63,425 bases of DNA from the NCBI GenBank assembly GCA_014800815.1, contig JAAVFI010000037.1, positions 1-63,425 of the forward strand. Direction: 5' to 3'. Below the pieces are notes generated by a model. The model saw nothing but the letters and a program-made list of their open reading frames with translations. It searched no databases and was not told where the DNA came from. Positions 1 through 63,425 of this stretch are shown here, in pieces. This DNA comes from Bacteroidales bacterium (lineage in GTDB: Bacteria; Bacteroidota; Bacteroidia; Bacteroidales; Muribaculaceae). The first letter of the stretch is position 1. The number at the start of each line of letters is the position of its first letter. The translations under genes and the position numbers were made by a program.

Positions 1-336
1 AATGTTGAAATTCGTGCCTCGGAGGGCATTGGGTCTACGCTGCGACGCTATGGCCAACGGTCTCCTTACGAACTTGTACTCTAAAGCGTGGGCCTCCTTG
101 ATGCTGCGGTCTATGAGCACGAGGTCAAGCTCTGGTGTGAGGGTCATGAGCCAGTTGATGTAGCCGATGAGTACCTCGGTGGAGTCGGTGTCGGGATAGT
201 CTACGACCTGAACGTTGATGCCGCCGCGACGACGTCGCTGTCGCTCGAGGGTGAAAATGATGTTGCGCTCCCACCAACGGAGGGAACGGCCAAACCACCG
301 AGCGAATTCTGCGGTTATGTCGAGGAAACGGCGCAT
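1..336 (-). CDS. hypothetical protein, 3' end beyond the window
   Basis: An uninterrupted minus-strand frame runs from an ATG at 336 to the window edge, giving the first 112 residues of a longer protein. The N-terminus is rich in Arg, Trp and Phe (MRRFLDITAEFARWFGRSLR), followed by a stretch of mixed alpha/beta character. No family is recognised. A good -7 box (TATTTTTG, read on the minus strand from 351 to 344) lies only 7 bases before the ATG, so any 5' leader would be very short. Overlapping frames on the plus strand (88-402) and in another minus frame (125-424) have the odd composition of shadow ORFs. The call rests on frame continuity, composition and promoter position only. Confidence 0.5.
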   Translation of the reverse strand, partial: MRRFLDITAEFARWFGRSLRWWERNIIFTLERQRRRRGGINVQVVDYPDTDSTEVLIGYINWLMTLTPELDLVLIDRSIKEAHALEYKFVRRPLAIASQRRPNALRGTNFNI

Positions 337-458
337 GACTCTGCAAAAATATGGTGCGCGAGGCGGGAGGTGTGCGGGTATATGTCGCCGGTGGGGAATT
401 AGCAGAGACTACGCAATTTGCCATAATTCTGTTTTACAAAATAATTATGGTTATAATT

Positions 459-488
459 TTTGCATATCGAAATTTTACACTATCTTTG
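459..488 (+). promoter_or_regulatory. promoter of the higBA pair
   Basis: TTTG at 459-462 and TATCTTTG at 481-488 are separated by 18 bases, close to the Bacteroidetes primary-sigma consensus TTTG-N19/20-TAnnTTTG. The toxin ATG follows at 503. Confidence 0.6.
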
Positions 489-502
489 CAGGCATAAAAG
501 TT

Positions 503-802
503 ATGCACATCATCTCACATAGAAAACTCAAAGAGTTCTATGAATCTGCCGGCAACGGAGATTCAAGAATTGCGTTGGAACGGTGGTACGATATCGCTCA
601 GCAAGCGCAATGGCATAATCTGTCGGAAATACGAGAGGATTTTCCGGCTACAGACTATGTCGGTAATCAGCACTACGTATTCAATATAAAAGGTAATAAC
701 TACCGCTTAGTCGTAGTTATAAAGTTTACAATAGGAAGAATCTTCATACGGTTTGTAGGAAGTCATCGAGAATATGACAAAATTGATTGTTCAAGCATCT
801 AA
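503..802 (+). CDS. higB: HigB-family type II toxin (mRNA interferase)
   Basis: This 99-residue protein matches the HigB/RelE-like host-inhibition toxin pattern. It opens with a short helix containing HIISHRKLKEF, has a central W-H/N-L-S-E-I motif, and carries the late beta-strand set ending in IFIRFVGSHREYDKID, which is typical of HigB enzymes that cleave mRNA on the ribosome. The frame stays open upstream to 215, but those codons are non-protein-like and lie before the -7 box at 481-488, so the ATG at 503 is the start. The antitoxin gene follows directly, with the toxin first, the usual HigBA order. Expression is probably autorepressed by the antitoxin, by family analogy. Confidence 0.85.
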   Translation: MHIISHRKLKEFYESAGNGDSRIALERWYDIAQQAQWHNLSEIREDFPATDYVGNQHYVFNIKGNNYRLVVVIKFTIGRIFIRFVGSHREYDKIDCSSI

Positions 803-812
803 TAACAACGAT

Positions 813-1172
813 ATGGAAATTTCAAAACAGCAGTATGAGTATGCACTCAACCGTATTGAGGAGTTGCTGCCCCTTGTGACGGATGAAACTCCGATAAACG
901 ACAAGAACTCCATAGAGCTTACCATTGTATCAGATGTAGTTGAAGCTTATGAGAAGATTCATTATCCGATAGCAAAACCCACCATCGGAGAGCTGATCAG
1001 ACTTTCTATAGAGGAAAAAGGTATGACTCAGAAAGAACTTGCCCAAGAGCTTGGAGTCAGTCCGTCAAGAGTCAGCGACTACATTTCCGGTCGTGCCGAA
1101 CCAACTCTGCGTATAGCCAGAGCAATATGCCTAATTTTGGGGATAGCTCCGTCTGCTATACTCGGGATGTAA
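813..1172 (+). CDS. higA: HigA-family antitoxin, XRE-type HTH
   Basis: A 119-residue antitoxin with an N-terminal helical segment (roughly residues 1-60) and a C-terminal XRE/Cro helix-turn-helix (roughly 65-119: GMTQKELAQELGVSPSRVSD, then YISGRAEPTLRIARAI). By family it neutralises HigB and represses its own promoter. An alternative ATG at 774 would overlap higB by 29 bases and add 13 residues. I prefer 813 because the protein from there (MEISKQQYEYALNRIEELLP) resembles the family's usual N-terminus. It is co-transcribed with the toxin just upstream. Confidence 0.85.
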   Translation: MEISKQQYEYALNRIEELLPLVTDETPINDKNSIELTIVSDVVEAYEKIHYPIAKPTIGELIRLSIEEKGMTQKELAQELGVSPSRVSDYISGRAEPTLRIARAICLILGIAPSAILGM

Positions 1173-1176
1173 GGCT

Positions 1177-1577
1177 CCCCCAGCATCCCTCCGCTTCGCT
1201 GCGGTATGGCGGGGGCTACTAAGTGAATCGAGAGTGTTGCTGAACTCCCCTCCTGCGTGGACTCAGCCATGAATCGGCGTAGCCGGACGCCAACGTAGGG
1301 GGTGAACTTTCCCGGCACATCTCTCCGCCTGCGGCTCCGCTATGTGCCGGGTTATGAAGTAATCGATGTCCTAAGCCGGACATCACGTAGAGAATCAATG
1401 TGTTAGCATCTGTATACACTGCTATTAATCGGCGGCCTTCGGGCGCCTTGTAGCCGGGCAATCTGTACCCCCGGCATCCCTCCGCTTCGCTGCGGTATGG
1501 CGGGGGCTACTAAGTGAATCGGTACCCTGAGCGGGTACCTGCGTAGACGCTGCCATGAATCGGCGCCTTAGCGGTGC
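1177..1577. repeat. mosaic array of hairpin-forming repeats
   Basis: This 400-bp gap holds no credible gene. It is built from short palindromic modules. A 54-bp unit occurs at 1177-1230 and again at 1468-1521 with one mismatch. A diverged third copy at 1311-1365 has perfect 10-base arms (CCCGGCACAT and ATGTGCCGGG). Each ends in AAGTGAATCG or AAGTAATCG. Between them lie smaller hairpins: 1276-1291 (GGCGT/ACGCC), 1366-1383 (ATGTCC/GGACAT), 1431-1447, 1521-1539 (GGTACCC/GGGTACC) and 1563-1577. Several are followed by CGTAGA/CGTAGG and by ATGAATCGG. The origin and function are unknown. Confidence 0.85.
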
Positions 1578-2227
1578 TAATCTTGATTATTTTTGAGCCA
1601 CTCGGTGCGGACTTTATCGGGGAGGTGTGTGACTTTGAAATCGGAGAATGTGACTTTGAAACCGTCGCCGTCGGGACAGGCAGCAAACATGCCGATTTTG
1701 ACGGGATGATTTGCTTCGAGCCATGCGTTGCGCATCATCACGTATTCGCGGTCGTCGAAGGAGTAAAAAATTTCGACGGCGTCGAGGCGGCGCACTGCTT
1801 TGATCCATATAGCATCGACGGGACGGTCGAGGGCTATCACGCTCCAGTCGGATGTGTGGTGTGTGACCACAGTGCTGAGGTTATACTTGCCGTCGACAAA
1901 TTCTATGCCGGTCTTTATATAGTTTTCGTGGTCGAGGCGAATCATCATACCGGCCTGGTCGAACCGCACCTTGTAGTCGCCTGAGATTTTGACCTTGGCC
2001 TCGAATTCGCCGCCGTACTCGGCATAGTAGAAGGGTGCATCGTCGACGGTGAAGCCGTAGTGAGAGATTCGCCAGTAGTCGCTCTTGGGAGTGACATCCA
2101 TGGTCAATTTGCCGGACTTTATTTCCCAACTCTCCGGCTCGTTGAACCAGTTCATTTTCTCGAGAGTCTGGGCTGAGGCCATTTGGCAGCCCAATATGCA
2201 CAGTAAAGGAAGGATGAGTTTCTTCAT
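1577..2227 (-). CDS. secreted DUF1349 (concanavalin A-like) protein
   Basis: A 216-residue protein with a clear type I signal peptide (MKKLILPLLCILGCQMASAQ, cleavage after Ala-Gln) and a single DUF1349 domain, a jelly-roll fold related to concanavalin A-like lectins. Diagnostic stretches are the D-Q-A-G-M-M-I-R-L-D strand near residue 90, the T-S-D-W-S region, and the late VKIGMFAACPDGDGF segment. Members are often annotated as regulation of enolase protein 1, but their function in Bacteroidetes is not established and carbohydrate binding is a guess. The 3' end runs into the hairpin-repeat array. The promoter is the palindrome shared with the divergent LuxR-type gene. Confidence 0.85.
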   Translation of the reverse strand: MKKLILPLLCILGCQMASAQTLEKMNWFNEPESWEIKSGKLTMDVTPKSDYWRISHYGFTVDDAPFYYAEYGGEFEAKVKISGDYKVRFDQAGMMIRLDHENYIKTGIEFVDGKYNLSTVVTHHTSDWSVIALDRPVDAIWIKAVRRLDAVEIFYSFDDREYVMMRNAWLEANHPVKIGMFAACPDGDGFKVTFSDFKVTHLPDKVRTEWLKNNQD

Positions 2228-2246
2228 AGGAATCAGAATTTTCTTG

Positions 2247-2264
2247 TTAACTTTGCAAAGTTAA
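2247..2264. promoter_or_regulatory. palindromic, back-to-back -7 boxes for divergent genes
   Basis: The 18-base perfect palindrome TTAACTTTGCAAAGTTAA contains TAACTTTG on both strands (plus 2248-2255, minus 2263-2256). It is correctly placed to drive the LuxR-type gene at 2286 and the DUF1349 gene starting at 2227. Neither side has an obvious TTTG -33 box. Confidence 0.6.
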
Positions 2265-2285
2265 GCACTTATCCCCTACTGAACA

Positions 2286-3044
2286 ATGGCTAAAAATAAC
2301 CATTTATCCACGCCTCTTGCAAGGCTCGACAGTCTGCTCAAAGAGCAGGCCGATGAAAGCGCTCAAGTCACTCCTATGTATATATATGACTACGCGCGCG
2401 GAGTGGCTTCGGTTGAAAATGCCGTGGTAGTGGTAAGTGATATGGCGGGGCGCAGCAGCAGGATATTTTGCGGAGGATTTGCCGATGTGCTCGGTATAGG
2501 CAACTACAATGAGGAAAATTCGATATGGGAGAAGAGAATTCTTGATATGATGACCGATGAGGAACGCGACTCCAAAATTGTGAGCGAGCTGCGCTTCTTC
2601 AATTTCACCCGACGGCTGCCCAAAAGGCGTCGCTCAGAATATTTCCTGAAGAGCAAGCTCCGCTTCGGCATTGCCAAACGCCGGAACATAGATGTGCTGC
2701 ACCGTATGTACTATATCTATGGTGCCGACGGTGACTCGATTGCGTACACTCTCTGCATATACGAACCGCTCTCGGCCGACTTCAAGGGCAAGAGCGTAGT
2801 TGTGAACTCGCTTACCGGGGCATGGGAGGAGCTCGACTCGGGCAGAGACTCCAATATACTAACGCAGCGAGAGTGTCAGATACTCTCGCTGGTAGATTCG
2901 GGTATGAAAAGTAAGGATATAGCCGATGAACTTAATATCAGCACTCACACCGTAAGCCGGCATCGGCAGGAAATACTGACAAAGCTTCAGGTGAAGAATT
3001 CTCTCGAAGCCTGTCGCCGCGCCCGGTCGCTGCGACTGATATAG
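2286..3044 (+). CDS. LuxR-type HTH transcriptional regulator with PAS-like N-terminus
   Basis: A 252-residue cytoplasmic regulator. The C-terminal 65 residues form a GerE/LuxR helix-turn-helix (LTQRECQILSLVDSGMKSKD, then IADELNISTHTVSRHRQEIL, K..V.NSLEACRRA). The first 180 residues read as a PAS-like sensory domain of the kind found in Bacteroidetes LuxR regulators (M..YDYARGVASVENAVVVVSD, then a basic patch FTRRLPKRRRSEYF). No receiver domain or phospho-acceptor Asp pocket is seen, so it is not a classical response regulator. It is transcribed away from the DUF1349 gene from the shared palindromic promoter. The ligand and targets are unknown. The gene ends directly in a TAAGTC-type repeat. 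Confidence 0.85.
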   Translation: MAKNNHLSTPLARLDSLLKEQADESAQVTPMYIYDYARGVASVENAVVVVSDMAGRSSRIFCGGFADVLGIGNYNEENSIWEKRILDMMTDEERDSKIVSELRFFNFTRRLPKRRRSEYFLKSKLRFGIAKRRNIDVLHRMYYIYGADGDSIAYTLCIYEPLSADFKGKSVVVNSLTGAWEELDSGRDSNILTQRECQILSLVDSGMKSKDIADELNISTHTVSRHRQEILTKLQVKNSLEACRRARSLRLI

Positions 3045-3080
3045 TAAGTCATGAAAATTAGTTTATACGACTTACTTATC
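3042..3080. repeat. short copy of the TAAGTAAGTC palindromic repeat
   Basis: The gap between two convergent genes is filled by an imperfect inverted repeat with AGTAAGTC at 3043-3050 and GACTTACTTATC at 3069-3080. The left arm and its neighbouring bases (AAGTCATGAAAATTAGTTTA) match the arms of the 168-bp palindrome at 62468-62635, without its interior. The repeat overlaps both stop codons, so it may act as a bidirectional 3' element. Confidence 0.7.
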
Positions 3081-4371
3081 AATCGCCGATGCTCTTCATA
3101 AGGTTGAGAGCGTCTACGTAGGCCGCTATGCCGGCCGCCACTTCGCGGGCATTCGACATGGCATGTACAACAGTGGCCTGGTTGCCTGATACGTCGCCGC
3201 CGGCAAAGACGCCTTTGCGGGTGGTCATGCCGAAGGGATATTCGCGGGTGAGCACATATCCTTTCGGGTCCACTTCTATGCCGTGAGTGGTTGAAACGAT
3301 ACGGCTTGCGGGTCCGCTGCCAACGGCGAGGATTACTTTGTGGCCTTTCACTATCTGCTGTTCACCGTCGCGCACGAGTGTGATGTCGTAGGTTCCTTCT
3401 TCGTCGGGCTTAATGGTGGTGAGTGACGTGTTCCACATGAATTCGACGCCTTCTGCAACAGCATCGTCGTATTCGGCCCTGAGCGCAGTCATATTCTCTA
3501 TACTGCGGTGATATACGATAGTCACCTTCGAGGCTCCGAAGCGTAGGGCTGTGCGCGAGGCATCCATTGCGGTGTTGCCGCATCCTACGACGTAGACTAC
3601 ATCGCCTTCGACGATAGGCACTTCATTGCGGTTGATAAGGCCCTCGTTGTAGAGGCCTACGCGGCGGAGGAAGTATATGGCCTGGCGTACACCGTCGTAC
3701 TGAACGCCTTCGATAGGGAGTTTCTTAGGTTTACCGGCACCTGTGCCCATGAATATGGCGTCGAAGCCCTGCTCGAAAAGAGCATCGATATTCATGTCGG
3801 GACCGATAGTGACACCTGTGGTGATGCGTACACCGAGCTGACGGATTTTCTCAATCTCGCTCTTTACGATAGTCTTGGGCAGACGGTATTCGGGAATACC
3901 GAATGTGAGCACGCCTCCGGCCTGAGGTTCCATCTCGAAAATCTCTACGTCGAAACCTCCACGGGCGAGTTCGCCGGCAACTGTGAGGCCTGCGGGGCCC
4001 GAACCGATCACCGCTACCCTACCGCGGTCTTTCTGCACTATGGGTTGACGGGTGAGGTGCATCTGAGTATCGAAGTCGGCCACGAACTGCTCGAGGCGTC
4101 CGATGTTGATGTGCGCTCCTTTTTTGCCGAGGACGCAATTGCCCTCGCACTGACGCTCGTGAGCGCACACTCGGCCACAGACCGCGGGGAGGTTGCTCTT
4201 GGCGTTGATAATGCTCATGGCGTTGCCGAGGTTGCCCATAGAGAGCTGATGAATCCAGTCGGGAATATCGTTCCCTACAGGGCATCCTTTCTTGCACTGG
4301 GGCACCTTGCAGTTGAGGCATCTTTTAGCCTCAGCTATGGCTTCCGCCATTGTATATGATGAATTTTCCAC
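3079..4371 (-). CDS. gltD: GltD-like NADPH-dependent oxidoreductase (glutamate synthase small-subunit type)
   Basis: A 430-residue flavoprotein with the glutamate-synthase beta-subunit layout. An N-terminal Fe-S domain carries cysteine clusters (RCLNCKVPQCKKGCP near residue 17, CGRVCAHERQCEGNC near 65). It is followed by a FAD-binding GxGxxG (VAVIGSGPAGL, about 117) and a second NAD(P)-binding VGCGNTAMDASR (about 263). In the family it passes electrons from NADPH to a glutamate synthase large subunit or another partner. Stand-alone homotetrameric forms and the NfnB subunit share this architecture. No gltB or nfnA lies nearby, so the partner is unknown. It sits alone between the LuxR gene and the PUL. 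Confidence 0.85.
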   Translation of the reverse strand: MENSSYTMAEAIAEAKRCLNCKVPQCKKGCPVGNDIPDWIHQLSMGNLGNAMSIINAKSNLPAVCGRVCAHERQCEGNCVLGKKGAHINIGRLEQFVADFDTQMHLTRQPIVQKDRGRVAVIGSGPAGLTVAGELARGGFDVEIFEMEPQAGGVLTFGIPEYRLPKTIVKSEIEKIRQLGVRITTGVTIGPDMNIDALFEQGFDAIFMGTGAGKPKKLPIEGVQYDGVRQAIYFLRRVGLYNEGLINRNEVPIVEGDVVYVVGCGNTAMDASRTALRFGASKVTIVYHRSIENMTALRAEYDDAVAEGVEFMWNTSLTTIKPDEEGTYDITLVRDGEQQIVKGHKVILAVGSGPASRIVSTTHGIEVDPKGYVLTREYPFGMTTRKGVFAGGDVSGNQATVVHAMSNAREVAAGIAAYVDALNLMKSIGD

Positions 4372-4430
4372 GTCGCTGTATTTATTGTGTATTCAGTATG
4401 AGGCTGCAAAGTTCGGCAGAATCTGTGAGA

Positions 4431-4447
4431 TATACAAGACTTACTTA
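4431..4447 (-). repeat. TAAGTAAGTC element at the 3' end of the GH88 gene
   Basis: Read on the minus strand, the GH88 stop codon is the first three bases of TAAGTAAGTCTTGTATA. This matches the repeat core seen at 3069-3080, 33462-33473, 62468-62635 and 63057-63066. Confidence 0.5.
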
Positions 4448-5707
4448 GATAGTCGAGAGGCAATCTTTGTATCGGCAGAGCGCCTCGAGGAAATAATAGT
4501 CGGCGTAGTTGAGAGGAGTATCAATCTCGGAGCCGTGAGGGAGAGATCCGGTAGAGTGCATGAGCACGAAGCCGTTGTTTGTACCCTTTTCGGCGAGGTA
4601 ACGGTCGGAAGCGAGCGACTTGAGAATCTTTTCGGCATAGGCGAAATATTTCTTGCCGTTTTTCACTTGCTTGCTCAAATCGATGAGACCGGAGGCGATT
4701 ACGGCAGCTGCAGAAGCATCGCGGGGTGTAGACGCGTCTTTTACGGCATCGAAGTCCCAGAGGGGAACGAGGTCGTCGGTCTGATTTTTCGAGATAATCA
4801 TCTCTGCTACAGCCACAGCGTGGTCAAGGAACTCCTTGCGACCTGTATTGCGGTAGGTCTCTGTGTAGCCGTAGAGCGCCCAACCCTGGCCGCGGGCCCA
4901 GGATGAATCGTCGTTCTTGCCCTGGAAAGTCTGGCGGCACTCGACAGTGCCGTCGGCATTGTAGCTGACTACGTGGAAGCAGCTCTTGTCGGCGCGGAAA
5001 TGGTACTTGAGGGTGGTGAGTGCATGGGTTGTGGCAACGTCGGCATAACGCTTGTCGCCGGTGAGTTCGGTTGCTTTGTAGAGCAAGTCGAGATTCATCA
5101 TATTGTCGATGATAACGGGGAAATTCCACGGACCGAAATCCCATGAACGTATACATCCGATAGCGGGGTCGAAGCGTCCGGCAAGATTCGAGGCGGTCTC
5201 TACGAGGACGCTCTTTATAGAATCGGAGGGGGCGAGACGGAGGGCGTTGCCATAGCTGCATCCGGCCATAAAACCGAGGTCGTGGGTATCTGTCATCTTG
5301 GATACGGGCAGGAGCATATTGGTGAAGCGCTTGGCCTGCTCCTGAAGTTCGGTCTCGTCGGTGAGCTGATAGGCGAGCCAGAGGCTACCGGGGAAGAAAC
5401 CGCTCGTCCAGTCGGAATAGTTGCAGAAGTGTGTAGTGCGGTATTCGCTCGGCGAAGGATGAATAAGTAGTTCTACCTCAGGCTTGAAATCAGCAGGTGC
5501 ACACTCCATCTGAGTACTGAGCTGCTCGAGTGAGTAATCGCTCTTGACCGACCTCGGGAATTGACCATTGACTGAAATTGAGTGAGCGGTAGCTATCAGT
5601 TGAGTTTTGGCATGGTCTACGGCATTGTCGAACCATGCTTCGGGCTGCTTTGCATTGAGTGAAACAACGCAAAGTGATGCTATGGCCAGTGAGAGATATG
5701 TTTTCAT
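4445..5707 (-). CDS. GH88 unsaturated glucuronyl hydrolase, secreted
   Basis: A 420-residue GH88 enzyme. By family it removes the 4,5-unsaturated uronic acid from lyase-generated glycosaminoglycan oligosaccharides by hydrating the double bond. It has a type I signal peptide (about residues 1-19) and so acts in the periplasm. The two aspartates corresponding to the catalytic pair of the Bacillus enzyme are present: Asp143 in MTDTHDLGF and Asp201 in VIIDNMMNLDLLY. The (alpha/alpha)6-barrel motif SSWARGQGWALYG is intact. It is the last gene of the SusCD operon, 23 bases behind susD. It supplies the free unsaturated uronate consumed by the KduI-KduD-KdgK-Eda set upstream. Confidence 0.93.
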   Translation of the reverse strand: MKTYLSLAIASLCVVSLNAKQPEAWFDNAVDHAKTQLIATAHSISVNGQFPRSVKSDYSLEQLSTQMECAPADFKPEVELLIHPSPSEYRTTHFCNYSDWTSGFFPGSLWLAYQLTDETELQEQAKRFTNMLLPVSKMTDTHDLGFMAGCSYGNALRLAPSDSIKSVLVETASNLAGRFDPAIGCIRSWDFGPWNFPVIIDNMMNLDLLYKATELTGDKRYADVATTHALTTLKYHFRADKSCFHVVSYNADGTVECRQTFQGKNDDSSWARGQGWALYGYTETYRNTGRKEFLDHAVAVAEMIISKNQTDDLVPLWDFDAVKDASTPRDASAAAVIASGLIDLSKQVKNGKKYFAYAEKILKSLASDRYLAEKGTNNGFVLMHSTGSLPHGSEIDTPLNYADYYFLEALCRYKDCLSTI

Positions 5708-5730
5708 ATATTTTTGCGTGGTATATCAGA

Positions 5731-7419
5731 TTAGTAACCTGGATTATTTTTTCCTTCAAGAAGGGGGTTGGACTGTATTTCTTTAAGAGGTACGGGCAGG
5801 AGTTCGCTGCGACCGTCGACGAAATTGCGACAGGCGGGATATGCAAGGTTGGTGCCTGCGTTTACCACCGAGGCCTGACCGAAGAGTCGGAGAGCCCGGC
5901 CGAGGACGCCCCAGCGGATGAGGTCGTATTTGCGCTGACCCTCGAAGGCGAGTTCGAGGCCGCGCTCGAAATATAGCACGGTGCGGATCTTACCGGCCTC
6001 GGTGCTGTCGTCGATGAAGGTAAGGGTGTGCTTGACCTTGGTAGGAGCCATAATTTTCGCGTAGTTGCCGGTGCCGACAGCCGTAGCTCCTGCACGCTCA
6101 CGCACGCGGTTGATGAGCTCCCATGCAAGCGGGGTGTCGCCGAGTTCGTTAGCGGCTTCGGCAGCGAGAAGGACTATGTCGGCGTAGCGAAGGGGGCAGA
6201 AATTTACATCGGCATAATTGAGGTTTTTGTTCCAACTTTCGGAGCTCATCCACTCGCGGCGCCATTTGCCTACATACCAGCTTGTGTTGGGTCGGTTGTT
6301 CTTGACATGCTGCTTGTTGGCTGAGTTCCAATCGAAGCGGTAGGTGCAGATATTGATGTCGCGACGCTCGTCGGTAGCTTCGTAGAAGCTCTGCCACTCG
6401 GGTACGACATAGAAGAAACCGTTGGCTCGACCCATGAAGTTGTTGGTCTCGGCAGCCGATATTCCGTCGGGAGTTGCCACTGCCGGGCCGATATATACGC
6501 CCCAGGCGCTACCGTTGCGTCGGCCCTGCTCGTGAGTCATAGGTATCTCCCAGAGAGTTTCGACGGGGTTGGCAATACCTGCCGATGTGTTCTTGAAGTA
6601 TTCGGCATATCCGCCGGGATGAAAGTTGTGGACGCCTGCGGCTTCGAAAGCTTTCCACTGCTCGAGTACCTGACGGTAGAGAGCGGTGCGGGTGCTGTTG
6701 TCGGGGCGAGAGAGTTCGCCGTCCATAGAGAGGCTGTAGCCGGCGCGCTGCATGAGCACTCGCATGAGCATGCCGCGTGCCGCACCCTGACCGGGGCGCT
6801 CGGGAGCTCCTGCTGCGGTCCAGGGAAGATTGTCGGCGGCGAAGGTGAGGTCGTCTACAATGATGTCGTAGATGTCCTCGCGGTCGCGACGGGCACCGAA
6901 GGCGCCCTCGTAGGTGGCGGTTGATTCGGTTTTAAAGGGTACGTCGCCCCAGTTTACCACAAGGTCGTAGGCGATGAAGGCGCGGAGGAAGCGTAGCTCG
7001 GCAACGAGCTGCACGAGGCGTTCGTCGGAGGGGTAGGCCTTCATGTTCTCAATGCCTTCGATAGCGAGATTCGCGCGGTTTACCGACACATATTTCTGCT
7101 CCCAGAGAGTCTGAATCCACGTGTTGGTGGAGTTCACGGCGTAGTGTACGATATCGTGCACCTGATTGTCGTTGTGGGTGCGGTTGGTGAAATACATATC
7201 GTCGGAAGCGGGGAGAGCCATCTGATACCAACCGTAGTGAGTATTCTCTGAGATTGCTCCGTAGACACCGAGCACGGCAGACTCGGCCCTTTCGACGTTG
7301 GCGAAGAAGTTATCGCGGTCGTAGCCCGAAGAAGGGGTCTCATCGAGGATATCGGAGCAGGAAGCGAGAGTCGAAGCTGCAGCGATGATTGCGAGAGTGA
7401 TATATTTATTATGTTTCAT
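5731..7419 (-). CDS. susD: SusD/RagB-family outer-membrane glycan-binding lipoprotein
   Basis: A 562-residue SusD homologue. The signal ends in a lipobox (AASTLASC, Cys21), giving a surface lipoprotein. The N-terminal TPR-like half contains the family landmarks AESAVLGVYGAISEN and VAELRFLRAFIAYDLV..WGDVPF. The C-terminal half has LLAAEAANELGD.PLAWELIN and FERGLELAFEGQRKYDLIRW. SusD proteins form the lid over the SusC transporter and hand over oligosaccharides. It is 9 bases downstream of susC, so translation is probably coupled. No SusE/SusF-type surface glycan-binding gene follows, which is unusual; the lipoproteins at 13.2-15.8 kb could fill that role. Confidence 0.96.
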   Translation of the reverse strand: MKHNKYITLAIIAAASTLASCSDILDETPSSGYDRDNFFANVERAESAVLGVYGAISENTHYGWYQMALPASDDMYFTNRTHNDNQVHDIVHYAVNSTNTWIQTLWEQKYVSVNRANLAIEGIENMKAYPSDERLVQLVAELRFLRAFIAYDLVVNWGDVPFKTESTATYEGAFGARRDREDIYDIIVDDLTFAADNLPWTAAGAPERPGQGAARGMLMRVLMQRAGYSLSMDGELSRPDNSTRTALYRQVLEQWKAFEAAGVHNFHPGGYAEYFKNTSAGIANPVETLWEIPMTHEQGRRNGSAWGVYIGPAVATPDGISAAETNNFMGRANGFFYVVPEWQSFYEATDERRDINICTYRFDWNSANKQHVKNNRPNTSWYVGKWRREWMSSESWNKNLNYADVNFCPLRYADIVLLAAEAANELGDTPLAWELINRVRERAGATAVGTGNYAKIMAPTKVKHTLTFIDDSTEAGKIRTVLYFERGLELAFEGQRKYDLIRWGVLGRALRLFGQASVVNAGTNLAYPACRNFVDGRSELLPVPLKEIQSNPLLEGKNNPGY

Positions 7420-7428
7420 AATAGCGGT

Positions 7429-10400
7429 TTAGAAGGTGATGTTAAGACCGAAGAGGAAGGAGCGGCTGAGGGGGTATGCTCCGAAATCTATGCCGGGAGT
7501 GAGACCGCTGCGCATAGTAGAGACTTCAGGGTCGAAACCGGTGTACTTGGTTAGGCAGGCGAGATTGTTGCCGGTGAGGTACAGGCGGAGTCGCTTCACA
7601 CCGAGGCGTTTGAGTCGGCGTTCGGGGAATGTGTAGCCGATGGTGATGTTGGAGAGCTTGAGATAAGAAGCGTCTTCCACGCCCCAGGAGTGGATGTAGT
7701 TGTCGCCCTGCTCCATGTCGTAGTAGGCGGCTACGGTCTTGCCGGCATTGAGTGCGGCGAGTTCGTTGGGGTCGGTAACAATATCACCGGCGGCGTTGAC
7801 TGTCATCCAGCGGTTTGCGCTCGACGAAACGGCGAGAGCGTTGGTATTCTGCACGCCTGATTTTGCGTTGATGAGCTTGGTGGCATTGAGCACGTCGTTG
7901 CCGATGCTGAAAGTCAGGAATACGGAGAGGTCGAAGTTGCGATAGAAGAAGTTGTTGTTCAGGCCGCCGAAGAGCTTGGGAGCAGCGTTGCCGATCACGG
8001 TCTTGTCGTCTTCATCTATTATGCCGTTGTTGTCGCGGTCGCGGAATTTCCACATACCGGGGCGTACGGTAGCTGCATTCCCCTGATAGGGTACACCTTC
8101 TTTGAGGGTGTAGGTGTGAGTGCGCTCGTTGTAGTTGAAGTCGCTCACCTGATAGAGACCTTCGGTTTCGAAGCCGTAGAACTGGCCGATAGGGGCGCCG
8201 ACTTCGAGGAGGTGGGTACTCTGGTTGAAGCCGAAGCGTCCTTCGTAGAGCTGACGGTCTTCGCCGGTGAGGCGTACCACTGTATTTTTGTTGTGGGAGA
8301 GGTTGAGTGTTGTACGCCAGGAGAAATTGCGGTTGCTGATGTTTACGGTGTTAATGGCAAGGTCTATGCCGACGTTGCGGGTTGCACCGGCGTTGAGGAG
8401 CATTGTGGTGTAGCCCGACGAAAGGGGTACCTGAGCGTTGAGGAGCAGGTCGTTACTTTCGTTGATATAGAACTCGGGGGCCACGGTGATGCGCTGGTTG
8501 AGCATGCCGAAGTCGACACCGACATTGAAGGTCTTGTTGGCCTCCCATTTCAGCTTGGGGTTGGGGATGTTGTTGGCAACATAGCCGGGCTGTACGGTTC
8601 CGCCCATAGCTGCGAGAATGGAGGTCATGAGCGCTAGCGAGTTATAGGAGCCGATGCGGTTGTTGCCTGCGAGGCCGTAGCCTGCGCGGAGCTTGAGGTC
8701 GGAGAGCCATGTAACATCGGTGAGCCACTTTTCTTCTTTAATACGCCAGGCGGCGGATACGGCGGGGAAATAACCCCACTTTGTATTCTTGCCGAACTTG
8801 CTTGAGCCGTCGGCGCGGAAGGTAGCCGAAATCAGGTAGCGGCTGCTGAAGTCGTAGTTGGCACGGGCGAAGAAGGAGAGGAGTTTGTCATCGTCGTTGT
8901 AGCTCGAGGTGATAGCCGAGGGGGTACCGAGGCCCATGTCGTTCAGGCCGAAATCATCGTTGGGGAGGTTGATAACGGAAGCGTTGAGAGTCTTGGTAGT
9001 TCTTGCGATGTACTCCTGCCCAACCTGGACGGTGATGCGGTTTTTCTTGTTGATGCGGCGGTCATAGCTGATGACATTCGAAATTGAGAATGTACCGTAC
9101 TGACTGTTGCTTACGCTGCCGTGAACACCTTCACGCTTACCCATAATCGAATTCGAGCCGAAGAAGAGCTCGCGATCGTAGGTCTGGTGACGCATGCCGG
9201 TATTGTTTCTGAAGGTCCAGCCTTTGCCGAGGTTGAAACTAAGGTTGACGCTCGCCGAGAATGTGCGCTGAATACGGTCGTCGCGTTCGCTGCGGGCTGC
9301 CAAGACGGGGTTTACAAGCTGGTCGTTGTTTTCGTCGAGAATGGGATCGTAGCCTGCGAGGAGGTCGTCGTCGCTGCCACGGAAGCCGATAATGGGTCGG
9401 TACTGGAGAATCTGTACGAGCTTATTGAAGCGGGCGTCGACGTTGGAGCCACCCTCGTTGGTACCGTTGCCGGCAACGCCTGCGCCGGTGGTCTTCACGT
9501 AGTCGTAATTGACACGTCCGCCGATAGTGAGTCGCTTGGAGATGCGAGTGCGGATATTACCGGCGATGCTGTGCTTGTAGCTGCCTGAATTGACCATGGC
9601 GCCTTCGTCGTTGAAGTAGCCGTAGCTCATGTAGTAATCCACGCCTTCGACACCGCCGCTTACGGTAGCGCGATAGCTCTGAGTGGTGGTGGTGCGTCCC
9701 ATAGTCTCGTCGAGCCAGTCGATGCCGGGGCGATTGGCGTAGTTCTCGGCGATGTCGGCGAAACCGCCGTAGCGGTTTTGCCAGCCAAGTACTGCGGCAC
9801 CGGCATCGGAAGCCCAGCCGATAGTACGCTCGTAGTCGGCAAGCGCAAACTCCTCGCTCGAAAGTACGTCGAGCTTGTTGGCGAGCTTTCGTACACCGAA
9901 GTATGCGTCGAAGTTTACGGCGGCTTTGCCATTTTTATTCGAACCGCTTTTTGTGGTGATTACGACTACACCATTGGCACCGCGGGAGCCATAAATAGCT
10001 GTGGCGGAAGCATCTTTGAGTACGTCGATAGTCTCGATATCACCGGGGTTGAGGTTGCTCATGCCGTCTTCGGAGGGCATGCCGTCGATTACGTAGAGAG
10101 GTTCGTTGCTCTGGGTAATCGAGATACCGCCGCGGACGCGCACCGAGGGAGTTGCGCCGGGCTGGCCGTCGCTCATCACAATCTGGACACCCGATACACG
10201 GCCTGCGAGAGCCTGAGTGGCGTCGCCGCCGGGAGTCTTGAGCATGTCTTCGCCTTTGACAGAGGATACGGAACCTGTGAGGTCTTTTCTTTTTACTGTG
10301 GCGTAGCCGATAGCAACGACTTCTTCGAGGGCTACCGAAGAGGGCTCCAGGGTGACGCTGATTGCGTTGCGGCCCTTGAGTTCTACGGTCTTATCGGCCA

Positions 10401-10638
10401 TGCCGACGTATGTAAAGACGAGTGCACCCTTCTTGAGATTGGGCACGTCGATAGAGAATTTTCCGTCGATGTCGGTCGCCACGCCGGTTTTGCCGTCTTT
10501 GAGTCGGACAGAGCCACCGATCACGGGCTCGCCTTCGTTGTCGAGGACTGTACCGGTAACTATTTCGGCAAATGCATACTGTCCGCCGGCTATCATTGCG
10601 GCGACAAATGCACTGCGGAGATATTGCTGTATATTCAT
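7429..10638 (-). CDS. susC: SusC/RagA-family TonB-dependent transporter
   Basis: A 1069-residue outer-membrane transporter. Order: signal peptide (about 1-24); carboxypeptidase-D-like regulatory domain (about 25-105, VTGTVLDNEGEPVIGGSVRL); plug domain with the SusC hallmark sequences LEEVVAIGYATVKRKDLTGS, VRVRGGISI and LKDASATAIYGSRGANGVVV; then the 22-strand barrel ending in SFLFGLNITF. It imports oligosaccharides into the periplasm using ExbBD-TonB energy, with SusD as its lid. No N-terminal STN domain is present, so sigma/anti-sigma signalling is unlikely and control should come from the HTCS at 29.4 kb. It lies 21 bases behind the lyase gene. Confidence 0.97.
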   Translation of the reverse strand: MNIQQYLRSAFVAAMIAGGQYAFAEIVTGTVLDNEGEPVIGGSVRLKDGKTGVATDIDGKFSIDVPNLKKGALVFTYVGMADKTVELKGRNAISVTLEPSSVALEEVVAIGYATVKRKDLTGSVSSVKGEDMLKTPGGDATQALAGRVSGVQIVMSDGQPGATPSVRVRGGISITQSNEPLYVIDGMPSEDGMSNLNPGDIETIDVLKDASATAIYGSRGANGVVVITTKSGSNKNGKAAVNFDAYFGVRKLANKLDVLSSEEFALADYERTIGWASDAGAAVLGWQNRYGGFADIAENYANRPGIDWLDETMGRTTTTQSYRATVSGGVEGVDYYMSYGYFNDEGAMVNSGSYKHSIAGNIRTRISKRLTIGGRVNYDYVKTTGAGVAGNGTNEGGSNVDARFNKLVQILQYRPIIGFRGSDDDLLAGYDPILDENNDQLVNPVLAARSERDDRIQRTFSASVNLSFNLGKGWTFRNNTGMRHQTYDRELFFGSNSIMGKREGVHGSVSNSQYGTFSISNVISYDRRINKKNRITVQVGQEYIARTTKTLNASVINLPNDDFGLNDMGLGTPSAITSSYNDDDKLLSFFARANYDFSSRYLISATFRADGSSKFGKNTKWGYFPAVSAAWRIKEEKWLTDVTWLSDLKLRAGYGLAGNNRIGSYNSLALMTSILAAMGGTVQPGYVANNIPNPKLKWEANKTFNVGVDFGMLNQRITVAPEFYINESNDLLLNAQVPLSSGYTTMLLNAGATRNVGIDLAINTVNISNRNFSWRTTLNLSHNKNTVVRLTGEDRQLYEGRFGFNQSTHLLEVGAPIGQFYGFETEGLYQVSDFNYNERTHTYTLKEGVPYQGNAATVRPGMWKFRDRDNNGIIDEDDKTVIGNAAPKLFGGLNNNFFYRNFDLSVFLTFSIGNDVLNATKLINAKSGVQNTNALAVSSSANRWMTVNAAGDIVTDPNELAALNAGKTVAAYYDMEQGDNYIHSWGVEDASYLKLSNITIGYTFPERRLKRLGVKRLRLYLTGNNLACLTKYTGFDPEVSTMRSGLTPGIDFGAYPLSRSFLFGLNITF

Positions 10639-10659
10639 GAGTATTAATTAACTGTCGGA

Positions 10660-13170
10660 TTAAAATACTGAGCGGCTGTTGGCCGGAGTGATGTCTGTGT
10701 ATTCGTCGGCCTTAACCGTGCCTCCGATTTTGTCTACTATGATGGTTGAATTGGTGTATTTGCGGGTGTAGGTGGCGCCTCCGATCGTAAAGGCGTCGCT
10801 TCCGTAGCTGAGTCCTGTGGCAGTGCGCTTGTTCTCAATGGTGAGGGCGGGAGCTTTGGAGGGGTCGAGCTCGGCGGAGATTGTCCAGTTGCCTATAAGG
10901 ATGTTGTCGCCGTTGAGCTGAGTTTTGGCAAAGTCGTCGTTTACATCAGCGGTGAGTATCACGGCGAGGATTCTTACTTTGTCCTTGCCTGCGACGGTGG
11001 CCGAGAAGTGCCACTGGTCGGGATACTTAGGGCCCTGAACGGCGGGCGGAACGGCGAAGTCGCTTGTCTGAGAAAGGTTGAGCTGACTGTCGGAGAATAA
11101 GAGCAGTTTTGACTTTGTGCTGCCTGATTCTACCGTTGCCGAACCGTCGGCATCAATCGCAAAGGTAGTATCGGAGTGCAGGAGCCAATCCCACTTTGCC
11201 GCCTCATAGGCTTCGAGTTCGTCGTAGATAACTACGATATTGCCCTGAAGCATTGCCACGTGCCTTCTGTAGCGGGTGAGCGGTGTCTCGCCGAAACCGT
11301 TTTCGGGAGTCTGGGTGATGCCTGCTGCTGCAAAAGAAGCGAGCCACATGGGGTCGTCGGTCACGCCGCAGTAGGCGTGTGATGCGTCGCCGAGAGCGTA
11401 GCTGATTGTCGAACCACCTCCGGCTCTTACCATGGCTCCGTAGGCCTTGGTTGTATAGGGCTGGCCGATGCCGTTGACGAGGATTGTATTGTGAGCGCGG
11501 CTGTGGCGGTACGACATCAGATTGTGAGCGTCGTCGAAGTTCTGGTAGTAGCCCGAGCTGTGGAATACGGGCTTGCCTCCATAGTAAAGATTGAAAGCAT
11601 TCTGCGACGCCGTGGTATGGCTGCCCGAGCCGAAGCCTGAAGAGCGGAATGCGAGGGCAAGGTCTTCGGAGGTGTTTCCGATGTTGCTGTGCATGGTCAC
11701 TTCGCCTGCATCGGGATATATCGACATGTTTGAGACTGTCGAGGGTACTTCGCAGGGATAGTTGCTGTCGAGACGGGTCATGCGGTAGAGACGGAGCTCG
11801 TAGTCGTTGCGGAGGAGCGAAAGATTCTGAGTGGCATACCAGCCGGCGAACTCATCGCCTGTCTCGGCCGCGAGGAAATCTGCGAATGCAGGATACTGGC
11901 GGTTGGTGGTGGTGAAGCTCTCGCTCTGGTCGCCGAAGCCTACACCCATGGAGTTGGTCGGGCATGAGTAGCAGAGGCTTTTGCCTGCCGCACGATACCA
12001 GGGGTGAGAGAGGAAATCGAAGCGGGTAACGTAGCTCAGGAGTTTGGGCATGTAGGCGAGAGTGAGGATGTTGGCACTCATATACCCTACTCCATTGTGC
12101 CAGAGGCCGTCGCGCGAAAATCCTGTAGCGGGGGCGCGTGTGCACCAGAGTTCATAGTAATACTCGAGGTAAGGGAGTACCTGCTGAGAGTAAGCGGGAT
12201 TGTCGAAGAGAGTGAAGGCTGTCTGGAACATCACCCTCAGGTTCTGCTGCCAGAAGTGGTTGTCAAAGATATGATTTTCCTGGTAGCCGATGTTTGGTTC
12301 GGTAAAGCGTACGAGGGCTCTCATCATCTGTTCTTCGGCAGCTGAAAGTGTCTGTGCCGGGAGACGCGAATAGAGAAGGTCGTAAATCGCTGTGATTGAA
12401 TATGTAATAGCCGAAGTGGCAAAATTTGCATTGAAAAGCTGACCGTCGGAGGCGGGGTTTGCAAGCATTGCCTCGAGTATCGAAATGAGTTTTGCGGCAT
12501 ATTTATCTGTGCCTGTGAGTATATAGGCATCAGAGAGCCACATCACATTGTTCATCAGTGTACCGTAGTCACTGTATAGCTTGTTGATGTTTTCTGTATC
12601 TAACGACAATGCACCGTCGGCTCTTGACATCATCATCCTGTACTCGGGATGTGAAGGTGCATTGGCGCGGTAAACGTCCTCGGCAACGTCTATGAAACAA
12701 TTGAGTCGGGGATGACGGCGCGGGGAGTTGGTTAAAAATACTTCGAACGACGGGGTTGCGAACTGCTCCTCTTCTCCTGTGATACAGAAGCTGTTGACGT
12801 CGCTCCAGTCCTCGGATTCATTGCGGAAACGCCAGAACCATGTTCCGTTGTCGAGGATTCTGTGAGGGCTGAACATACACCACTGCTGCCAACCGGAGGT
12901 AATAGTGGCGGAGGATTGAAAAGTGGAGTCGGGAGAGAGCTGGAATTGAATCCTTTCACCGGTCTTCATTGACTGAGGAACGATGAGGGGTGCGGGATTG
13001 ACAAAAATAGTGCTCTCAGCCAGCGGATATGGCCTTGTTCGGATTTTTTCGTGATACTCCGAGACCTTGGAAACCTCCTGTCCCGGCTGAGTCTGCGGGA
13101 TATCGAAAATTTCCTCTGTCGAACAGGACACACAAGCGATTGTCAATAATATAGCCGAGAGTTTTTTCAT
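10660..13170 (-). CDS. DUF4962/heparinase II-III family lyase, lipoprotein
   Basis: An 836-residue polysaccharide lyase with an N-terminal DUF4962 domain (about 40-400) and a C-terminal heparinase II/III beta-sandwich. This is the architecture of PL15- and PL21-type enzymes that cleave uronic-acid glycosaminoglycans by beta-elimination. Likely catalytic positions are the His in ENHIFDNHFWQQNLR and the Tyr in WHNGVGYM; the family's second-domain His region GSGSHTTASQNAF is also present. The chosen start is 13170 (MKKLSAILLTIACVSC), which gives a textbook lipobox at Cys16; the frame extends to 13212 without a better signal. It is a probable surface enzyme because it is a lipoprotein next to SusCD. 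It is a diverged paralogue of the lyase at 16.5-19.2 kb. Confidence 0.85.
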   Translation of the reverse strand: MKKLSAILLTIACVSCSTEEIFDIPQTQPGQEVSKVSEYHEKIRTRPYPLAESTIFVNPAPLIVPQSMKTGERIQFQLSPDSTFQSSATITSGWQQWCMFSPHRILDNGTWFWRFRNESEDWSDVNSFCITGEEEQFATPSFEVFLTNSPRRHPRLNCFIDVAEDVYRANAPSHPEYRMMMSRADGALSLDTENINKLYSDYGTLMNNVMWLSDAYILTGTDKYAAKLISILEAMLANPASDGQLFNANFATSAITYSITAIYDLLYSRLPAQTLSAAEEQMMRALVRFTEPNIGYQENHIFDNHFWQQNLRVMFQTAFTLFDNPAYSQQVLPYLEYYYELWCTRAPATGFSRDGLWHNGVGYMSANILTLAYMPKLLSYVTRFDFLSHPWYRAAGKSLCYSCPTNSMGVGFGDQSESFTTTNRQYPAFADFLAAETGDEFAGWYATQNLSLLRNDYELRLYRMTRLDSNYPCEVPSTVSNMSIYPDAGEVTMHSNIGNTSEDLALAFRSSGFGSGSHTTASQNAFNLYYGGKPVFHSSGYYQNFDDAHNLMSYRHSRAHNTILVNGIGQPYTTKAYGAMVRAGGGSTISYALGDASHAYCGVTDDPMWLASFAAAGITQTPENGFGETPLTRYRRHVAMLQGNIVVIYDELEAYEAAKWDWLLHSDTTFAIDADGSATVESGSTKSKLLLFSDSQLNLSQTSDFAVPPAVQGPKYPDQWHFSATVAGKDKVRILAVILTADVNDDFAKTQLNGDNILIGNWTISAELDPSKAPALTIENKRTATGLSYGSDAFTIGGATYTRKYTNSTIIVDKIGGTVKADEYTDITPANSRSVF

Positions 13171-13244
13171 GATTGGTTGTTTAACGAGCCGGGAAGCGGA
13201 GAAGCGATTCACCGCTTCCCGGTAATTATATGACTAATGGTATG

Positions 13245-14792
13245 TTACTCAAAGATAGTAATCATAGGACGGCACAGAGCTGTCTGATTCTTGGCAGAAG
13301 CGACTGCGATCTGAGCGGCCTGAGCGTTGGGGGTGTCGCCGGCATTCATGCGCACGCCGGAAACATTACCGTTGCTGTTGATTGTGCAAGAAGCGTAGTT
13401 GACGGTTGCGATAGGATCACGGTCGAAGATGTCGGGATACTCGGGGAAGAGAGCCTTGAAAGAATCGCTGCCGGTTGCGGGGTCGCCGGTGTTGGTGGGA
13501 TAAAGCATCCAGAGCCAAGCTGAGAGCTGGTTGAGGGTGGGGATATACCATTCGCTCACGTTGTCACCTATAACAGCGTGCTTGCCCTGCCATGCGGTGA
13601 ATGTGTCGGCAAACGCAGAACCTGCAAAGGAAGTGAGGAACGATGCGGTACCTTCGGCACCGTTGACCCAGGTTGTTGCAGTAAGGCCGGTAACAAAGTC
13701 GTCGCCATTGAGAGCCTGACGGCCTTTCTCAACATTGCTGAGTGCTACAGCGTAGCCCTTGATGTTCTTGCCTGCAAATTTAGCGTCGTAGTTAGCGGCA
13801 GCATCGCCGTTCATGGCACCGAGATAGAATACGATACCTTCTGCTTCGTCGGCGGTTGCAACTGCCTCGCCTGCGGCATTCACGTAGGAGCCGATTTCGA
13901 ATTTGGGAGCTTCGGGCTTGTTGTAGCCGGGGTCTACGCCTACGCCGATAGTAATGTCGCTGAGAGCTACATCACCGATAGTTGCGGCGATATTGATCTG
14001 GAAATTCTCGTTGAGGGGCACATTGCCGTTCTCGATAGTGATAGTCTGGGTGAGACCTTCAGAGAGGGCGATAGTGATGTCGCTGTCGAGAGCGGTCATA
14101 TCAACGGGAGCGAACACGAAGGTGCTGAACCAGGGAGTGGCAGCGGCGTCGAACGCGGCGTTGGTGTACTCGAGTTCGGCAGTAGCATCAGCGGTACCGT
14201 TGAATACATTGTAAGCTGCAGGAGCAGTGTATGTCACGGTCATCTTCTTTGCAGCAGCAACTTTTTCGGGGTTGTTGGGTACAAAGTTGATGTTTGCGAA
14301 AGGACGTGTAAGAGTAACGTTTGCACCGTTTTTGAGTGCATCGAGTTTGCCACAGAAAGCGTCGGTGGCAGCGATAGCGGCTTCGTCGGAGAGGTCGTAG
14401 GCAGTGGTATTGTAGTTTACGGCCTTGAGGTCGGCGGTATTGTAAACCGACTTACCGGCAGCGTCGATATATTCTGCCCAGAAGAGTGCTTTTACGCCAA
14501 GTTCCTGATCGGCGGCGGTGATTACGAATGTACCTGTGCCTGTAGCAGCGTCGATAGCGGCAGTTTTCTGTGCGCCTACGGTGTTGTTGTTTTCGTCGAG
14601 GAGCTGGAGCACGCAGTGCATGGTGTATCCTTCGGGGAGTTCAACAGCAGCACGGCTCATGGGAGCAACAGGTGCATTGACGGCAATGGTGATGTCGGAA
14701 TTGCCACCGAAGACGGGTTCGTCGGTAGAAGAGCAGCTCACCATGGCGAGAGATACTCCGGCTACCATAAGCATAGAAGAAATCTTTTTCAT
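13245..14792 (-). CDS. fimbrillin-like surface lipoprotein (DUF6562-type N-terminus)
   Basis: A 515-residue lipoprotein (VSLAMVSC, lipobox Cys20) rich in Ala, Asn, Asp and Thr. Its first half has the low-charge, beta-rich pattern of DUF6562/fimbrillin-like proteins (ITIAVNAPVAPMSRAAVELP, then TFVITAADQELGVKALFWAE, LTRPFANINFVP). The second half contains segments such as GKHAVIGDNVSEWYIPTLNQ and LSAWLWMLYP that resemble the fimbrillin-associated or DUF1566-like C-terminal modules of Bacteroidetes surface proteins. The function is not proven. In this operon it may bind glycan in place of SusE/SusF, or form an adhesive filament with its neighbours. It starts 28 bases after the second lipoprotein gene. 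Confidence 0.7.
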   Translation of the reverse strand: MKKISSMLMVAGVSLAMVSCSSTDEPVFGGNSDITIAVNAPVAPMSRAAVELPEGYTMHCVLQLLDENNNTVGAQKTAAIDAATGTGTFVITAADQELGVKALFWAEYIDAAGKSVYNTADLKAVNYNTTAYDLSDEAAIAATDAFCGKLDALKNGANVTLTRPFANINFVPNNPEKVAAAKKMTVTYTAPAAYNVFNGTADATAELEYTNAAFDAAATPWFSTFVFAPVDMTALDSDITIALSEGLTQTITIENGNVPLNENFQINIAATIGDVALSDITIGVGVDPGYNKPEAPKFEIGSYVNAAGEAVATADEAEGIVFYLGAMNGDAAANYDAKFAGKNIKGYAVALSNVEKGRQALNGDDFVTGLTATTWVNGAEGTASFLTSFAGSAFADTFTAWQGKHAVIGDNVSEWYIPTLNQLSAWLWMLYPTNTGDPATGSDSFKALFPEYPDIFDRDPIATVNYASCTINSNGNVSGVRMNAGDTPNAQAAQIAVASAKNQTALCRPMITIFE

Positions 14793-14819
14793 GATAGTTA
14801 TATGTTTGGTTTATAATTT

Positions 14820-15839
14820 TTATCTTTCGGGAGTTAAAGTACCGACATCAACGGTGATATCGCCGTCGAATCCGGGGTCGATGTTGAGGCCGCCGTCAGC
14901 TGTCGAGGTGAGGAAACGACCTCTGACAATGGTATTCATATTTCGTGCGATAGGCAGGTTGACTATCGAGCGTGAGATAGTCTCACTGTTTTCATTCACG
15001 ATTTCAATCTCTACGGGGACTTCAAGATTTTCATCGGGGGCGACGAATAAGTAGTCGAAGCCGAGGCTTACCGTAGAGTCGTCGGGGAGTCTGAATCCGG
15101 TGTTGTAGGCCATGTAATTCAGCGAGTGCTTGCGCACCTGATCGTAGCAGTTGTAACCTACTGCCAGATAGCCCGAGTACTTGATGCGTGCGGTGAAGGT
15201 ATTTCCATTTACAGAGCCTTCGGCAAGACGACGCTTGAAAGCTTCCACGTCGGTGCTTATAAGCTGATAGCGACCGAGGGGGCGTGTGAGGACGATATCG
15301 GCATTTACCTTGGCATTCCACTCGTCGGCATAAGGGAGGAGGTCGAGGTCCACGTAGCCCGAGTAGGCATCTTTGGCATTATTATTCGCACGATAGCTGC
15401 CGTTGTTTATTACCGGAGTGAGCGTGCTTGCATTGTAGAATAACTGAGCCTCGGGGTCGGAAACTCTTACGTAGTCGCTCCACACCACAATTCTGTAGCT
15501 TGATGCGTGGAGGCGCATGCTCACGGGAACAGAGAATGTGGTCGCTTCGAGATTTTCATCATAAATCACCTGACGGTTGACCACTTCCCTATCGCGGTTG
15601 TAGGCTTCGACTATGAAACGGTGCATGACCGAATCGGGCATTTCAAAAATGGTCTGGTCGGTGCCGGGGAGCTCAAGGTTGAGAGTTATTTCAGCATTAA
15701 GAACCACCTGAGTAGGATCAACGCCGAGTTCGCCGTCAGCGGTGAGCTCAGGCTCCTCATGCAGCGTGCAGGAGCCGGCTCCGAGCGCTGCCATGAGAGT
15801 TGCAACGATGATAAATATATTCTTTTTCATAATCTGCAT
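14820..15839 (-). CDS. DUF6562-type fimbrillin-like lipoprotein
   Basis: A 339-residue lipoprotein with the lipobox LGAGSC (Cys24 from this start, Cys21 from the alternative ATG at 15830). The start at 15839 overlaps the DUF3575 stop codon by one base (TAATG), which suggests coupled translation; 15830 (MKKNIFIIV) gives a tidier signal peptide. The body is beta-rich with motifs seen in DUF6562 and Mfa-type fimbrillin anchor proteins: MHRFIVEAYNRDREVVNRQV, SYRIVVWSDYVR, VLTRPLGRYQLIST. It may be a fimbrial subunit or a surface glycan-binding protein, and sequence alone does not decide. Confidence 0.72.
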   Translation of the reverse strand: MQIMKKNIFIIVATLMAALGAGSCTLHEEPELTADGELGVDPTQVVLNAEITLNLELPGTDQTIFEMPDSVMHRFIVEAYNRDREVVNRQVIYDENLEATTFSVPVSMRLHASSYRIVVWSDYVRVSDPEAQLFYNASTLTPVINNGSYRANNNAKDAYSGYVDLDLLPYADEWNAKVNADIVLTRPLGRYQLISTDVEAFKRRLAEGSVNGNTFTARIKYSGYLAVGYNCYDQVRKHSLNYMAYNTGFRLPDDSTVSLGFDYLFVAPDENLEVPVEIEIVNENSETISRSIVNLPIARNMNTIVRGRFLTSTADGGLNIDPGFDGDITVDVGTLTPER

Positions 15840-16537
15840 TATTTGCCGAGTCGATAGCTCAGGCTGATTCCTATTTTAGTGGGGCCGAAATAATTCCGGG
15901 TTTTGGTGTTGATAAGAGCTCCGTTGTCTATATTATAATATCTATTGTATTGTGTATTAGCGTAGCCTGCTGCAAGCGAGAACTCAGCGCTCCAACGGCT
16001 ATCGATCGGTAAAACGTATGTGTAACTTACGGATGCACTTACAAGGGGGCGACCGGAGGTATTCTGATAGCGGATATCATCATGGCGGAAGTTGTATGAA
16101 GCAACCCCTGCATTAATACCAAACGCGCTTCCGCGTCCGATATTGCCCAACCAGTAGCGAACTTCGGGCTGAACGGCCACAATCCGCAGTCCCATGTCGT
16201 TTTTCCAGTCCCAGAGACTCCAGATAACGGGAACGTCGACTGAGAAATGACGGGCAACCTGAATTTCAAATTCCGCATTGAGAATGGCGAAGGCATCGTA
16301 GGCGAGGTTGGTCTTGAGAGCCATAAACCTGCCGGGAGCACCGGTCTCTGCCTTGCGCTTCCCGGGCTTCCCGGTCTGCGCCGCCGGGAGCGAAGGAGCT
16401 GCGGGGGCTTCGACCTTTCCTTTGGTCTGAGCCGTCTTCTCGGGAGGAGCCGAGGTCCTTATTCTCGGCGCCTGCGCCTGTGCCGAAAATGAGGAAGACA
16501 GCGCGGCCAGAATGATTGCAAAGATATAATGTTTCAT
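15839..16537 (-). CDS. DUF3575 outer-membrane beta-barrel protein
   Basis: A 232-residue protein with a signal peptide (about 1-21), a Pro/Ala/Lys-rich linker (about 22-68) and a DUF3575 domain starting at ALKTNLAYDAFAILNAEFEI. The domain continues through QPEVRYWLGN..GSAFGINAGV to the final strand KIGISLSYRLGK. DUF3575 proteins are predicted small outer-membrane barrels and often begin fimbrillin operons in Bacteroidales. That matches this position, directly ahead of two fimbrillin-like lipoproteins. It begins 6 bases after the stop of the upstream lyase. The long low-complexity linker is unusual for the family. Confidence 0.82.
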   Translation of the reverse strand: MKHYIFAIILAALSSSFSAQAQAPRIRTSAPPEKTAQTKGKVEAPAAPSLPAAQTGKPGKRKAETGAPGRFMALKTNLAYDAFAILNAEFEIQVARHFSVDVPVIWSLWDWKNDMGLRIVAVQPEVRYWLGNIGRGSAFGINAGVASYNFRHDDIRYQNTSGRPLVSASVSYTYVLPIDSRWSAEFSLAAGYANTQYNRYYNIDNGALINTKTRNYFGPTKIGISLSYRLGK

Positions 16538-16543
16538 GTCAGT

Positions 16544-19159
16544 TTAAATTTCAAGTTCAGGTACAACGTCTTCCAGAGTTGTCACAAATCCGTTCTCGGT
16601 CACCACTGTGGCATCGCCCTTGTAGGATATGTTCACATCATCTTTAGTGGACCTTACGTAGAACGAGGGTGCTCCTTCGGCCTTGAGGTTGACGCTGATG
16701 AGCCAGCCTCCGGCTTTGATGCGGCCGTCCTCGAGAATCTCGGGATCGGGAGAGGGACGTTTGGTGGGATGAGTGTTGATAATGGTCGCGAAGCGATATA
16801 CTTTCGAGCCTTCGGAGATGCCGGTGAAGTGGTAGTGATTGGGGTACTTATTGAATACACCGTTATCGTCGGCACGCAGCCAGTTGACAGGTTCGACTTT
16901 AAACTTGTCGGTGGTCTCGCAGGAGAGTTTCCCGGTAGAGAATATATATGCGTCGGAAGCAGCACCCTTGTTGGTCGCCGTCACATGTACCCAGTGGGGA
17001 TTGCTCTCGTCGAGTTCGAGAGGATTGGCCACCGCATGGAGTGTATAGTGCCAGGGGATAATGGAGTCGGCCTCAAGTTCATCGTAGATGAAGATGTAAC
17101 CGGTATTGCCGAGCTGAACAAGGTGGCGACGGAATTTCTTGAGAGGAACATCGTCCCAGCCGTTTTCGCGGGTGTACTCCACGTCGCTGTCTTTGCCACG
17201 CTGAAGCCAGAGGGGAGAGATGACCTTGCCGTAGGCGTTGCTTGCATCGCCGAGCACGTAGTTGATTTTGTCGCTGTTGTAGTAGCGGGGAATCCAGCCG
17301 TAGCCCTCGACACCGAGACGCTGACCCATGCCGTCGGGCAAAATGGTGTTGTGGCCGAACGAACCGCGGTGGCAGATCATTGAGTGAACGTCGGTGAACT
17401 CGATGTGATGACCCGCGCTATAGAAAAGCGGAGCGCCGCCGCAAATAGTGTTGAAAGCATTCTGGTTGGCGAGAGCGTGCGAGGTGGAGCCGTAGGGGCT
17501 GCTGCGGAAACTTACCCAGTAGTTACCGCCGGGACGCTCCCACGAAGTCATGAAAGAAGCAAGTCCTGTTTCGGGGAATACATATCCGGGCATGAGGTCG
17601 GTGAGGCCGGGGCCTTCGGGAAGTGCCTTATCGGTCTGAAGTCGGAACCATGCAAGGTCGCCGGGCTTTGAGAGGAGAGCCTTCTTGAGATACTCGGGCT
17701 CTTCTTTGAGGGTACGGTTTACGAAGTCGGCGGCATAGCTGTTGTTGCACAGACGGGCGAGAGCATCGAGATAACCGATACGGATAGAGTTGGGGCGGCC
17801 TACTCTGAGGTGAGCAGAACCGTTGCCGGCGCTCTTTGAGAACGGAGGTTCGTTATAGATAGTGTACATGATGTTATTCTCGTACCAGGGGTCGGAGAAA
17901 AAATCATAACCCGTAATCTGCGAATAGAAGTAGGGAACTTCCACAAGTGTGCGAGTATTTACGGTGAAGTACATATCGCCGTTGTGCCAGCCACCGTCGC
18001 GGTTAAGACCGGGGAAGCGTGCAAGCCATACATTGTAGCAGTAGTCGCTCCAGAGGTCGCTCTCGGGCAACTCGCCGTATGTGGCAAGTGCCGCCATGGT
18101 GGTGATGCGGAGTGTCATCTGCCAGATGTGATTTTCCGCTATATGATTTTCAAGATAATTGTTGAAGCGATTGTACATGTTAGTACCCTTGTCCTTGACC
18201 GTCTGAAGCAATACTTCTTTCTGCTCGGGAGTGAGGAAATCGTAGAAGGTGTCGTAGGCCATTGAGGCGAGCGACAGGAGTGTGCCGTCGTTGAAGTCGC
18301 CGCGAACGTTTTTATTCTTGTCCCAGCCTGTCATTACGAGTACACGGTTGAGAGCCTCATTGGCATAGCGGCGGTCCTTTGTAAGAATATACGCACGTAT
18401 GAGAGCCTCGCAGTTCGACTCCTCGGCATCGATTATTCGGCGGCTCTCGCTGGTAAGATAAGAGTTGCGCTGCATGTCGTTGGTGAGGTTGGCGAGATTG
18501 TCGGTGCGGATATCCTCAATACGGCGCATGGGCGACTGCAGAACTTTTTCGGCTGCTTCAATATACCACTGACGTTCGGGCTTGCCTTTGGACTGAGCAA
18601 TGAAGTTGTCCCAGTTGTCGGCCTGCACGAGGATGCGGGGGTGCGACGCAGGAAGTTTTGCTATGAACTCACTGTAGCTCGGGGGAGTGAAACGGTGACC
18701 GTTGTCGGCAACAGTAACAGTATATACAGGACTCCATGTATCGGCGCCCTGCTCATCGACAAAACTGTACTGCCAGTAATATGTACCGGGCGCAAGGGCT
18801 TTGTCGGGGTTGTGGAAGGGCCAGATAGTTTCGACTGTCACAACATCCTTGTTGAGATTTTTGTCGGTCGAATAGCGGAGTTTATATTTGAGCTTGCTCT
18901 TGTCAACTTTCTTTTCGGTGTGCTCGAAACCATCGAGAGGAGCACCTGTACCGCGGGCCCACACGGGAAGGGGCCACTGGAACGAAACAGCGCGGTCGTC
19001 GACTACAGAGCCGTCGGCGGGGAAGGGAGTGTCGCGGCTTTCGTGCATGAGACATACATCATCGAGACGGATGTTAGCTCCGATCTGATGCTGTTTTGCC
19101 GACGCTGAAAAGATAGCCGTCAGACCCAAGGCCAATATGAAAATGTGATTCGTTTTCAT
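16544..19159 (-). CDS. DUF4962/heparinase II-III family lyase, secreted
   Basis: An 871-residue lyase with a type I signal peptide (IFSASAKQ, about 1-22), DUF4962 (about 60-450) and a heparinase II/III domain (about 530-760). The length and layout match Bacteroides PL15-type exolyases acting on heparin and heparan sulfate. Candidate catalytic residues are the His of LENHIAENHIWQMTLR and the Tyr of GGWHNGDMYFTVNT; the second-domain GSTSHALANQNAF is present. It lacks the lipobox of its paralogue at 10.7 kb, so it is probably periplasmic, which would give the operon one surface and one periplasmic lyase. It is the first gene of the distal operon, behind the promoter at 19190-19197. Confidence 0.87.
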   Translation of the reverse strand: MKTNHIFILALGLTAIFSASAKQHQIGANIRLDDVCLMHESRDTPFPADGSVVDDRAVSFQWPLPVWARGTGAPLDGFEHTEKKVDKSKLKYKLRYSTDKNLNKDVVTVETIWPFHNPDKALAPGTYYWQYSFVDEQGADTWSPVYTVTVADNGHRFTPPSYSEFIAKLPASHPRILVQADNWDNFIAQSKGKPERQWYIEAAEKVLQSPMRRIEDIRTDNLANLTNDMQRNSYLTSESRRIIDAEESNCEALIRAYILTKDRRYANEALNRVLVMTGWDKNKNVRGDFNDGTLLSLASMAYDTFYDFLTPEQKEVLLQTVKDKGTNMYNRFNNYLENHIAENHIWQMTLRITTMAALATYGELPESDLWSDYCYNVWLARFPGLNRDGGWHNGDMYFTVNTRTLVEVPYFYSQITGYDFFSDPWYENNIMYTIYNEPPFSKSAGNGSAHLRVGRPNSIRIGYLDALARLCNNSYAADFVNRTLKEEPEYLKKALLSKPGDLAWFRLQTDKALPEGPGLTDLMPGYVFPETGLASFMTSWERPGGNYWVSFRSSPYGSTSHALANQNAFNTICGGAPLFYSAGHHIEFTDVHSMICHRGSFGHNTILPDGMGQRLGVEGYGWIPRYYNSDKINYVLGDASNAYGKVISPLWLQRGKDSDVEYTRENGWDDVPLKKFRRHLVQLGNTGYIFIYDELEADSIIPWHYTLHAVANPLELDESNPHWVHVTATNKGAASDAYIFSTGKLSCETTDKFKVEPVNWLRADDNGVFNKYPNHYHFTGISEGSKVYRFATIINTHPTKRPSPDPEILEDGRIKAGGWLISVNLKAEGAPSFYVRSTKDDVNISYKGDATVVTENGFVTTLEDVVPELEI

Positions 19160-19189
19160 GATATGGTTAATCAGTTAATTTTCTTGTTG

Positions 19190-19197
19190 CAAATTTA
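19190..19197 (-). promoter_or_regulatory. -7 box of the lyase-SusCD-GH88 operon
   Basis: TAAATTTG on the minus strand fits TAnnTTTG and lies 30 bases before the lyase ATG. No TTTG -33 box is seen, as expected for an activator-dependent PUL promoter. Confidence 0.5.
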
Positions 19198-19301
19198 CGA
19201 AAAAAGGGAAAGATGATTCGTATTCTCCTGTAGTTTGGGCGTTTAAAAATTTAGAATATACTTTTTAAAATGTTGAATTTGATTTTAAAATTGTTGATTC
19301 T

Positions 19302-19517
19302 TTACATTTCAAGGGTCGGAAGACGGTCTTCAAGCCTAAAATCGGCACCATTTTCGGTGATTTTCCCGGCTTGACCGGGAACGCTTATACCACCCATTTT
19401 TCCGAACACTATCCTACCCTCTTCCACCGAATGAATACGCGTAGAAGCAACAACGGCAGTCCCCGTCAAAGCGAAGACTGTCGTTGTCAGTATCAGATTT
19501 TTAAACCTGTCGATCAT
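19302..19517 (-). CDS. small protein of unknown function, coupled to kduI
   Basis: A 71-residue ORF whose ATG overlaps the kduI stop codon (ATGA), so it would be translated by coupling. The N-terminus looks like a signal peptide or single membrane segment ([20 protein letters not shown]), followed by about 45 polar residues ending [10 protein letters not shown]. No family is recognised. It could be a genuine small secreted protein or the remnant of a longer gene. It is the last reading frame of the uronate operon, about 140 bases before the next promoter. Confidence 0.45.
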
Positions 19518-20434
19518 TTCATCTCGGTGTAGGTCACTTTGTCCATATCACCGTAGTCGAGGTTTTCGCCTCCCATACCCCATATGAACATGTAGTTGGA
19601 GGTGCCGGCGGCGGCGTGGATAGACCATTCGGGAGCCATTACGGCCTGCTCGTTGTGGAGCCAGATGAGGCGGTTTTCCTGCGGTTCGCCCATGAGGTGG
19701 CAGATTGCGTTGCCCTCGGGTACGTTGAAGTAGAAGTAGCACTCTACGCGGCGGTCGTGAGTGTGGGCGGGCATGGTGTTCCATACCGAGCCGGGCATCA
19801 GTTCTGTCAGACCCATCTGCAGCTGGCAGGGGCCCTCTTCGAGTACGTTGTTGGTGATGAGCTGGTTGATGTAGCGGTCGTTGCTCTCCTCGAGGCTGCC
19901 GGCGTGCATGCGGTTGGCCTTGATACTGCCTTTGCGGCCGTCGATAGTGATGAGCTGGGTCTTGTACTCTTTGTGAGCGGGGGTGGAGTTGATATAGAAC
20001 TTGGCGGGAGTGGCCAAGTCTTTGCTGCGGAAGGTGACGGATTTCTTGCCGCGACCTACGTAGAGGGCGTCGCGGAAGCCGAGTTCGTAGTCTTTGCCGT
20101 CGACGGTGACGATTCCGGCACCGCCGATGTTTATCACGCCGAGTTCGCGGCGCCGGAGGAAGTAGTCGGCCTTGAGAGGATCGATTGTCTCGAGCTCTAC
20201 AGTCTGTCCTACAGGGATTACGCCGCCGTAGATTATGCGGTCGTACATCGAATAGGTGAGGTTGATTACGTTCTCCTCGAGCACCTTAGGCATCATGAAG
20301 TGCGAGCGGAGCTGCTCGGTGTCGTAGTTCTTTACGTCGTCGGGGTGGCAGGCGCGAAGTATGGTATAATTTGTCTTGGCGGCTCCCATGAGGCTGACTG
20401 CCGAAAGGAGGACGCTGAATATTAGCTTTTTCAT
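19514..20434 (-). CDS. kduI: 5-dehydro-4-deoxy-D-glucuronate isomerase (KduI) with a signal peptide
   Basis: A 306-residue KduI, the cupin isomerase that converts DKI (5-keto-4-deoxyuronate) to DKII (2,5-diketo-3-deoxygluconate). The four metal ligands known in E. coli KduI align here as His224 and His226 ([15 protein letters not shown]), Glu231 and His273 (APEWSIHAA). The [14 protein letters not shown] core is intact. The protein is about 28 residues longer than the usual 278 because of an N-terminal extension, [20 protein letters not shown], which has all the features of a cleavable Sec signal. KduI is normally cytosolic, so this copy would act in the periplasm. Its start overlaps the aldolase stop by four bases. 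The extension, not the catalytic call, is the surprising part. Confidence 0.93.
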
Positions 20435-21087
20435 TTTTGAAGATTGGATATTAGGTTTAATGCTGATTTACATTTCTCTGTAATCTCGGCGGGTGTGGCA
20501 CCCTTGGGGAAGAGTTTGGAGCCCATTCCCACGCAGTACACGCCGGCTTTGAACCATGCGGCAAGGTTTTCTTCGGTAGGTTCTACGCCGCCCGTAACCA
20601 TGAGTTTGCTCCAGGGCATGGGCGCGAGGAGGCCCTTGACGAATTTCGGGCCGAGAACATCGCCGGGAAATACTTTGCAAAGGTCACAACCGGCTTCCTG
20701 GGCGAAACCGACCTCGGAGATGCTGCCGCAACCGGGGGTATAGGGTATGAGGCGACGGTTGCAGACTTTGGCAACATCGGGGTTGAACAGCGGGCCGACG
20801 ACGAAGCAGGCGCCGAGCTGTATGTAGAGGGCGGCTGTGGGGGCGTCGACAACTGAACCGACTCCGAGTGCCATTGACGGGCAGGCCTCGTCGGCGTACT
20901 TGACGAGTTCTGCAAATATCTCGTGGGCGAAATCGCCGCGGTTGGTAAATTCGAATGCCCTTACGCCGCCTTCATAGCAAGCACGGAGTACTTCTTTGGC
21001 CGTGGCAAGGTCTTTATTATAGTACACGGGCACCATGGGCGCCTCTTTTATCTTGGCCATAACGGCCTGTTTGTCAAAGCGTGCCAT
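20431..21087 (-). CDS. eda: KDPG aldolase (Eda-type)
   Basis: A 218-residue class I aldolase that splits 2-keto-3-deoxy-6-phosphogluconate into pyruvate and glyceraldehyde-3-phosphate, ending the uronate pathway. The Schiff-base lysine is Lys138 in [11 protein letters not shown], and the active-site Glu46 and Arg50 lie in FEFTNRGD. The phosphate-binding region is [16 protein letters not shown]. There is no signal peptide, so it is cytosolic. It sits between kdgK (3-base gap) and kduI (4-base overlap), in the order expected for a catabolic operon. Confidence 0.95.
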
Positions 21088-21090
21088 AGT

Positions 21091-22113
21091 TTATCTCTGT
21101 ACTCGTCCGTTGGCGTTACCTCCTGCGAGAGCCTTGACTTCGGCTTCGCTTACGAGGTTGAAGTCGCCGTTGATTGTGTGTTTGAGAGCTGAAGCTGCTA
21201 CCGCAAATTCAAGTGCTTCGCCCTGTGTGGGCATGGTGAGAAGTCCGTGGATGAGGCCACCCGAGAAAGAGTCGCCGCCACCTACGCGGTCGATTATGGG
21301 GTCGATGTCGTAGCGTTTGCTCTGATAGAACTCTTTGCCGTCGTAAATCATTGCTTTCCAGCCGTTATGAGTGGCGGAATATGACTCGCGGAGTGTCGAC
21401 ACAACATACTTGAAGCCGAATTCTTTCATCATGGCCGCGAATATGCCCTTGTAGCCTTCGGCATCGGTATTGCCGCCTTCGACATCGGCATCAGGTTTGA
21501 ATCCGAGGCAGAGTTCGGCGTCTTCTTCGTTGCCGATGCACACGTCCACGTACTTCATCAGGGGGCGCATGATGCTCTGAGCTTTCTCGCTGGTCCACAG
21601 TTTCTTGCGGAAGTTGAGGTCTACGCTCACAGTCACGCCGTGACGCTTTGCGGCCTCGCAGGCAAGACGGGTGAGTTCGGCTGCCTTGTCAGAGATTGCG
21701 GGGGTGATGCCGCTCCAGTGGAACCAGTCGGCACCCTCCATGATTGCGTCGAAATCGAAGTCGGCGGGGTCGGCCTCGGCGATTGCACTGCCGGCACGGT
21801 CGTAGATCACCTTCGAGGGACGCATGGAGGCGCCTGTCTCGCAGTAGTAGATGCCTACACGGTTGCCGCCGCGTGCAATGTGGCGTGTATCAACGCCGTA
21901 GCGGCGCAGGGCGTTCACCGCTGCCTGACCTATTTCATGGGTGGGAAGCTTGGATACGAATACGGCATCGTGGCCATAGTTGGCACAGCTTACGGCGACG
22001 TTGGCCTCACCGCCGCCCCATATTACATCGAAATTATCGACCTGCACAAAGCGTTTGCAGCCTGCAGGCGAAAGACGGAGCATGATTTCTCCGAGTGTTA
22101 CTATCTTGCTCAT
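21091..22113 (-). CDS. kdgK: 2-keto-3-deoxygluconate kinase, PfkB family
   Basis: A 340-residue ribokinase/PfkB-family kinase that phosphorylates KDG to KDPG. The N-terminal GEIMLRLSPAG and the WGGGEANVAVSCANYG motif match KdgK. The C-terminal PfkB signature is DRVGGGDSFSGGLIHG, with the catalytic Asp in GGGD. Between them SVDLNFRKKLW is typical of KDG kinases rather than fructokinases. It is cytosolic and translationally close to both neighbours (2-3 base gaps). Confidence 0.94.
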   Translation of the reverse strand: MSKIVTLGEIMLRLSPAGCKRFVQVDNFDVIWGGGEANVAVSCANYGHDAVFVSKLPTHEIGQAAVNALRRYGVDTRHIARGGNRVGIYYCETGASMRPSKVIYDRAGSAIAEADPADFDFDAIMEGADWFHWSGITPAISDKAAELTRLACEAAKRHGVTVSVDLNFRKKLWTSEKAQSIMRPLMKYVDVCIGNEEDAELCLGFKPDADVEGGNTDAEGYKGIFAAMMKEFGFKYVVSTLRESYSATHNGWKAMIYDGKEFYQSKRYDIDPIIDRVGGGDSFSGGLIHGLLTMPTQGEALEFAVAASALKHTINGDFNLVSEAEVKALAGGNANGRVQR

Positions 22114-22115
22114 AA

Positions 22116-23537
22116 TTACTCTGTTGTCTGTATTTTATCTGAGTCAGCCGCAATCATTGCATTGCGGTTGCGGATGATTAAAACTCTGTTCCACCACATA
22201 AGTGCCATTGTACCGACCACGAGCAGGCCTGCGCCTATCCATTTCAGGCTTATGGTGCAATGGTAGATAATCCACGCGAAAGGACTTGAGGCGAAGTCGA
22301 GGCTGCCGCCCTCGAAGCCTGCGGGAATTGCTACGGCGGCATCGCCTGTCACGGCGTAGACGTCCTGAGCAGCGAGGGTGAAGGCGGGTGCGAGGTTGGT
22401 GACCATATAGAGGCCGGCGGTGAGCACGACCAGACCTACTATAAAGGTTTTAAGGACGTTACCTTTTGTAAACGGAAGTACGAGGGGGAAGACGTAGAAC
22501 ATTCCGGCAAGCGAGGCCAGCGGAAGAAACTGATTTCCGGGCAGTACCACAGCGAGAAAAAGGGTGACGGGGATAAGCAGTAGCGAAACGACAAGGGTCG
22601 TCGGGTGACCGATGACAAGCGCGGGGCTCATGCCGATGTTGAGACCGTCGGCTCCCTTGAAGCGGCGTGCTATGAGGCTGCGAGTGGCGTCGCTGATAGG
22701 TTTGAGGCCCTCGATGAAGAGGACGGTTACGCGGGGGATGAGTTCCATTACCGCACCCATTTTGATGCCGAGACCGAGGATGTAGGGAATTGAATCGACA
22801 GTCTGACTCCACGATGTGCAGGTGAGGCAACCGATGACGATGCCGACTATCACGCCGAGGAAGAGCGGTTCGCCGAGGAGTCCGAATTTCTTCTTAAGTC
22901 CTTCGGCATCAATCTCCATACGGTCCATGAAGGGGATTTTGTCGAGACCCTTGTTGATGAGCCACGCCACGGGAGCGAAGCCTGCGCAGAAGGGCTGAGG
23001 GATAGAAATTCCGTCCATATCCTTGTAGAATCGCTGGAATTTCAGGGCTGTCATATCGGCGAGGATAAGCGTGATGATGTAGCACACGACAGCGCCGAAG
23101 AATCCCCACGCCAGAGAGTCGCTCGCGAAGTAGATTATGGCTCCGATGAAGGCGAAATGCCAGTAATTCCAGAGGTCAATGTTCACGGTTCGCGTCGTCT
23201 TGGTGACGAGCATGAGGATGTTTACCACCAGGCACACAGGGATGATAAACGCGCCCACAGCAGTGTTGTACGCCACCGAGGCGGCCGCGGGCCACCCCAT
23301 ATCGAACACCTTGAGCTGCAGGCCGTAGATGTCTACCACAGCGTTCAACGCGGGCCCGAGAGCCGAAGTGAGCAGACCCGTGACTATCGAGAGTCCGACG
23401 AAGCCTACTCCGACTTTCAGGCCGGCCTTGAGTGCGTCGCCGAACTTGATGCCTATGCACACGCCGAGTATCGTGAAGATAACGGGCATCATCACGGCTG
23501 CACCGAGGCCTATGATGTATTTGAATACTTCTTCCAT
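22116..23537 (-). CDS. GatC-type PTS IIC-like permease without PTS partners
   Basis: A 473-residue membrane protein of the galactitol-type PTS IIC family with about a dozen hydrophobic segments. Landmarks include VFDMGWPAAASVAYNT, the NIDLWNYWHFAFIGA loop, and IPRVTVLFIEGLKPISDATR. The start at 23537 is chosen because the frame's upstream 72 codons are non-protein-like and lie inside the DUF4861 gene. There is a one-base gap to that gene. No EI, HPr, EIIA or EIIB is encoded in the window. Flanked by kdgK and the lyase genes, it probably imports unsaturated uronate, DKI or DKII, possibly by ion symport rather than phosphorylation. That role is inference. Confidence 0.88.
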   Translation of the reverse strand: MEEVFKYIIGLGAAVMMPVIFTILGVCIGIKFGDALKAGLKVGVGFVGLSIVTGLLTSALGPALNAVVDIYGLQLKVFDMGWPAAASVAYNTAVGAFIIPVCLVVNILMLVTKTTRTVNIDLWNYWHFAFIGAIIYFASDSLAWGFFGAVVCYIITLILADMTALKFQRFYKDMDGISIPQPFCAGFAPVAWLINKGLDKIPFMDRMEIDAEGLKKKFGLLGEPLFLGVIVGIVIGCLTCTSWSQTVDSIPYILGLGIKMGAVMELIPRVTVLFIEGLKPISDATRSLIARRFKGADGLNIGMSPALVIGHPTTLVVSLLLIPVTLFLAVVLPGNQFLPLASLAGMFYVFPLVLPFTKGNVLKTFIVGLVVLTAGLYMVTNLAPAFTLAAQDVYAVTGDAAVAIPAGFEGGSLDFASSPFAWIIYHCTISLKWIGAGLLVVGTMALMWWNRVLIIRNRNAMIAADSDKIQTTE

Positions 23538-23538
23538 A

Positions 23539-24660
23539 TTATTTAATTGTGACTGATAAGGGATTCTGAAGGCGAGTGTGGAAATCGGAGAGATATTTTT
23601 TCCAGGTCTGCCAGTCGGGCATATCGCCCTTGCTCCAACCCGAGCCCCAGTAATAGACATAGCACTCGCCGGGAGTATAGGATTTCTTGGCCAGAATGTG
23701 GCCGAGAGCATCGCCCTGAGGGGTGTCGAAAGGTATGTTAAGCATCGAATCAACCTCGGGAGTGACCACGCCGACGTATATCACGCCGTTGCCGTTCTCC
23801 GCATTGTCGGTAAGATCGGCATAGGCCATGTATCCTTCTTCGGGCGAGAGTACATAGCCGTCGGGGTTCTGGCGGTGAATCACTATGCCCGGGGCAATTG
23901 TAGGATAATTTACCTTGCCGAAACAAACCTCGGTACGGTTGAGAAATTCGCCTGCGTCGAGGGTGATACGGCGTGTCTCGCCGCTGTCGTAGCTCAGCAT
24001 TACGGTGAATCTCAGGGGGCCGTTGTCGAGGATATCATAGCTCGAGAAGCACCACGGATATACAATGTTTCCAAGCGAGTCAATCAAGGCCGCAGTACCG
24101 CCGCCGAGCGTCGGTCCGACGGTGTAGACGTCCATGCCCTCGCCGTAGTCGTTATGGAAATTCTTTACCTCGGCGAAAGCATCGGTGTATCTTTGGGCTA
24201 CAACCGGGCGAGCAACCGACTTGGTCCATATGTCATAGCCGAAAGCCCTTTCGCCGCTCTGCTGCAAAGCCGGGCCATAGGCACGATAGGCGCTCCGGTC
24301 GTTCTCCCAGGTGAAGTCATCCTTGCGGCGGGGATAGAAAGCTCCTGTGGCAATCGTGTCGACAGCCGACGGCTCACCCTCCACGAGAGTGTAGACGGTA
24401 CTACTGTTGGCGGCAACTGTGGCAGGGAATATCAGCCGGCCGTCGTAGGTCACTTGATAAGGTACTTCGCGGTCTTTGTCGTCGATGATGCGAAACTGAC
24501 TGTGATTCATCAGAGAATCGACAGCAGCGGCATCAATCTCGATTATTTCTTCATTGCGATCGACGCCGAGACTGTTTACCACCGTCACCCTATGCTGACG
24601 GCTGCAGCCCACAGACAGAAGTCCGGCAAAAACTGCGGTGATAATGATACTATGTTTCAT
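23539..24660 (-). CDS. DUF4861 lipoprotein
   Basis: A 373-residue lipoprotein (FAGLLSVGC, Cys19) with a single DUF4861 domain. The opening HRVTVVNSLGVDRNEEIIEI and the conserved FHNDYGEGMDVYTVGPTLGG and YYWGSGWSKGD segments mark the family. DUF4861 members recur in Bacteroidetes loci for pectin, alginate and glycosaminoglycans, but I know of no assigned activity. The conserved His, Asp and Trp residues suggest an enzyme acting on uronate-containing products. It is translationally coupled to heparinase III upstream (4-base overlap), which points to a step soon after depolymerisation. Confidence 0.85.
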   Translation of the reverse strand: MKHSIIITAVFAGLLSVGCSRQHRVTVVNSLGVDRNEEIIEIDAAAVDSLMNHSQFRIIDDKDREVPYQVTYDGRLIFPATVAANSSTVYTLVEGEPSAVDTIATGAFYPRRKDDFTWENDRSAYRAYGPALQQSGERAFGYDIWTKSVARPVVAQRYTDAFAEVKNFHNDYGEGMDVYTVGPTLGGGTAALIDSLGNIVYPWCFSSYDILDNGPLRFTVMLSYDSGETRRITLDAGEFLNRTEVCFGKVNYPTIAPGIVIHRQNPDGYVLSPEEGYMAYADLTDNAENGNGVIYVGVVTPEVDSMLNIPFDTPQGDALGHILAKKSYTPGECYVYYWGSGWSKGDMPDWQTWKKYLSDFHTRLQNPLSVTIK

Positions 24661-26636
24661 AATCTGTAGCCAAGTTTATATTTCTTGCCGTCGACCGTTA
24701 CTTCGAGCGACGAGCCGTCGACCGAAAACTTACCTTTGTAATCCGCCGAAATCTTGTGGTTGAGCGGATTCTCCGCATCCACGGGACAGATTACTGTGAT
24801 AAATCGTGCGGGCTCACCCTTCTTCTTGCCGGTGCTGAACGCATAGGCCGGACGGCGGTTTTTCTGGCGGTATTCAAATGAGGTCCACCCTTCCTCTGCT
24901 GTCATCCTATCGGCTCCGAAAACCCTGACAGTGACATTGTTGTTGTCGGCAAAGGCGGTCGTAACCGATTTGTTGACCGAGTTTTCAAGAGGATCACAGG
25001 GGAGCAGCTGATAATGAAGCGCGACATCGCCTTCGGCGTCACCGTAGGCCTCGTCGACAATGACATAGAACTTCTTGTCGACAAAGAAAACGGCGCGGCG
25101 GTGGGTCAGCCCCTTATAACCGGGGGTCTCGACCACGACCATATCCACCTCGGGGTTCGTTTCCCATTTCAGCAGATTGGACTTGCGCTTTTCGAGGGTC
25201 TTGTTGTCGAGTGTCAGAGTGTTGTGGACCGAGGTCTGACGGAACCAGTCGCGCTGCTTCAGCACCTCCTCGTCGCCTCCGTAGATGAAACTGCCCGAGT
25301 CGGGGAAGAAGTTACGGCCTTTAATCCACAGCTCGAAAGTCCCGTTGTCAAACTGATTGTGCCACTCACCCTCGGGACCCGCCTTGAGAATCATGACGGT
25401 CGCCGCCGGGCCCCAGCCGTTACGCAAAATGTAGAAACCTCCGTTCTCAAAAGCGCGTGACGTGTAGTCGGGTACATTTCCCTCTTTCCCCTCCGATGCG
25501 AAATATTTCAGCGCGGCGTCGTCGGGGCTGATTTTCAACCAGGATTTATAGCGAGGCAACGAGCCTGACTTGCCGACCTTCTTTCCGTCGCTGAACATGG
25601 GCATACTGTAGTCGGGGAAGGTGATATTGTAGTTGAATTCAATCATCTTTCGCATTACATCGATATATTCCGGCGGAAATTCATCGGTGTAACCGTTGAT
25701 GTTGAGCATTGCGAGAGCTTTGCCGAAAATGTCGATAGTGGCGGGATGATAGCGCGGATCGAGTTCGTAATGAACGCCGTCGGGATAAACCTGCTTCACG
25801 ATTTCGCGGGTGAGGATATCCACCCCAGCTTTGCGCCAGTCGGCAGCCTTCCTGAATTCCGGGAAATATGTTCCGGCGAAAATTATTCGCTGCGCTTCAA
25901 AAAGCAGATGATTCCCCTCATCGGAGTAATGACCATCAACAAATTCGGCATGACGGTGATAGTTGTCAAGGAATTCAATCAGGAAATCCGGGGTGAAGTG
26001 CTCCGAGGGGAGAAAGAGGGAGAACTGCTCGATCTGGTGTTCCAGACGGTCGCCGACTTCGAGAGGACGCCAGGCAAAGTAGACATTGTCGGCGTTCTCC
26101 ATATCCGTGTCCTTTATTCCCTCAAACTCAGTGAGTGGATTTTTTCTGACCCAGTCTCGATATTGGGCAACCCATTCACCGGCATACTTTTCGTCGCCGG
26201 TCACGCGGTAGGCTTTGCCCATCGACACCCACCATTTGGTGCGATGAAGTTGCCAGCGCAATTCGTTGTCCTTCACCGGCCAGTATTGCCAGTCGATGTC
26301 GTCGCCGTAGAAATACGATGGCTGATAGCCATCGTGGACATAGAACTTATGCTCCATTCCATCGTCGGCCCATTTTCGCTCGCGGTCGGTAAGTTGCGGA
26401 TTGTCAGGATCGACACCGATGGATTTCACACCTGTTCTATGGCGATAGTAATCGAGCAGAGCCACGGTTGCAAGCGAGTCGTTGCCGGCATTGTAGTACC
26501 CGGCGACTTTATCAAGACCGGGACGTGTGAGGTCGAGTAGCCCGATTACCGAGCGTGCATCTGCTCCTTTCAGCATAGACACAGGCAGAAATGCCGCAAG
26601 GAATAAAATGGTTCTGTTGAGGTTAAAAATTTTCAC
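24657..26636 (-). CDS. hepC: heparin/heparan-sulfate lyase, heparinase III type (PL12)
   Basis: A 659-residue PL12 enzyme, the same length as Pedobacter heparinase III. It cleaves low-sulfated heparan sulfate by beta-elimination. The catalytic residues I recall for that enzyme (Asn240, Tyr294, His424) fall here with a constant offset of two: Asn242 in EGNHLLFEAQR, Tyr296 in LDPRYHPAT and His426 in GEWHNQFDNG. The N-terminal alpha/alpha toroid is residues about 27-370 and the C-terminal beta-sandwich about 390-659. A type I signal peptide (about 1-26, no lipobox) places it in the periplasm. It is second in the operon, 8 bases after kduD. The constant offset makes this the firmest evidence for the PUL's substrate. 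Confidence 0.93.
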   Translation of the reverse strand: MKIFNLNRTILFLAAFLPVSMLKGADARSVIGLLDLTRPGLDKVAGYYNAGNDSLATVALLDYYRHRTGVKSIGVDPDNPQLTDRERKWADDGMEHKFYVHDGYQPSYFYGDDIDWQYWPVKDNELRWQLHRTKWWVSMGKAYRVTGDEKYAGEWVAQYRDWVRKNPLTEFEGIKDTDMENADNVYFAWRPLEVGDRLEHQIEQFSLFLPSEHFTPDFLIEFLDNYHRHAEFVDGHYSDEGNHLLFEAQRIIFAGTYFPEFRKAADWRKAGVDILTREIVKQVYPDGVHYELDPRYHPATIDIFGKALAMLNINGYTDEFPPEYIDVMRKMIEFNYNITFPDYSMPMFSDGKKVGKSGSLPRYKSWLKISPDDAALKYFASEGKEGNVPDYTSRAFENGGFYILRNGWGPAATVMILKAGPEGEWHNQFDNGTFELWIKGRNFFPDSGSFIYGGDEEVLKQRDWFRQTSVHNTLTLDNKTLEKRKSNLLKWETNPEVDMVVVETPGYKGLTHRRAVFFVDKKFYVIVDEAYGDAEGDVALHYQLLPCDPLENSVNKSVTTAFADNNNVTVRVFGADRMTAEEGWTSFEYRQKNRRPAYAFSTGKKKGEPARFITVICPVDAENPLNHKISADYKGKFSVDGSSLEVTVDGKKYKLGYRL

Positions 26637-26644
26637 CGGAGTAT

Positions 26645-27448
26645 TTATTGAGGTTGTTTGCCAATATATGCAAGGATGCCTCCGTCGACATACAGCACAT
26701 GACCATTCACAAAGTTAGATGCGTCTGATGCGAGGAATACCGCAGGGCCTTCGAGGTCTTCGGGAGTGCCCCAGCGTCCGGCAGGAGTTTTGGAAATGAT
26801 GAACTGGTCGAAGGGATGACGTGAGCCGTCGGGCTGCAGTTCGCGCAAGGGGGCAGTTTGCTCGGTGGCAATATAGCCCGGACCTATGCCGTTGCACTGG
26901 ATATTGTGTTCGCCGAACTCAGAGCAAATATTGCGTGTGAGCATCTTCAAACCGCCCTTGGCTGCAGCGTATGCGCTTACGGTTTCGCGGCCGAGTTCGC
27001 TCATCATGGAGCAGATATTGATGATTTTGCCGTGGCCCTTCTTAATCATGCCGGGGATGACGGCCTTAGCGCAGATATAGGGTGCCACGAGGTCCACGTC
27101 GATTACACGGCGGAAGTCTTCAACGGCCATTTCTTCCATAGGTATGCGCTTGATGATGCCGGCGTTGTTGACGAGGATGTCGATAGTGCCGACGGTCTTT
27201 TCGATGTCGGCCACCATAGCCTTGACGGCTTCTTCGTCGGTTACATCGCAGAGATAGCCCTTGGCGTCGATGCCGAGTTCTTTGTAGGCAGCGAGTCCGC
27301 GGTCTACGGTTTCCTGACGCGAGCAATTGAAAACTATGCGGGCACCGGCCTGAGCGAGTGCCTTAGCTATTGCAAGACCGATGCCGTAAGCGGCTCCGGT
27401 AACAAGGGCTGTCTTGCCCTCGAGCGAAAACATATTCATCTTTTTCAT
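26645..27448 (-). CDS. kduD: 2-deoxy-D-gluconate 3-dehydrogenase type SDR (KduD)
   Basis: A 267-residue short-chain dehydrogenase that reduces DKII to KDG with NADH. It shows the TGAAYGIG cofactor motif, the NNAG motif (ILVNNAGIIKR, like E. coli KduD), the catalytic Ser near SMMSELG, and Tyr/Lys in VSAYAAAKGGL. No signal peptide is present, so it is cytosolic. An alternative ATG at 27439 (MNMFSLEG) is equally plausible. It is the first gene of the uronate operon, directly behind the promoter near 27513-27520. Confidence 0.93.
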   Translation of the reverse strand: MKKMNMFSLEGKTALVTGAAYGIGLAIAKALAQAGARIVFNCSRQETVDRGLAAYKELGIDAKGYLCDVTDEEAVKAMVADIEKTVGTIDILVNNAGIIKRIPMEEMAVEDFRRVIDVDLVAPYICAKAVIPGMIKKGHGKIINICSMMSELGRETVSAYAAAKGGLKMLTRNICSEFGEHNIQCNGIGPGYIATEQTAPLRELQPDGSRHPFDQFIISKTPAGRWGTPEDLEGPAVFLASDASNFVNGHVLYVDGGILAYIGKQPQ

Positions 27449-27698
27449 GATTGATTATTTGGATTCAACTGTAATTTTAGGGTGTAAAAAATCATGTCGG
27501 TTTCTACGATTGCAAAGTTAGTAATGATGTACGCGCGAGAGTTTCGCTGATGTACATAATACATCAAATACCTCTTTCAAATTTGTGCAAACATATTTCA
27601 CTTTTGTGTAAATGCTTAATATTTAGTATTGTACCTATTATTTATTCAATATTCATTCATTAACTTTGCGCCAGTAAACAACATCAACCAACACTATC
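27449..27698. promoter_or_regulatory. divergent control region of the uronate operon and the beta-helix gene
   Basis: The minus-strand -7 box TAACTTTG (27520-27513) serves kduD and a plus-strand TAACTTTG (27661-27668) serves the beta-helix gene. Neither has a convincing TTTG partner. The AT-rich 140 bases between them are the natural place for the HTCS operator, but no direct repeat convincing enough to name was found. Confidence 0.45.
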
Positions 27699-29297
27699 AT
27701 GAATAAACAATTACTTACTTTAGGCATGGGACTGGCACTGGCTACGCTCCCGATGTCGGCCATTGTAACCATTGAAGGTGACGAAAATGAATACGCAACA
27801 ATTTCTGCAGCCGTCGCCGAGGCTCCTACAGGTTCTACAATCCATGTAACCGAAAGCTATCTCGAAGAGACTACTATTAATCCAGGTGAAAAAAATCTCA
27901 CAATTAAAGGAGAAGAGGGTGTCGTAGTGTCTTTCAAAGGTCAGTTCGTGGTATCTCTGCAGAACGCAGCCTGCTCACTTTCTATAGAGAATATCACTTT
28001 CGAGAATACTCTCACCTCAACCAACACCCGAAATACTTTTGCCATAGGTAGAGGCAGCATCTATCTGACCAACGTGACTATCGACGGAGCTGACGTAAAC
28101 AATGCCGCCGGTATCATATCGCTGAACAATAGCAACAGCAATATACCCAACGCGCAGTTCGACAATGTGAAGATTGTAAACAGCTCTATCGAGGGTGCTC
28201 CGGCTCAGGTAGTAGTAAACAACAGCAACCTTACTCTGAGTGGCGATACAGAACTTTCAATCCAGCTCAAAGGCAGCAATACTATCAAAAGCGCGGAGAA
28301 TTTCACCGGCAACGTAACACTTGTTCTTGATGAAGGAAGAGCTCTTAATACCGTGGTAGTGTACAACTGCACCGACTCCTCGCACTTCACTCTCGAAAAT
28401 ATGGAGGGGCTGACCCTGCAGCCTCAGGACGGCAACCTGATACTTGCAGAAGTTCCCGCTATTCTCAATGCCACTACCGGTGTGGGATATTCTTCTATCA
28501 ATACCGCAGTCGCCGAAGCCGAAAGCGGCGCCACTCTCATTCTCAACAAGGATATCACATTCACCTCGCGTCCTACTCTTGGAGGTAAGGCTCTTACTAT
28601 CAAGGGCGCTACAGGTAATGAAAAGATTATCCGCGGCGAAGGATTCGGCGTGTACTTCTTCATGCTCAACAATGAGGCCGATAATCTTACTCTCGAAAAC
28701 CTCACAATCGACGGAAACAATGTGGAAACAACTGCTTCTATGTTCCAGCCGGCTGCAGGTGCGAGCCTCACTCTCAAGAATGTAGAAGTAACCAACTGCT
28801 TGACAACCAACGCCCGCGGTCTTATCGACAACAACAACAGCAACCCCGGCACATGGCACATGGACGGCGTAAGATTCACCGATTGCGAAGTTCCCAATCA
28901 GACAGTTACCGCCAATGCGGCAGGAAACACCATTAAGGGCAGCAATGATTTCACACTCCGAGTAAACGGCGACTTCACCGTAGACGCTTCGGGTATCGAC
29001 AATGCAACTCCCCTCCATGTTTATGTAGATAAGCCTGACCTCGGCCGCATAGTGATAACCCACTGCTGGACCGACGACCAATTTGTCTGCGACAACAGTG
29101 GCCTCTTCCTCACCCCCGAAAACGGCAATCTTGAAATTTCTCTTTACTCAATCCCTACCGGTATTGAAAATGTAGAAATTGATTCGCAGGCAGCAGCAAC
29201 ATTCTACAACCTCAAAGGCGAAGTTGTAGAGCCCTCCACTCCCGGCCTTTATATTCTCAAGCAAGGCACCACAGTGCGTAAAGTGTACGTCAAGTAA
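27699..29297 (+). CDS. secreted tandem-repeat beta-helix protein with C-terminal sorting-like domain
   Basis: A 532-residue protein with a signal peptide (about 1-21) and two homologous right-handed beta-helix halves. Each starts with the same motif pattern: YATISAAVAEAPTGSTIHVT near residue 31 and YSSINTAVAEAESGATLILN near 268. Each is followed by LTIKG, FENTL/LTIDGNN, and an FTL(E/R) segment. The last 75 residues resemble the Por/T9SS-type sorting tail (TFYNLKGEVVEPSTPGLYIL, K.GTTVRKVYVK). It has the fold class of pectate lyases and adhesins but no recognisable lyase active site. Placed divergently from kduD and just before the HTCS, it is probably co-regulated with the PUL, perhaps as a glycan-binding surface protein. 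Confidence 0.7.
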   Translation: MNKQLLTLGMGLALATLPMSAIVTIEGDENEYATISAAVAEAPTGSTIHVTESYLEETTINPGEKNLTIKGEEGVVVSFKGQFVVSLQNAACSLSIENITFENTLTSTNTRNTFAIGRGSIYLTNVTIDGADVNNAAGIISLNNSNSNIPNAQFDNVKIVNSSIEGAPAQVVVNNSNLTLSGDTELSIQLKGSNTIKSAENFTGNVTLVLDEGRALNTVVVYNCTDSSHFTLENMEGLTLQPQDGNLILAEVPAILNATTGVGYSSINTAVAEAESGATLILNKDITFTSRPTLGGKALTIKGATGNEKIIRGEGFGVYFFMLNNEADNLTLENLTIDGNNVETTASMFQPAAGASLTLKNVEVTNCLTTNARGLIDNNNSNPGTWHMDGVRFTDCEVPNQTVTANAAGNTIKGSNDFTLRVNGDFTVDASGIDNATPLHVYVDKPDLGRIVITHCWTDDQFVCDNSGLFLTPENGNLEISLYSIPTGIENVEIDSQAAATFYNLKGEVVEPSTPGLYILKQGTTVRKVYVK

Positions 29298-29342
29298 AGC
29301 AAAGGATTCATAAAAATAAGGTAAAGAGATTGATTAGTGAAC

Positions 29343-29390
29343 TATTAACCACACTTGCAATCAATGCGGGTGTGGTTAATAATTTTTTAT
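29343..29390 (+). terminator. intrinsic terminator of the beta-helix gene
   Basis: A 12-base perfect stem (TATTAACCACAC and GTGTGGTTAATA, 29343-29354 and 29370-29381) runs into a T-rich tail. Confidence 0.85.
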
Positions 29391-29413
29391 TCTGCTATTT
29401 AACCGAAAAATAT

Positions 29414-29421
29414 TAATTTTG
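29414..29421 (+). promoter_or_regulatory. -7 box of the HTCS gene
   Basis: TAATTTTG fits TAnnTTTG and lies 25 bases before the HTCS ATG at 29447. The sensor therefore appears to have its own promoter. Confidence 0.5.
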
Positions 29422-29446
29422 CACTCAGAAGCCTTATATCATTCTC

Positions 29447-32400
29447 ATGAAACGACTTATAAGCCTTATATTAATACTATCTGCAGCAGTTACGTGTGCC
29501 TTCTGCGGCATACACGACATACGTTTTTCTCAGATCGGAATAGACAAAGGTCTCTCCCACTCTACCGTCAACGGCATAAGCCGGGACTCGTACGGATATA
29601 TTTGGGTTGCCACGCCGGCAGGCCTCAACCGCTACGACGGCTTTGAATTCAAGACGCTTCTGCCCGACAGCATCGACCACAATATAAAATCTGTAGCAGC
29701 CAGCGATAACGGCACTATCTGGGCCATAACATCGCATATCCTCTCGAAGTATTCCGTGAGCACGGAGACCTTCGACAATTATACTTTCCCGCATAAAGCG
29801 AGCCTTACGGCCGTATTGCCTATTGAAGCGGATAAAATAGCAGTAGGCACTACCGACGGCCTCTACTATTTCACCCTCGCCGACAGGACATTTACTTTGA
29901 TTCCCGAAACTCTCAATGAGAATATCACGGCGATTACCAAATCCGGCAATGATATCATTGTCGGAACTGTCAACGGAAAGATAACAATACTCTCTCCGTC
30001 GGGCACTCAGAACTTTACGCTACCCGGCAATCCGGAGATTAACGTATTGCTGAGAGACAAAAATTCACTGCTTATCGGCACGGAGGGCCGAGGACTGTTC
30101 GTATATACTCAGGCAGACAAGCACCTCGAAAATATAGGTAAGGATAAGGGTATAGACTATGTCCGCTCTATACTTATCGACTCTCAGGGACGCCTCTGGG
30201 TTGGAACTTTCACAGGTCTGTATATATTTGACCCTGAGCGGAAAAACATTGTTTTCCATGAAGATGCTACAGCCTCCGACGGAGCGCTTAGTCACTCATC
30301 GGTACGCCGCATGTTCTCCGACAATCAAGGCGGTATCTGGCTCGGCACCTACTATGGCGGCCTCAACTACTATCACCCCCTGCTCAACCAGTTTGCGACT
30401 ATCAGCAAGCACAACCTCAACAATCAGTCTATCAGCGGAAATATAGCAGGCCCCTTAGCCGAAGACAGCAAGGGAAATATCTGGATTGGCACCAACAACG
30501 GAGGTCTGAACATCTATACCCCGCGCACGGGAGATTTCAAGAAACGAACCCGCAAGGACGGCCTCGGCTCCGACGACGTAAAAGCAATATACATCGACGA
30601 AGAACGCAATAAAGCTTATATCGGAACGCATATCGGAGGACTGTCGGTCGCCGACCTTTCGTCCGACAAAATATCCACGCTCAATAATATTGCGCAGAGT
30701 GTCTACGGCATCACTCCGGCACTCAACAAGTCGCACCTCTGGCTGGCGACTCTCGACGGCGTCTCGATACTAAATATAGACACACACAGCTATCGCAAAA
30801 TAACGGCTCCTTACATGCCGGCCCTCACCACTAACATAATGAGGGACTGGAAAAACCGACTGTGGATAAGCGGTGAAGACGGCCTCTCGGTATACAGCGA
30901 GGGCGACGGCAACCTCACCTATCTTCCCGAGTTGCCCCACCTCACATTCCAGGTCAACGACGTGTACCAGTCGCGAAACACCGGGCTATACTGGATAGCC
31001 ACGCACCGCGGCCTGCTCTGCTACGATGAAAAAGAGAGAAAGACAAGCCACTACACCTCTCAGGACGGCTTGCCGGGCGACATTGTCTACGCCATTCTCG
31101 AAGACCCTACTTCCAATATCTGGGCTACTACAAACCGTGGATTGATTTGTCTGAATCAATCAACGGGCAAAATAATGACCTACAACAATCGCGACGGAAT
31201 GAAGAACAGCCAGTTTACCGACCGCAGCGCGCTGTATGCCACCAACGGTCTGATGTATTTCGGCGGCATAAACGGCCTGACCTACTTCAATCCGACGATT
31301 ATGGAGAAAAATACTTTTGCCCCGAATCCGCTTATCGAAGGAGTGCGACTCTTCAACAAACCCGTAGCGCCCGGCGATGACACGGGTATTCTGTCAAAGG
31401 GTATTCTCGAGGCCGACGAAATAGTATTCAACTCCTCGCAGACAAACTTCTCGATCGACTTTACCGCCTGCGACTATGTGTCTAAAGGCGACAATACATT
31501 CATGTACACTCTCGACGGTCTCGACAAGCAGTGGATGACACTCCCGGCGGGCAGTCGCTCCGTGGCTTACTCCAACCTGCCGTCGGGCACCTACACCTTC
31601 CGCCTCCGCGCCGCCAATAACGACGGTGTATGGAGCGACGAAGAAGCCTCTATCAAGGTAGTGATTCTGCCACCGTGGTACAAGACGTGGTGGGCGATTT
31701 CCATAGCGATACTACTTGTACTCGCTGCCGTATTTTTCTCGACCCGATATATCTGGAAGCGAAAAAGCCGCGAGAAGATACGCAAGGCTCAGCAGGAAAT
31801 CAATGAAATGAAGGTGCGTTTCTTCGTGAATATGTCACATGAGCTGCGCACTCCCCTCACCCTCATGTTGCTGCCTATTACCGATCTTATAGCCTCGAAA
31901 CCCGACCCCGCGACACTGCAGAAACTCACCACCGTGCGCAACAATACCCTGCGCATACGCCACATAGTAAACCAGTTGCTCGACTACCGCAGAGCCGAGC
32001 TCGGCATGTTCAAACTCAGCGTAGCCGAACTGGATATAAATGCGCTGATGTCGGACATACTCGAATCTTACAGGAGCGTTGCCGAAAACAAGCACATAAA
32101 GTTCAACTTCAATTCGACAATTACCAATCCCCGTATATACGCCGATGCCAACTACCTGGAGCTGATAGTAAACAACCTGGTTACCAATGCTTTCAAATAC
32201 ACTCCCGAAGGCGGCGAAATAACGGTGAACATCTCCGAGACCGACGGTAAGCTGCAGCTCTCCGTTGCCGACACGGGCTGCGGAATACCGACCGACAAGC
32301 TCGACAAGATATTCACCCGCTTCTATCAGCTAAACGACTCGGTGGGCGGCTATGGCATAGGCCTCTCGCTGGTAAAGCGTCTCGTAGAACTTCACCACGG

Positions 32401-33358
32401 CACCATATCCGTGCAAAGCGAGGTGGGCAAAGGCAGCCGCTTCGTGGTATCTGTTCCGATGAAGGCGGGCGCCTATACAGCCGAGGAGACAGCAACTGCG
32501 CCGGTAAAAAGAGAAAGTCACAGCGAGGATATTTCGGTGCTTCTTCCTATAAATGAGGAGACCGAAAATACAACGGACACAAGTGAGTCGGCTGACGGAC
32601 GCAAGACTATCCTCGTAGTCGACGACAATGCCGAAATTCTGAAATATCTCTCGGCCGCTCTCTCGAACGATTTCAGAGTCCTGACAGCAGCCAACGGCAA
32701 CAAGGCAATCGAAGTACTTGGCGCGGATACGGTAGACTTGGTAATCTCCGACGTGATGATGCCGGATATGGACGGAGTGCAGCTGTGCCGGGCAATAAAG
32801 CGAAATCTCCGCACATCGCACATACCAGTGATTATGCTCTCGGCTAAGGCCGACGTGGCCGATAGACTCGAGGGATTCAAGGTAGGTGCCGACGATTACA
32901 TAGCCAAACCGTTCCAGACCGAGGAGCTCATGGCCAAGGTGCGCAATCTTATCCGTACACGCGAAAGCATCATCCTGCACTATTCCCGCACGACGGCACC
33001 GGCTATCGAACCGACGGAGATTGCTCAGAATCCGCTTGACGAGGAATTCCTTAAGAAGGCGATAAAAGTCATGAACGAGCACCTCGACGATTCGCAGTTC
33101 ACCACCGATGAATTTGCCCGGGAAATGTGTATGAGCCGCTCCAATCTTCACCTCAAGATGAAGGCTCTGACGGGAGAATCGACCAACGATTTCATCCGCC
33201 GTACCCGACTCAAAAAGGCAGCCGAACTCCTCAAGACACACCGCTACACCGTGGCCGAAGTTAGTGCTATGGTGGGATACAACACACCGTCGTATTTCGC
33301 CACTTCATTCAAAAACTTCTTCGGGCACTCGCCGTCGTCTCTTACTAATCAGCAATAG
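29447..33358 (+). CDS. hybrid two-component system regulator (HTCS)
   Basis: A 1303-residue one-protein signalling system, the usual PUL activator in Bacteroidetes. Order: signal peptide; periplasmic double beta-propeller of Reg_prop repeats (about 25-620, many IWVAT/LWVGT strands); Y_Y_Y domain (about 660-742); transmembrane helix (about 748-768); histidine kinase with His798 in NMSHELRTPLT; ATPase domain (DTGCGIP, GGYGIGLSLV); receiver (about 1050-1165) with phospho-acceptor Asp1102 in LVISDVMMPD; AraC-type HTH (about 1203-1303). Ligand is normally a defined oligosaccharide released by the PUL. All key residues are intact. It faces the catabolic operons and should activate the promoters near 27.5 and 19.2 kb. 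Confidence 0.97.
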   Translation: MKRLISLILILSAAVTCAFCGIHDIRFSQIGIDKGLSHSTVNGISRDSYGYIWVATPAGLNRYDGFEFKTLLPDSIDHNIKSVAASDNGTIWAITSHILSKYSVSTETFDNYTFPHKASLTAVLPIEADKIAVGTTDGLYYFTLADRTFTLIPETLNENITAITKSGNDIIVGTVNGKITILSPSGTQNFTLPGNPEINVLLRDKNSLLIGTEGRGLFVYTQADKHLENIGKDKGIDYVRSILIDSQGRLWVGTFTGLYIFDPERKNIVFHEDATASDGALSHSSVRRMFSDNQGGIWLGTYYGGLNYYHPLLNQFATISKHNLNNQSISGNIAGPLAEDSKGNIWIGTNNGGLNIYTPRTGDFKKRTRKDGLGSDDVKAIYIDEERNKAYIGTHIGGLSVADLSSDKISTLNNIAQSVYGITPALNKSHLWLATLDGVSILNIDTHSYRKITAPYMPALTTNIMRDWKNRLWISGEDGLSVYSEGDGNLTYLPELPHLTFQVNDVYQSRNTGLYWIATHRGLLCYDEKERKTSHYTSQDGLPGDIVYAILEDPTSNIWATTNRGLICLNQSTGKIMTYNNRDGMKNSQFTDRSALYATNGLMYFGGINGLTYFNPTIMEKNTFAPNPLIEGVRLFNKPVAPGDDTGILSKGILEADEIVFNSSQTNFSIDFTACDYVSKGDNTFMYTLDGLDKQWMTLPAGSRSVAYSNLPSGTYTFRLRAANNDGVWSDEEASIKVVILPPWYKTWWAISIAILLVLAAVFFSTRYIWKRKSREKIRKAQQEINEMKVRFFVNMSHELRTPLTLMLLPITDLIASKPDPATLQKLTTVRNNTLRIRHIVNQLLDYRRAELGMFKLSVAELDINALMSDILESYRSVAENKHIKFNFNSTITNPRIYADANYLELIVNNLVTNAFKYTPEGGEITVNISETDGKLQLSVADTGCGIPTDKLDKIFTRFYQLNDSVGGYGIGLSLVKRLVELHHGTISVQSEVGKGSRFVVSVPMKAGAYTAEETATAPVKRESHSEDISVLLPINEETENTTDTSESADGRKTILVVDDNAEILKYLSAALSNDFRVLTAANGNKAIEVLGADTVDLVISDVMMPDMDGVQLCRAIKRNLRTSHIPVIMLSAKADVADRLEGFKVGADDYIAKPFQTEELMAKVRNLIRTRESIILHYSRTTAPAIEPTEIAQNPLDEEFLKKAIKVMNEHLDDSQFTTDEFAREMCMSRSNLHLKMKALTGESTNDFIRRTRLKKAAELLKTHRYTVAEVSAMVGYNTPSYFATSFKNFFGHSPSSLTNQQ

Positions 33359-33461
33359 GGCTGTTTTTCAGCTTTATTCTACAATATTGACAGCCGGTCT
33401 GCACATCATCGAAAGGCTTATTCTGTTTTCTTATCTATCTTTGCGCCAAATCAAAGAACAA

Positions 33462-33473
33462 GACTTACTTATC
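33462..33473 (+). repeat. GACTTACTTATC element ahead of the sulfatase start
   Basis: GACTTACTTATC ends one base before the sulfatase ATG. It is the reverse complement of the repeat core found at 3' ends elsewhere in the window, but here it lies in a 5' leader, downstream of a -7 box TATCTTTG at 33436-33443. Confidence 0.45.
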
Positions 33474-33474
33474 C

Positions 33475-34836
33475 ATGAGAAAACGATTTACCTCTATCGG
33501 CTTAATGCTCGCAGGCTGTTTTCAGATACATGCCGCCGCGCCCAACATTATATACATCGTCACCGACCAGCACAGTGCCAATGCTCTGAGTTGTGCCGGC
33601 AATGAAAATGTAGCCACACCCAATATCGATCGCATTGCCGAACGCGGCGTACGATTCGACAATACATACTGCGCGCTACCTCTCAGCGGCCCCTCGCGTG
33701 CGGCCATGTTTACGGGATATATGCCCTCTGCCATAGGTATGCAGGAAAACGAGACTCCTCTGCCCGACTCTCTGCGCACACGCACCCTCGGCAATCTTAT
33801 GGAAGAAGCGGGCTACGACAACGGGTACTCCGGCAAGTGGCACGTAAACACCAACTCACTGCCTGACTCTATAGCCTTCGGATTCAAGAATCTTCACGGC
33901 CACAATGACTACGGACTTGCCGAGGCCGCAAACGAGTTTATAGTCTCGGATCACGGAGGCAAACCCTTCTTTCTCGTAGCATGTTTCGACAATCCTCACA
34001 ACATCTGCGAATACGCACGCGGGCAGAAACTGCCGTTCGCCACTATCAGCGATGTTCCGACCGACAGTTGCCCCAATCTGCCGAAGAACTTCCTCATCCA
34101 GCCATATGACGCCGATATACTACGCTGGGAACGCGAGCAGAGCTATCGCCTCTATCCTACCAAGGGCTATACCCCCGACGACTGGCGCCACTACCGCAAC
34201 GCATATTTCCGTCTCATTGAGCATGTCGATACCGAAGTCGGCAAAATAGTGGATACTATCGACTCCCTCAATCTGTGGGACAATACCGTGGTGATATTCA
34301 CCTCGGACCACGGCGACGGACAGGGTGCACACCAGTGGAATCAGAAGACTGTTCTCTGGGAAGAAGTGGCCAATGTACCCCTCATCGTATGCGCTCCCAA
34401 GAATAAAAAGAATGCCGGAAAGGTGAGCGAAGCCCTCGTCAACAATGGTATAGACCTCATGCCTTCGATTCTCGACTGGGCCGGAGCCGATGTACCGCAG
34501 TGGTGCAAGGGGCGGAGCCTGCGCTACGCCGTAGAGCAGCCGGAGAAGGAGTCGCTCAACGACTTCGTAGTCTGTGAGACAGTATTTGCCCAGACAGGGG
34601 GCACGAGAGGTTGGGCTCTGCGCACACCACACTTCAAGTATGTACTTTACGAGGCAGGTACGAATCGCGAAATGCTCTTTGACATGGACAATGACCGCCT
34701 CGAGATGACAAACCTCGCCGTAGAGAGCAAATACCGTACGGAGCTTGAGCACCACCGCGCTCTCCTGCGCAAGTGGATGGAAAAAAATCTTCCGTCATCG
34801 CCCTACCCCCACACACGCTTCATACCTGTAAACTAA
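33475..34836 (+). CDS. S1-family sulfatase, serine-type
   Basis: A 453-residue arylsulfatase-fold enzyme with a signal peptide (about 1-21). The sulfatase signature PLSGPSRAAMFTG places Ser71 at the position converted to formylglycine, so it needs an anaerobic sulfatase-maturating enzyme encoded elsewhere. Metal-binding residues are seen in YIVTDQHSANAL near the N-terminus and FTSDHGDGQGAHQ near residue 280; the substrate-site SGKWHVN is present. It is the only sulfatase in the window and lies just after the HTCS, behind its own -7 box (33436-33443), so it probably removes one sulfate type from glycosaminoglycan fragments. The position attacked cannot be told from sequence. Confidence 0.93.
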   Translation: MRKRFTSIGLMLAGCFQIHAAAPNIIYIVTDQHSANALSCAGNENVATPNIDRIAERGVRFDNTYCALPLSGPSRAAMFTGYMPSAIGMQENETPLPDSLRTRTLGNLMEEAGYDNGYSGKWHVNTNSLPDSIAFGFKNLHGHNDYGLAEAANEFIVSDHGGKPFFLVACFDNPHNICEYARGQKLPFATISDVPTDSCPNLPKNFLIQPYDADILRWEREQSYRLYPTKGYTPDDWRHYRNAYFRLIEHVDTEVGKIVDTIDSLNLWDNTVVIFTSDHGDGQGAHQWNQKTVLWEEVANVPLIVCAPKNKKNAGKVSEALVNNGIDLMPSILDWAGADVPQWCKGRSLRYAVEQPEKESLNDFVVCETVFAQTGGTRGWALRTPHFKYVLYEAGTNREMLFDMDNDRLEMTNLAVESKYRTELEHHRALLRKWMEKNLPSSPYPHTRFIPVN

Positions 34837-34855
34837 AGTCCTCCATAAAACTAAA

Positions 34856-34896
34856 GCCCGGCTCCACGGAATTGTGAAGTCGGGCCTTATTATTAT
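34856..34896 (+). terminator. terminator between sulfatase and ABC permease
   Basis: GCCCG at 34856-34860 pairs with CGGGC at 34881-34885, with further imperfect pairing inside, followed by TTATTATTATTT. It separates convergent genes. Confidence 0.65.
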
Positions 34897-34908
34897 TTGG
34901 CAATTGCC

Positions 34909-36171
34909 TTACTTATATCTTGCCCAGCGGATAATCTCCACGAGCGAGGGCTTCTTGCCGTACATAAAGATACCTACGCGGTAGATCTTTGCGCAAAGCC
35001 AGATAAGGCCGATGAAGCTCAGGTAGAGTATGCCGAGCGAGAGGGCAATCTCCCAGGCCGGCACTCCGAAGGGCAGACGGCTCATCATAGCCATAGGCGA
35101 GGTGAAGGGAAAGATTGATATCCAGAAGGCCATGGTAGAACCGGGATTCTGAATAACCGACATCGAGGCTATGATACCGATAATCACGGGCATTGTGGCA
35201 ATGGAGGAGAGCTGTGAGGCGTCCTGCACATTGTCTACAGCCGAACCGATAGCGGCATATATCGACGAGTAGAAGAGGTAGCCGCCGATGAAGAAGAGTA
35301 TCATGTTGAAGAAGAGCGTTATTACATAGCCGAGGTCGCCGAGCTGTCCGATAGCGCTCATCAGTTCGGGTTCGTCGCTTACAGCGGGTAGGCTGGCAAG
35401 GAAGGGTGTTGCCCATGCTGAGCAGATACCGATGAGAGCGGCCCAGATAAGTATCTGAGTGATAGCCACGAGGCCGATGCCTGCAATTTTGCCGAACATG
35501 AGCGACGACGGTTTGACGGATGATACTACAATCTCGAGCACACGGTTGTTCTTCTCCTCGATGATACTTGTCATAACCATCTGACCGTAGATGAGGATGA
35601 ACATGTAGAGAATCATATCAAGCATAAGGGCTATGATGTATGAGAGACCCGACGATGTGCTTGTATCCTCTTCTTTGTCGATACGTATTGTAGGATAGGA
35701 GATATCCACCTCTACCTCTTTGAGGATTTCTTTGATATTGGGGATATTGTAAGCCTCGAGGCGAAGGTCTTCGATAGCAGTTTCGAGCTGTGAGGAGATG
35801 TAGGTGTCGGTAGCTAAGGCGGGAGCGCCGCGGAAGTATAGGGTGATAGAACCTGCAGGACGCTCTACGGCACGTGGCCCGAGGGAGAGGATAGCGTCGA
35901 TGCTTTCGTCGGTACGTGCGCTGTCGAGCGACTCGGAATAGGACACGAATTTCACCTCGTCGCTGCTGCGGAGGCGCTGTGCCACTACGCCGGTATCGTC
36001 GATTACGGCGATAGTCTTGGACTCGGGAGTGTCGAAGAGCATGATTGCCGCCGGGGCAAACATAATCAGAATCATGAAGAGGGGCACGAGCAGCGTGGTG
36101 ATGATGAAGCTCTTGCGCTTTACGCGCTCAAGGTACTCGCGCGCAATGATAATACTTATAGCTGATTTCAT
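34909..36171 (-). CDS. ABC-2 type transporter permease (NatB-like)
   Basis: A 420-residue membrane protein of the ABC-2/NatB permease family. It has an N-terminal helix after MKSAISIIIAREYLERVKRK, a large extracytoplasmic domain (about 50-170), then a cluster of five to six helices. The conserved IIEEKNNRVLEIVVSSVKPS motif lies near residue 205. With the ATPase encoded just upstream it should form an exporter; sodium or a small toxic molecule is a typical guess for this subfamily, but the substrate is unknown. Its ATG overlaps the ATPase stop (ATGA), so the two are translated together. Confidence 0.92.
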   Translation of the reverse strand: MKSAISIIIAREYLERVKRKSFIITTLLVPLFMILIMFAPAAIMLFDTPESKTIAVIDDTGVVAQRLRSSDEVKFVSYSESLDSARTDESIDAILSLGPRAVERPAGSITLYFRGAPALATDTYISSQLETAIEDLRLEAYNIPNIKEILKEVEVDISYPTIRIDKEEDTSTSSGLSYIIALMLDMILYMFILIYGQMVMTSIIEEKNNRVLEIVVSSVKPSSLMFGKIAGIGLVAITQILIWAALIGICSAWATPFLASLPAVSDEPELMSAIGQLGDLGYVITLFFNMILFFIGGYLFYSSIYAAIGSAVDNVQDASQLSSIATMPVIIGIIASMSVIQNPGSTMAFWISIFPFTSPMAMMSRLPFGVPAWEIALSLGILYLSFIGLIWLCAKIYRVGIFMYGKKPSLVEIIRWARYK

Positions 36172-37127
36172 TTCTGTTCTTCTGTCTTGGCGTCGTCGGC
36201 CTTATTGTAGGCCTCGACTGCCGATACGAAAATATCGTCCATCGAAGGCATGAACTTCGCGAACGAGTTGATAATCACCGCTTCGTTTGCCGCAGCCACA
36301 AAGGGTTTAAGAGCGTCGGCTCCCTTGAGTGCAATTTTGGCCGTGGCGTTGCCGTCGGCGTCAATTCCGGCAGGTTCGAAGCTCGCGCACATGGGGTCGA
36401 CGGCACGGCGAAGTGCATCGGGGTCGCCTACGAAGGCGAGCGAATAGCGGTTGTCGGAGAACTGCTCGCGGAGGTCGCGCACGGGGCCCGAAAGGATATT
36501 ACGCGAGCGGTTGATGAGGGTTATCTCGTCGCAGAGTTCCTCCACGCTACCCATGTTGTGGGTAGAGAATATCACTGTAGCACCTTCGTCGCGGAGCTTG
36601 AGAATCTCACGCTTGAGTATGCCTGCGTTGATAGGGTCGAAGCCTGAGAAGGGTTCGTCGAAAATAAGGAGCTTGGGACGGTGGAGGACGGTGACGATAA
36701 ACTGTACTTTCTGCGCCATACCCTTAGATAGTTCCTCTACCTTCTTATCCCACCATTCGGTGATATTGAGGCGCTCGAACCATGAGCGGAGTCCGGCTTC
36801 GGCGTCACGCTTGGAGAGACCCTTGAGGCGAGCGAAGAAGATAGCCTGGTCGCCCACTTTCATCTTCTTATACAGACCGCGCTCTTCGGGGAGGTAGCCG
36901 ATATTTACGATATCGTCGGCCGTGAGGGAGTGTCCGTCGAAAGTGACGATACCCTTGTCGGGAGCCGTGATGTGATTGATGATTCTGATAAGAGTGGTCT
37001 TACCCGCACCGTTGGGGCCGAGCAGACCGTACACCTTTCCGCGCGGCACCTCGATAGAAACGTCGTCGAGCGCACGATGCCCCGCATAGTCCTTGGTGAC
37101 GTTTAAGGCTGTAAGTATATTATCCAT
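36168..37127 (-). CDS. ABC transporter ATP-binding protein (NatA-like)
   Basis: A 319-residue ABC ATPase. Walker A is GLLGPNGAGKTTLIR (about residue 34), the signature is VEELSKGMAQKVQFI, Walker B is LLIFDEPFSGFDPINA, and the H-loop is IFSTHNM. A C-terminal DUF4162-like regulatory extension (about 220-319) matches the drug/sodium-exporter subgroup. It energises the permease encoded immediately downstream. It is transcribed away from groES, with 244 bases between them. Confidence 0.94.
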   Translation of the reverse strand: MDNILTALNVTKDYAGHRALDDVSIEVPRGKVYGLLGPNGAGKTTLIRIINHITAPDKGIVTFDGHSLTADDIVNIGYLPEERGLYKKMKVGDQAIFFARLKGLSKRDAEAGLRSWFERLNITEWWDKKVEELSKGMAQKVQFIVTVLHRPKLLIFDEPFSGFDPINAGILKREILKLRDEGATVIFSTHNMGSVEELCDEITLINRSRNILSGPVRDLREQFSDNRYSLAFVGDPDALRRAVDPMCASFEPAGIDADGNATAKIALKGADALKPFVAAANEAVIINSFAKFMPSMDDIFVSAVEAYNKADDAKTEEQK

Positions 37128-37260
37128 ATTATATAACTGTTGTCGGTTATTCCGATTTTTTATTGTCTGCTATATATGACGCAGGAATTTCTAAAAAATT
37201 ACATCAAGCGTGAAAAAATGTTCAGACACGAACCCGCCCTCTGCCGCATTCGTTATACGC

Positions 37261-37313
37261 ATACCTTGCCAAAATGGCAGTCGGAGACTGACAGAGCATG
37301 TTTGGCAAGGTAT
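37261..37313 (+). promoter_or_regulatory. long inverted repeat upstream of groES
   Basis: Arms ATACCTTGCCAAA (37261-37273) and TTTGGCAAGGTAT (37301-37313) are perfect 13-base inverted repeats around 27 bases that themselves hold CAGTC-GGA-GACTG (37278-37290). The element is 58 bases before the groES ATG. It is not the classic CIRCE sequence. It may be an operator, or a cruciform or RNA thermosensor-like structure. A TATTTGC sequence overlaps its right edge. Confidence 0.65.
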
Positions 37314-37371
37314 TTGCATAGTAGTTTGACAGAAACAAAAAAATAAAAAAACAAATAAAAATATATCTATC

Positions 37372-37644
37372 ATGAAACTCAAACCCCTGGCCGACCGCGT
37401 GCTCATCCAACCCACGGCAGCCGAAGAAGTTACAGCATCGGGTATCATCATCCCTGACTCAGCCAAAGAGAAACCCCTCCGCGGAACCGTCCTCGCCGTA
37501 GGCGGCGGTACTAAAGATGAAGAAATGGTACTCAAAGAAGGCGACAAGGTGCTCTATGGCAAGTATGCCGGCACTGAAATCGACCTCGACGGAGAAAAGG
37601 TGCTCATCATGCGCCAGAACGAAGTACTCGCTGTAATCGAATAA
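37372..37644 (+). CDS. groES: co-chaperonin GroES
   Basis: A 90-residue GroES, the lid of the GroEL folding chamber. The family sequence is nearly complete: LKPLADRVLIQPTAAEE, the mobile-loop region TASGIIIPDSAKEKP, GTVLAVGGGT, and VLYGKYAGTEIDLDGEKVLI. It lies 18 bases ahead of groEL in the universal order. The inverted repeat at 37261-37313 probably contributes to heat or stress control. Confidence 0.98.
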   Translation: MKLKPLADRVLIQPTAAEEVTASGIIIPDSAKEKPLRGTVLAVGGGTKDEEMVLKEGDKVLYGKYAGTEIDLDGEKVLIMRQNEVLAVIE

Positions 37645-37650
37645 CACTAA

Positions 37651-39294
<1,644 letters not shown>

Positions 39295-39317
39295 TCCGCA
39301 ATACACACTTAACAGAT

Positions 39318-39354
39318 ACAGAATCACCACGTTAGGCGCGGTGATTCTGTTTTT
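39318..39354 (+). terminator. groESL terminator
   Basis: An 11-base perfect stem (ACAGAATCACC and GGTGATTCTGT, 39318-39328 and 39340-39350) is followed by five Ts. Confidence 0.92.
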
Positions 39355-39410
39355 ATATCGATACGTCAGATACTCCGATTAAATTTTCTTTGCAAAAAAG
39401 TGCGATTTTT

Positions 39411-39442
39411 TTTGGAGATTGAAAAAATTGTTCTTAACTTTG
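39411..39442 (+). promoter_or_regulatory. tRNA-Met promoter
   Basis: TTTG (39411-39414), a 20-base spacer and TAACTTTG (39435-39442) match the Bacteroidetes consensus exactly, 11 bases before the tRNA. Confidence 0.85.
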
Positions 39443-39453
39443 CACTCGCAAAC

Positions 39454-39527
39454 GGCGGGATAGCTCAGTTGGTTAGAGCGTCGGATTCATAACCCGGAGG
39501 TCACGAGTTCAATTCTCGTTCCCGCCA
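39454..39527 (+). tRNA. tRNA-Met (anticodon CAT)
   Basis: A 74-base cloverleaf with acceptor GGCGGGA/TCCCGCC, D-arm GCTC..GAGC, an anticodon loop containing CAT, and T-arm CGAG-TTCAATT-CTCG. The first pair is G-C, so it is not the initiator. An Ile2-type (lysidine-modified CAT) identity cannot be fully excluded. CCA is not encoded. Confidence 0.93.
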
Positions 39528-39551
39528 CAGCCTATAAACCAATCATTATTT

Positions 39552-39584
39552 AAGCCGAAGCTTCAAGCTCCGGCTTTTCTTTTA
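39552..39584 (+). terminator. terminator after tRNA-Met
   Basis: AAGCCG and CGGCTT with inner AGCT/AGCT pairing, followed by TTCTTTT. It isolates the tRNA from pyrK. Confidence 0.8.
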
Positions 39585-39599
39585 TCCTTTCATACCGCT

Positions 39600-40361
39600 A
39601 TGAAACATCAGCTCTCTATGCGTGTTGACTTCCTCAGGCATCTCGCCGGAGGAACGGTACACATCGGGCTGCGCACTGCCGACGGCACTCCCGTTCCTGC
39701 CATGGAGCCGGGTCAGTTTGTCGAAGTCGCTGTAGACAAAGCCAAGGTTCTACTCAACCGTCCCTTCTCTATCTTCAACCGCACAGACGAGCTGCTCGAA
39801 CTCCTCGTCAAACCTCTCGGCCGCGGCAGCGAGGCTCTGGGACACTACGTGCCCGGCGACGAAATCAGAGTCATAGCACCGCTCGGCAAGGGCTTTACCC
39901 TACCCGATGCCCCCGCAAAGGTTCTGCTTGCGGGCGGCGGCGTGGGCGTCGCTCCCATGCACTATCTCTCGGCAGCTCTTGAGGCAAAGGGCATTCGCCC
40001 CGTACTCGTCTACGGCGAGCGCACCACTCCCGACGCATCGCTCAAGGAGCTCCTCAGCCGCCATGCCGACCTCCACATCTGCACCGACGACGGTTCGGAA
40101 GGTTTCCACGGCTTCGTGGCTAATCATCCTGCGGTGGCCGAGGGCGACTACGATTTCTGCATGGTATGCGGCCCGGCACCGATGATGAAATCAATCTACA
40201 ACGTGGCTAAGGAGAAGAACTGGAACACGGAATTCTCTCTCGAAAATAAAATGGCGTGCGGACTCGGCGCCTGCCTCTGCTGCGTAGAAAACACTACCAC
40301 CGGCAACAGATGCGTCTGCTCCGACGGCCCGGTATTCAATATCAACGAACTCCCATGGTAA
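39600..40361 (+). CDS. pyrK: dihydroorotate dehydrogenase electron-transfer subunit (PyrK)
   Basis: A 253-residue PyrK. It carries FAD, NAD-binding and 2Fe-2S domains and passes electrons from dihydroorotate to NAD via PyrD. The FAD motif is [11 protein letters not shown], the NAD-site glycine motif [15 protein letters not shown], and the C-terminal cluster cysteines lie in [16 protein letters not shown] and [10 protein letters not shown]. The pyrD start overlaps its final codons by seven bases, so the two subunits are coupled. Pyrimidine biosynthesis, cytosolic. Confidence 0.95.
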
Positions 40362-41260
40362 ATCTCAGCACTAAACTGGGCGACATCGCCCTCAAAAATC
40401 CCGTACTCACCGCTTCGGGCACCTTCGGATTCGGCGAAGAATACTCCGATTTCATCGATCTCAACCGCCTCGGAGGCTTTATTGTAAAAGGTACTACACT
40501 CGAACCTCGCGAAGGCAACCCCTACCCCCGAATGGCCGAAACGCCATCGGGCATGCTCAATGCCGTAGGCCTTCAGAACAAGGGCGTAGACCACTTCATA
40601 TCCAACATTTACCCGCGCATCGCCGGCCTCGACACCGAGGTAATGATCAACGTATCAGGCAAGTCGATCGAGGATTATGTAGCGGTAGCCGAAAAACTCT
40701 CTGCCCTCGACAGCATCCACGCTATCGAGCTCAACATCTCCTGCCCCAACGTCAAGCAGGGCGGCATGGCTTTCGGCACCACCACCGACGGCGCCGCATC
40801 TGTAGTATCTGCCGTACGCAAGGCATGGCCTCGTCATCTCATGGTAAAGCTCTCGCCCAACGTCACCTCTATAGTCGACATTGCAAAAGCTGTTGAGGGA
40901 GCGGGCGCCGACAGCCTCTCACTCATCAACACCCTCCTCGGTATGGCGGTAGACATCGAGCGTCGCCGCCCGGTACTTTCAACCGTCACCGGCGGCCTCT
41001 CAGGCCCTGCCGTGAAACCCGTGGCAGTGCGCATGGTTTGGCAAGTAGCTAAGGCTGTGGGAGTTCCCGTAGTCGGCCTCGGCGGCATCGTAACGGCAGC
41101 CGACGCTATCGAGTTCATCATGGCCGGCGCGACTGCAATCCAGGTAGGCACCGCAAACTTCATCGACCCCACAACTACCGTCCGCATCATCGACGACATG
41201 ACTCAGTGGTGCGAACGACATGGCGTAAACGACATCGCCGAAATCCGCGGTTGCATTTAA
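40355..41260 (+). CDS. pyrD: dihydroorotate dehydrogenase class 1B (PyrD)
   Basis: A 301-residue FMN enzyme oxidising dihydroorotate to orotate. The class 1 active-site Cys lies in [14 protein letters not shown]. The FMN-site [20 protein letters not shown] and the final [10 protein letters not shown] are intact. The start at 40355 ([17 protein letters not shown]) is preferred over the frame's earlier ATG at 40256, whose extra 33 codons lie wholly inside pyrK and look non-coding. It pairs with PyrK to form the NAD-dependent type 1B enzyme. Confidence 0.95.
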
Positions 41261-41303
41261 GATTATCCGAGAGAACCCTTCTCTACATATAAGTGTTTTA
41301 ATT

Positions 41304-41336
41304 AAGTCCTGCAGCTCTTCTGCGGGACTTAATTTA
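41304..41336 (+). terminator. pyrKD terminator
   Basis: AAGTCCTGCAG pairs with CTGCGGGACTT (one G-T pair), followed by AATTTAT. Confidence 0.75.
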
Positions 41337-41351
41337 TCAATACGCACCACT

Positions 41352-42086
41352 ATGAAGAGATTGTTTTTCGCCGGTATGCTTGCTCTTGCCGCTTTCGGCG
41401 CTTCTGCACAGATAAATATACCTTTCCAGCAGATCAACTATAAGGTACATTACCATTGGGGAGTCGTAGATGTGAATATCGCAAACGGCACCGCAACCAT
41501 TCAGACCGACGGAGATAACTTCTCAGCCACACTCAACGGCAACAGTATTCCGTGGGGTGGGCGCATTTTCTGTGTGAGCGATACTTTACAAGCCACCATG
41601 ACACCCAACCCGAGCGGATTATCATCGGAGCACGTCAACTATCAGAACGGTTGGTACATGAAACCGCGCAAGGACGAATACTCCGGCGCAGGATTCACAG
41701 CCAACTGCGGTATACCCTACAAAAATATCGTGGGCGAAGGTAATCTGAATGCGTCCGACAACACTATGGAGGCAATCACCATCACATCCGACATGCTGGC
41801 CATGTTCTACTATTTCCGCGAAATTGATTTTGAAAGCATGAATCCGGGGCAAAGTCTGACCATACCTATCAGCGGCGGATTCGCCAACGAGGTCACTCTT
41901 ACCTACAACGGACGCTCCGAAGACACATCCTTAGGCTCGCCCGTATATTCAGTCGACTATGAATATGCTTATCATGGAGCACCCAGCGGCTACCCCGTCC
42001 ACTCCGAAGTGGATGTCTACTCCCGCCTCCCGCTTCTCATCAGCGCCCAACTGCCGGTGGGTCATGTGGAAATGATTCAAGATTGA
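41352..42086 (+). CDS. DUF3108 secreted protein
   Basis: A 244-residue protein with a signal peptide (about 1-19, ASAQ cleavage) and a DUF3108 domain. Family-like strands are INYKVHYHWGVVDVNIANGT near residue 27 and the DSL/SDTLQATMTPNPSGL region. The later half is predicted beta-strand. The family is periplasmic and of unknown function. It stands alone between two terminators. Confidence 0.8.
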   Translation: MKRLFFAGMLALAAFGASAQINIPFQQINYKVHYHWGVVDVNIANGTATIQTDGDNFSATLNGNSIPWGGRIFCVSDTLQATMTPNPSGLSSEHVNYQNGWYMKPRKDEYSGAGFTANCGIPYKNIVGEGNLNASDNTMEAITITSDMLAMFYYFREIDFESMNPGQSLTIPISGGFANEVTLTYNGRSEDTSLGSPVYSVDYEYAYHGAPSGYPVHSEVDVYSRLPLLISAQLPVGHVEMIQD

Positions 42087-42107
42087 AATAACATATATAC
42101 AAAAAAT

Positions 42108-42150
42108 TAAAGGGGTCCTTCGTAACCTACGAAAGACCTCTTTTAATCTT
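42108..42150. terminator. bidirectional terminator
   Basis: A long stem (TTAAAGGGGTCCTTCGTA against TACGAAAGACCTCTTTTAA) with a 3-4 base loop and A/T tracts on both sides lies between the convergent DUF3108 and small-lipoprotein genes. Confidence 0.9.
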
Positions 42151-42178
42151 TTATATCAGCGGTTAAGACCGCACGATA

Positions 42179-42385
42179 TTATTCAGCAGCGGGAGCTTCA
42201 ACTTCAGCTACAGCAGCGGTGTCGCAAGCAGCAGAGTCACAAGCTACTTCAGCAACTTCTTCTACTTCAGCAACTTCTTCAACTGCGGGTGCTTCGGTTT
42301 CTGCTTCAGCAGCAGCTTCCTTGTTGCCACATGCGAAGAAAGACATGCTGAAAACAACAGCGAGGGTAAGAACTAACTTTTTCAT
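42179..42385 (-). CDS. small acidic Ala/Glu/Val-rich lipoprotein
   Basis: A 68-residue lipoprotein: signal with lipobox FSMSFFAC (Cys19), then about 48 residues that are almost only Ala, Glu, Val and Asp, arranged in short EVEEVAEV-type repeats, plus two cysteines (ACDSAACD). Similar tiny lipoproteins are common in Bacteroidales, with no known function. It has a full consensus promoter (42434-42464), so it is probably highly expressed. Confidence 0.8.
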   Translation of the reverse strand: MKKLVLTLAVVFSMSFFACGNKEAAAEAETEAPAVEEVAEVEEVAEVACDSAACDTAAVAEVEAPAAE

Positions 42386-42433
42386 TTTCGTTTTGATTTA
42401 TTAATAAAACAATTGTTTGCTTCAAAAACGCCA

Positions 42434-42464
42434 CAAAGTTAGAGCTTATTTGTGATATGACAAA
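42434..42464 (-). promoter_or_regulatory. promoter of the small acidic lipoprotein
   Basis: Read on the minus strand: TTTG (42464-42461), 19 bases, TAACTTTG (42441-42434). An exact match to the Bacteroidetes consensus. Confidence 0.85.
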
Positions 42465-42763
42465 ACTTTACAGCAAAAATTTTATGCTATAAAACACGTT
42501 TTTTTCATCCATTAACAACTACACCATACTAACACCCTGCGTATCAGATATTTAGTAACTTTTAGGATTTTTAGAGGTAGCAAAATGTATATTTGGCGGT
42601 ATAAATTCAATGATTTCGTGGCAAATTGACAATTCAGAATACGCCTGAACCACTCCAAAAACATGTTATATAACATATAGTCAGAGCAAATTATTTAATT
42701 AACATACTTTAAGTTTTCTATTCTTTTCTGTTTAAATCTAATTTATTCATCTTTGCGTATATC

Positions 42764-42843
42764 AAGGTCGGAAAGTATCAAGATTTTTTCCGCGAGGCCG
42801 CACTTCCGACCTTACAAAATATAAGAGCGCCCTCAGGCGCCCC
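42764..42843 (+). ncRNA. candidate structured RNA: long-range stem plus GC hairpin
   Basis: No ORF is credible here. AAGGTCGGAA (42764-42773) and TTCCGACCTT (42804-42813) are perfect 10-base inverted repeats around a 30-base loop. A second hairpin follows, GCGCC-CTCA-GGCGC (42827-42840), then CCCCTTCT. A weak -7-like CATCTTTG lies at 42749-42756. It could be a small RNA or a leader. The strand is inferred from that box. Confidence 0.4.
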
Positions 42844-42855
42844 TTCTGTTAGAAA

Positions 42856-42887
42856 TTTGGTTACTCCGCAGCTTTGCCGTAACTTTG
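42856..42887 (+). promoter_or_regulatory. consensus promoter with no downstream ORF
   Basis: TTTG (42856-42859), a 20-base spacer and TAACTTTG (42880-42887) match the consensus exactly, yet no plus-strand gene begins before 43923. Confidence 0.8.
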
Positions 42888-42892
42888 CAGTG

Positions 42893-43025
42893 GAAATGAT
42901 ACGACAAGCATTGTAGAATGCTTTTTCATATTAAATAAATCTGGAATAGACATATAAATCTAACATTAAGTACTATGTGTAAGAGAACAAGGGGCGTCCG
43001 TGAGGATAGCCCTTGTTTTCGTTTT
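42893..43025 (+). ncRNA. candidate small RNA with own promoter and terminator
   Basis: A transcript from the promoter at 42856-42887 would start near 42893. A hairpin AGCATT-GTAG-AATGCT followed by five Ts (about 42907-42927) could end it early. Otherwise it runs to a stem ACAAGGG (42987-42993)/CCCTTGT (43010-43016) followed by TTTTCGTTTT. There is no ORF of note. The identity is unknown; I could not match it to 6S, SRP or tmRNA. Confidence 0.5.
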
Positions 43026-43036
43026 AGGGGCAGCCG

Positions 43037-43507
43037 TCAGCGCATTGTCAGCTCGCCCGTAGCTATTATATAGCGGAGTGTGGACTCAAGCAGGGTCGCC
43101 GAGTAGGCAGCGGCATCGCGCTCGATACTGAACACGCCGTTGAGTACTTCAGTCTCCTGCAGATAGCCGTACATCTTCGGAGGAAGTTGATCGAACAGGA
43201 GCACCTGCGGCAGCGGCATGCCATAGCCGTCGATTGCCACCCAGTCGCCGTTGCGGTCGAAAGTGAGGCCGGGGCCGTTATCGAGGCGCACATGATAAGA
43301 GTTTGTGCCCTTGGTAAAATTTGATACTTCGTAGGTGGGGAAGTAATGTTCGACAAAATCTGCAACATTATCGGGCATCTCATTCCATTCTTCCGACTGT
43401 CGGCACGAGAATGTACCGAATATCATCAGCGCTCCGAGAAGCGCCGGCATGAGCAGCCAGAATCTTTTTCTTACAGGACTTACAATATCTTTGAATTTCA
43501 TATTCAC
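43037..43507 (-). CDS. PepSY-like lipoprotein
   Basis: A 156-residue protein with a membrane-anchoring N-terminus ending in a lipobox-like GTFSC (Cys35). It is followed by a PepSY-like (DUF2874-type) domain: the pattern ADFVEHYFPTYEVSNFTKGT, then SYHVRLDNGPGLTFDRNGDW, VAIDGYGMPLPQVLL is typical of these Bacteroidales periplasmic proteins. The function is unknown; they are often assumed to bind peptides or inhibit proteases. The unusually long basic N-terminal stretch (about 17 residues before the hydrophobic core) leaves the exact start uncertain. Confidence 0.75.
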   Translation of the reverse strand: MNMKFKDIVSPVRKRFWLLMPALLGALMIFGTFSCRQSEEWNEMPDNVADFVEHYFPTYEVSNFTKGTNSYHVRLDNGPGLTFDRNGDWVAIDGYGMPLPQVLLFDQLPPKMYGYLQETEVLNGVFSIERDAAAYSATLLESTLRYIIATGELTMR

Positions 43508-43763
43508 AATGTTTTTTATATTTCAGTAACACTTACAGGAGGTGTCTTGTTCATCCACACAGGAAGAAAGACACCCCGAACTTTCCACGCCTCGGGTTGT
43601 TATATAGACAAAGAGAAGCTAAGAAATACGCGGCGACGCAGAGTTCGCCGTTGCGGAGCAAAAGGCTCCGCTCCTCTCTCCCGCGACCTTTTATGGTTGA
43701 ATGTTATATAATTCTGCAAACGACCTCTCCGACGGACTCAGAACCGTCGGAGAGGTTTTTTTT
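43508..43763 (+). ncRNA. candidate structured RNA ending in a strong orphan terminator
   Basis: The plus strand carries successive stems: GGTGTCTT/AAGACACC (43541-43548 and 43568-43575), CGGCGA/TCGCCG (43631-43636 and 43645-43650), GCGGAGC/GCTCCGC (43653-43659 and 43665-43671). It ends in a 13-base perfect terminator stem (43723-43735 and 43744-43756) with eight Ts. No plus-strand gene precedes the terminator. A TATCTTTG box at 43486-43493 could start the transcript. The remaining 160 bases up to 43922 are AT-rich leader for the Lrp gene. Confidence 0.45.
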
Positions 43764-43922
43764 GCACAATGCCGCGTAGGGGTACTAAAATATTACTATG
43801 TGTCTACAACTTTTACAAAAATATATTTGGTGAATAGTTTTTTTTCTGTAATTTTGTACCCGTACCAACTACATAAATCCAACACGATTACTAAATCTCT
43901 AACCTATCAAATTCATAAAGAC

Positions 43923-44393
43923 ATGCCTCGCCAGTATTTTGACGCACTTGACCTGACTATACTGAAAGCTCTTTGCGAGAATGCACGCACTCCATACCTC
44001 GAGATAGCCCGTGAATACGGAGTCTCGGGCGCAGCCGTGCATCAGCGTGTTCAGCGACTGCTTGCCGGAAACGTAATTATCGGTTCTCACTGCGACGTAA
44101 ATCCCGCCACTCTCGGCTTCCACGTATCAGCATTTGTCGGCATCAACGTAAAATCGGGAGCAAACCTGAATAAACTCGTAGAGCAGATTGCTGCCATTCC
44201 CGAAATCACAGAATGTAACATCGTTTCAGGCCGCTACGACCTCATAGTCAAGCTCAACGCAAGAAGCAACGCCGATATTCTTGAAATCATCAGAAAGCGC
44301 CTCTTTGAGCTCGACATCGTATCCACCGAGACTATGGTTTCGTTCAAACAACCGTTTAATCGTCCCCTCCCGTTGGACGCAAATCGCGATTAA
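43923..44393 (+). CDS. Lrp/AsnC-family transcriptional regulator
   Basis: A 156-residue Lrp/AsnC regulator. The HTH occupies about residues 5-60 (LDLTILKALCENARTPYLEI, AREYGVSGAAVHQRVQRL). The RAM/effector domain spans about 70-150 (GFHVSAFVGINVKSGANLNK and the ITECNIVSGRYDLIVKL strand). The start at 43923 is chosen because the frame's upstream 74 codons cross the terminator at 43723-43763. Such proteins form octamers that respond to amino acids. It is transcribed toward the methylmalonyl-CoA operon but separated by its own promoter. The targets are unknown. Confidence 0.92.
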   Translation: MPRQYFDALDLTILKALCENARTPYLEIAREYGVSGAAVHQRVQRLLAGNVIIGSHCDVNPATLGFHVSAFVGINVKSGANLNKLVEQIAAIPEITECNIVSGRYDLIVKLNARSNADILEIIRKRLFELDIVSTETMVSFKQPFNRPLPLDANRD

Positions 44394-44428
44394 TTCTTAA
44401 AGAATTAGGCAATTTCAAAGTTTTTGCT

Positions 44429-44492
44429 TAATTTTGCGCAGACACTGAAGAGCCGCAACCGGAAATCATACTCATGGCTCCACGGTTGCGGC
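44429..44492 (+). promoter_or_regulatory. promoter and leader hairpin of the methylmalonyl-CoA operon
   Basis: A TAATTTTG box (44429-44436) is followed by a 10-base perfect stem (GCCGCAACCG 44452-44461 and CGGTTGCGGC 44483-44492) in the leader, 43 bases before the epimerase ATG. No T-run follows, so it may be a stability or regulatory hairpin rather than a terminator. Confidence 0.5.
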
Positions 44493-44534
44493 ATTCAATT
44501 TGTTTGAATACAACTCTTTAAAACCTTAATAACT

Positions 44535-44957
44535 ATGGATATTTCCCATATCGAACACATCGGCATTGCCGTTCCTTCTCTCGAAGAAGCAATTCCTTTC
44601 TACGAGAACATTCTCGGTTTCAAGTGCTTTGCAATCGAAGAAGTTGAAGACCAGAAAGTACGCACCGCATTCTTCAAAGTAGGCCAGACCAAGATCGAGC
44701 TTCTCGAAGGTACTGCTCCCGAAAGCGCAATCTCAAAATTCATTGCTGCCAACGGTGGCCGTGGCGGTATCCAGCATATTGCATTCGCTGTTGAAGACGG
44801 CGTGGCAAACGCTCTTGCCGAAGTGGAAGAAAAAGGTTGCCGTCTGATCGACAAGGCTCCCCGTCGTGGCGCCGAAGGTCTCGACATCGCATTCCTTCAC
44901 CCCAAGTCGACTTGCGGTACTCTCATCGAACTCTGCGAAGATCCCAAGAAAAAATAA
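44535..44957 (+). CDS. mce: methylmalonyl-CoA epimerase
   Basis: A 140-residue glyoxalase/bleomycin-resistance-fold enzyme that interconverts the R and S forms of methylmalonyl-CoA. It has the two beta-alpha-beta-beta-beta modules with metal ligands in ISHIEHIGIAV (His), TKIELLEGT (Glu), GGIQHIAFAVED (His) and GTLIELCE (Glu). It directly precedes the decarboxylase genes, in the order expected for the succinate-to-propionate route. Confidence 0.96.
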   Translation: MDISHIEHIGIAVPSLEEAIPFYENILGFKCFAIEEVEDQKVRTAFFKVGQTKIELLEGTAPESAISKFIAANGGRGGIQHIAFAVEDGVANALAEVEEKGCRLIDKAPRRGAEGLDIAFLHPKSTCGTLIELCEDPKKK

Positions 44958-44980
44958 TTTCCGCCACCCCGCGGGAATGA

Positions 44981-45015
44981 CACGCCGCGCACACTTCACT
45001 CCCCTGCGCGGCGTG
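44981..45015 (+). other. GC-rich hairpin between mce and the carboxyltransferase gene
   Basis: A 10-base perfect stem (CACGCCGCGC 44981-44990, GCGCGGCGTG 45006-45015) lacks a T-run, so full termination is doubtful. It may set the mRNA ratio of epimerase to decarboxylase. Confidence 0.55.
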
Positions 45016-45058
45016 ATTCAATTTAAACCATAAGCAACACACATACTCTGCAATATAT

Positions 45059-46612
45059 ATGAGCAGCCAACTTGAAAAAGTAAAAGAACTCATCGAGCTT
45101 CGCGCTGAAGCACGACTCGGTGGTGGCGAAAAAGCCATTGAAAAACAGCACGAACGCGGCAAATACACTGCCCGTGAGCGCATCGCACAGCTCCTCGACG
45201 AGGGCTCATTCGAAGAACTCGACATGTTCGTGCGTCACCGTTGCACCAACTTCGGTCAGGAAAAGAAATCTTATCTCGGCGACGGCGTCGTTACCGGTTA
45301 CGGTACAATCGAAGGCCGTCTCGTCTATGTTTTCGCACAGGACTTCACCGTATTCGGCGGCTCTCTCTCTGAGACTATGGCGCTGAAAATCTGCAAGGTG
45401 ATGGACATGGCTATGAAGATGGGCGCTCCCGTTATCGGTCTTAACGACTCGGGTGGCGCACGTATCCAGGAAGGCATCAACGCACTCGCAGGCTACGCCG
45501 AAATCTTCCAGCGCAACATCATGGCATCGGGCGTTATCCCCCAGATTTCAGCTATCCTCGGTCCTTGCGCCGGTGGTGCCGTTTACTCCCCCGCCCTCAC
45601 CGACTTCACAATCATGGCCAAAGGCATCAGCTACATGTTCCTCACCGGCCCCAAGGTTGTAAAGACCGTAACAGGCGAAGACGTAACTCAGGAAGCTCTC
45701 GGTGGAGCTACCGTACACTCGCAGAAGAGCGGCGTATGCCACTTTGCTGCTGAAGACGGCGAAGACGCTATCAAGATCATCCGCAAACTCTTCTCTTACA
45801 TACCCCAGAACAACCTCGAGGAAGCACCCCTCGTAGAGTGCACCGACCCCATCGACCGTCTCGAAGACTCTCTCAACGAGATTATCCCCGACTCGCCCAA
45901 CCGCCCCTACGACATGTACGAGGTTATCGGCGCTATTGTCGACAACGGTGAATTCCTCGAAGTACAGGCCGACTACGCCAAGAACCTTATCGTTGGTTTC
46001 GCTCGCTTCAACGGCCAGTCGGTAGGTATCGTAGCCAACCAGCCCAAATTCCTCGCCGGCGTACTCGACAGCAACGCTTCACGTAAGGGTGCACGCTTCG
46101 TACGCTTCTGCGACGCCTTCAACATTCCCCTCGTAACACTCGTAGACGTCCCTGGCTTCCTCCCCGGTACAGGTCAGGAATACAACGGCGTAATCCTCCA
46201 CGGCGCAAAACTTCTCTACGCTTACGGCGAAGCTACCGTGCCCAAAGTCACCGTTACACTCCGCAAGAGCTACGGCGGCAGCCACATCGTGATGAGCTGC
46301 AAGCAGCTCCGCGGCGACATGAACTACGCTTGGCCTACTGCCGAAATCGCAGTTATGGGTGGCGCAGGTGCCGTTGAAGTACTCTACGCTAAAGAAGCAA
46401 AGGCAAGCGACAACCCCGCTAAAGTTCTCGCCGACCGCGAAGCAGAGTACAACAAACTCTTCTGCAACCCCTACAACGCAGCTAAATACGGCTATATCGA
46501 CGACGTTATCGAACCCCGTAACACACGTTTCCGTGTCATCCGCGCACTTCAGCAGCTCGCCACCAAGAAGGTTACCAACCCTGCCAAGAAGCACGGCAAC
46601 ATTCCTCTCTAA
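45059..46612 (+). CDS. mmdA: methylmalonyl-CoA decarboxylase alpha / acyl-CoA carboxyltransferase subunit
   Basis: A 517-residue carboxyltransferase of the PccB/MmdA family with two crotonase-fold halves. CoA and oxyanion-hole motifs are [20 protein letters not shown] in the N-half and [20 protein letters not shown] in the C-half, with the [16 protein letters not shown]-type glycine loop ([16 protein letters not shown] here). In this gene cluster it transfers CO2 from S-methylmalonyl-CoA to biotin, which the beta subunit then decarboxylates. A PccB role in propionyl-CoA carboxylation is possible in principle but no biotin carboxylase is nearby. Confidence 0.95.
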
Positions 46613-46618
46613 GGCGCT

Positions 46619-47536
46619 ATGAAAAAGATTATTTCTACCATCGCTCTCGCCCTGGCTCTCGCCGTACCCTCGGTATCGGCTCAGAGCCGCGACGCTCTGC
46701 GTATCAACGAGGTAATGGTGGTGAACGACAACAGCCTCGTCGACGAGTACGGCAACCAGAGTGCCTGGATAGAGCTGTTCAACACCAACTTTGCACCTCT
46801 CGAGATTTCGAAAGTATTCATTACCAATGATCCTTCGAATCCTACACTCTACCCTATCCCCCTCGGTGATGTAAACACTAAGATACCCAAGCGTCAGCAC
46901 GTGGTATTCTTCGCCGACGGCGAGCCCAACAAAGGCACATTCCACACCAACTTCGTCCTCGTACCCGGTCAGGACAACTGGATTGGCGTATATGATGCCG
47001 ACGGCAAAACCCTCATCGACGAAGTGACTATCCCCGCCTCTGTTCTCCCCAACCAATCGTGGGCACGCACTGCCGACGGTACCGGTGAATGGGCACTCCG
47101 CACAGGCGGCGACAACGACTACATCACACCCTCGAGCGCTAACGTAATCCGCGACGGCAACTCTAAAATCCAGATGTTTGCCGACAAAGACGAAAACGGA
47201 TTCGGTATGACACTCATGGCTATGTGCATCGTATTCTCGGCTCTGCTCCTCCTCTGCCTCTGCTTCTACGGCATCGGCAAGATCGGCAGCCTCATCTCAC
47301 GTATCAACAAGCGCAACGCTCACGGAGTAGCTCCCGAGGAGGCCCATGTCTCTACTATCGAGCACGATTCGGGCGAAGAAATCGCCGCTATCGCTATGGC
47401 ACTCTACGAGCACCTCAACGCTCACGATACAGAGAATACCGTACTTACCATCAACAAGGTAAAACGTGCATACTCACCCTGGAGCTCCAAGATTTACGGT
47501 CTGCGCGAAGTTCCCGGACACACTCACGCCAAGTAA
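46619..47536 (+). CDS. OadG/MmdD-type gamma subunit fused to a lamin-tail domain
   Basis: A 305-residue membrane protein. After a signal peptide (about 1-21) comes a lamin-tail-like immunoglobulin domain (about 25-140: LRINEVMVVNDNSLVDEYGN, QSAWIELFNTN, LEISKVFITNDPSNP). A single transmembrane helix (about 199-222, LMAMCIVFSALLLLCLCFYG) and a cytoplasmic tail follow, as in the OadG/sodium-pump gamma family. The gamma subunit assembles the decarboxylase on the membrane. The extracytoplasmic lamin-tail domain is far larger than classical OadG (about 80-90 residues). It is encoded between the alpha and biotin-carrier genes, 6 bases after mmdA. Confidence 0.88.
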   Translation: MKKIISTIALALALAVPSVSAQSRDALRINEVMVVNDNSLVDEYGNQSAWIELFNTNFAPLEISKVFITNDPSNPTLYPIPLGDVNTKIPKRQHVVFFADGEPNKGTFHTNFVLVPGQDNWIGVYDADGKTLIDEVTIPASVLPNQSWARTADGTGEWALRTGGDNDYITPSSANVIRDGNSKIQMFADKDENGFGMTLMAMCIVFSALLLLCLCFYGIGKIGSLISRINKRNAHGVAPEEAHVSTIEHDSGEEIAAIAMALYEHLNAHDTENTVLTINKVKRAYSPWSSKIYGLREVPGHTHAK

Positions 47537-47560
47537 CCCACCCTTCAGCTTATCCAAAAA

Positions 47561-47995
47561 ATGAAAGAATACAAATATAAAATCAACGGTAACAACTATA
47601 CAGTTGCCGTAGGCGACATCGACGAAAACGTTGCTCAGGTCGAAGTCAACGGTGTGCCCTACAAAGTAGAGCTCGACCGCGCAAAACCCACTACAGTAAA
47701 AGTTCAGACACCCCGCCCCTCTGCTGCTCCCCGCACAGCCACAGGCGAAAAGGTAATCGCAAGCAAGCCCGCAGCAGCAGGCGCAGGCTCTGTAGTAGCA
47801 CCCCTCCCCGGCGTTGTTATCTCTGTCAACGTTAAGGTTGGCGACACCGTAAGCGCTGCCGATACCGTAGTTGTACTCGAAGCTATGAAGATGGAAAACA
47901 GCATCCGCGCAGGTCGCGACGGCAAAGTTACAGCCATCAACGTCAACGCAGGCGATTCTGTTCTCGAAGGCACAGCCCTCATCACACTCGAATAA
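47561..47995 (+). CDS. mmdC: biotin carboxyl carrier subunit of methylmalonyl-CoA decarboxylase
   Basis: A 144-residue carrier with an N-terminal beta region (about 1-45), an Ala/Pro-rich hinge (about 50-78) and a biotinyl domain. The biotin acceptor is Lys110 in VLEAMKMENS. It shuttles CO2 from the alpha to the beta subunit. It lies 24 bases after the gamma gene and 15 before the beta gene. Confidence 0.95.
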   Translation: MKEYKYKINGNNYTVAVGDIDENVAQVEVNGVPYKVELDRAKPTTVKVQTPRPSAAPRTATGEKVIASKPAAAGAGSVVAPLPGVVISVNVKVGDTVSAADTVVVLEAMKMENSIRAGRDGKVTAINVNAGDSVLEGTALITLE

Positions 47996-48010
47996 TAAAG
48001 ACAACGAATT

Positions 48011-49168
48011 ATGTCATTCGGCGATTTTATTTACAACAACCTTCTTGAGTTCTGGCAACTCACAGGTTTCGCCAATGCCCAGTTCGGCAACTTCGTGATG
48101 CTGGCAGTGGGTCTGTTCTTCATCTGGCTTGCCATTAAGAAGAACTTCGAGCCCATGCTTCTGGTGCCCATTGGCTTCGGTATCCTCATCGGAAACATTC
48201 CCTTCAACGCTTCTGCCGGCCTCGAAATCGGCATTTACGAAGAAGGCTCAGTGCTCAATATCCTCTACAACGGCGTAGCAGCCGGCTGGTATCCCCCGCT
48301 GATTTTCCTCGGCATCGGTGCCATGACCGACTTCTCGGCCCTGATAGCTAACCCCAAACTCATGCTCATCGGCGCTGCCGCTCAGTTCGGTATCTTCGGT
48401 GCCTACATGGTGGCTCTCGCTATCGGCTTCACCCCCGACCAGGCAGGTGCTATCGCTATCATCGGTGGTGCCGACGGCCCCACGGCTATCTTCCTTTCAT
48501 CCAAGCTCGCTCCTAACCTCATGGGTGCCATTGCCGTTTCGGCTTACTCCTACATGGCTCTCGTGCCCGTTATCCAGCCCCCGCTGATGCGTCTCTTCAC
48601 CACCAAGAAAGAGCGCCTCATCAAGATGAAACCCGCCCGCGCCGTATCGCAGAACGAGAAGATTATCTTCCCCATTGTAGGTATGCTCCTCACCTGCTTC
48701 GTAGTGCCCTCAGGTATTCCCCTGCTCGGTATGCTCTTCTTCGGTAACCTCCTCCGTGAGTGCGGCGTAACAAACCGTCTTGCCAAGACAGCATCCAACG
48801 CCATGACCGACATCGTAACAATCCTCCTCGGCATGACAGTAGGTGCTTCGACTCAGGCTTCGCAGTTCCTCACACCCCAGACAATCTTCATCTTCTTCCT
48901 CGGTTTCATGGCATTCGTCATCGCTTCTTCGAGCGGCGTACTCTTCGTGAAACTCTTCAACCTCTTACTCCCGAAGGACAAGAAGATCAACCCCCTCATC
49001 GGCAACGCCGGCGTATCGGCAGTACCTATGTCGGCACGTATCTCCAACAACCTCGGTCTCGAATACGACCCCTCCAACTACCTGCTCATGCACGCCATGG
49101 GTCCCAACGTTGCCGGCGTAATCGGTTCTGCAGTTGCTGCAGGTGTACTCCTCGGCTTCCTCGCCTGA
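48011..49168 (+). CDS. mmdB: sodium-translocating decarboxylase beta subunit
   Basis: A 385-residue polytopic membrane protein of the OadB/MmdB family that decarboxylates carboxybiotin and exports sodium ions. The conserved GGADGPTAIFLSSKLAPNLM carries the family's essential Asp. GNLLRECGVTNRLAKTASNA and the final SNYLLMHAMGPNVAGVIGSA are characteristic. It completes the alpha-gamma-carrier-beta set and is followed by a terminator. Confidence 0.97.
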   Translation: MSFGDFIYNNLLEFWQLTGFANAQFGNFVMLAVGLFFIWLAIKKNFEPMLLVPIGFGILIGNIPFNASAGLEIGIYEEGSVLNILYNGVAAGWYPPLIFLGIGAMTDFSALIANPKLMLIGAAAQFGIFGAYMVALAIGFTPDQAGAIAIIGGADGPTAIFLSSKLAPNLMGAIAVSAYSYMALVPVIQPPLMRLFTTKKERLIKMKPARAVSQNEKIIFPIVGMLLTCFVVPSGIPLLGMLFFGNLLRECGVTNRLAKTASNAMTDIVTILLGMTVGASTQASQFLTPQTIFIFFLGFMAFVIASSSGVLFVKLFNLLLPKDKKINPLIGNAGVSAVPMSARISNNLGLEYDPSNYLLMHAMGPNVAGVIGSAVAAGVLLGFLA

Positions 49169-49190
49169 TAGTCCACCGACACATCATATC

Positions 49191-49224
49191 AATCGCCGCT
49201 CCGGCTCGGGGCGGCGATTTTTTG
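49191..49224 (+). terminator. terminator of the methylmalonyl-CoA operon
   Basis: Stem AATCGCCGC (49191-49199) and GCGGCGATT (49211-49219) with a run of six Ts. Confidence 0.9.
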
Positions 49225-49314
49225 TCGTTATAATGTGTCTGTACCCTTTATTGGCAGGATTGTGTACGTATTTCGCCGGAAATTTCGCGTACTTTGATGA
49301 AAATTTCAAATACC

Positions 49315-51348
49315 ATGAATCTTAAGAAATATACCCTCCTGTCATTATTGCTCGCAGCTCTGCCCGCCATGTCGCTCACCCTTGAGCGGAGCAACTTCAA
49401 AATAGTAGTTCCTCCGGGCTCTCCCGACCCCGTGAAAATTGCGGCTAATTCTCTTGCAAGAGACTTTGGCAAAGTCATGCACTGGATTCCCGACGTAGAC
49501 TCCGTGCCCGCCAAGGATTCCAAAACCGTCAACATCATAGCCCTCGATGCAAGTCATGCCGGAAACATCGACGGACTCAAACTGAAATCACTTGACGGTT
49601 TCGAATCATATCGCATTTACACTGACGAGAAAAATCGCAATATATACCTTCTCGGCAAGGACATGCGCGGAGCTATTTACGCCACATATTCGTTTTCAGA
49701 AGACTTCCTCGGAGTACCGCCTTTGTGGTATTTCTGCGACTGGACACCCGAATTCAAGCCCGAACTCCACGTGGCCAAGGGGTACGATAAGCTGGTCAAA
49801 TCTCCCGAGGTACGCTTCCGTGCATGGTTCCCCAACGACGAAGACCTCGTGAATCCCTGGCGCAAAAAATCCTGGCAGAACGACGAACTCTGGCTCGAAG
49901 CCATGCTGCGCCTTAAACTCAACACGGTAGAATACGGCCCCACTGTGACATACCCCGATCATAAAATGGACCATAATGCCGACCTTCTCAAGAAGTACGG
50001 CCTTGTACTCACGTCGCACCACATGGTAGGCCTCAACAATGGCTTTTCTAACTGGGAAAACTATTGGGAAAAGGTACGGGGCATGAAAGCGCCTGAACTT
50101 CTGCTCTCCAATCTGGACGCAATCAAGGAATTCTGGACCTACAATGTGGAGACCGTGATGCAGAACGAACAGGAAAATCTGTGGCAGATAGCTTTCCGTG
50201 GCCGACGCGACGAACCGTTCTGGAGTGTATTCGCCGACGCACCCCAGACCGACAAAGAGCGTGCCGAGGTAATCAACAAAATGGTACGCATACAGTACGA
50301 TATGATTAAGGATGCAACAGGCGAGGACGACCCATTCGTGCGCATGACATTCTACGACGAGCTCTCCGACCTTCTCGCTAAAGGATATCTCGAACCACCG
50401 GCCGCCTCAAACATGCTCTGGACTTTCGTAGCCGGCAGGCGCGACCACTACCCTTACGACGATCTTGTAAACTACGATTTCTCGAAACCCATGCTTCTCG
50501 GCTACTATATGAACCTCCAGTTCACTTCTACGGGAGCGCATCTTGCACCGGCCGAAAGTCCGTGGAAAATGGAGCAGAACTATCGCTATGTTACCTCGCG
50601 CGGACCGCTGACGTTCAGCGTGGTAAACGCAGGCAATATCCGCGAATTCGTAATGGAGATGTCGGCCAACGCCGATATGATGTGGGACACGAAGAGCTAC
50701 GATACCGACCGCTTCCTGAAGAAGTTCTGCGCACAGTACTACGGCGAAGACCTCGCCGACGAGATAGCCGGGCTCTACCGCGACTACTACTACGCTTATT
50801 GGCTGCAGCGTCCGTCGGAATTCCCCGGCATGGACCGCCAATTTATATTTCAGGACCTCCGCCATGCCCAGGTATTCAACCAGGTACTACCGCAGTTCGA
50901 CACATACCGTCCCAATCCTCTCTCTGATATAGGCTTCGAGCGTATCAAAGGCCGCTCCTTCCGCCTCACCACCGACAATCATGTCGACGAAATCATTGCC
51001 GGCATGGAGCAAAGCAGCCCTCGCTTCAGCGCCGTAGCCGCACGCTGCGACGAAATGATGAAGCGTATACCCAAAGACCGTCAGCAATTCTTCTACGACA
51101 ATCTCGCCGGCTACGCGCACTACATGGCTGCTCTTTCGGGCAGCGTAGGCCACTTCCTCAAGGCATATAAGGGAGACGGCGACCGAAAGCAGCACCTCGT
51201 AGAATCGCACTGTCAGTTGAAGGATGCACAGAAAGCGCTGAAAAGCTCTCAGCACGGTGTGTTCGACACATGGTACGACACCGACCGCCTCTTCAACATC
51301 GACAGCAAGATAGCTGCTCTCGAGTCGCTTATCGACAGGATTGATTAG
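49315..51348 (+). CDS. GH115-family glycosidase (alpha-glucuronidase type), short form
   Basis: A 677-residue GH115-like enzyme. By family it removes (4-O-methyl-)glucuronic acid from glucuronoxylan. The N-terminal domain has LGKDMRGAIYATYSFSEDFL and GVPPLWYFCDWTPEFKPELH. The barrel carries RLKLNTVEYGPTVTYPDHKM and LVLTSHHMVGLNNG. Full GH115 proteins are usually about 800-970 residues; this one ends after the helical domain (about 490-677) and lacks the C-terminal beta-sandwich. Start 49315 gives a clean signal peptide (MNLKKYTLLSLLLAALPAMS) behind a TACTTTG box; a TTG at 49294 and an ATG at 49297 are less likely. Confidence 0.82.
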   Translation: MNLKKYTLLSLLLAALPAMSLTLERSNFKIVVPPGSPDPVKIAANSLARDFGKVMHWIPDVDSVPAKDSKTVNIIALDASHAGNIDGLKLKSLDGFESYRIYTDEKNRNIYLLGKDMRGAIYATYSFSEDFLGVPPLWYFCDWTPEFKPELHVAKGYDKLVKSPEVRFRAWFPNDEDLVNPWRKKSWQNDELWLEAMLRLKLNTVEYGPTVTYPDHKMDHNADLLKKYGLVLTSHHMVGLNNGFSNWENYWEKVRGMKAPELLLSNLDAIKEFWTYNVETVMQNEQENLWQIAFRGRRDEPFWSVFADAPQTDKERAEVINKMVRIQYDMIKDATGEDDPFVRMTFYDELSDLLAKGYLEPPAASNMLWTFVAGRRDHYPYDDLVNYDFSKPMLLGYYMNLQFTSTGAHLAPAESPWKMEQNYRYVTSRGPLTFSVVNAGNIREFVMEMSANADMMWDTKSYDTDRFLKKFCAQYYGEDLADEIAGLYRDYYYAYWLQRPSEFPGMDRQFIFQDLRHAQVFNQVLPQFDTYRPNPLSDIGFERIKGRSFRLTTDNHVDEIIAGMEQSSPRFSAVAARCDEMMKRIPKDRQQFFYDNLAGYAHYMAALSGSVGHFLKAYKGDGDRKQHLVESHCQLKDAQKALKSSQHGVFDTWYDTDRLFNIDSKIAALESLIDRID

Positions 51349-53078
51349 AAAGCCTCAATCGTGAAATGATATTTTGAGTCACGGTTGAAATATCCGGCCT
51401 CATACTCCGTGCCTCTCACCATTATTGCATGCGTGAGGGCATCGGGGTGGAGGCCCCACCTCAGAATATATCCGTCGGCATTCTTCACCGGATTCCATTT
51501 GAAGCTTATTCTTCGCGGGTCGGCCTCGTTTCTTATCACCTCAAACTCTGTCACCTCATCGAGCTTTCCACGGGTGTCGGTGCCGAATACCCGCAGGTCC
51601 ATTATCGAAAACTTGCAAGGCAAATCTGCTGTATTGGTGATTCTTACATAACGCGCCGCTACGGGCTGCCCGGTAAGGATAAGTTCGTGAGGGCGGTCGT
51701 CGGTATTGTTACTGCGGTCTACAAGCATTCTCCAGTCCGCATTGTCAGACGAAACCTCAACAATATATTTATGAGGAAGCGCTTCTCCCATGAGAGCCTT
51801 TGCCCCTTCGTCGGAAAAATTGACCTGAACGGCATGGATATCGCAGACCGAATCAAGGTCCACACACAACCACTCGCCGGCATTACCTGTAGCTGTAGCC
51901 CACCAGGTCTCGACGCGTTCGTCGATGGCATATCTCGCATGGCCGACTCCCGAATCACCGTCGGCACCTTTCTCAAGCGTGCCTTCGGAAGACGCCGAAA
52001 CCGCTTTGTCAAGAGCCAACTGCCTCCAACCGACCGACAAAGTCCGTTCGTCGAACGGCACGGAATCTACATCTACATACTCCTGAGGGATACGGAACGG
52101 ATAATCGGAAAGAACGGTGCTTGACCACATATTCCCATTTTTGATCACCACGGGGAACAATCCCAAGCGGCGTTCATACCAATGGCGGACACCTACCAGC
52201 ATAGATGCCACGTGCCAGAAATTGCCATATTTATCCCTGAACGTATGCCCGTGACCGGCAGCTCCGATGAAGCCTCCTGGTTTGATTGAGAACGGGCTGC
52301 CTTCCATATATTCAAACGGCCCGAGTGGCGAGTCCCCTACATACACACCGTCGCAATAAGTTCTGAACTGAGTGCCGTTGCTCGCGTACTGCAGATAGTA
52401 TTTCCCGTTGGCTTTAATCACCGCGGGCCCTTCATTCCAGCCATTAGAATCTTCCTCGTTGTTCCGGCCGAACTGCTCCCAGCCGTATTTGTCGCGGTTA
52501 TGCCCGATCAGTTCCACGGGCTCGCCAAGAGCCTTGAAACCGTCAGCGGGGTCAACTTCCACACCGATGATAGGATTGACATCGGAGCATCCCCAGTAGA
52601 AAAACACACGGCCGTCGTCATCCTTGAAAAAAGATGGGTCGTGCTGATGTATATAGCTGATTTTGCACTCTATTTCCTTCCACGAAGTTCCGTCTTCGGG
52701 AGTGGTGGTACGGAATATTCTGGTAGGATTGCCGTCGCTCGACGCTGTGAAATAAAGTGCATCGTCATACACAAGAATCGTCGGTGCATAGTCGTTGATC
52801 GTCTCTATCGACGGGCACGGTATATACTCCCAGTCTACGAGATTCTCCGACCGCCAGTAGCCGCCTGATTTCGATGCAAAAAGCCAGTAATACCCATTGA
52901 AATATTCACACGCCGGGTCGGCAGCCTCGCGTCGTGGCAAATCGCGGTCGGCAGGCTGAAATTGATAATTCAAATTTATAGGATTGGCAACAATCGGCCA
53001 CTCCGACTCTGTAGCAATGCTCCGCGCCGGGCCGACAATCATCGAAAAAATTGATAATATCACACTTGCAGTTCTCAT
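51345..53078 (-). CDS. GH43-family glycosidase with F5/8-type and Fn3 domains
   Basis: A 578-residue secreted protein. A five-bladed beta-propeller of GH43 type occupies about residues 25-350 (AADPACEYFNGYYWLFASKS, YAPTILVYDDALYFTASSDG, HDPSFFKDDDGRVFFYWG, NEGPAVIKANGKYYL, AAGHGHTF). An F5/8 type C/CBM32-like domain follows (about 375-510: ARYAIDERVETWWATATGNA), then a short fibronectin type III module at the C-terminus. It probably releases arabinose or xylose units from hemicellulose or host glycans. The start at 53078 (MRTASVILSIFSMIVGPARS) is the only one that gives a signal peptide. Its stop codon overlaps that of the GH115 gene. Confidence 0.85.
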   Translation of the reverse strand: MRTASVILSIFSMIVGPARSIATESEWPIVANPINLNYQFQPADRDLPRREAADPACEYFNGYYWLFASKSGGYWRSENLVDWEYIPCPSIETINDYAPTILVYDDALYFTASSDGNPTRIFRTTTPEDGTSWKEIECKISYIHQHDPSFFKDDDGRVFFYWGCSDVNPIIGVEVDPADGFKALGEPVELIGHNRDKYGWEQFGRNNEEDSNGWNEGPAVIKANGKYYLQYASNGTQFRTYCDGVYVGDSPLGPFEYMEGSPFSIKPGGFIGAAGHGHTFRDKYGNFWHVASMLVGVRHWYERRLGLFPVVIKNGNMWSSTVLSDYPFRIPQEYVDVDSVPFDERTLSVGWRQLALDKAVSASSEGTLEKGADGDSGVGHARYAIDERVETWWATATGNAGEWLCVDLDSVCDIHAVQVNFSDEGAKALMGEALPHKYIVEVSSDNADWRMLVDRSNNTDDRPHELILTGQPVAARYVRITNTADLPCKFSIMDLRVFGTDTRGKLDEVTEFEVIRNEADPRRISFKWNPVKNADGYILRWGLHPDALTHAIMVRGTEYEAGYFNRDSKYHFTIEAF

Positions 53079-53194
53079 AGCGCTTAGTTTTTCATGATTG
53101 CTACAAAGTAAATAAATATCATCGTAAATTACGATATACATCCGTGCCAATAATGTATGGATAAACATGTCGGAGTCTATTCACGAAATTTTTG

Positions 53195-53202
53195 TACCTT
53201 TG
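53195..53202 (+). promoter_or_regulatory. -7 box of the acetyltransferase pair
   Basis: TACCTTTG fits TAnnTTTG, 21 bases before the ATG at 53224. It rules out the longer frame that starts at 53167. Confidence 0.5.
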
Positions 53203-53223
53203 CATAAACCGGAAAGAAACACC

Positions 53224-53721
53224 ATGATTCATATCAGGAAGGCAGTTCCTGCCGATATCGATAGTATAATGAGTTGCTATGACATTGCCAGGCAGACGAT
53301 GAGGGCTTCAGGCAATATCAACCAATGGACCAACGGATATCCCTCGCGCCAACACATGGCTCGCGATATCGCGGACGGAATAAGTTATGTAGGAGTAGAT
53401 GAAGATGAGAACATCGTCATGGTATTCGCTTTCTTCATCGGCGACGACCCTACCTACGCCGTAATCGAAAACGGCGCGTGGCTCAACAACCACAAATACG
53501 GGACTATCCACCGACTGGCCTCCGATGCCCGATATCATGGAATTTTAAGGCTATGCGTCGACTTCTGCTCGACGATGATAGACAATATCCGACTTGACAC
53601 ACATGCCGACAATCACATCATGCAGCATGCGGCAAAAAATCTCGGATTCGAGTCTTGCGGCATCATCTACTGCCAGGACGGCACTCCGAGAATTGCATAT
53701 CAGAGATACTTTGGACGATAA
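53224..53721 (+). CDS. GNAT-family N-acetyltransferase
   Basis: A 165-residue GNAT protein: IHIRKAVPADIDSIMSCYDI at the N-terminus, a central acetyl-CoA-site region around HRLASDARYHGILRLCVDFC (the R/Q-x-x-G/A loop is degenerate), and the C-terminal NLGFESCGII strand. The acceptor is unknown. It is probably co-transcribed with the next gene, 12 bases downstream. Confidence 0.85.
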   Translation: MIHIRKAVPADIDSIMSCYDIARQTMRASGNINQWTNGYPSRQHMARDIADGISYVGVDEDENIVMVFAFFIGDDPTYAVIENGAWLNNHKYGTIHRLASDARYHGILRLCVDFCSTMIDNIRLDTHADNHIMQHAAKNLGFESCGIIYCQDGTPRIAYQRYFGR

Positions 53722-53733
53722 AAACTTAGCAGG

Positions 53734-54171
53734 ATGAATATACAGATAAAACGATTTGAAGAACTCACCATAGCCGAACTATACGAAATTCTGCGTTGCC
53801 GTGCAGAAGTATTCATCGTCGAACAAGAGTCGATATATCAGGATATAGATGAGTTGGACAAACATTCCACACATCTTTATATCGAAGACAATGGCAAAAT
53901 CAAAGCCTATCTTAGAGTTATAGACCCCGGCGTGAAGTTTGCCGCCGGCTCGATAGGCCGCGTACTCGTAATGAAAGAATATCGAGGTCAAGGCCTCGCG
54001 CGACCAATCATGGCTAAAGCAATAGAAATAGCAAGCTCAAAAGCAGATACTATCGAGATAGAAGCACAGTCGTATTTGCTCGAATTCTATAAATCCTTAG
54101 GTTTCATCCCCATATCCGAAGAATTCATACTTGAAGGAAGAGCTCATATAAGCATGATGCTGAAATTCTGA
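53734..54171 (+). CDS. ElaA-like GNAT N-acetyltransferase
   Basis: A 145-residue GNAT enzyme of the ElaA type. It opens with IKRFEELTIAELYEILRCRA and EVFIVEQESIYQDIDELDKH, which are hallmarks of that subfamily. The acetyl-CoA loop is VMKEYRGQGLARPIMAKAIE. The physiological acceptor is unknown. A bidirectional terminator follows. Confidence 0.9.
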   Translation: MNIQIKRFEELTIAELYEILRCRAEVFIVEQESIYQDIDELDKHSTHLYIEDNGKIKAYLRVIDPGVKFAAGSIGRVLVMKEYRGQGLARPIMAKAIEIASSKADTIEIEAQSYLLEFYKSLGFIPISEEFILEGRAHISMMLKF

Positions 54172-54215
54172 AGGATTCGCGATAACGAACCCTCGGGTTC
54201 TCAGCCTGCTCTCAC

Positions 54216-54254
54216 GCAAAAAGAGCCACAAGCCTTTGGCTTGCAGCTCTTTTT
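54216..54254. terminator. bidirectional terminator between elaA-like gene and tRNA-Ser
   Basis: AAAAAGAGCCACAAGCC and GGCTTGCAGCTCTTTTT form a stem of about 12 pairs (two non-Watson-Crick positions) with A and T tracts on either side. Confidence 0.88.
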
Positions 54255-54255
54255 G

Positions 54256-54342
54256 CGGAGAGACAGGGATTCGAACCCTGGGTACCCGCAAGGGTACAAC
54301 GGTTTTCGAGACCGCCCCGATCGACCACTCCGGCATCTCTCC
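54256..54342 (-). tRNA. tRNA-Ser (anticodon CGA)
   Basis: An 87-base minus-strand tRNA with acceptor GGAGAGA/TCTCTCC, the long variable arm typical of serine tRNAs (GTACCC-TTGC-GGGTAC), anticodon loop CTCGAAA (CGA, reading UCG) and T-arm CAGGG-TTCGAAT-CCCTG. A -7 box TAACTTTG lies upstream at 54386-54379. Confidence 0.95.
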
Positions 54343-54426
54343 AATGGTGGTCGGCGGATTATTTCCGCTTTTGCGGTGCAAAGTTACAACTTTTATTCCT
54401 GACGTGCAATAAAAGCGACAAAAAAA

Positions 54427-55257
54427 TTATGAATTTTCCACCCACTCCTCTATTTTTCGTTGGGAAGGGCTGTGTGATACTGACTTAGGCGGAAGAATGC
54501 AGTAGGAGCAGAAGGGGACGGGATTGTCGCGCAGACGCCGTATATCTGCAGCGCTACGGATATCCTCTACGTTGAGCCAGTCGCCGGGACGATGTTCGAA
54601 CTTCGTAGCGAAGGCATTGTTGAGATGTTTTACACATCCGCTTATCGAGCACGGATACAGCTTATCGCCTATCACCGAGAGGCATCCGCGGTTGTCGCAC
54701 TTCAGGTGCGCTATCGAGCGGTTGCGGCACCCTTTGGGGTCGAGTGCGTATCGGAAGAAGGTCTGAGTCTCGGAGCGGTCGGCAAAGACTTCGGTGCGCA
54801 CTCCTTTCGATCGACACAGCTCGATTGCCGAATCGTAGTCAAACTTTATCGGGTAGCGGGTAATCACCACGATAATGTCATTGTTGCGAGCCGAGTCCCA
54901 GAACGAATCGGACATTCGCGGAATCATGAGGCCGTTAGTGAATATATACAGCTCCTGTGTAGGGAAATTCTTGCGCAGCAGCGACATAGCTTCTTCGAGA
55001 TGCGGATACAGGAGTGTCTCGCCTCCGATAAGATATGCCTTACTTATATCTTTGCCGGCAACTTGCCCGATGTGGCTCATCGTGCGGCTGAGGGTTTCGA
55101 GCGGTTCAAATTCTTTGGGAGCCAAGGGTGAATAGTGGGTACAGCCCTTGCAGTTGAGATTGCAGTAGTCGGAGAGGACAAACTCCACTCTCAGCGGTGC
55201 CCGGCGCATATCGCGCTCGTGACGGACGGCTCTTATTATCTTGCTTATAACATTCAT
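54427..55257 (-). CDS. radical SAM protein with SPASM-like C-terminus
   Basis: A 276-residue radical SAM enzyme. The 4Fe-4S site is CNLNCKGC (Cys32, Cys36, Cys39), followed by the SAM-binding YLIGGETLLYPHLEEAMSLL. A cysteine-rich C-terminal region (RSIAHLKCDNRGCLSVIGDK, LYPCSISGC, PFCSYCILPP) suggests auxiliary cluster binding. A -7 box TATCTTTG (minus strand, 55288-55281) covers the earlier in-frame ATG at 55281, so the start at 55257 is preferred. Similar proteins in gut Bacteroidales lie in glycan or surface-polymer loci. The substrate is unknown. Confidence 0.85.
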   Translation of the reverse strand: MNVISKIIRAVRHERDMRRAPLRVEFVLSDYCNLNCKGCTHYSPLAPKEFEPLETLSRTMSHIGQVAGKDISKAYLIGGETLLYPHLEEAMSLLRKNFPTQELYIFTNGLMIPRMSDSFWDSARNNDIIVVITRYPIKFDYDSAIELCRSKGVRTEVFADRSETQTFFRYALDPKGCRNRSIAHLKCDNRGCLSVIGDKLYPCSISGCVKHLNNAFATKFEHRPGDWLNVEDIRSAADIRRLRDNPVPFCSYCILPPKSVSHSPSQRKIEEWVENS

Positions 55258-55331
55258 ATTCTTCGGGTGCGTGACCGTCACAAAGATACGAATAATTCCT
55301 TGGAATCAGATATTACTTATAAGAAAAAAGT

Positions 55332-55363
55332 TTTGGTAAATCGGTGTGTCTTTCGTAATTTTG
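55332..55363 (+). promoter_or_regulatory. promoter abutting the GT39 start codon
   Basis: TTTG (55332-55335), 20 bases and TAATTTTG (55356-55363) fit the consensus. The ATG is at 55368, so transcription should begin at or beside the start codon. Confidence 0.75.
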
Positions 55364-55367
55364 CTAC

Positions 55368-56972
55368 ATGAACTCAAGATATTCCACACTCATCCGCTCG
55401 GCCTTCCCCGTGGTCCTGATAGCATCGTTCGTGCTGCTCGTACCCTGGCTTGGCGAAACTCTTTTCTACTCTAAAGGAGAGCCCCGCGAGGCCATTGTAG
55501 GCGTAAGCATACTCGAAGGCGGCAACTGGATTCTGCCCACTAACTATGGTGGAGATATACCATATAAACCACCGTTCCTCGGCTGGCTTATTGCGATATT
55601 CGCGGCTATATTTAATGGCGGAGTAGTCAGTGAGTTCATCTCCCGTCTACCGTCGGCACTTGCTGCAATTGCCATGATTTGCGGCGGATACTTCTGGGCA
55701 AAGCGTGCTAAAGGTGAGCGCTTTGCGTTGATATTCAGCGTTATTACCCTATGCAGCTTTGAAGTTTTCCGTGCCGCGCTCGCCTGCCGACTCGACATGG
55801 TTCTCACCGCGTGCATGGTGGGCGCCCTCTATACCATGTATGCCGCCGAGGAGCACAACCGCGGCAGCAGGCGTGCCCTGCTCTACCTGCTTGCATGGGT
55901 GCTGATGAGCTGTGCATGCCTCACTAAAGGTCCTGTCGGTTCATTCCTTACATGCTTTATATTCGGCGTCTATCTCCTGCTGCGCCGCCGCAACTTCTTT
56001 GCAAGCCTCTTCAAGATGCTTGTGCTTGCTGCAGTCGCCACTCTCCCGATGATATGGTGGGGATATGAAGCCTACCAACAGGGCGGCGAACACTTCTACA
56101 ACCTTATGATGGAGGAGAATTTCGACCGTCTTTTCAGCAGAATGGCATATGAAAGCCACGTACAACCTTTCTGGTACAACTTCGTTACTCTCGCAGCCGG
56201 ACTTCTGCCCTGGACTGTCTTCCTGCTCGCCGCATGCTTCGGGCGCAAGAAAAGTTTCTCGACGGCCCTCTCGCCCGCGGCCCTGCTCAGTGTGTGTGCG
56301 GCGGTGCTCACGGTGGTATTCTACACGATTCCCGATAGCAAGCGCTCGGTGTATCTCCTGCCTGCATACCCCTTTATCTGCTACGGCATTACCTGCGTAT
56401 TTGAAAGTGCTTCGGCTGCCGGAGCGCGACGTTTCTTCGCGTGGTTCATCTCAATACTTGCAATCCTCGCTCCCGTCGCACTAATCGCCACTCAATTTGT
56501 TGATATAAAAGGACTGTCCGCAGGCACCATTCCCTGGTGGGGATATATCATCCTGCTTATACCCTTCGCTTGTGGTGTAGCGTGGATTGTCAACCGCCAC
56601 AGTCCGCTGGGACATACCCTCGTGACAGTATGGAGCATGTTCCTGGCATATGTTGCGGTCGGTATGCCCCTCTTCCTCAACCCGAAGAGCGACTCGGTGG
56701 CTCTCGAACGCATCTGCGCAGGCAATCCTCCGGCCGTCATCAATCTTCTGCCCGACGAGAAGTTCAGACTCTACTCTCTCAACTACTATCTCAACGACAA
56801 ACTCCGCCATGTGGCGACGGTAGAAGAGGCGGCAGCCTATCCCCGCGGTACCGTCCTCCTCATTCCCTCAGGCTCCGATACGACGGGCATCAGCGATTAC
56901 TACACTGTAGAACCACTGCTACCCCGCTCAGCCGACCACCGCAACAAGGTGGACATAGCATTCAGAAAGTAA
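55368..56972 (+). CDS. GT39-type membrane glycosyltransferase (ArnT-like)
   Basis: A 534-residue membrane protein with about ten to twelve transmembrane segments, related to the ArnT/PMT (GT39/GT83) family, which uses polyprenyl-phosphate sugars on the outer face of the inner membrane. Family points are the acidic first-loop residue (SKGEPREAIVGVSILEGGNW), YKPPFLGWLIAIF, and SRLPSALAAI. The C-terminal 100 residues are soluble. A GT2 polyprenol-phosphate mannose synthase at 59.0-59.8 kb could supply its donor. The ATG lies 4 bases after the -7 box, so the mRNA is probably leaderless. Confidence 0.87.
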   Translation: MNSRYSTLIRSAFPVVLIASFVLLVPWLGETLFYSKGEPREAIVGVSILEGGNWILPTNYGGDIPYKPPFLGWLIAIFAAIFNGGVVSEFISRLPSALAAIAMICGGYFWAKRAKGERFALIFSVITLCSFEVFRAALACRLDMVLTACMVGALYTMYAAEEHNRGSRRALLYLLAWVLMSCACLTKGPVGSFLTCFIFGVYLLLRRRNFFASLFKMLVLAAVATLPMIWWGYEAYQQGGEHFYNLMMEENFDRLFSRMAYESHVQPFWYNFVTLAAGLLPWTVFLLAACFGRKKSFSTALSPAALLSVCAAVLTVVFYTIPDSKRSVYLLPAYPFICYGITCVFESASAAGARRFFAWFISILAILAPVALIATQFVDIKGLSAGTIPWWGYIILLIPFACGVAWIVNRHSPLGHTLVTVWSMFLAYVAVGMPLFLNPKSDSVALERICAGNPPAVINLLPDEKFRLYSLNYYLNDKLRHVATVEEAAAYPRGTVLLIPSGSDTTGISDYYTVEPLLPRSADHRNKVDIAFRK

Positions 56973-56999
56973 CATAACACTAACATAATTTTATAAGAA

Positions 57000-57518
57000 A
57001 TGATTAGTCCTAAAATGCAAGATGCGCTCAACGCGCAGATCAACGCCGAATTCTGGTCGGCATATCTCTATCTCTCTATGGGCATGCACTTCGAAGCCGA
57101 AGGCCGTGCAGGCATTGCCAACTGGTTCCGCATCCAATTCAAAGAAGAGCAGGCTCACGCTGAAATCTTCATCAACTACCTCAACAGCCGCGGCGGTCGC
57201 GTAGAGCTCAAAGCTATCGACGCAGTACCCACAAGCTGGGCTTCTCCCCTCGACGCATTCGAGCAGACTCTCGCTCACGAAGAGAAAGTAACCGCTCTCA
57301 TCAACAACCTCTACGCCCTCGCAGAAGAAGAACACGACTATGCTACCCGCGGCAAACTCGACTGGTTCGTTTCCGAGCAGGTTGAGGAAGAAGAGACTGC
57401 CAAGAACCTCATCGACCGCCTCAAACTCATCGGCAACGACGGCCTCGCACTCTACATGCTCGACCAGGAACTCGCTACCCGCGTATACAACGTTCCTGCT
57501 CCTCTCGCAGCAAAATAA
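57000..57518 (+). CDS. ftnA: ferritin
   Basis: A 172-residue ferritin that oxidises and stores iron in a 24-subunit shell. The ferroxidase residues fall at standard positions: Glu17 (NAEFWSAYLY), Glu50 and His53 (KEEQAHAEIF), with later Glu and Gln residues in the third helix (FVSEQVEEEETAKN). It lies 27 bases after the GT39 gene, with no separate promoter obvious, and ends at a strong terminator. Confidence 0.97.
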   Translation: MISPKMQDALNAQINAEFWSAYLYLSMGMHFEAEGRAGIANWFRIQFKEEQAHAEIFINYLNSRGGRVELKAIDAVPTSWASPLDAFEQTLAHEEKVTALINNLYALAEEEHDYATRGKLDWFVSEQVEEEETAKNLIDRLKLIGNDGLALYMLDQELATRVYNVPAPLAAK

Positions 57519-57540
57519 GAATCTGTAAGAATCAGAATAA

Positions 57541-57580
57541 AACGGACATCAGGCGACACAGCCCGGTGTCCGTTTTTTTT
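57541..57580 (+). terminator. ferritin terminator
   Basis: AACGGACA (57541-57548) and TGTCCGTT (57567-57574) followed by a run of eight Ts. Confidence 0.92.
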
Positions 57581-57589
57581 CTACGAACT

Positions 57590-57628
57590 AAAAAAAGAGG
57601 AAGCCTGAACAATTTCTCTATCAGGCTT
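57590..57628 (-). terminator. terminator of the pyrC operon
   Basis: On the minus strand AAGCCTGA (57628-57621) pairs with TCAGGCTT (57608-57601) and is followed by CCTCTTTTTTT. A further 13-base perfect stem with no T-run on this strand (57667-57679 and 57690-57702) lies just behind the pyrC stop and may stabilise the 3' end. Confidence 0.75.
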
Positions 57629-57709
57629 GTTGTAATATCAGAAATGTGATAATGATTGGTTTATTTCCAACGAGGCGCCTCTGTGAAGCGGCGCCTCGTT
57701 GGTGTTTTC

Positions 57710-59038
57710 TTATCTGCAGAACTTCACGTCGGAGGCGTGGCTGAATAGTCGTGGCTCGTTGCCACCCCACACCTGCACGCCGCCTACCCATGTAGATACC
57801 ACGCGGTGCCTGAACGTGCGGCCGGCAAAGGGAGTCCATGCGCAGCGCGAGAGCACGTCGGTGTCGACAACCGTATAGGACTCGGTTTCGCGTACGAGGG
57901 CGAAGTCGGCGTTGCTTCCTGCACTGAAATCGGTATTGCACTGCAGTCCGAATACATCGCGAGGACCGGCAGTCATCTTCTCAACGACTTTTTCGACAGG
58001 CAGATAGGTGAGCATGGCAGGGAGTGCAAACTGTATAGATGGCGCTCCTGAGGCGGCAGTGAGGCCGGGGAGCAGTTTCTCCTCAAGGAGGTGAGGCGCA
58101 TGGTCGGTACCTATGGTGTCGATTGCTCCGGTGAACAGAGCGGCGCGAAGGGCTTCGGCATCGTATTCTTCCTTAATGGCTGGATTTACCTTCAGTCGGC
58201 GGTCGCGAGTGGAGGGCACGGCAATTATGGGGTCGAGGTAGAGAGGGGTGGTTTCGGCGGTAATAAGTTTACCGGCTGTAGGGCCTTCGGTAAGAAAATC
58301 TTTGACTTCTTCGGCTGTGCTCACGTGCGCAATATGCAGGCGGGTACCGAATCGCTCGGCGAGCTCTACGGCTCCGGCGGTAGACTTGCGGCAGGCTTCG
58401 CGCGAACGGATGCGTCTGTGGCGGTCAAAGGGGATTTTATCCACGCCACCGAAGTAATCGGCCTCGCGCTTCATATTGGAGTCGATTATGGCATTATCCT
58501 CGGCATGCACCATTATGGGCAGGCGCATATCGGCACAGAATCTGAAGAGGTCTTCGAGATTCTTACCCTCGGGAGCGCCCATAGCACCGGTGGTAGTTCC
58601 GAGGAAAAGCTTCACGCAGGGAGTTGCGGAGAGGTCGATTTTGCGGAGTTGGTCCACGGCATCGTCCTTAGCACCGAGCATAGGCACGATGCGGCAGTAG
58701 GCGCCGTTGGAGGCAATGCGGGCAACTTTAGCGGCGAGTTCCTCGGCCGAAGTGGTTGCGGGCACGGTATTCGGCATATCGAAAGCCGTTGTTACACCAC
58801 CGGCAGCGGCGGCGAGACTCTCGGTCATATAGTCGCCTTTGTGCGTGAGTCCGGGGTCGCGGAAGTGCACGTGCGAGTCTACGAGCCCCGGGATGAGATA
58901 TGCGCCTTCGGCGTCAAGAGAATCAGTTGCATCGGGTATTTCGCCGAAGCCTGAACTGACTATGCGGCCGTCGGACCATTCAACCCAACCGCGGTTTATG
59001 CTGCCGTTGCAGACGAGCAGCGCGTTGTGTATCTTCAT
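57710..59038 (-). CDS. pyrC: dihydroorotase
   Basis: A 442-residue class I-type dihydroorotase (amidohydrolase) that closes carbamoyl-aspartate to dihydroorotate. Metal ligands: HVHFRDPG near residue 60, the lysine region CVKLFLGTTTGAMGAP (carboxylated Lys), HAEDN, LHIAHVSTAEE, and DTIGTDHAPH. It is the last gene of a six-gene minus-strand operon and overlaps the GT2 gene by four bases. PyrK and PyrD are encoded 17 kb away, so pyrimidine genes are split between two operons. Confidence 0.94.
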   Translation of the reverse strand: MKIHNALLVCNGSINRGWVEWSDGRIVSSGFGEIPDATDSLDAEGAYLIPGLVDSHVHFRDPGLTHKGDYMTESLAAAAGGVTTAFDMPNTVPATTSAEELAAKVARIASNGAYCRIVPMLGAKDDAVDQLRKIDLSATPCVKLFLGTTTGAMGAPEGKNLEDLFRFCADMRLPIMVHAEDNAIIDSNMKREADYFGGVDKIPFDRHRRIRSREACRKSTAGAVELAERFGTRLHIAHVSTAEEVKDFLTEGPTAGKLITAETTPLYLDPIIAVPSTRDRRLKVNPAIKEEYDAEALRAALFTGAIDTIGTDHAPHLLEEKLLPGLTAASGAPSIQFALPAMLTYLPVEKVVEKMTAGPRDVFGLQCNTDFSAGSNADFALVRETESYTVVDTDVLSRCAWTPFAGRTFRHRVVSTWVGGVQVWGGNEPRLFSHASDVKFCR

Positions 59039-59799
59039 TTCTGAGATTTCTTAGAAGGCTTGAAGAAAAGGCTGTCCCACTTGAGGCGAATCACGCCGAA
59101 TACGGCCTCTCCGAAAATGCTCGAATTCATTTTGCTGGTGCCGAGCACGCGGTTTACAAATATGATAGGAACTTCCACAACCTTGAAACCATACTGATAA
59201 GCAGTGAACTTCATCTCTATCTGGAAGGCGTAGCCCTTGAACTTGATTTTGTCAAGCGGGAGAGTCTCCAGCACACGCCGGCGGTAGCACACGAAGCCTG
59301 CGGTGGTATCGTGTACGGGCAGGCCGGTGACGAGGCGGACATACTTAGAGGCGTAGTAGGACATGAGGATACGCCCCATAGGCCAGTTGACCACGTTAAC
59401 GCCGGTGACGTAGCGCGAACCGACAACCACATCGGCCTCCTGCTCTATAGCGGTATTGCGCAGACGGATGAGGTCGGCGGGACTGTGGGAGAAGTCGGCG
59501 TCCATTTCGCAGATGAACTCGTAGCCTTGCTCCAGGCAATAGCGGAAGCCGGTGATGTAGGCAGTGCCGAGCCCGAGCTTTCCGGGACGCTCTATCAGGT
59601 GTATCCTGCCGGGATACTCCTCCATTTTCGCTTTGACTATAGCAGCCGTACCGTCGGGCGAATTATCGTCGATTACAAGGATATCGAAAGGTGTGTCGAG
59701 TGCAATCACCGCATCGATTATCGCTGCGGCGTTCTCGCACTCATTATACATGGGTATAATCACACATGCGTCGGGGCGGCTTGATCGGGCGTTACTCAT
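59035..59799 (-). CDS. polyprenol monophosphomannose synthase (GT2)
   Basis: A 254-residue GT2 enzyme of the Dpm1 type that transfers mannose (or a related sugar) from a nucleotide donor to polyprenyl phosphate. Motifs: CVIIPMYNECENAAAIIDAV, the nucleotide-site DDNSPDGTAAIV, the metal-site CEMDADFSHSP, and the late QIEMKFTAYQYGFKVVEVPI. No membrane extension, so it is a peripheral cytosolic enzyme. It overlaps the DUF2461 gene by 8 bases. Its product is a plausible donor for the GT39 protein at 55.4 kb. Confidence 0.93.
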   Translation of the reverse strand: MSNARSSRPDACVIIPMYNECENAAAIIDAVIALDTPFDILVIDDNSPDGTAAIVKAKMEEYPGRIHLIERPGKLGLGTAYITGFRYCLEQGYEFICEMDADFSHSPADLIRLRNTAIEQEADVVVGSRYVTGVNVVNWPMGRILMSYYASKYVRLVTGLPVHDTTAGFVCYRRRVLETLPLDKIKFKGYAFQIEMKFTAYQYGFKVVEVPIIFVNRVLGTSKMNSSIFGEAVFGVIRLKWDSLFFKPSKKSQK

Positions 59800-60451
59800 C
59801 TATAGAATAATTTAAAAAGTCGTTCATCGGCTTAAGCATCTCAAAGAGGCGCGAAGTCTGTTCTATCCAGTCGGGACGCTCAAAAAATTCCCGAGAAAAA
59901 TTGTGGGCCTTACCGAATTCGGTAAGTCTCAAGAATTCGATATCGGGGTGGTCGCGGTCGTAGCCTTTCGGGGCGGTTTTGAGTTTGCGCCCCCACCAGC
60001 CCGGGAAATTTTTCTCCACATCGGGAGCTTCCACAATCTCACGAAATTCTTCGATATTATCCACTATAGCCTTGCGCAATTTCTTGAGCACTTTGGGCTC
60101 GGGACACCACACACCGCCATAGATAGCCGACTCGTCGACACCTTGGTGGAAATAGTAGCATGCGCGGTCGCAGTGACGGCCTGTGGGCGAAATCAGAGCC
60201 GAGAAATAGGTTTTGTAGGGAGTCTTATCGTTGGAGAAACGGGTATCGCGATAGATGCGGTAGAGGCAGTCGCGTGCCTGCACATGTGCGAGCGAAGGCT
60301 CCCACATGGCCATGCGGTCGATGAGTTTCTGCAGATCTTCAATCCAGGCGGCGCGCAGGCGCTCGTACTCCGGTTTGTGTTCTGCAAACCACTCGCGGTT
60401 GTTATTCTCGGCAAGACGTCCGAGGAAGTCGTAGAGTTCTTTCATTACCAT
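59792..60451 (-). CDS. DUF2461 protein
   Basis: A 219-residue cytosolic protein of the DUF2461 family (TIGR02453 type). It is recognised by the N-terminal NNNREWFAEHKPEYERLRAA and the central IYRDTRFSNDKTPYKTYFSA, GYYFHQG-like YYFHQGVDESAIYGGVWCPE. The function of the family is unknown. An in-frame ATG two codons in (60445) is an equally good start. Its operon position, between DUF4834 and the mannosyl synthase, gives no clear clue. Confidence 0.9.
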   Translation of the reverse strand: MVMKELYDFLGRLAENNNREWFAEHKPEYERLRAAWIEDLQKLIDRMAMWEPSLAHVQARDCLYRIYRDTRFSNDKTPYKTYFSALISPTGRHCDRACYYFHQGVDESAIYGGVWCPEPKVLKKLRKAIVDNIEEFREIVEAPDVEKNFPGWWGRKLKTAPKGYDRDHPDIEFLRLTEFGKAHNFSREFFERPDWIEQTSRLFEMLKPMNDFLNYSIDE

Positions 60452-60470
60452 AAAACTACAAAGGCTGATA

Positions 60471-60827
60471 TTACTTTATATCAACCCATTTAATATCGGT
60501 AATCTGTTCTTCTTCCTTGTACGAAACAGAGCTTTTCCCGCTCTCGGCGCGACGCTCTTCTTCGGTAACTTCAATCTCGGTGTAGGAGATGTATTCACCC
60601 ACATCGCGCGGAATTTTTTTACCTCGGCGCGGAGCATGTTCGGGTTCACGGGAGGCACCCGAGCGAGCGCGTGCCTTGGCAGCCTTCTCGGCCTGACGGC
60701 GAATTTCGCCTTCGGGGTCGGCCATGAAGCGGCGCATCCTGTTCATCTGTACACCGGCACGCCAAAGAACCTTTATCAGCGGCCAGAGGAAAAACAGTAT
60801 AAGTAGAAATATCAGTAGTCCAAACAT
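60471..60827 (-). CDS. DUF4834 small membrane protein
   Basis: A 118-residue protein with one N-terminal transmembrane helix (FGLLIFLLILFFLWPLIKVL) and a basic then acidic cytosolic tail, matching the Bacteroidales DUF4834 family. The conserved end DVGEYISYTEIEVTEEE and ITDIKWVDIK is present. No function is known. Its constant company with phospholipid genes here suggests an envelope role. Confidence 0.85.
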   Translation of the reverse strand: MFGLLIFLLILFFLWPLIKVLWRAGVQMNRMRRFMADPEGEIRRQAEKAAKARARSGASREPEHAPRRGKKIPRDVGEYISYTEIEVTEEERRAESGKSSVSYKEEEQITDIKWVDIK

Positions 60828-60886
60828 TGTAGATCGTAAAAAAGTTCTGTGCGCGAGGCTTCAGATTAGAGCCGATGCGCACCCGC

Positions 60887-61594
60887 TCAGATACGGCTCT
60901 GGCGGAGGAAAGAGAGAAGGAAATAGAGAAGCACAGTCCATGCAAAACCGCTGAGGCCGTACACTACCACGAAGATAATCGCTGCAACTACAAGCACATA
61001 GCGGATGAAATTCTCGTGGAAGTTGAAGTTTTTCATCTTCAGCGAGAACATCTTGAAGTTGCCTACCATAGCCCAACACATAAAAGCGATGAGGGCGAGC
61101 ATAGGAAGCCATCCGGGATAGAAATAGCTGTCGATCCAACCCACTACACCAATCCAGAAGATAGCGTTGGCAGGGATGGGAAGGCCACGGAATACCGTTG
61201 ACTGTGTAGTGTCGATATTGAACTTAGCAAGACGGAGAGCACCGAACACGGGTATGAGAAGCGCCGCGAATGCGGGCCACACCAGAGTGCCGCGGTCGAG
61301 CATGACGTTGAGCACGAGCATGGCCGGAGCCACGCCGAAGCTCACCATATCTGAGAGAGAGTCGAGATCGGCACCGAGCGGCGAAAACTTCTTGAGGAGA
61401 CGTGCCGAAGCACCGTCGAGGAAGTCGAATAGTGCTGCCGCCGCCATTGCTATCATAGCCCAATACTTACCCGAAAGAGGCCCAAAGGTATCGTTGAGGT
61501 GGAAAGCCATGAAAATCGACACACAGCCGCTTACAAGGTTAAGCGACGTGATAGTATTCGGTATGGCCGATATGATGCGGTTGAATATGCTCAT
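60887..61594 (-). CDS. pssA: CDP-diacylglycerol-serine O-phosphatidyltransferase
   Basis: A 235-residue membrane enzyme of the CDP-alcohol phosphatidyltransferase family that makes phosphatidylserine. The catalytic signature DG-x2-AR-x8-G-x3-D-x3-D is complete: FDFLDGASARLLKKFSPLG, ADLDSLSD. About six transmembrane helices follow. It lies 6 bases after psd, so the two steps to phosphatidylethanolamine are made together. Confidence 0.95.
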   Translation of the reverse strand: MSIFNRIISAIPNTITSLNLVSGCVSIFMAFHLNDTFGPLSGKYWAMIAMAAAALFDFLDGASARLLKKFSPLGADLDSLSDMVSFGVAPAMLVLNVMLDRGTLVWPAFAALLIPVFGALRLAKFNIDTTQSTVFRGLPIPANAIFWIGVVGWIDSYFYPGWLPMLALIAFMCWAMVGNFKMFSLKMKNFNFHENFIRYVLVVAAIIFVVVYGLSGFAWTVLLYFLLSFLRQSRI

Positions 61595-61600
61595 TTTAAA

Positions 61601-62284
61601 TTATTTCTGTTCACTGTCGGGGACAAGTTTACCCACCTGTGTAACGCCGCCGGTAGTCTTGTCGCCTATTTTTACAAAGATTTCTGTTCCGAGAGGAAGA
61701 TAGAGGTCGATTCGCGAGCCGAACTTGATGAAGCCCACGTGGTCTTCGATCGAAGCATCGTCGCCCGGGCGGGCGTAAGTAACGATACGGCGGGCAACAG
61801 CACCTGCCACCTGACGCATAAGCACATTCTGACCGGCCGGAGTGCGAATCACCACAGTAGAGCGTTCGTTCTCTGTGCTGGACTTGGGCAGATACGCACC
61901 CATGAAGCGACCTGCATGGTGCTTGACGTAGGTAACTACACCGTCGACAGGGAACCAGTTGGCATGAACGTTAGTAACGCTCATAAACACCGAAAGCTGT
62001 ATGCAACGGCAGTGAAGATACTCATCTTCAAATGTTTCCTCAAGAGCAACGACCTTACCGTCGGCCGACGAAACCACTGCGTTCACCGGGTCTCCGACAA
62101 AAGTGCGTCGTGGCGAACGGAAGAAATTCACCACAAAAAGATAGAATATAATACTTACCACAGTCAGGCCTATAGCCCAAGCAATTGGCCGCACCCATAT
62201 CCATAGCGGCAGGTTCACCACCAGCAATATTGCCAGCAGCATTATCAATATTCCGGTTCCTTCGCGGTGCAATTTTACTCTCAT
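61601..62284 (-). CDS. psd: phosphatidylserine decarboxylase, short archaeal-type
   Basis: A 227-residue Psd of the short type, which decarboxylates phosphatidylserine to phosphatidylethanolamine. The self-cleavage site that yields the pyruvoyl group is the Gly-Ser in HVGFIKFGSRIDLYLP. Two N-terminal transmembrane helices (about 10-55) precede the catalytic core (SVFMSVTNVHANWFPVDGVV, KHHAGRF). It is the first gene of the operon, behind a TAACTTTG box (minus strand, 62320-62313). Confidence 0.95.
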   Translation of the reverse strand: MRVKLHREGTGILIMLLAILLVVNLPLWIWVRPIAWAIGLTVVSIIFYLFVVNFFRSPRRTFVGDPVNAVVSSADGKVVALEETFEDEYLHCRCIQLSVFMSVTNVHANWFPVDGVVTYVKHHAGRFMGAYLPKSSTENERSTVVIRTPAGQNVLMRQVAGAVARRIVTYARPGDDASIEDHVGFIKFGSRIDLYLPLGTEIFVKIGDKTTGGVTQVGKLVPDSEQK

Positions 62285-62467
62285 AGTATAATTATACAGG
62301 TATATGCAAGCGCAAAGTTAATCAAAATTTTGTTATAAACTCAACACCACCGCGCTTTTTAAACGATTTTTTTCGAAAGAGAGTACGGAATTTTAATAAT
62401 GAAGCCGACACGCACATATAGAGCGCACCCGGGGACGCCGGAATGCGCTCTTGGAGAGTGTCTGTCA
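62285..62467. other. intergenic stretch with promoter box and hairpin
   Basis: It contains the psd -7 box (62320-62313) and an 8-base stem AGAGCGCA/TGCGCTCT (62420-62451) without a T-run. Nothing else is recognisable before the palindromic element. Confidence 0.5.
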
Positions 62468-62635
62468 ATAAGTAAGTCATGAAAATTATTTTATATCACT
62501 CTTTGAGTAGTTATGGCAATCTTCGTGCTTGTTCATCAGTCATTATGGAGCCCCATAACTCCTTCTTCGCAAGTACGAATCTCGCTCATAACTACTTCAA
62601 ATTTTAATATAAACTAATTTACATGACTTACTTAT
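62468..62635. repeat. 168-bp palindromic MITE-like element
   Basis: The outer arms are 29 bases each (62468-62496 and 62607-62635) and match as inverted repeats with two differences; both start with ATAAGTAAGTCATG. Inside, TTTGAGTAGTTATG pairs with CATAACTACTTCAAA, CTTCGTGCTTG with CAAGTACGAA, and TTATGG with CCATAA around a small loop, so nearly the whole element can fold as one hairpin. It abuts the stop codon of the hypothetical gene at 62639. No transposase is present. Confidence 0.85.
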
Positions 62636-62638
62636 CAA

Positions 62639-63001
62639 TTACTCAGCGTAGAGGTTTTCCTCTTTCTCGGGAATGTATTTTTCCACAATCTTGCTGATTT
62701 TCTTCAAGTCGGGTTTCTTTGCGGCATAGTCAATGAGAGTTCGGATAGGATACAGGTCGGGGTCAGAAGCAGACTGAAAGTCGGCTGCATCTTCCGAATA
62801 ATCGCCGTCGACGGCAGCGTCGGCTTCGATAGCGTAATCGTTGTATTCGATTACACGGTCGGCATCGGTACTGCGCTCAATCTCAACCAACAGAGTTGTG
62901 GGGATTATGCTTATCTGCGGGTCTGCACCACATGCTCCGGGGTTTTCAATAACCTCCGCCACCAATGAGGCTATGATGTCTGTAAGTTCTTTTCGTGTCA
63001 T
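62639..63001 (-). CDS. hypothetical acidic protein
   Basis: A 120-residue acidic cytosolic protein (MTRKELTDIIASLVAEVIEN, then PQISIIPTTLLVEIERSTDA and an Asp/Ala/Glu-rich middle). A helical C-terminus ends KKISKIVEKYIPEKEENLYA. No family is recognised. Composition and frame length support a real gene. Its stop codon is embedded in the end of the palindromic element. Confidence 0.65.
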   Translation of the reverse strand: MTRKELTDIIASLVAEVIENPGACGADPQISIIPTTLLVEIERSTDADRVIEYNDYAIEADAAVDGDYSEDAADFQSASDPDLYPIRTLIDYAAKKPDLKKISKIVEKYIPEKEENLYAE

Positions 63002-63056
63002 AGTAAATAGTGTTTTTCCTATTTAACGTATGAGTCTGCAAAATGGTTCCCAAGTG

Positions 63057-63066
63057 TAAGTAAGTC
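63057..63066 (+). repeat. TAAGTAAGTC element near the right edge
   Basis: TAAGTAAGTC lies 6 bases beyond the stop of the edge gene, in the opposite orientation relative to that gene from the copies at 3.07 kb and 4.44 kb. Confidence 0.45.
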
Positions 63067-63072
63067 AACATG

Positions 63073-63425
63073 TCAATTTCCTCTTCGCTGCGGGGTGTGA
63101 GCTGTGAGGCTCATCGTGTGCGGGGCAGCTGCCGCCAGGGTGTAGAAGTCCAGGCCCTCCATAGCAGGGCCCGAACCTCGTTCCTTAGGTGGCGGCTTCT
63201 GAGGCGAAGAGACGGGGATGAGGAAATAGGTGGTCATGGGAGCGGCCTTCGCAGGCAGGTCTTCCATGGCCTTACGGCGATATGCACGGTATGCGCTGAT
63301 AGAGATGTCACGCTCTACACAGGGCGGGAAGTCGGGATTGCGAGTGCCCGCGCAGCTGTGGTAGATGATGATGTAGCACGGCAGGTCGAGAAAGACAGGA
63401 TGCGCATACCTGAACAGTTCCTGTG
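63073..63425 (-). CDS. hypothetical protein, N-terminus beyond the window
   Basis: An open minus-strand frame enters from the right edge and stops at 63073, giving the last 117 residues. It begins ELFRYAHPVFLDLPCYIIIY and ends with a Pro/Ser-rich tail (PQKPPPKERGSGPAME, ...TAHTPQRRGN). A shorter reading from the ATG at 63267 is possible but the open frame upstream is protein-like. No family is recognised. Confidence 0.5.
   Translation of the reverse strand, partial: QELFRYAHPVFLDLPCYIIIYHSCAGTRNPDFPPCVERDISISAYRAYRRKAMEDLPAKAAPMTTYFLIPVSSPQKPPPKERGSGPAMEGLDFYTLAAAAPHTMSLTAHTPQRRGN

Follow-up and report, generated by a model that had tools for sequence, protein, structure and literature searches.

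KduI is customarily described as a cytosolic enzyme without a leader. In the window, by which we mean the whole stretch of 63,425 nucleotides that was analysed (contig JAAVFI010000037.1 of a Bacteroidales bacterium, family Muribaculaceae), the gene for KduI appears to encode a leader peptide, and the locus raises the question of whether this isomerase works in the periplasm and, if so, how its product would cross the inner membrane. The features of the locus are collected in Table 1. The identity of the enzyme was confirmed as originally predicted: the open reading frame scores above the cut-off of the NF002091 equivalog model, and His224, His226, Glu231, and His273, which we take to be the metal ligands, are all present and line up with the HTHERRME and WSIH segments of E. 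coli KduI (PDB 1xru). A genome search found this single KduI. By family membership, it would catalyse the conversion of DKI (5-keto-4-deoxyuronate) to DKII.

Table 1. Features of the uronate locus in the window, in order of position.
Feature	Position	Strand	Evidence
GH88 unsaturated uronyl hydrolase with predicted leader	4445..5707	-	Pfam Glyco_hydro_88 38.3 bits
SusD-like protein	5731..7419	-	Pfam SusD_RagB
SusC-like outer-membrane transporter	7429..10638	-	Pfam Plug and TonB_dep_Rec_b-barrel
Heparinase II/III-like protein with leader	10660..13212	-	Pfam DUF4962 and Hepar_II_III_C
Heparinase II/III-like protein with leader	16544..19159	-	Pfam DUF4962 679.6 bits and Hepar_II_III_C
KduI, predicted to be exported, 306 aa	19514..20434	-	NCBIfam NF002091 392.9 bits (cut-off 250; residues 27-306); Pfam KduI 87 bits; ATG start
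Predicted Sec/SPase I-type leader of KduI, residues 1-19, predicted cleavage after Ala19	20378..20434	-	Conserved in relatives; coding signature; start-stop overlap
KDPG aldolase, no leader by rule	20431..21087	-	Pfam Aldolase 95.8 bits; NCBIfam NF005499 above cut-off
KDG kinase-like PfkB kinase, taken as cytosolic	21091..22113	-	Pfam PfkB 105.6 bits
EIIC-GAT (GatC-like) permease, proposed DKII importer	22116..23537	-	Pfam EIIC-GAT 272 bits (cut-off 24.2)
DUF4861 lipoprotein-like protein	23539..24660	-	Pfam DUF4861 267.9 bits; NCBIfam BT_3233_fam 359.5 bits
Heparin-sulfate lyase HepC with leader	24657..26636	-	NCBIfam NF045573 728.6 bits (cut-off 700)
SDR reductase, gluconate 5-dehydrogenase type (KduD/DhuD role), taken as cytosolic	26645..27448	-	NCBIfam NF005488 501.2 bits (cut-off 369)

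Leader and start site of the window KduI

The N-terminal extension, read in the original prediction as a cleavable signal, has the character of a Sec/SPase I-type leader. Its position coincides with that of the start codon in leaderless KduIs, and many leaderless Bacteroidales KduIs begin with MKTNYE or similar residues at the point where the window leader ends, so that the predicted cleavage would leave the usual N-terminus. Inspection by eye showed a leader in each of the 59 full-length KduI genes of the window's family and in each of the 80 named relatives, among them Duncaniella muris, Heminiphilus faecis, and Muribaculum caecicola. A strict hydrophobicity rule was passed by 57/59 of the own-family genes and a looser leader rule by 98/98 distinct genes (own-family and named sets, 32 + 66 after merging duplicates). 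An alignment of homologues had been proposed with the prediction, and it revealed the extension to be conserved across the leader KduIs: in 118 leaders of the same length (26 residues before the anchor), M1 was found in 100%, K2 in 99%, A19 in 99%, and Q20 in 92%. Asp or Glu occurred within residues 1-18 of a single leader (1/118), and the core was mostly nonpolar. The home-made leader rule is crude, and at its threshold of 1.7 the window kinase (2.01) and reductase (1.79) also pass. The argument therefore rests on conservation among KduIs, with the leaderless KduIs as controls.

Forty close KduI pairs, which are not independent of one another, were compared by codon position. Differences within the leader fell on positions 1/2/3 as 113/32/297, and those within the mature part as 261/143/3032. 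The third-position bias of the leader differences argues that the leader is translated. In addition, the ATG of KduI overlaps the stop codon of the upstream aldolase by 4 nt. A start-site artefact was rejected on the grounds of this overlap, the coding-type evolution, and the conserved leader residues, and a true start downstream near residue 20, which had been named as one of the findings that would overturn the prediction, was not borne out. Taken together, the sequence data strongly support the predicted export of KduI.

Distribution of leader KduIs and the GatC-like permease

In the row DhuD-HepC-DUF4861-EIIC-kinase-aldolase-KduI, successive genes are separated by 8, -4, 1, 2, 3, and -4 nt. 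The SDR reductase scores below the NCBIfam KduD cut-offs, and no single NCBIfam equivalog exceeded its cut-off for the PfkB kinase. The third gene upstream of KduI in this row encodes a permease of the EIIC-GAT family, the only one found in a search of the genome. A mechanical call of its reading frame (22116-23753) begins at a TTG and overlaps DUF4861; the ATG at 23537 (MEEVFK) was chosen, yielding a protein of 473 aa, the usual length. The only solved relative found was the galactitol IIC 9u82 (4.2e-83), and the score for the galactitol IIC model TIGR00827 was below the cut-off (390.2 vs. 542.2 bits). The search for a PTS partner covered one family, PTS_IIB (PF02302), and gave 0 matches at E 0.001 in the window's genome, with control genomes positive in 6/14 cases.

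Two side observations concern the neighbourhood. In four genomes of one genus (g15), a single open frame of 883-915 aa spans both DUF4861 and EIIC-GAT and looks like a fusion (L190:2115-4763, L215:1406-4114, L219:5296-8040, and L295:2264-4924), which hints that DUF4861 may work on the periplasmic side of the permease. On the plus strand of the window, positions 29447-34836 hold a long hybrid two-component regulator-like protein (by eye) and a sulfatase with a leader, as is expected beside a sulfated-glycan locus.

The genomes sampled comprised 198 from the window's family, 295 from the order, 395 from the phylum, and 191 from a second family (f59), for which the DNA of 103/121 KduI rows was covered. 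After merging duplicates, 289 full-length KduI genes were judged; 165 passed the ATG leader rule and 124 failed. Those over-cut-off KduI genes of the order and phylum samples whose DNA was left out have frames too short for a leader, save broken or partial ones, and such genes (e.g. G208, G456, and G871) were outside the judgement, as were 15 sub-cut-off phylum matches. There was one clear false pass among the 165 (ATG starts only), L313, which in the comparison of two-copy genomes below was judged leaderless by its canonical start, and the true leader KduIs thus number 164. In 120/124 of the leaderless genes, an ATG stands 2-9 residues ahead of the anchor. Seven of the loci (L161, L167, L181, L188, L203, L205, and L214) look Muribaculaceae-like, and the titles of their records (Paenibacillus, Clostridium, Alistipes, Clostridiales, Lachnospiraceae, Lachnoclostridium, and Staphylococcus) are probably wrong.

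EIIC-GAT occurred in the sampled Bacteroidota almost only together with exported-type KduI. All 149 KduI genes with a same-strand EIIC nearby had a leader, and no EIIC lay beside any of the 124 leaderless genes in the upstream DNA covered, which was shorter than 2.5 kb for 70/124. In the window's family, 58 genomes had both genes, two had KduI only (G121, and G181 with a fragment), one had EIIC only (G163), and 137 had neither, in a tally that counts KduI fragments as present and leaves out two sub-threshold EIIC matches. The eight of 295 order genomes with EIIC-GAT were the same eight that had a leader KduI, and the three of 395 phylum genomes with an above-cut-off EIIC-GAT were likewise the leader genomes. 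In f59, none of the 24 tested genomes that yielded only a leaderless KduI had EIIC-GAT, and all four leader genomes tested had it, two of them at another locus (G1057 and G882).

Genomes with two KduI copies, 12 of the 109 KduI-bearing genomes in f59, allowed the comparison to be made within a single background. In ten of them the copy beside EIIC has a leader and the other, beside a DhuD-like reductase, has none. In G912 both copies are of the exported type and each has EIIC beside it, and in G885 one copy is beside EIIC and the other is a near-duplicate. The same split was seen in two f78 genomes, where only the leader copy is beside EIIC. Exceptions were few: the leader KduIs L151, L294, and L318 had no EIIC within at least 2.5 kb upstream, G1057 (the genome of L318) having one elsewhere, and no EIIC-GAT was found in the 85% complete assembly of G121, a genome of the window's family with a leader KduI. 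A scan of ten of the 30 membrane proteins listed for leaderless loci gave six matches to MFS_1 (four of these also to Sugar_tr) and matches to other families for the rest, so that none of them is an obvious common alternative importer.

In a careful tree of the mature part with 63 representatives, the true leader KduIs formed one clade (support 99/96), and this clade extends beyond the window's own family to other families of Bacteroidales. Two rows departed from their labels. L337 (= L267) is leaderless by rule yet falls inside the leader clade, and it is a second copy whose mature part is identical to that of the leader copy in the same genome. L279 is labelled as a leader row and falls outside the clade; this was a false call from a TTG start far upstream. 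Near-duplicates and long or poorly filled rows (L227, L138, L136, and L137; in the wider tree the same names where present) were dropped before the trees were built. Repeated gains of the leader are not claimed: a quick tree had set f78 apart, but the careful trees joined all leader rows, the first of them with support of 96/61. Since the leader KduIs form one clade, their association with the permease counts as a single link preserved over a long time, and its many instances are not independent. The best explanation of these distributions is that exported KduI and EIIC-GAT make up one inherited module of the Muribaculaceae and several other Bacteroidales families, and that the leaderless KduIs belong to an arrangement free of the permease.

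Proposed uronate pathway and its alternatives

We hypothesize, with good though not full confidence, that the window holds a heparan-type utilisation locus in which the isomerase step has moved to the periplasm and the GatC-like permease imports DKII unphosphorylated. The lyases and an exported GH88 would release 4,5-unsaturated uronate in the periplasm, where it would open to DKI. The exported KduI would convert DKI, an aldehyde, to DKII, a ketone, in the same compartment, and the stand-alone GatC-like EIIC would move DKII over the inner membrane without PTS phosphorylation. Reductase, KDG kinase, and KDPG aldolase would complete the pathway in the cytosol. It had been predicted that GH88 is exported too and that isomerisation precedes import. 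The window GH88 does have a predicted leader and is the only above-cut-off GH88 in the genome, a second match being below the cut-off. Together with the conserved KduI leader, the lack of a second KduI in the genome, and the co-distributed permease, this supports a periplasmic isomerisation. The leader, the gene order, the co-distribution, and the single clade can be read from the sequences themselves; what we infer is that KduI is in fact exported, that it is catalytically active, and that DKII is the cargo. On a slightly more cautious footing, we consider it likely that this is a distinct Bacteroidales uronate route, made up of an exported KduI clade and a PTS-independent GatC-like permease as the dedicated importer of DKII.

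Exported KduI might instead act mainly on saturated hexuronates (glucuronate to fructuronate and galacturonate to tagaturonate), with the permease importing those ketouronates. A link between E. coli KduI and the conversion of galacturonate and glucuronate is reported in PMC3578941, and the row in G163 (L293:6647-11947) has the reductase, EIIC-GAT, kinase, and aldolase without KduI and adjoins a putative mannonate dehydratase, judged as such by eye. With such a row, the permease may take other ketouronates. The lyases and GH88 of the window, however, yield unsaturated uronate, and the adjacent kinase and aldolase suit a path from DKI through DKII to KDG, and we regard the main use of saturated hexuronates as unlikely. 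It is somewhat less likely still that KduI is exported and the permease serves for a different sugar from the same diet, the pairing being historical. A single origin of the leader clade, a cargo that is itself deduced, and the separate locus of the permease in G1057 and G882 would all fit such a history, but the pairing has been kept in 149 genes over several families, and it sorts the two KduI copies within ten genomes. The leader could also go unused, through a start at Met16, for which the window has an in-frame ATG at codon 16, or through an uncleaved extension that keeps KduI in the cytosol. This is very improbable, because position 16 is most often Ser across the 118 leaders, and the near-invariant residues, the third-position bias, and the start-stop overlap all speak for the full leader.

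If periplasmic isomerisation and import of DKII hold true, a textbook step would have a different place in the many gut bacteria of this group, which live on glycosaminoglycans and similar glycans, and an inner-membrane importer for unsaturated uronates in these bacteria could be named. Export of the isomerase would presumably also clear a reactive aldehyde ahead of uptake.

Comparison with known systems

The cytosolic KduIs (the E. coli type of 1xru and 7e4s, the leaderless Bacteroidales KduIs, and 9kcz) have the family and the named residues in common with the window KduI. They differ in lacking a leader, their matches beginning close to the first residue, and the leaderless Bacteroidales genes are without EIIC-GAT in the DNA covered. 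The closest solved relative is another KduI, PDB 9kd0 (E 4e-154), which by eye is of the exported type. Its matched part starts at chain residue 3, the equivalent of the mature end, and the leader may thus be known to those who deposited the structure; the literature searched gave no paper that names 9kd0. The permease shares the EIIC-GAT family with GatC, the galactitol PTS EIIC (9u82), from which it differs in its score below the TIGR00827 cut-off, in the lack of a PTS_IIB match in its genome, and in its place among uronate genes.

Lyases, GH88, and SusCD occur in the Bacteroides glycosaminoglycan pathway as they do in the window. In passages of PMC6994673 and PMC9067506, GH88 of B. thetaiotaomicron is described as periplasmic, with DKI released there. 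The predicted departure from the textbook order is supported, with two amendments: periplasmic release of DKI was already on record for Bacteroides, and the prediction had overlooked the permease, a probable partner of KduI. With GH88 already reported as periplasmic, the unusual parts are the exported isomerase and its permease. DKI is said in a passage of PMC6994673 to feed directly into cytoplasmic metabolism, and PMC9067506, in the part concerned, gives BT4653 as a predicted inner-membrane sugar transporter with the cargo unstated. The window differs from this pathway in the leader of its KduI.

For Bacteroidota, a hybrid kduI-dhuD cluster is known from a pan-genomic study of KduI/DhuI/KduD/DhuD clusters that covered 3,550 strains (PMC12838403); in its main text the word 'signal' is absent and 'periplasm' occurs once, for Dickeya. 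This cluster, of KduI with a DhuD-like reductase, is common among the leaderless Bacteroidales KduIs. In the window, KduI and its gluconate 5-dehydrogenase type reductase stand in one gene row, with five genes between them, and the exported type differs from the hybrid cluster in having EIIC-GAT beside KduI. A search of the open literature gave no account of KduI export or of this permease in uronate use. Seen against these systems, the exported isomerase and its permease are a variant of a known enzyme and a known pathway, not a new kind of system.
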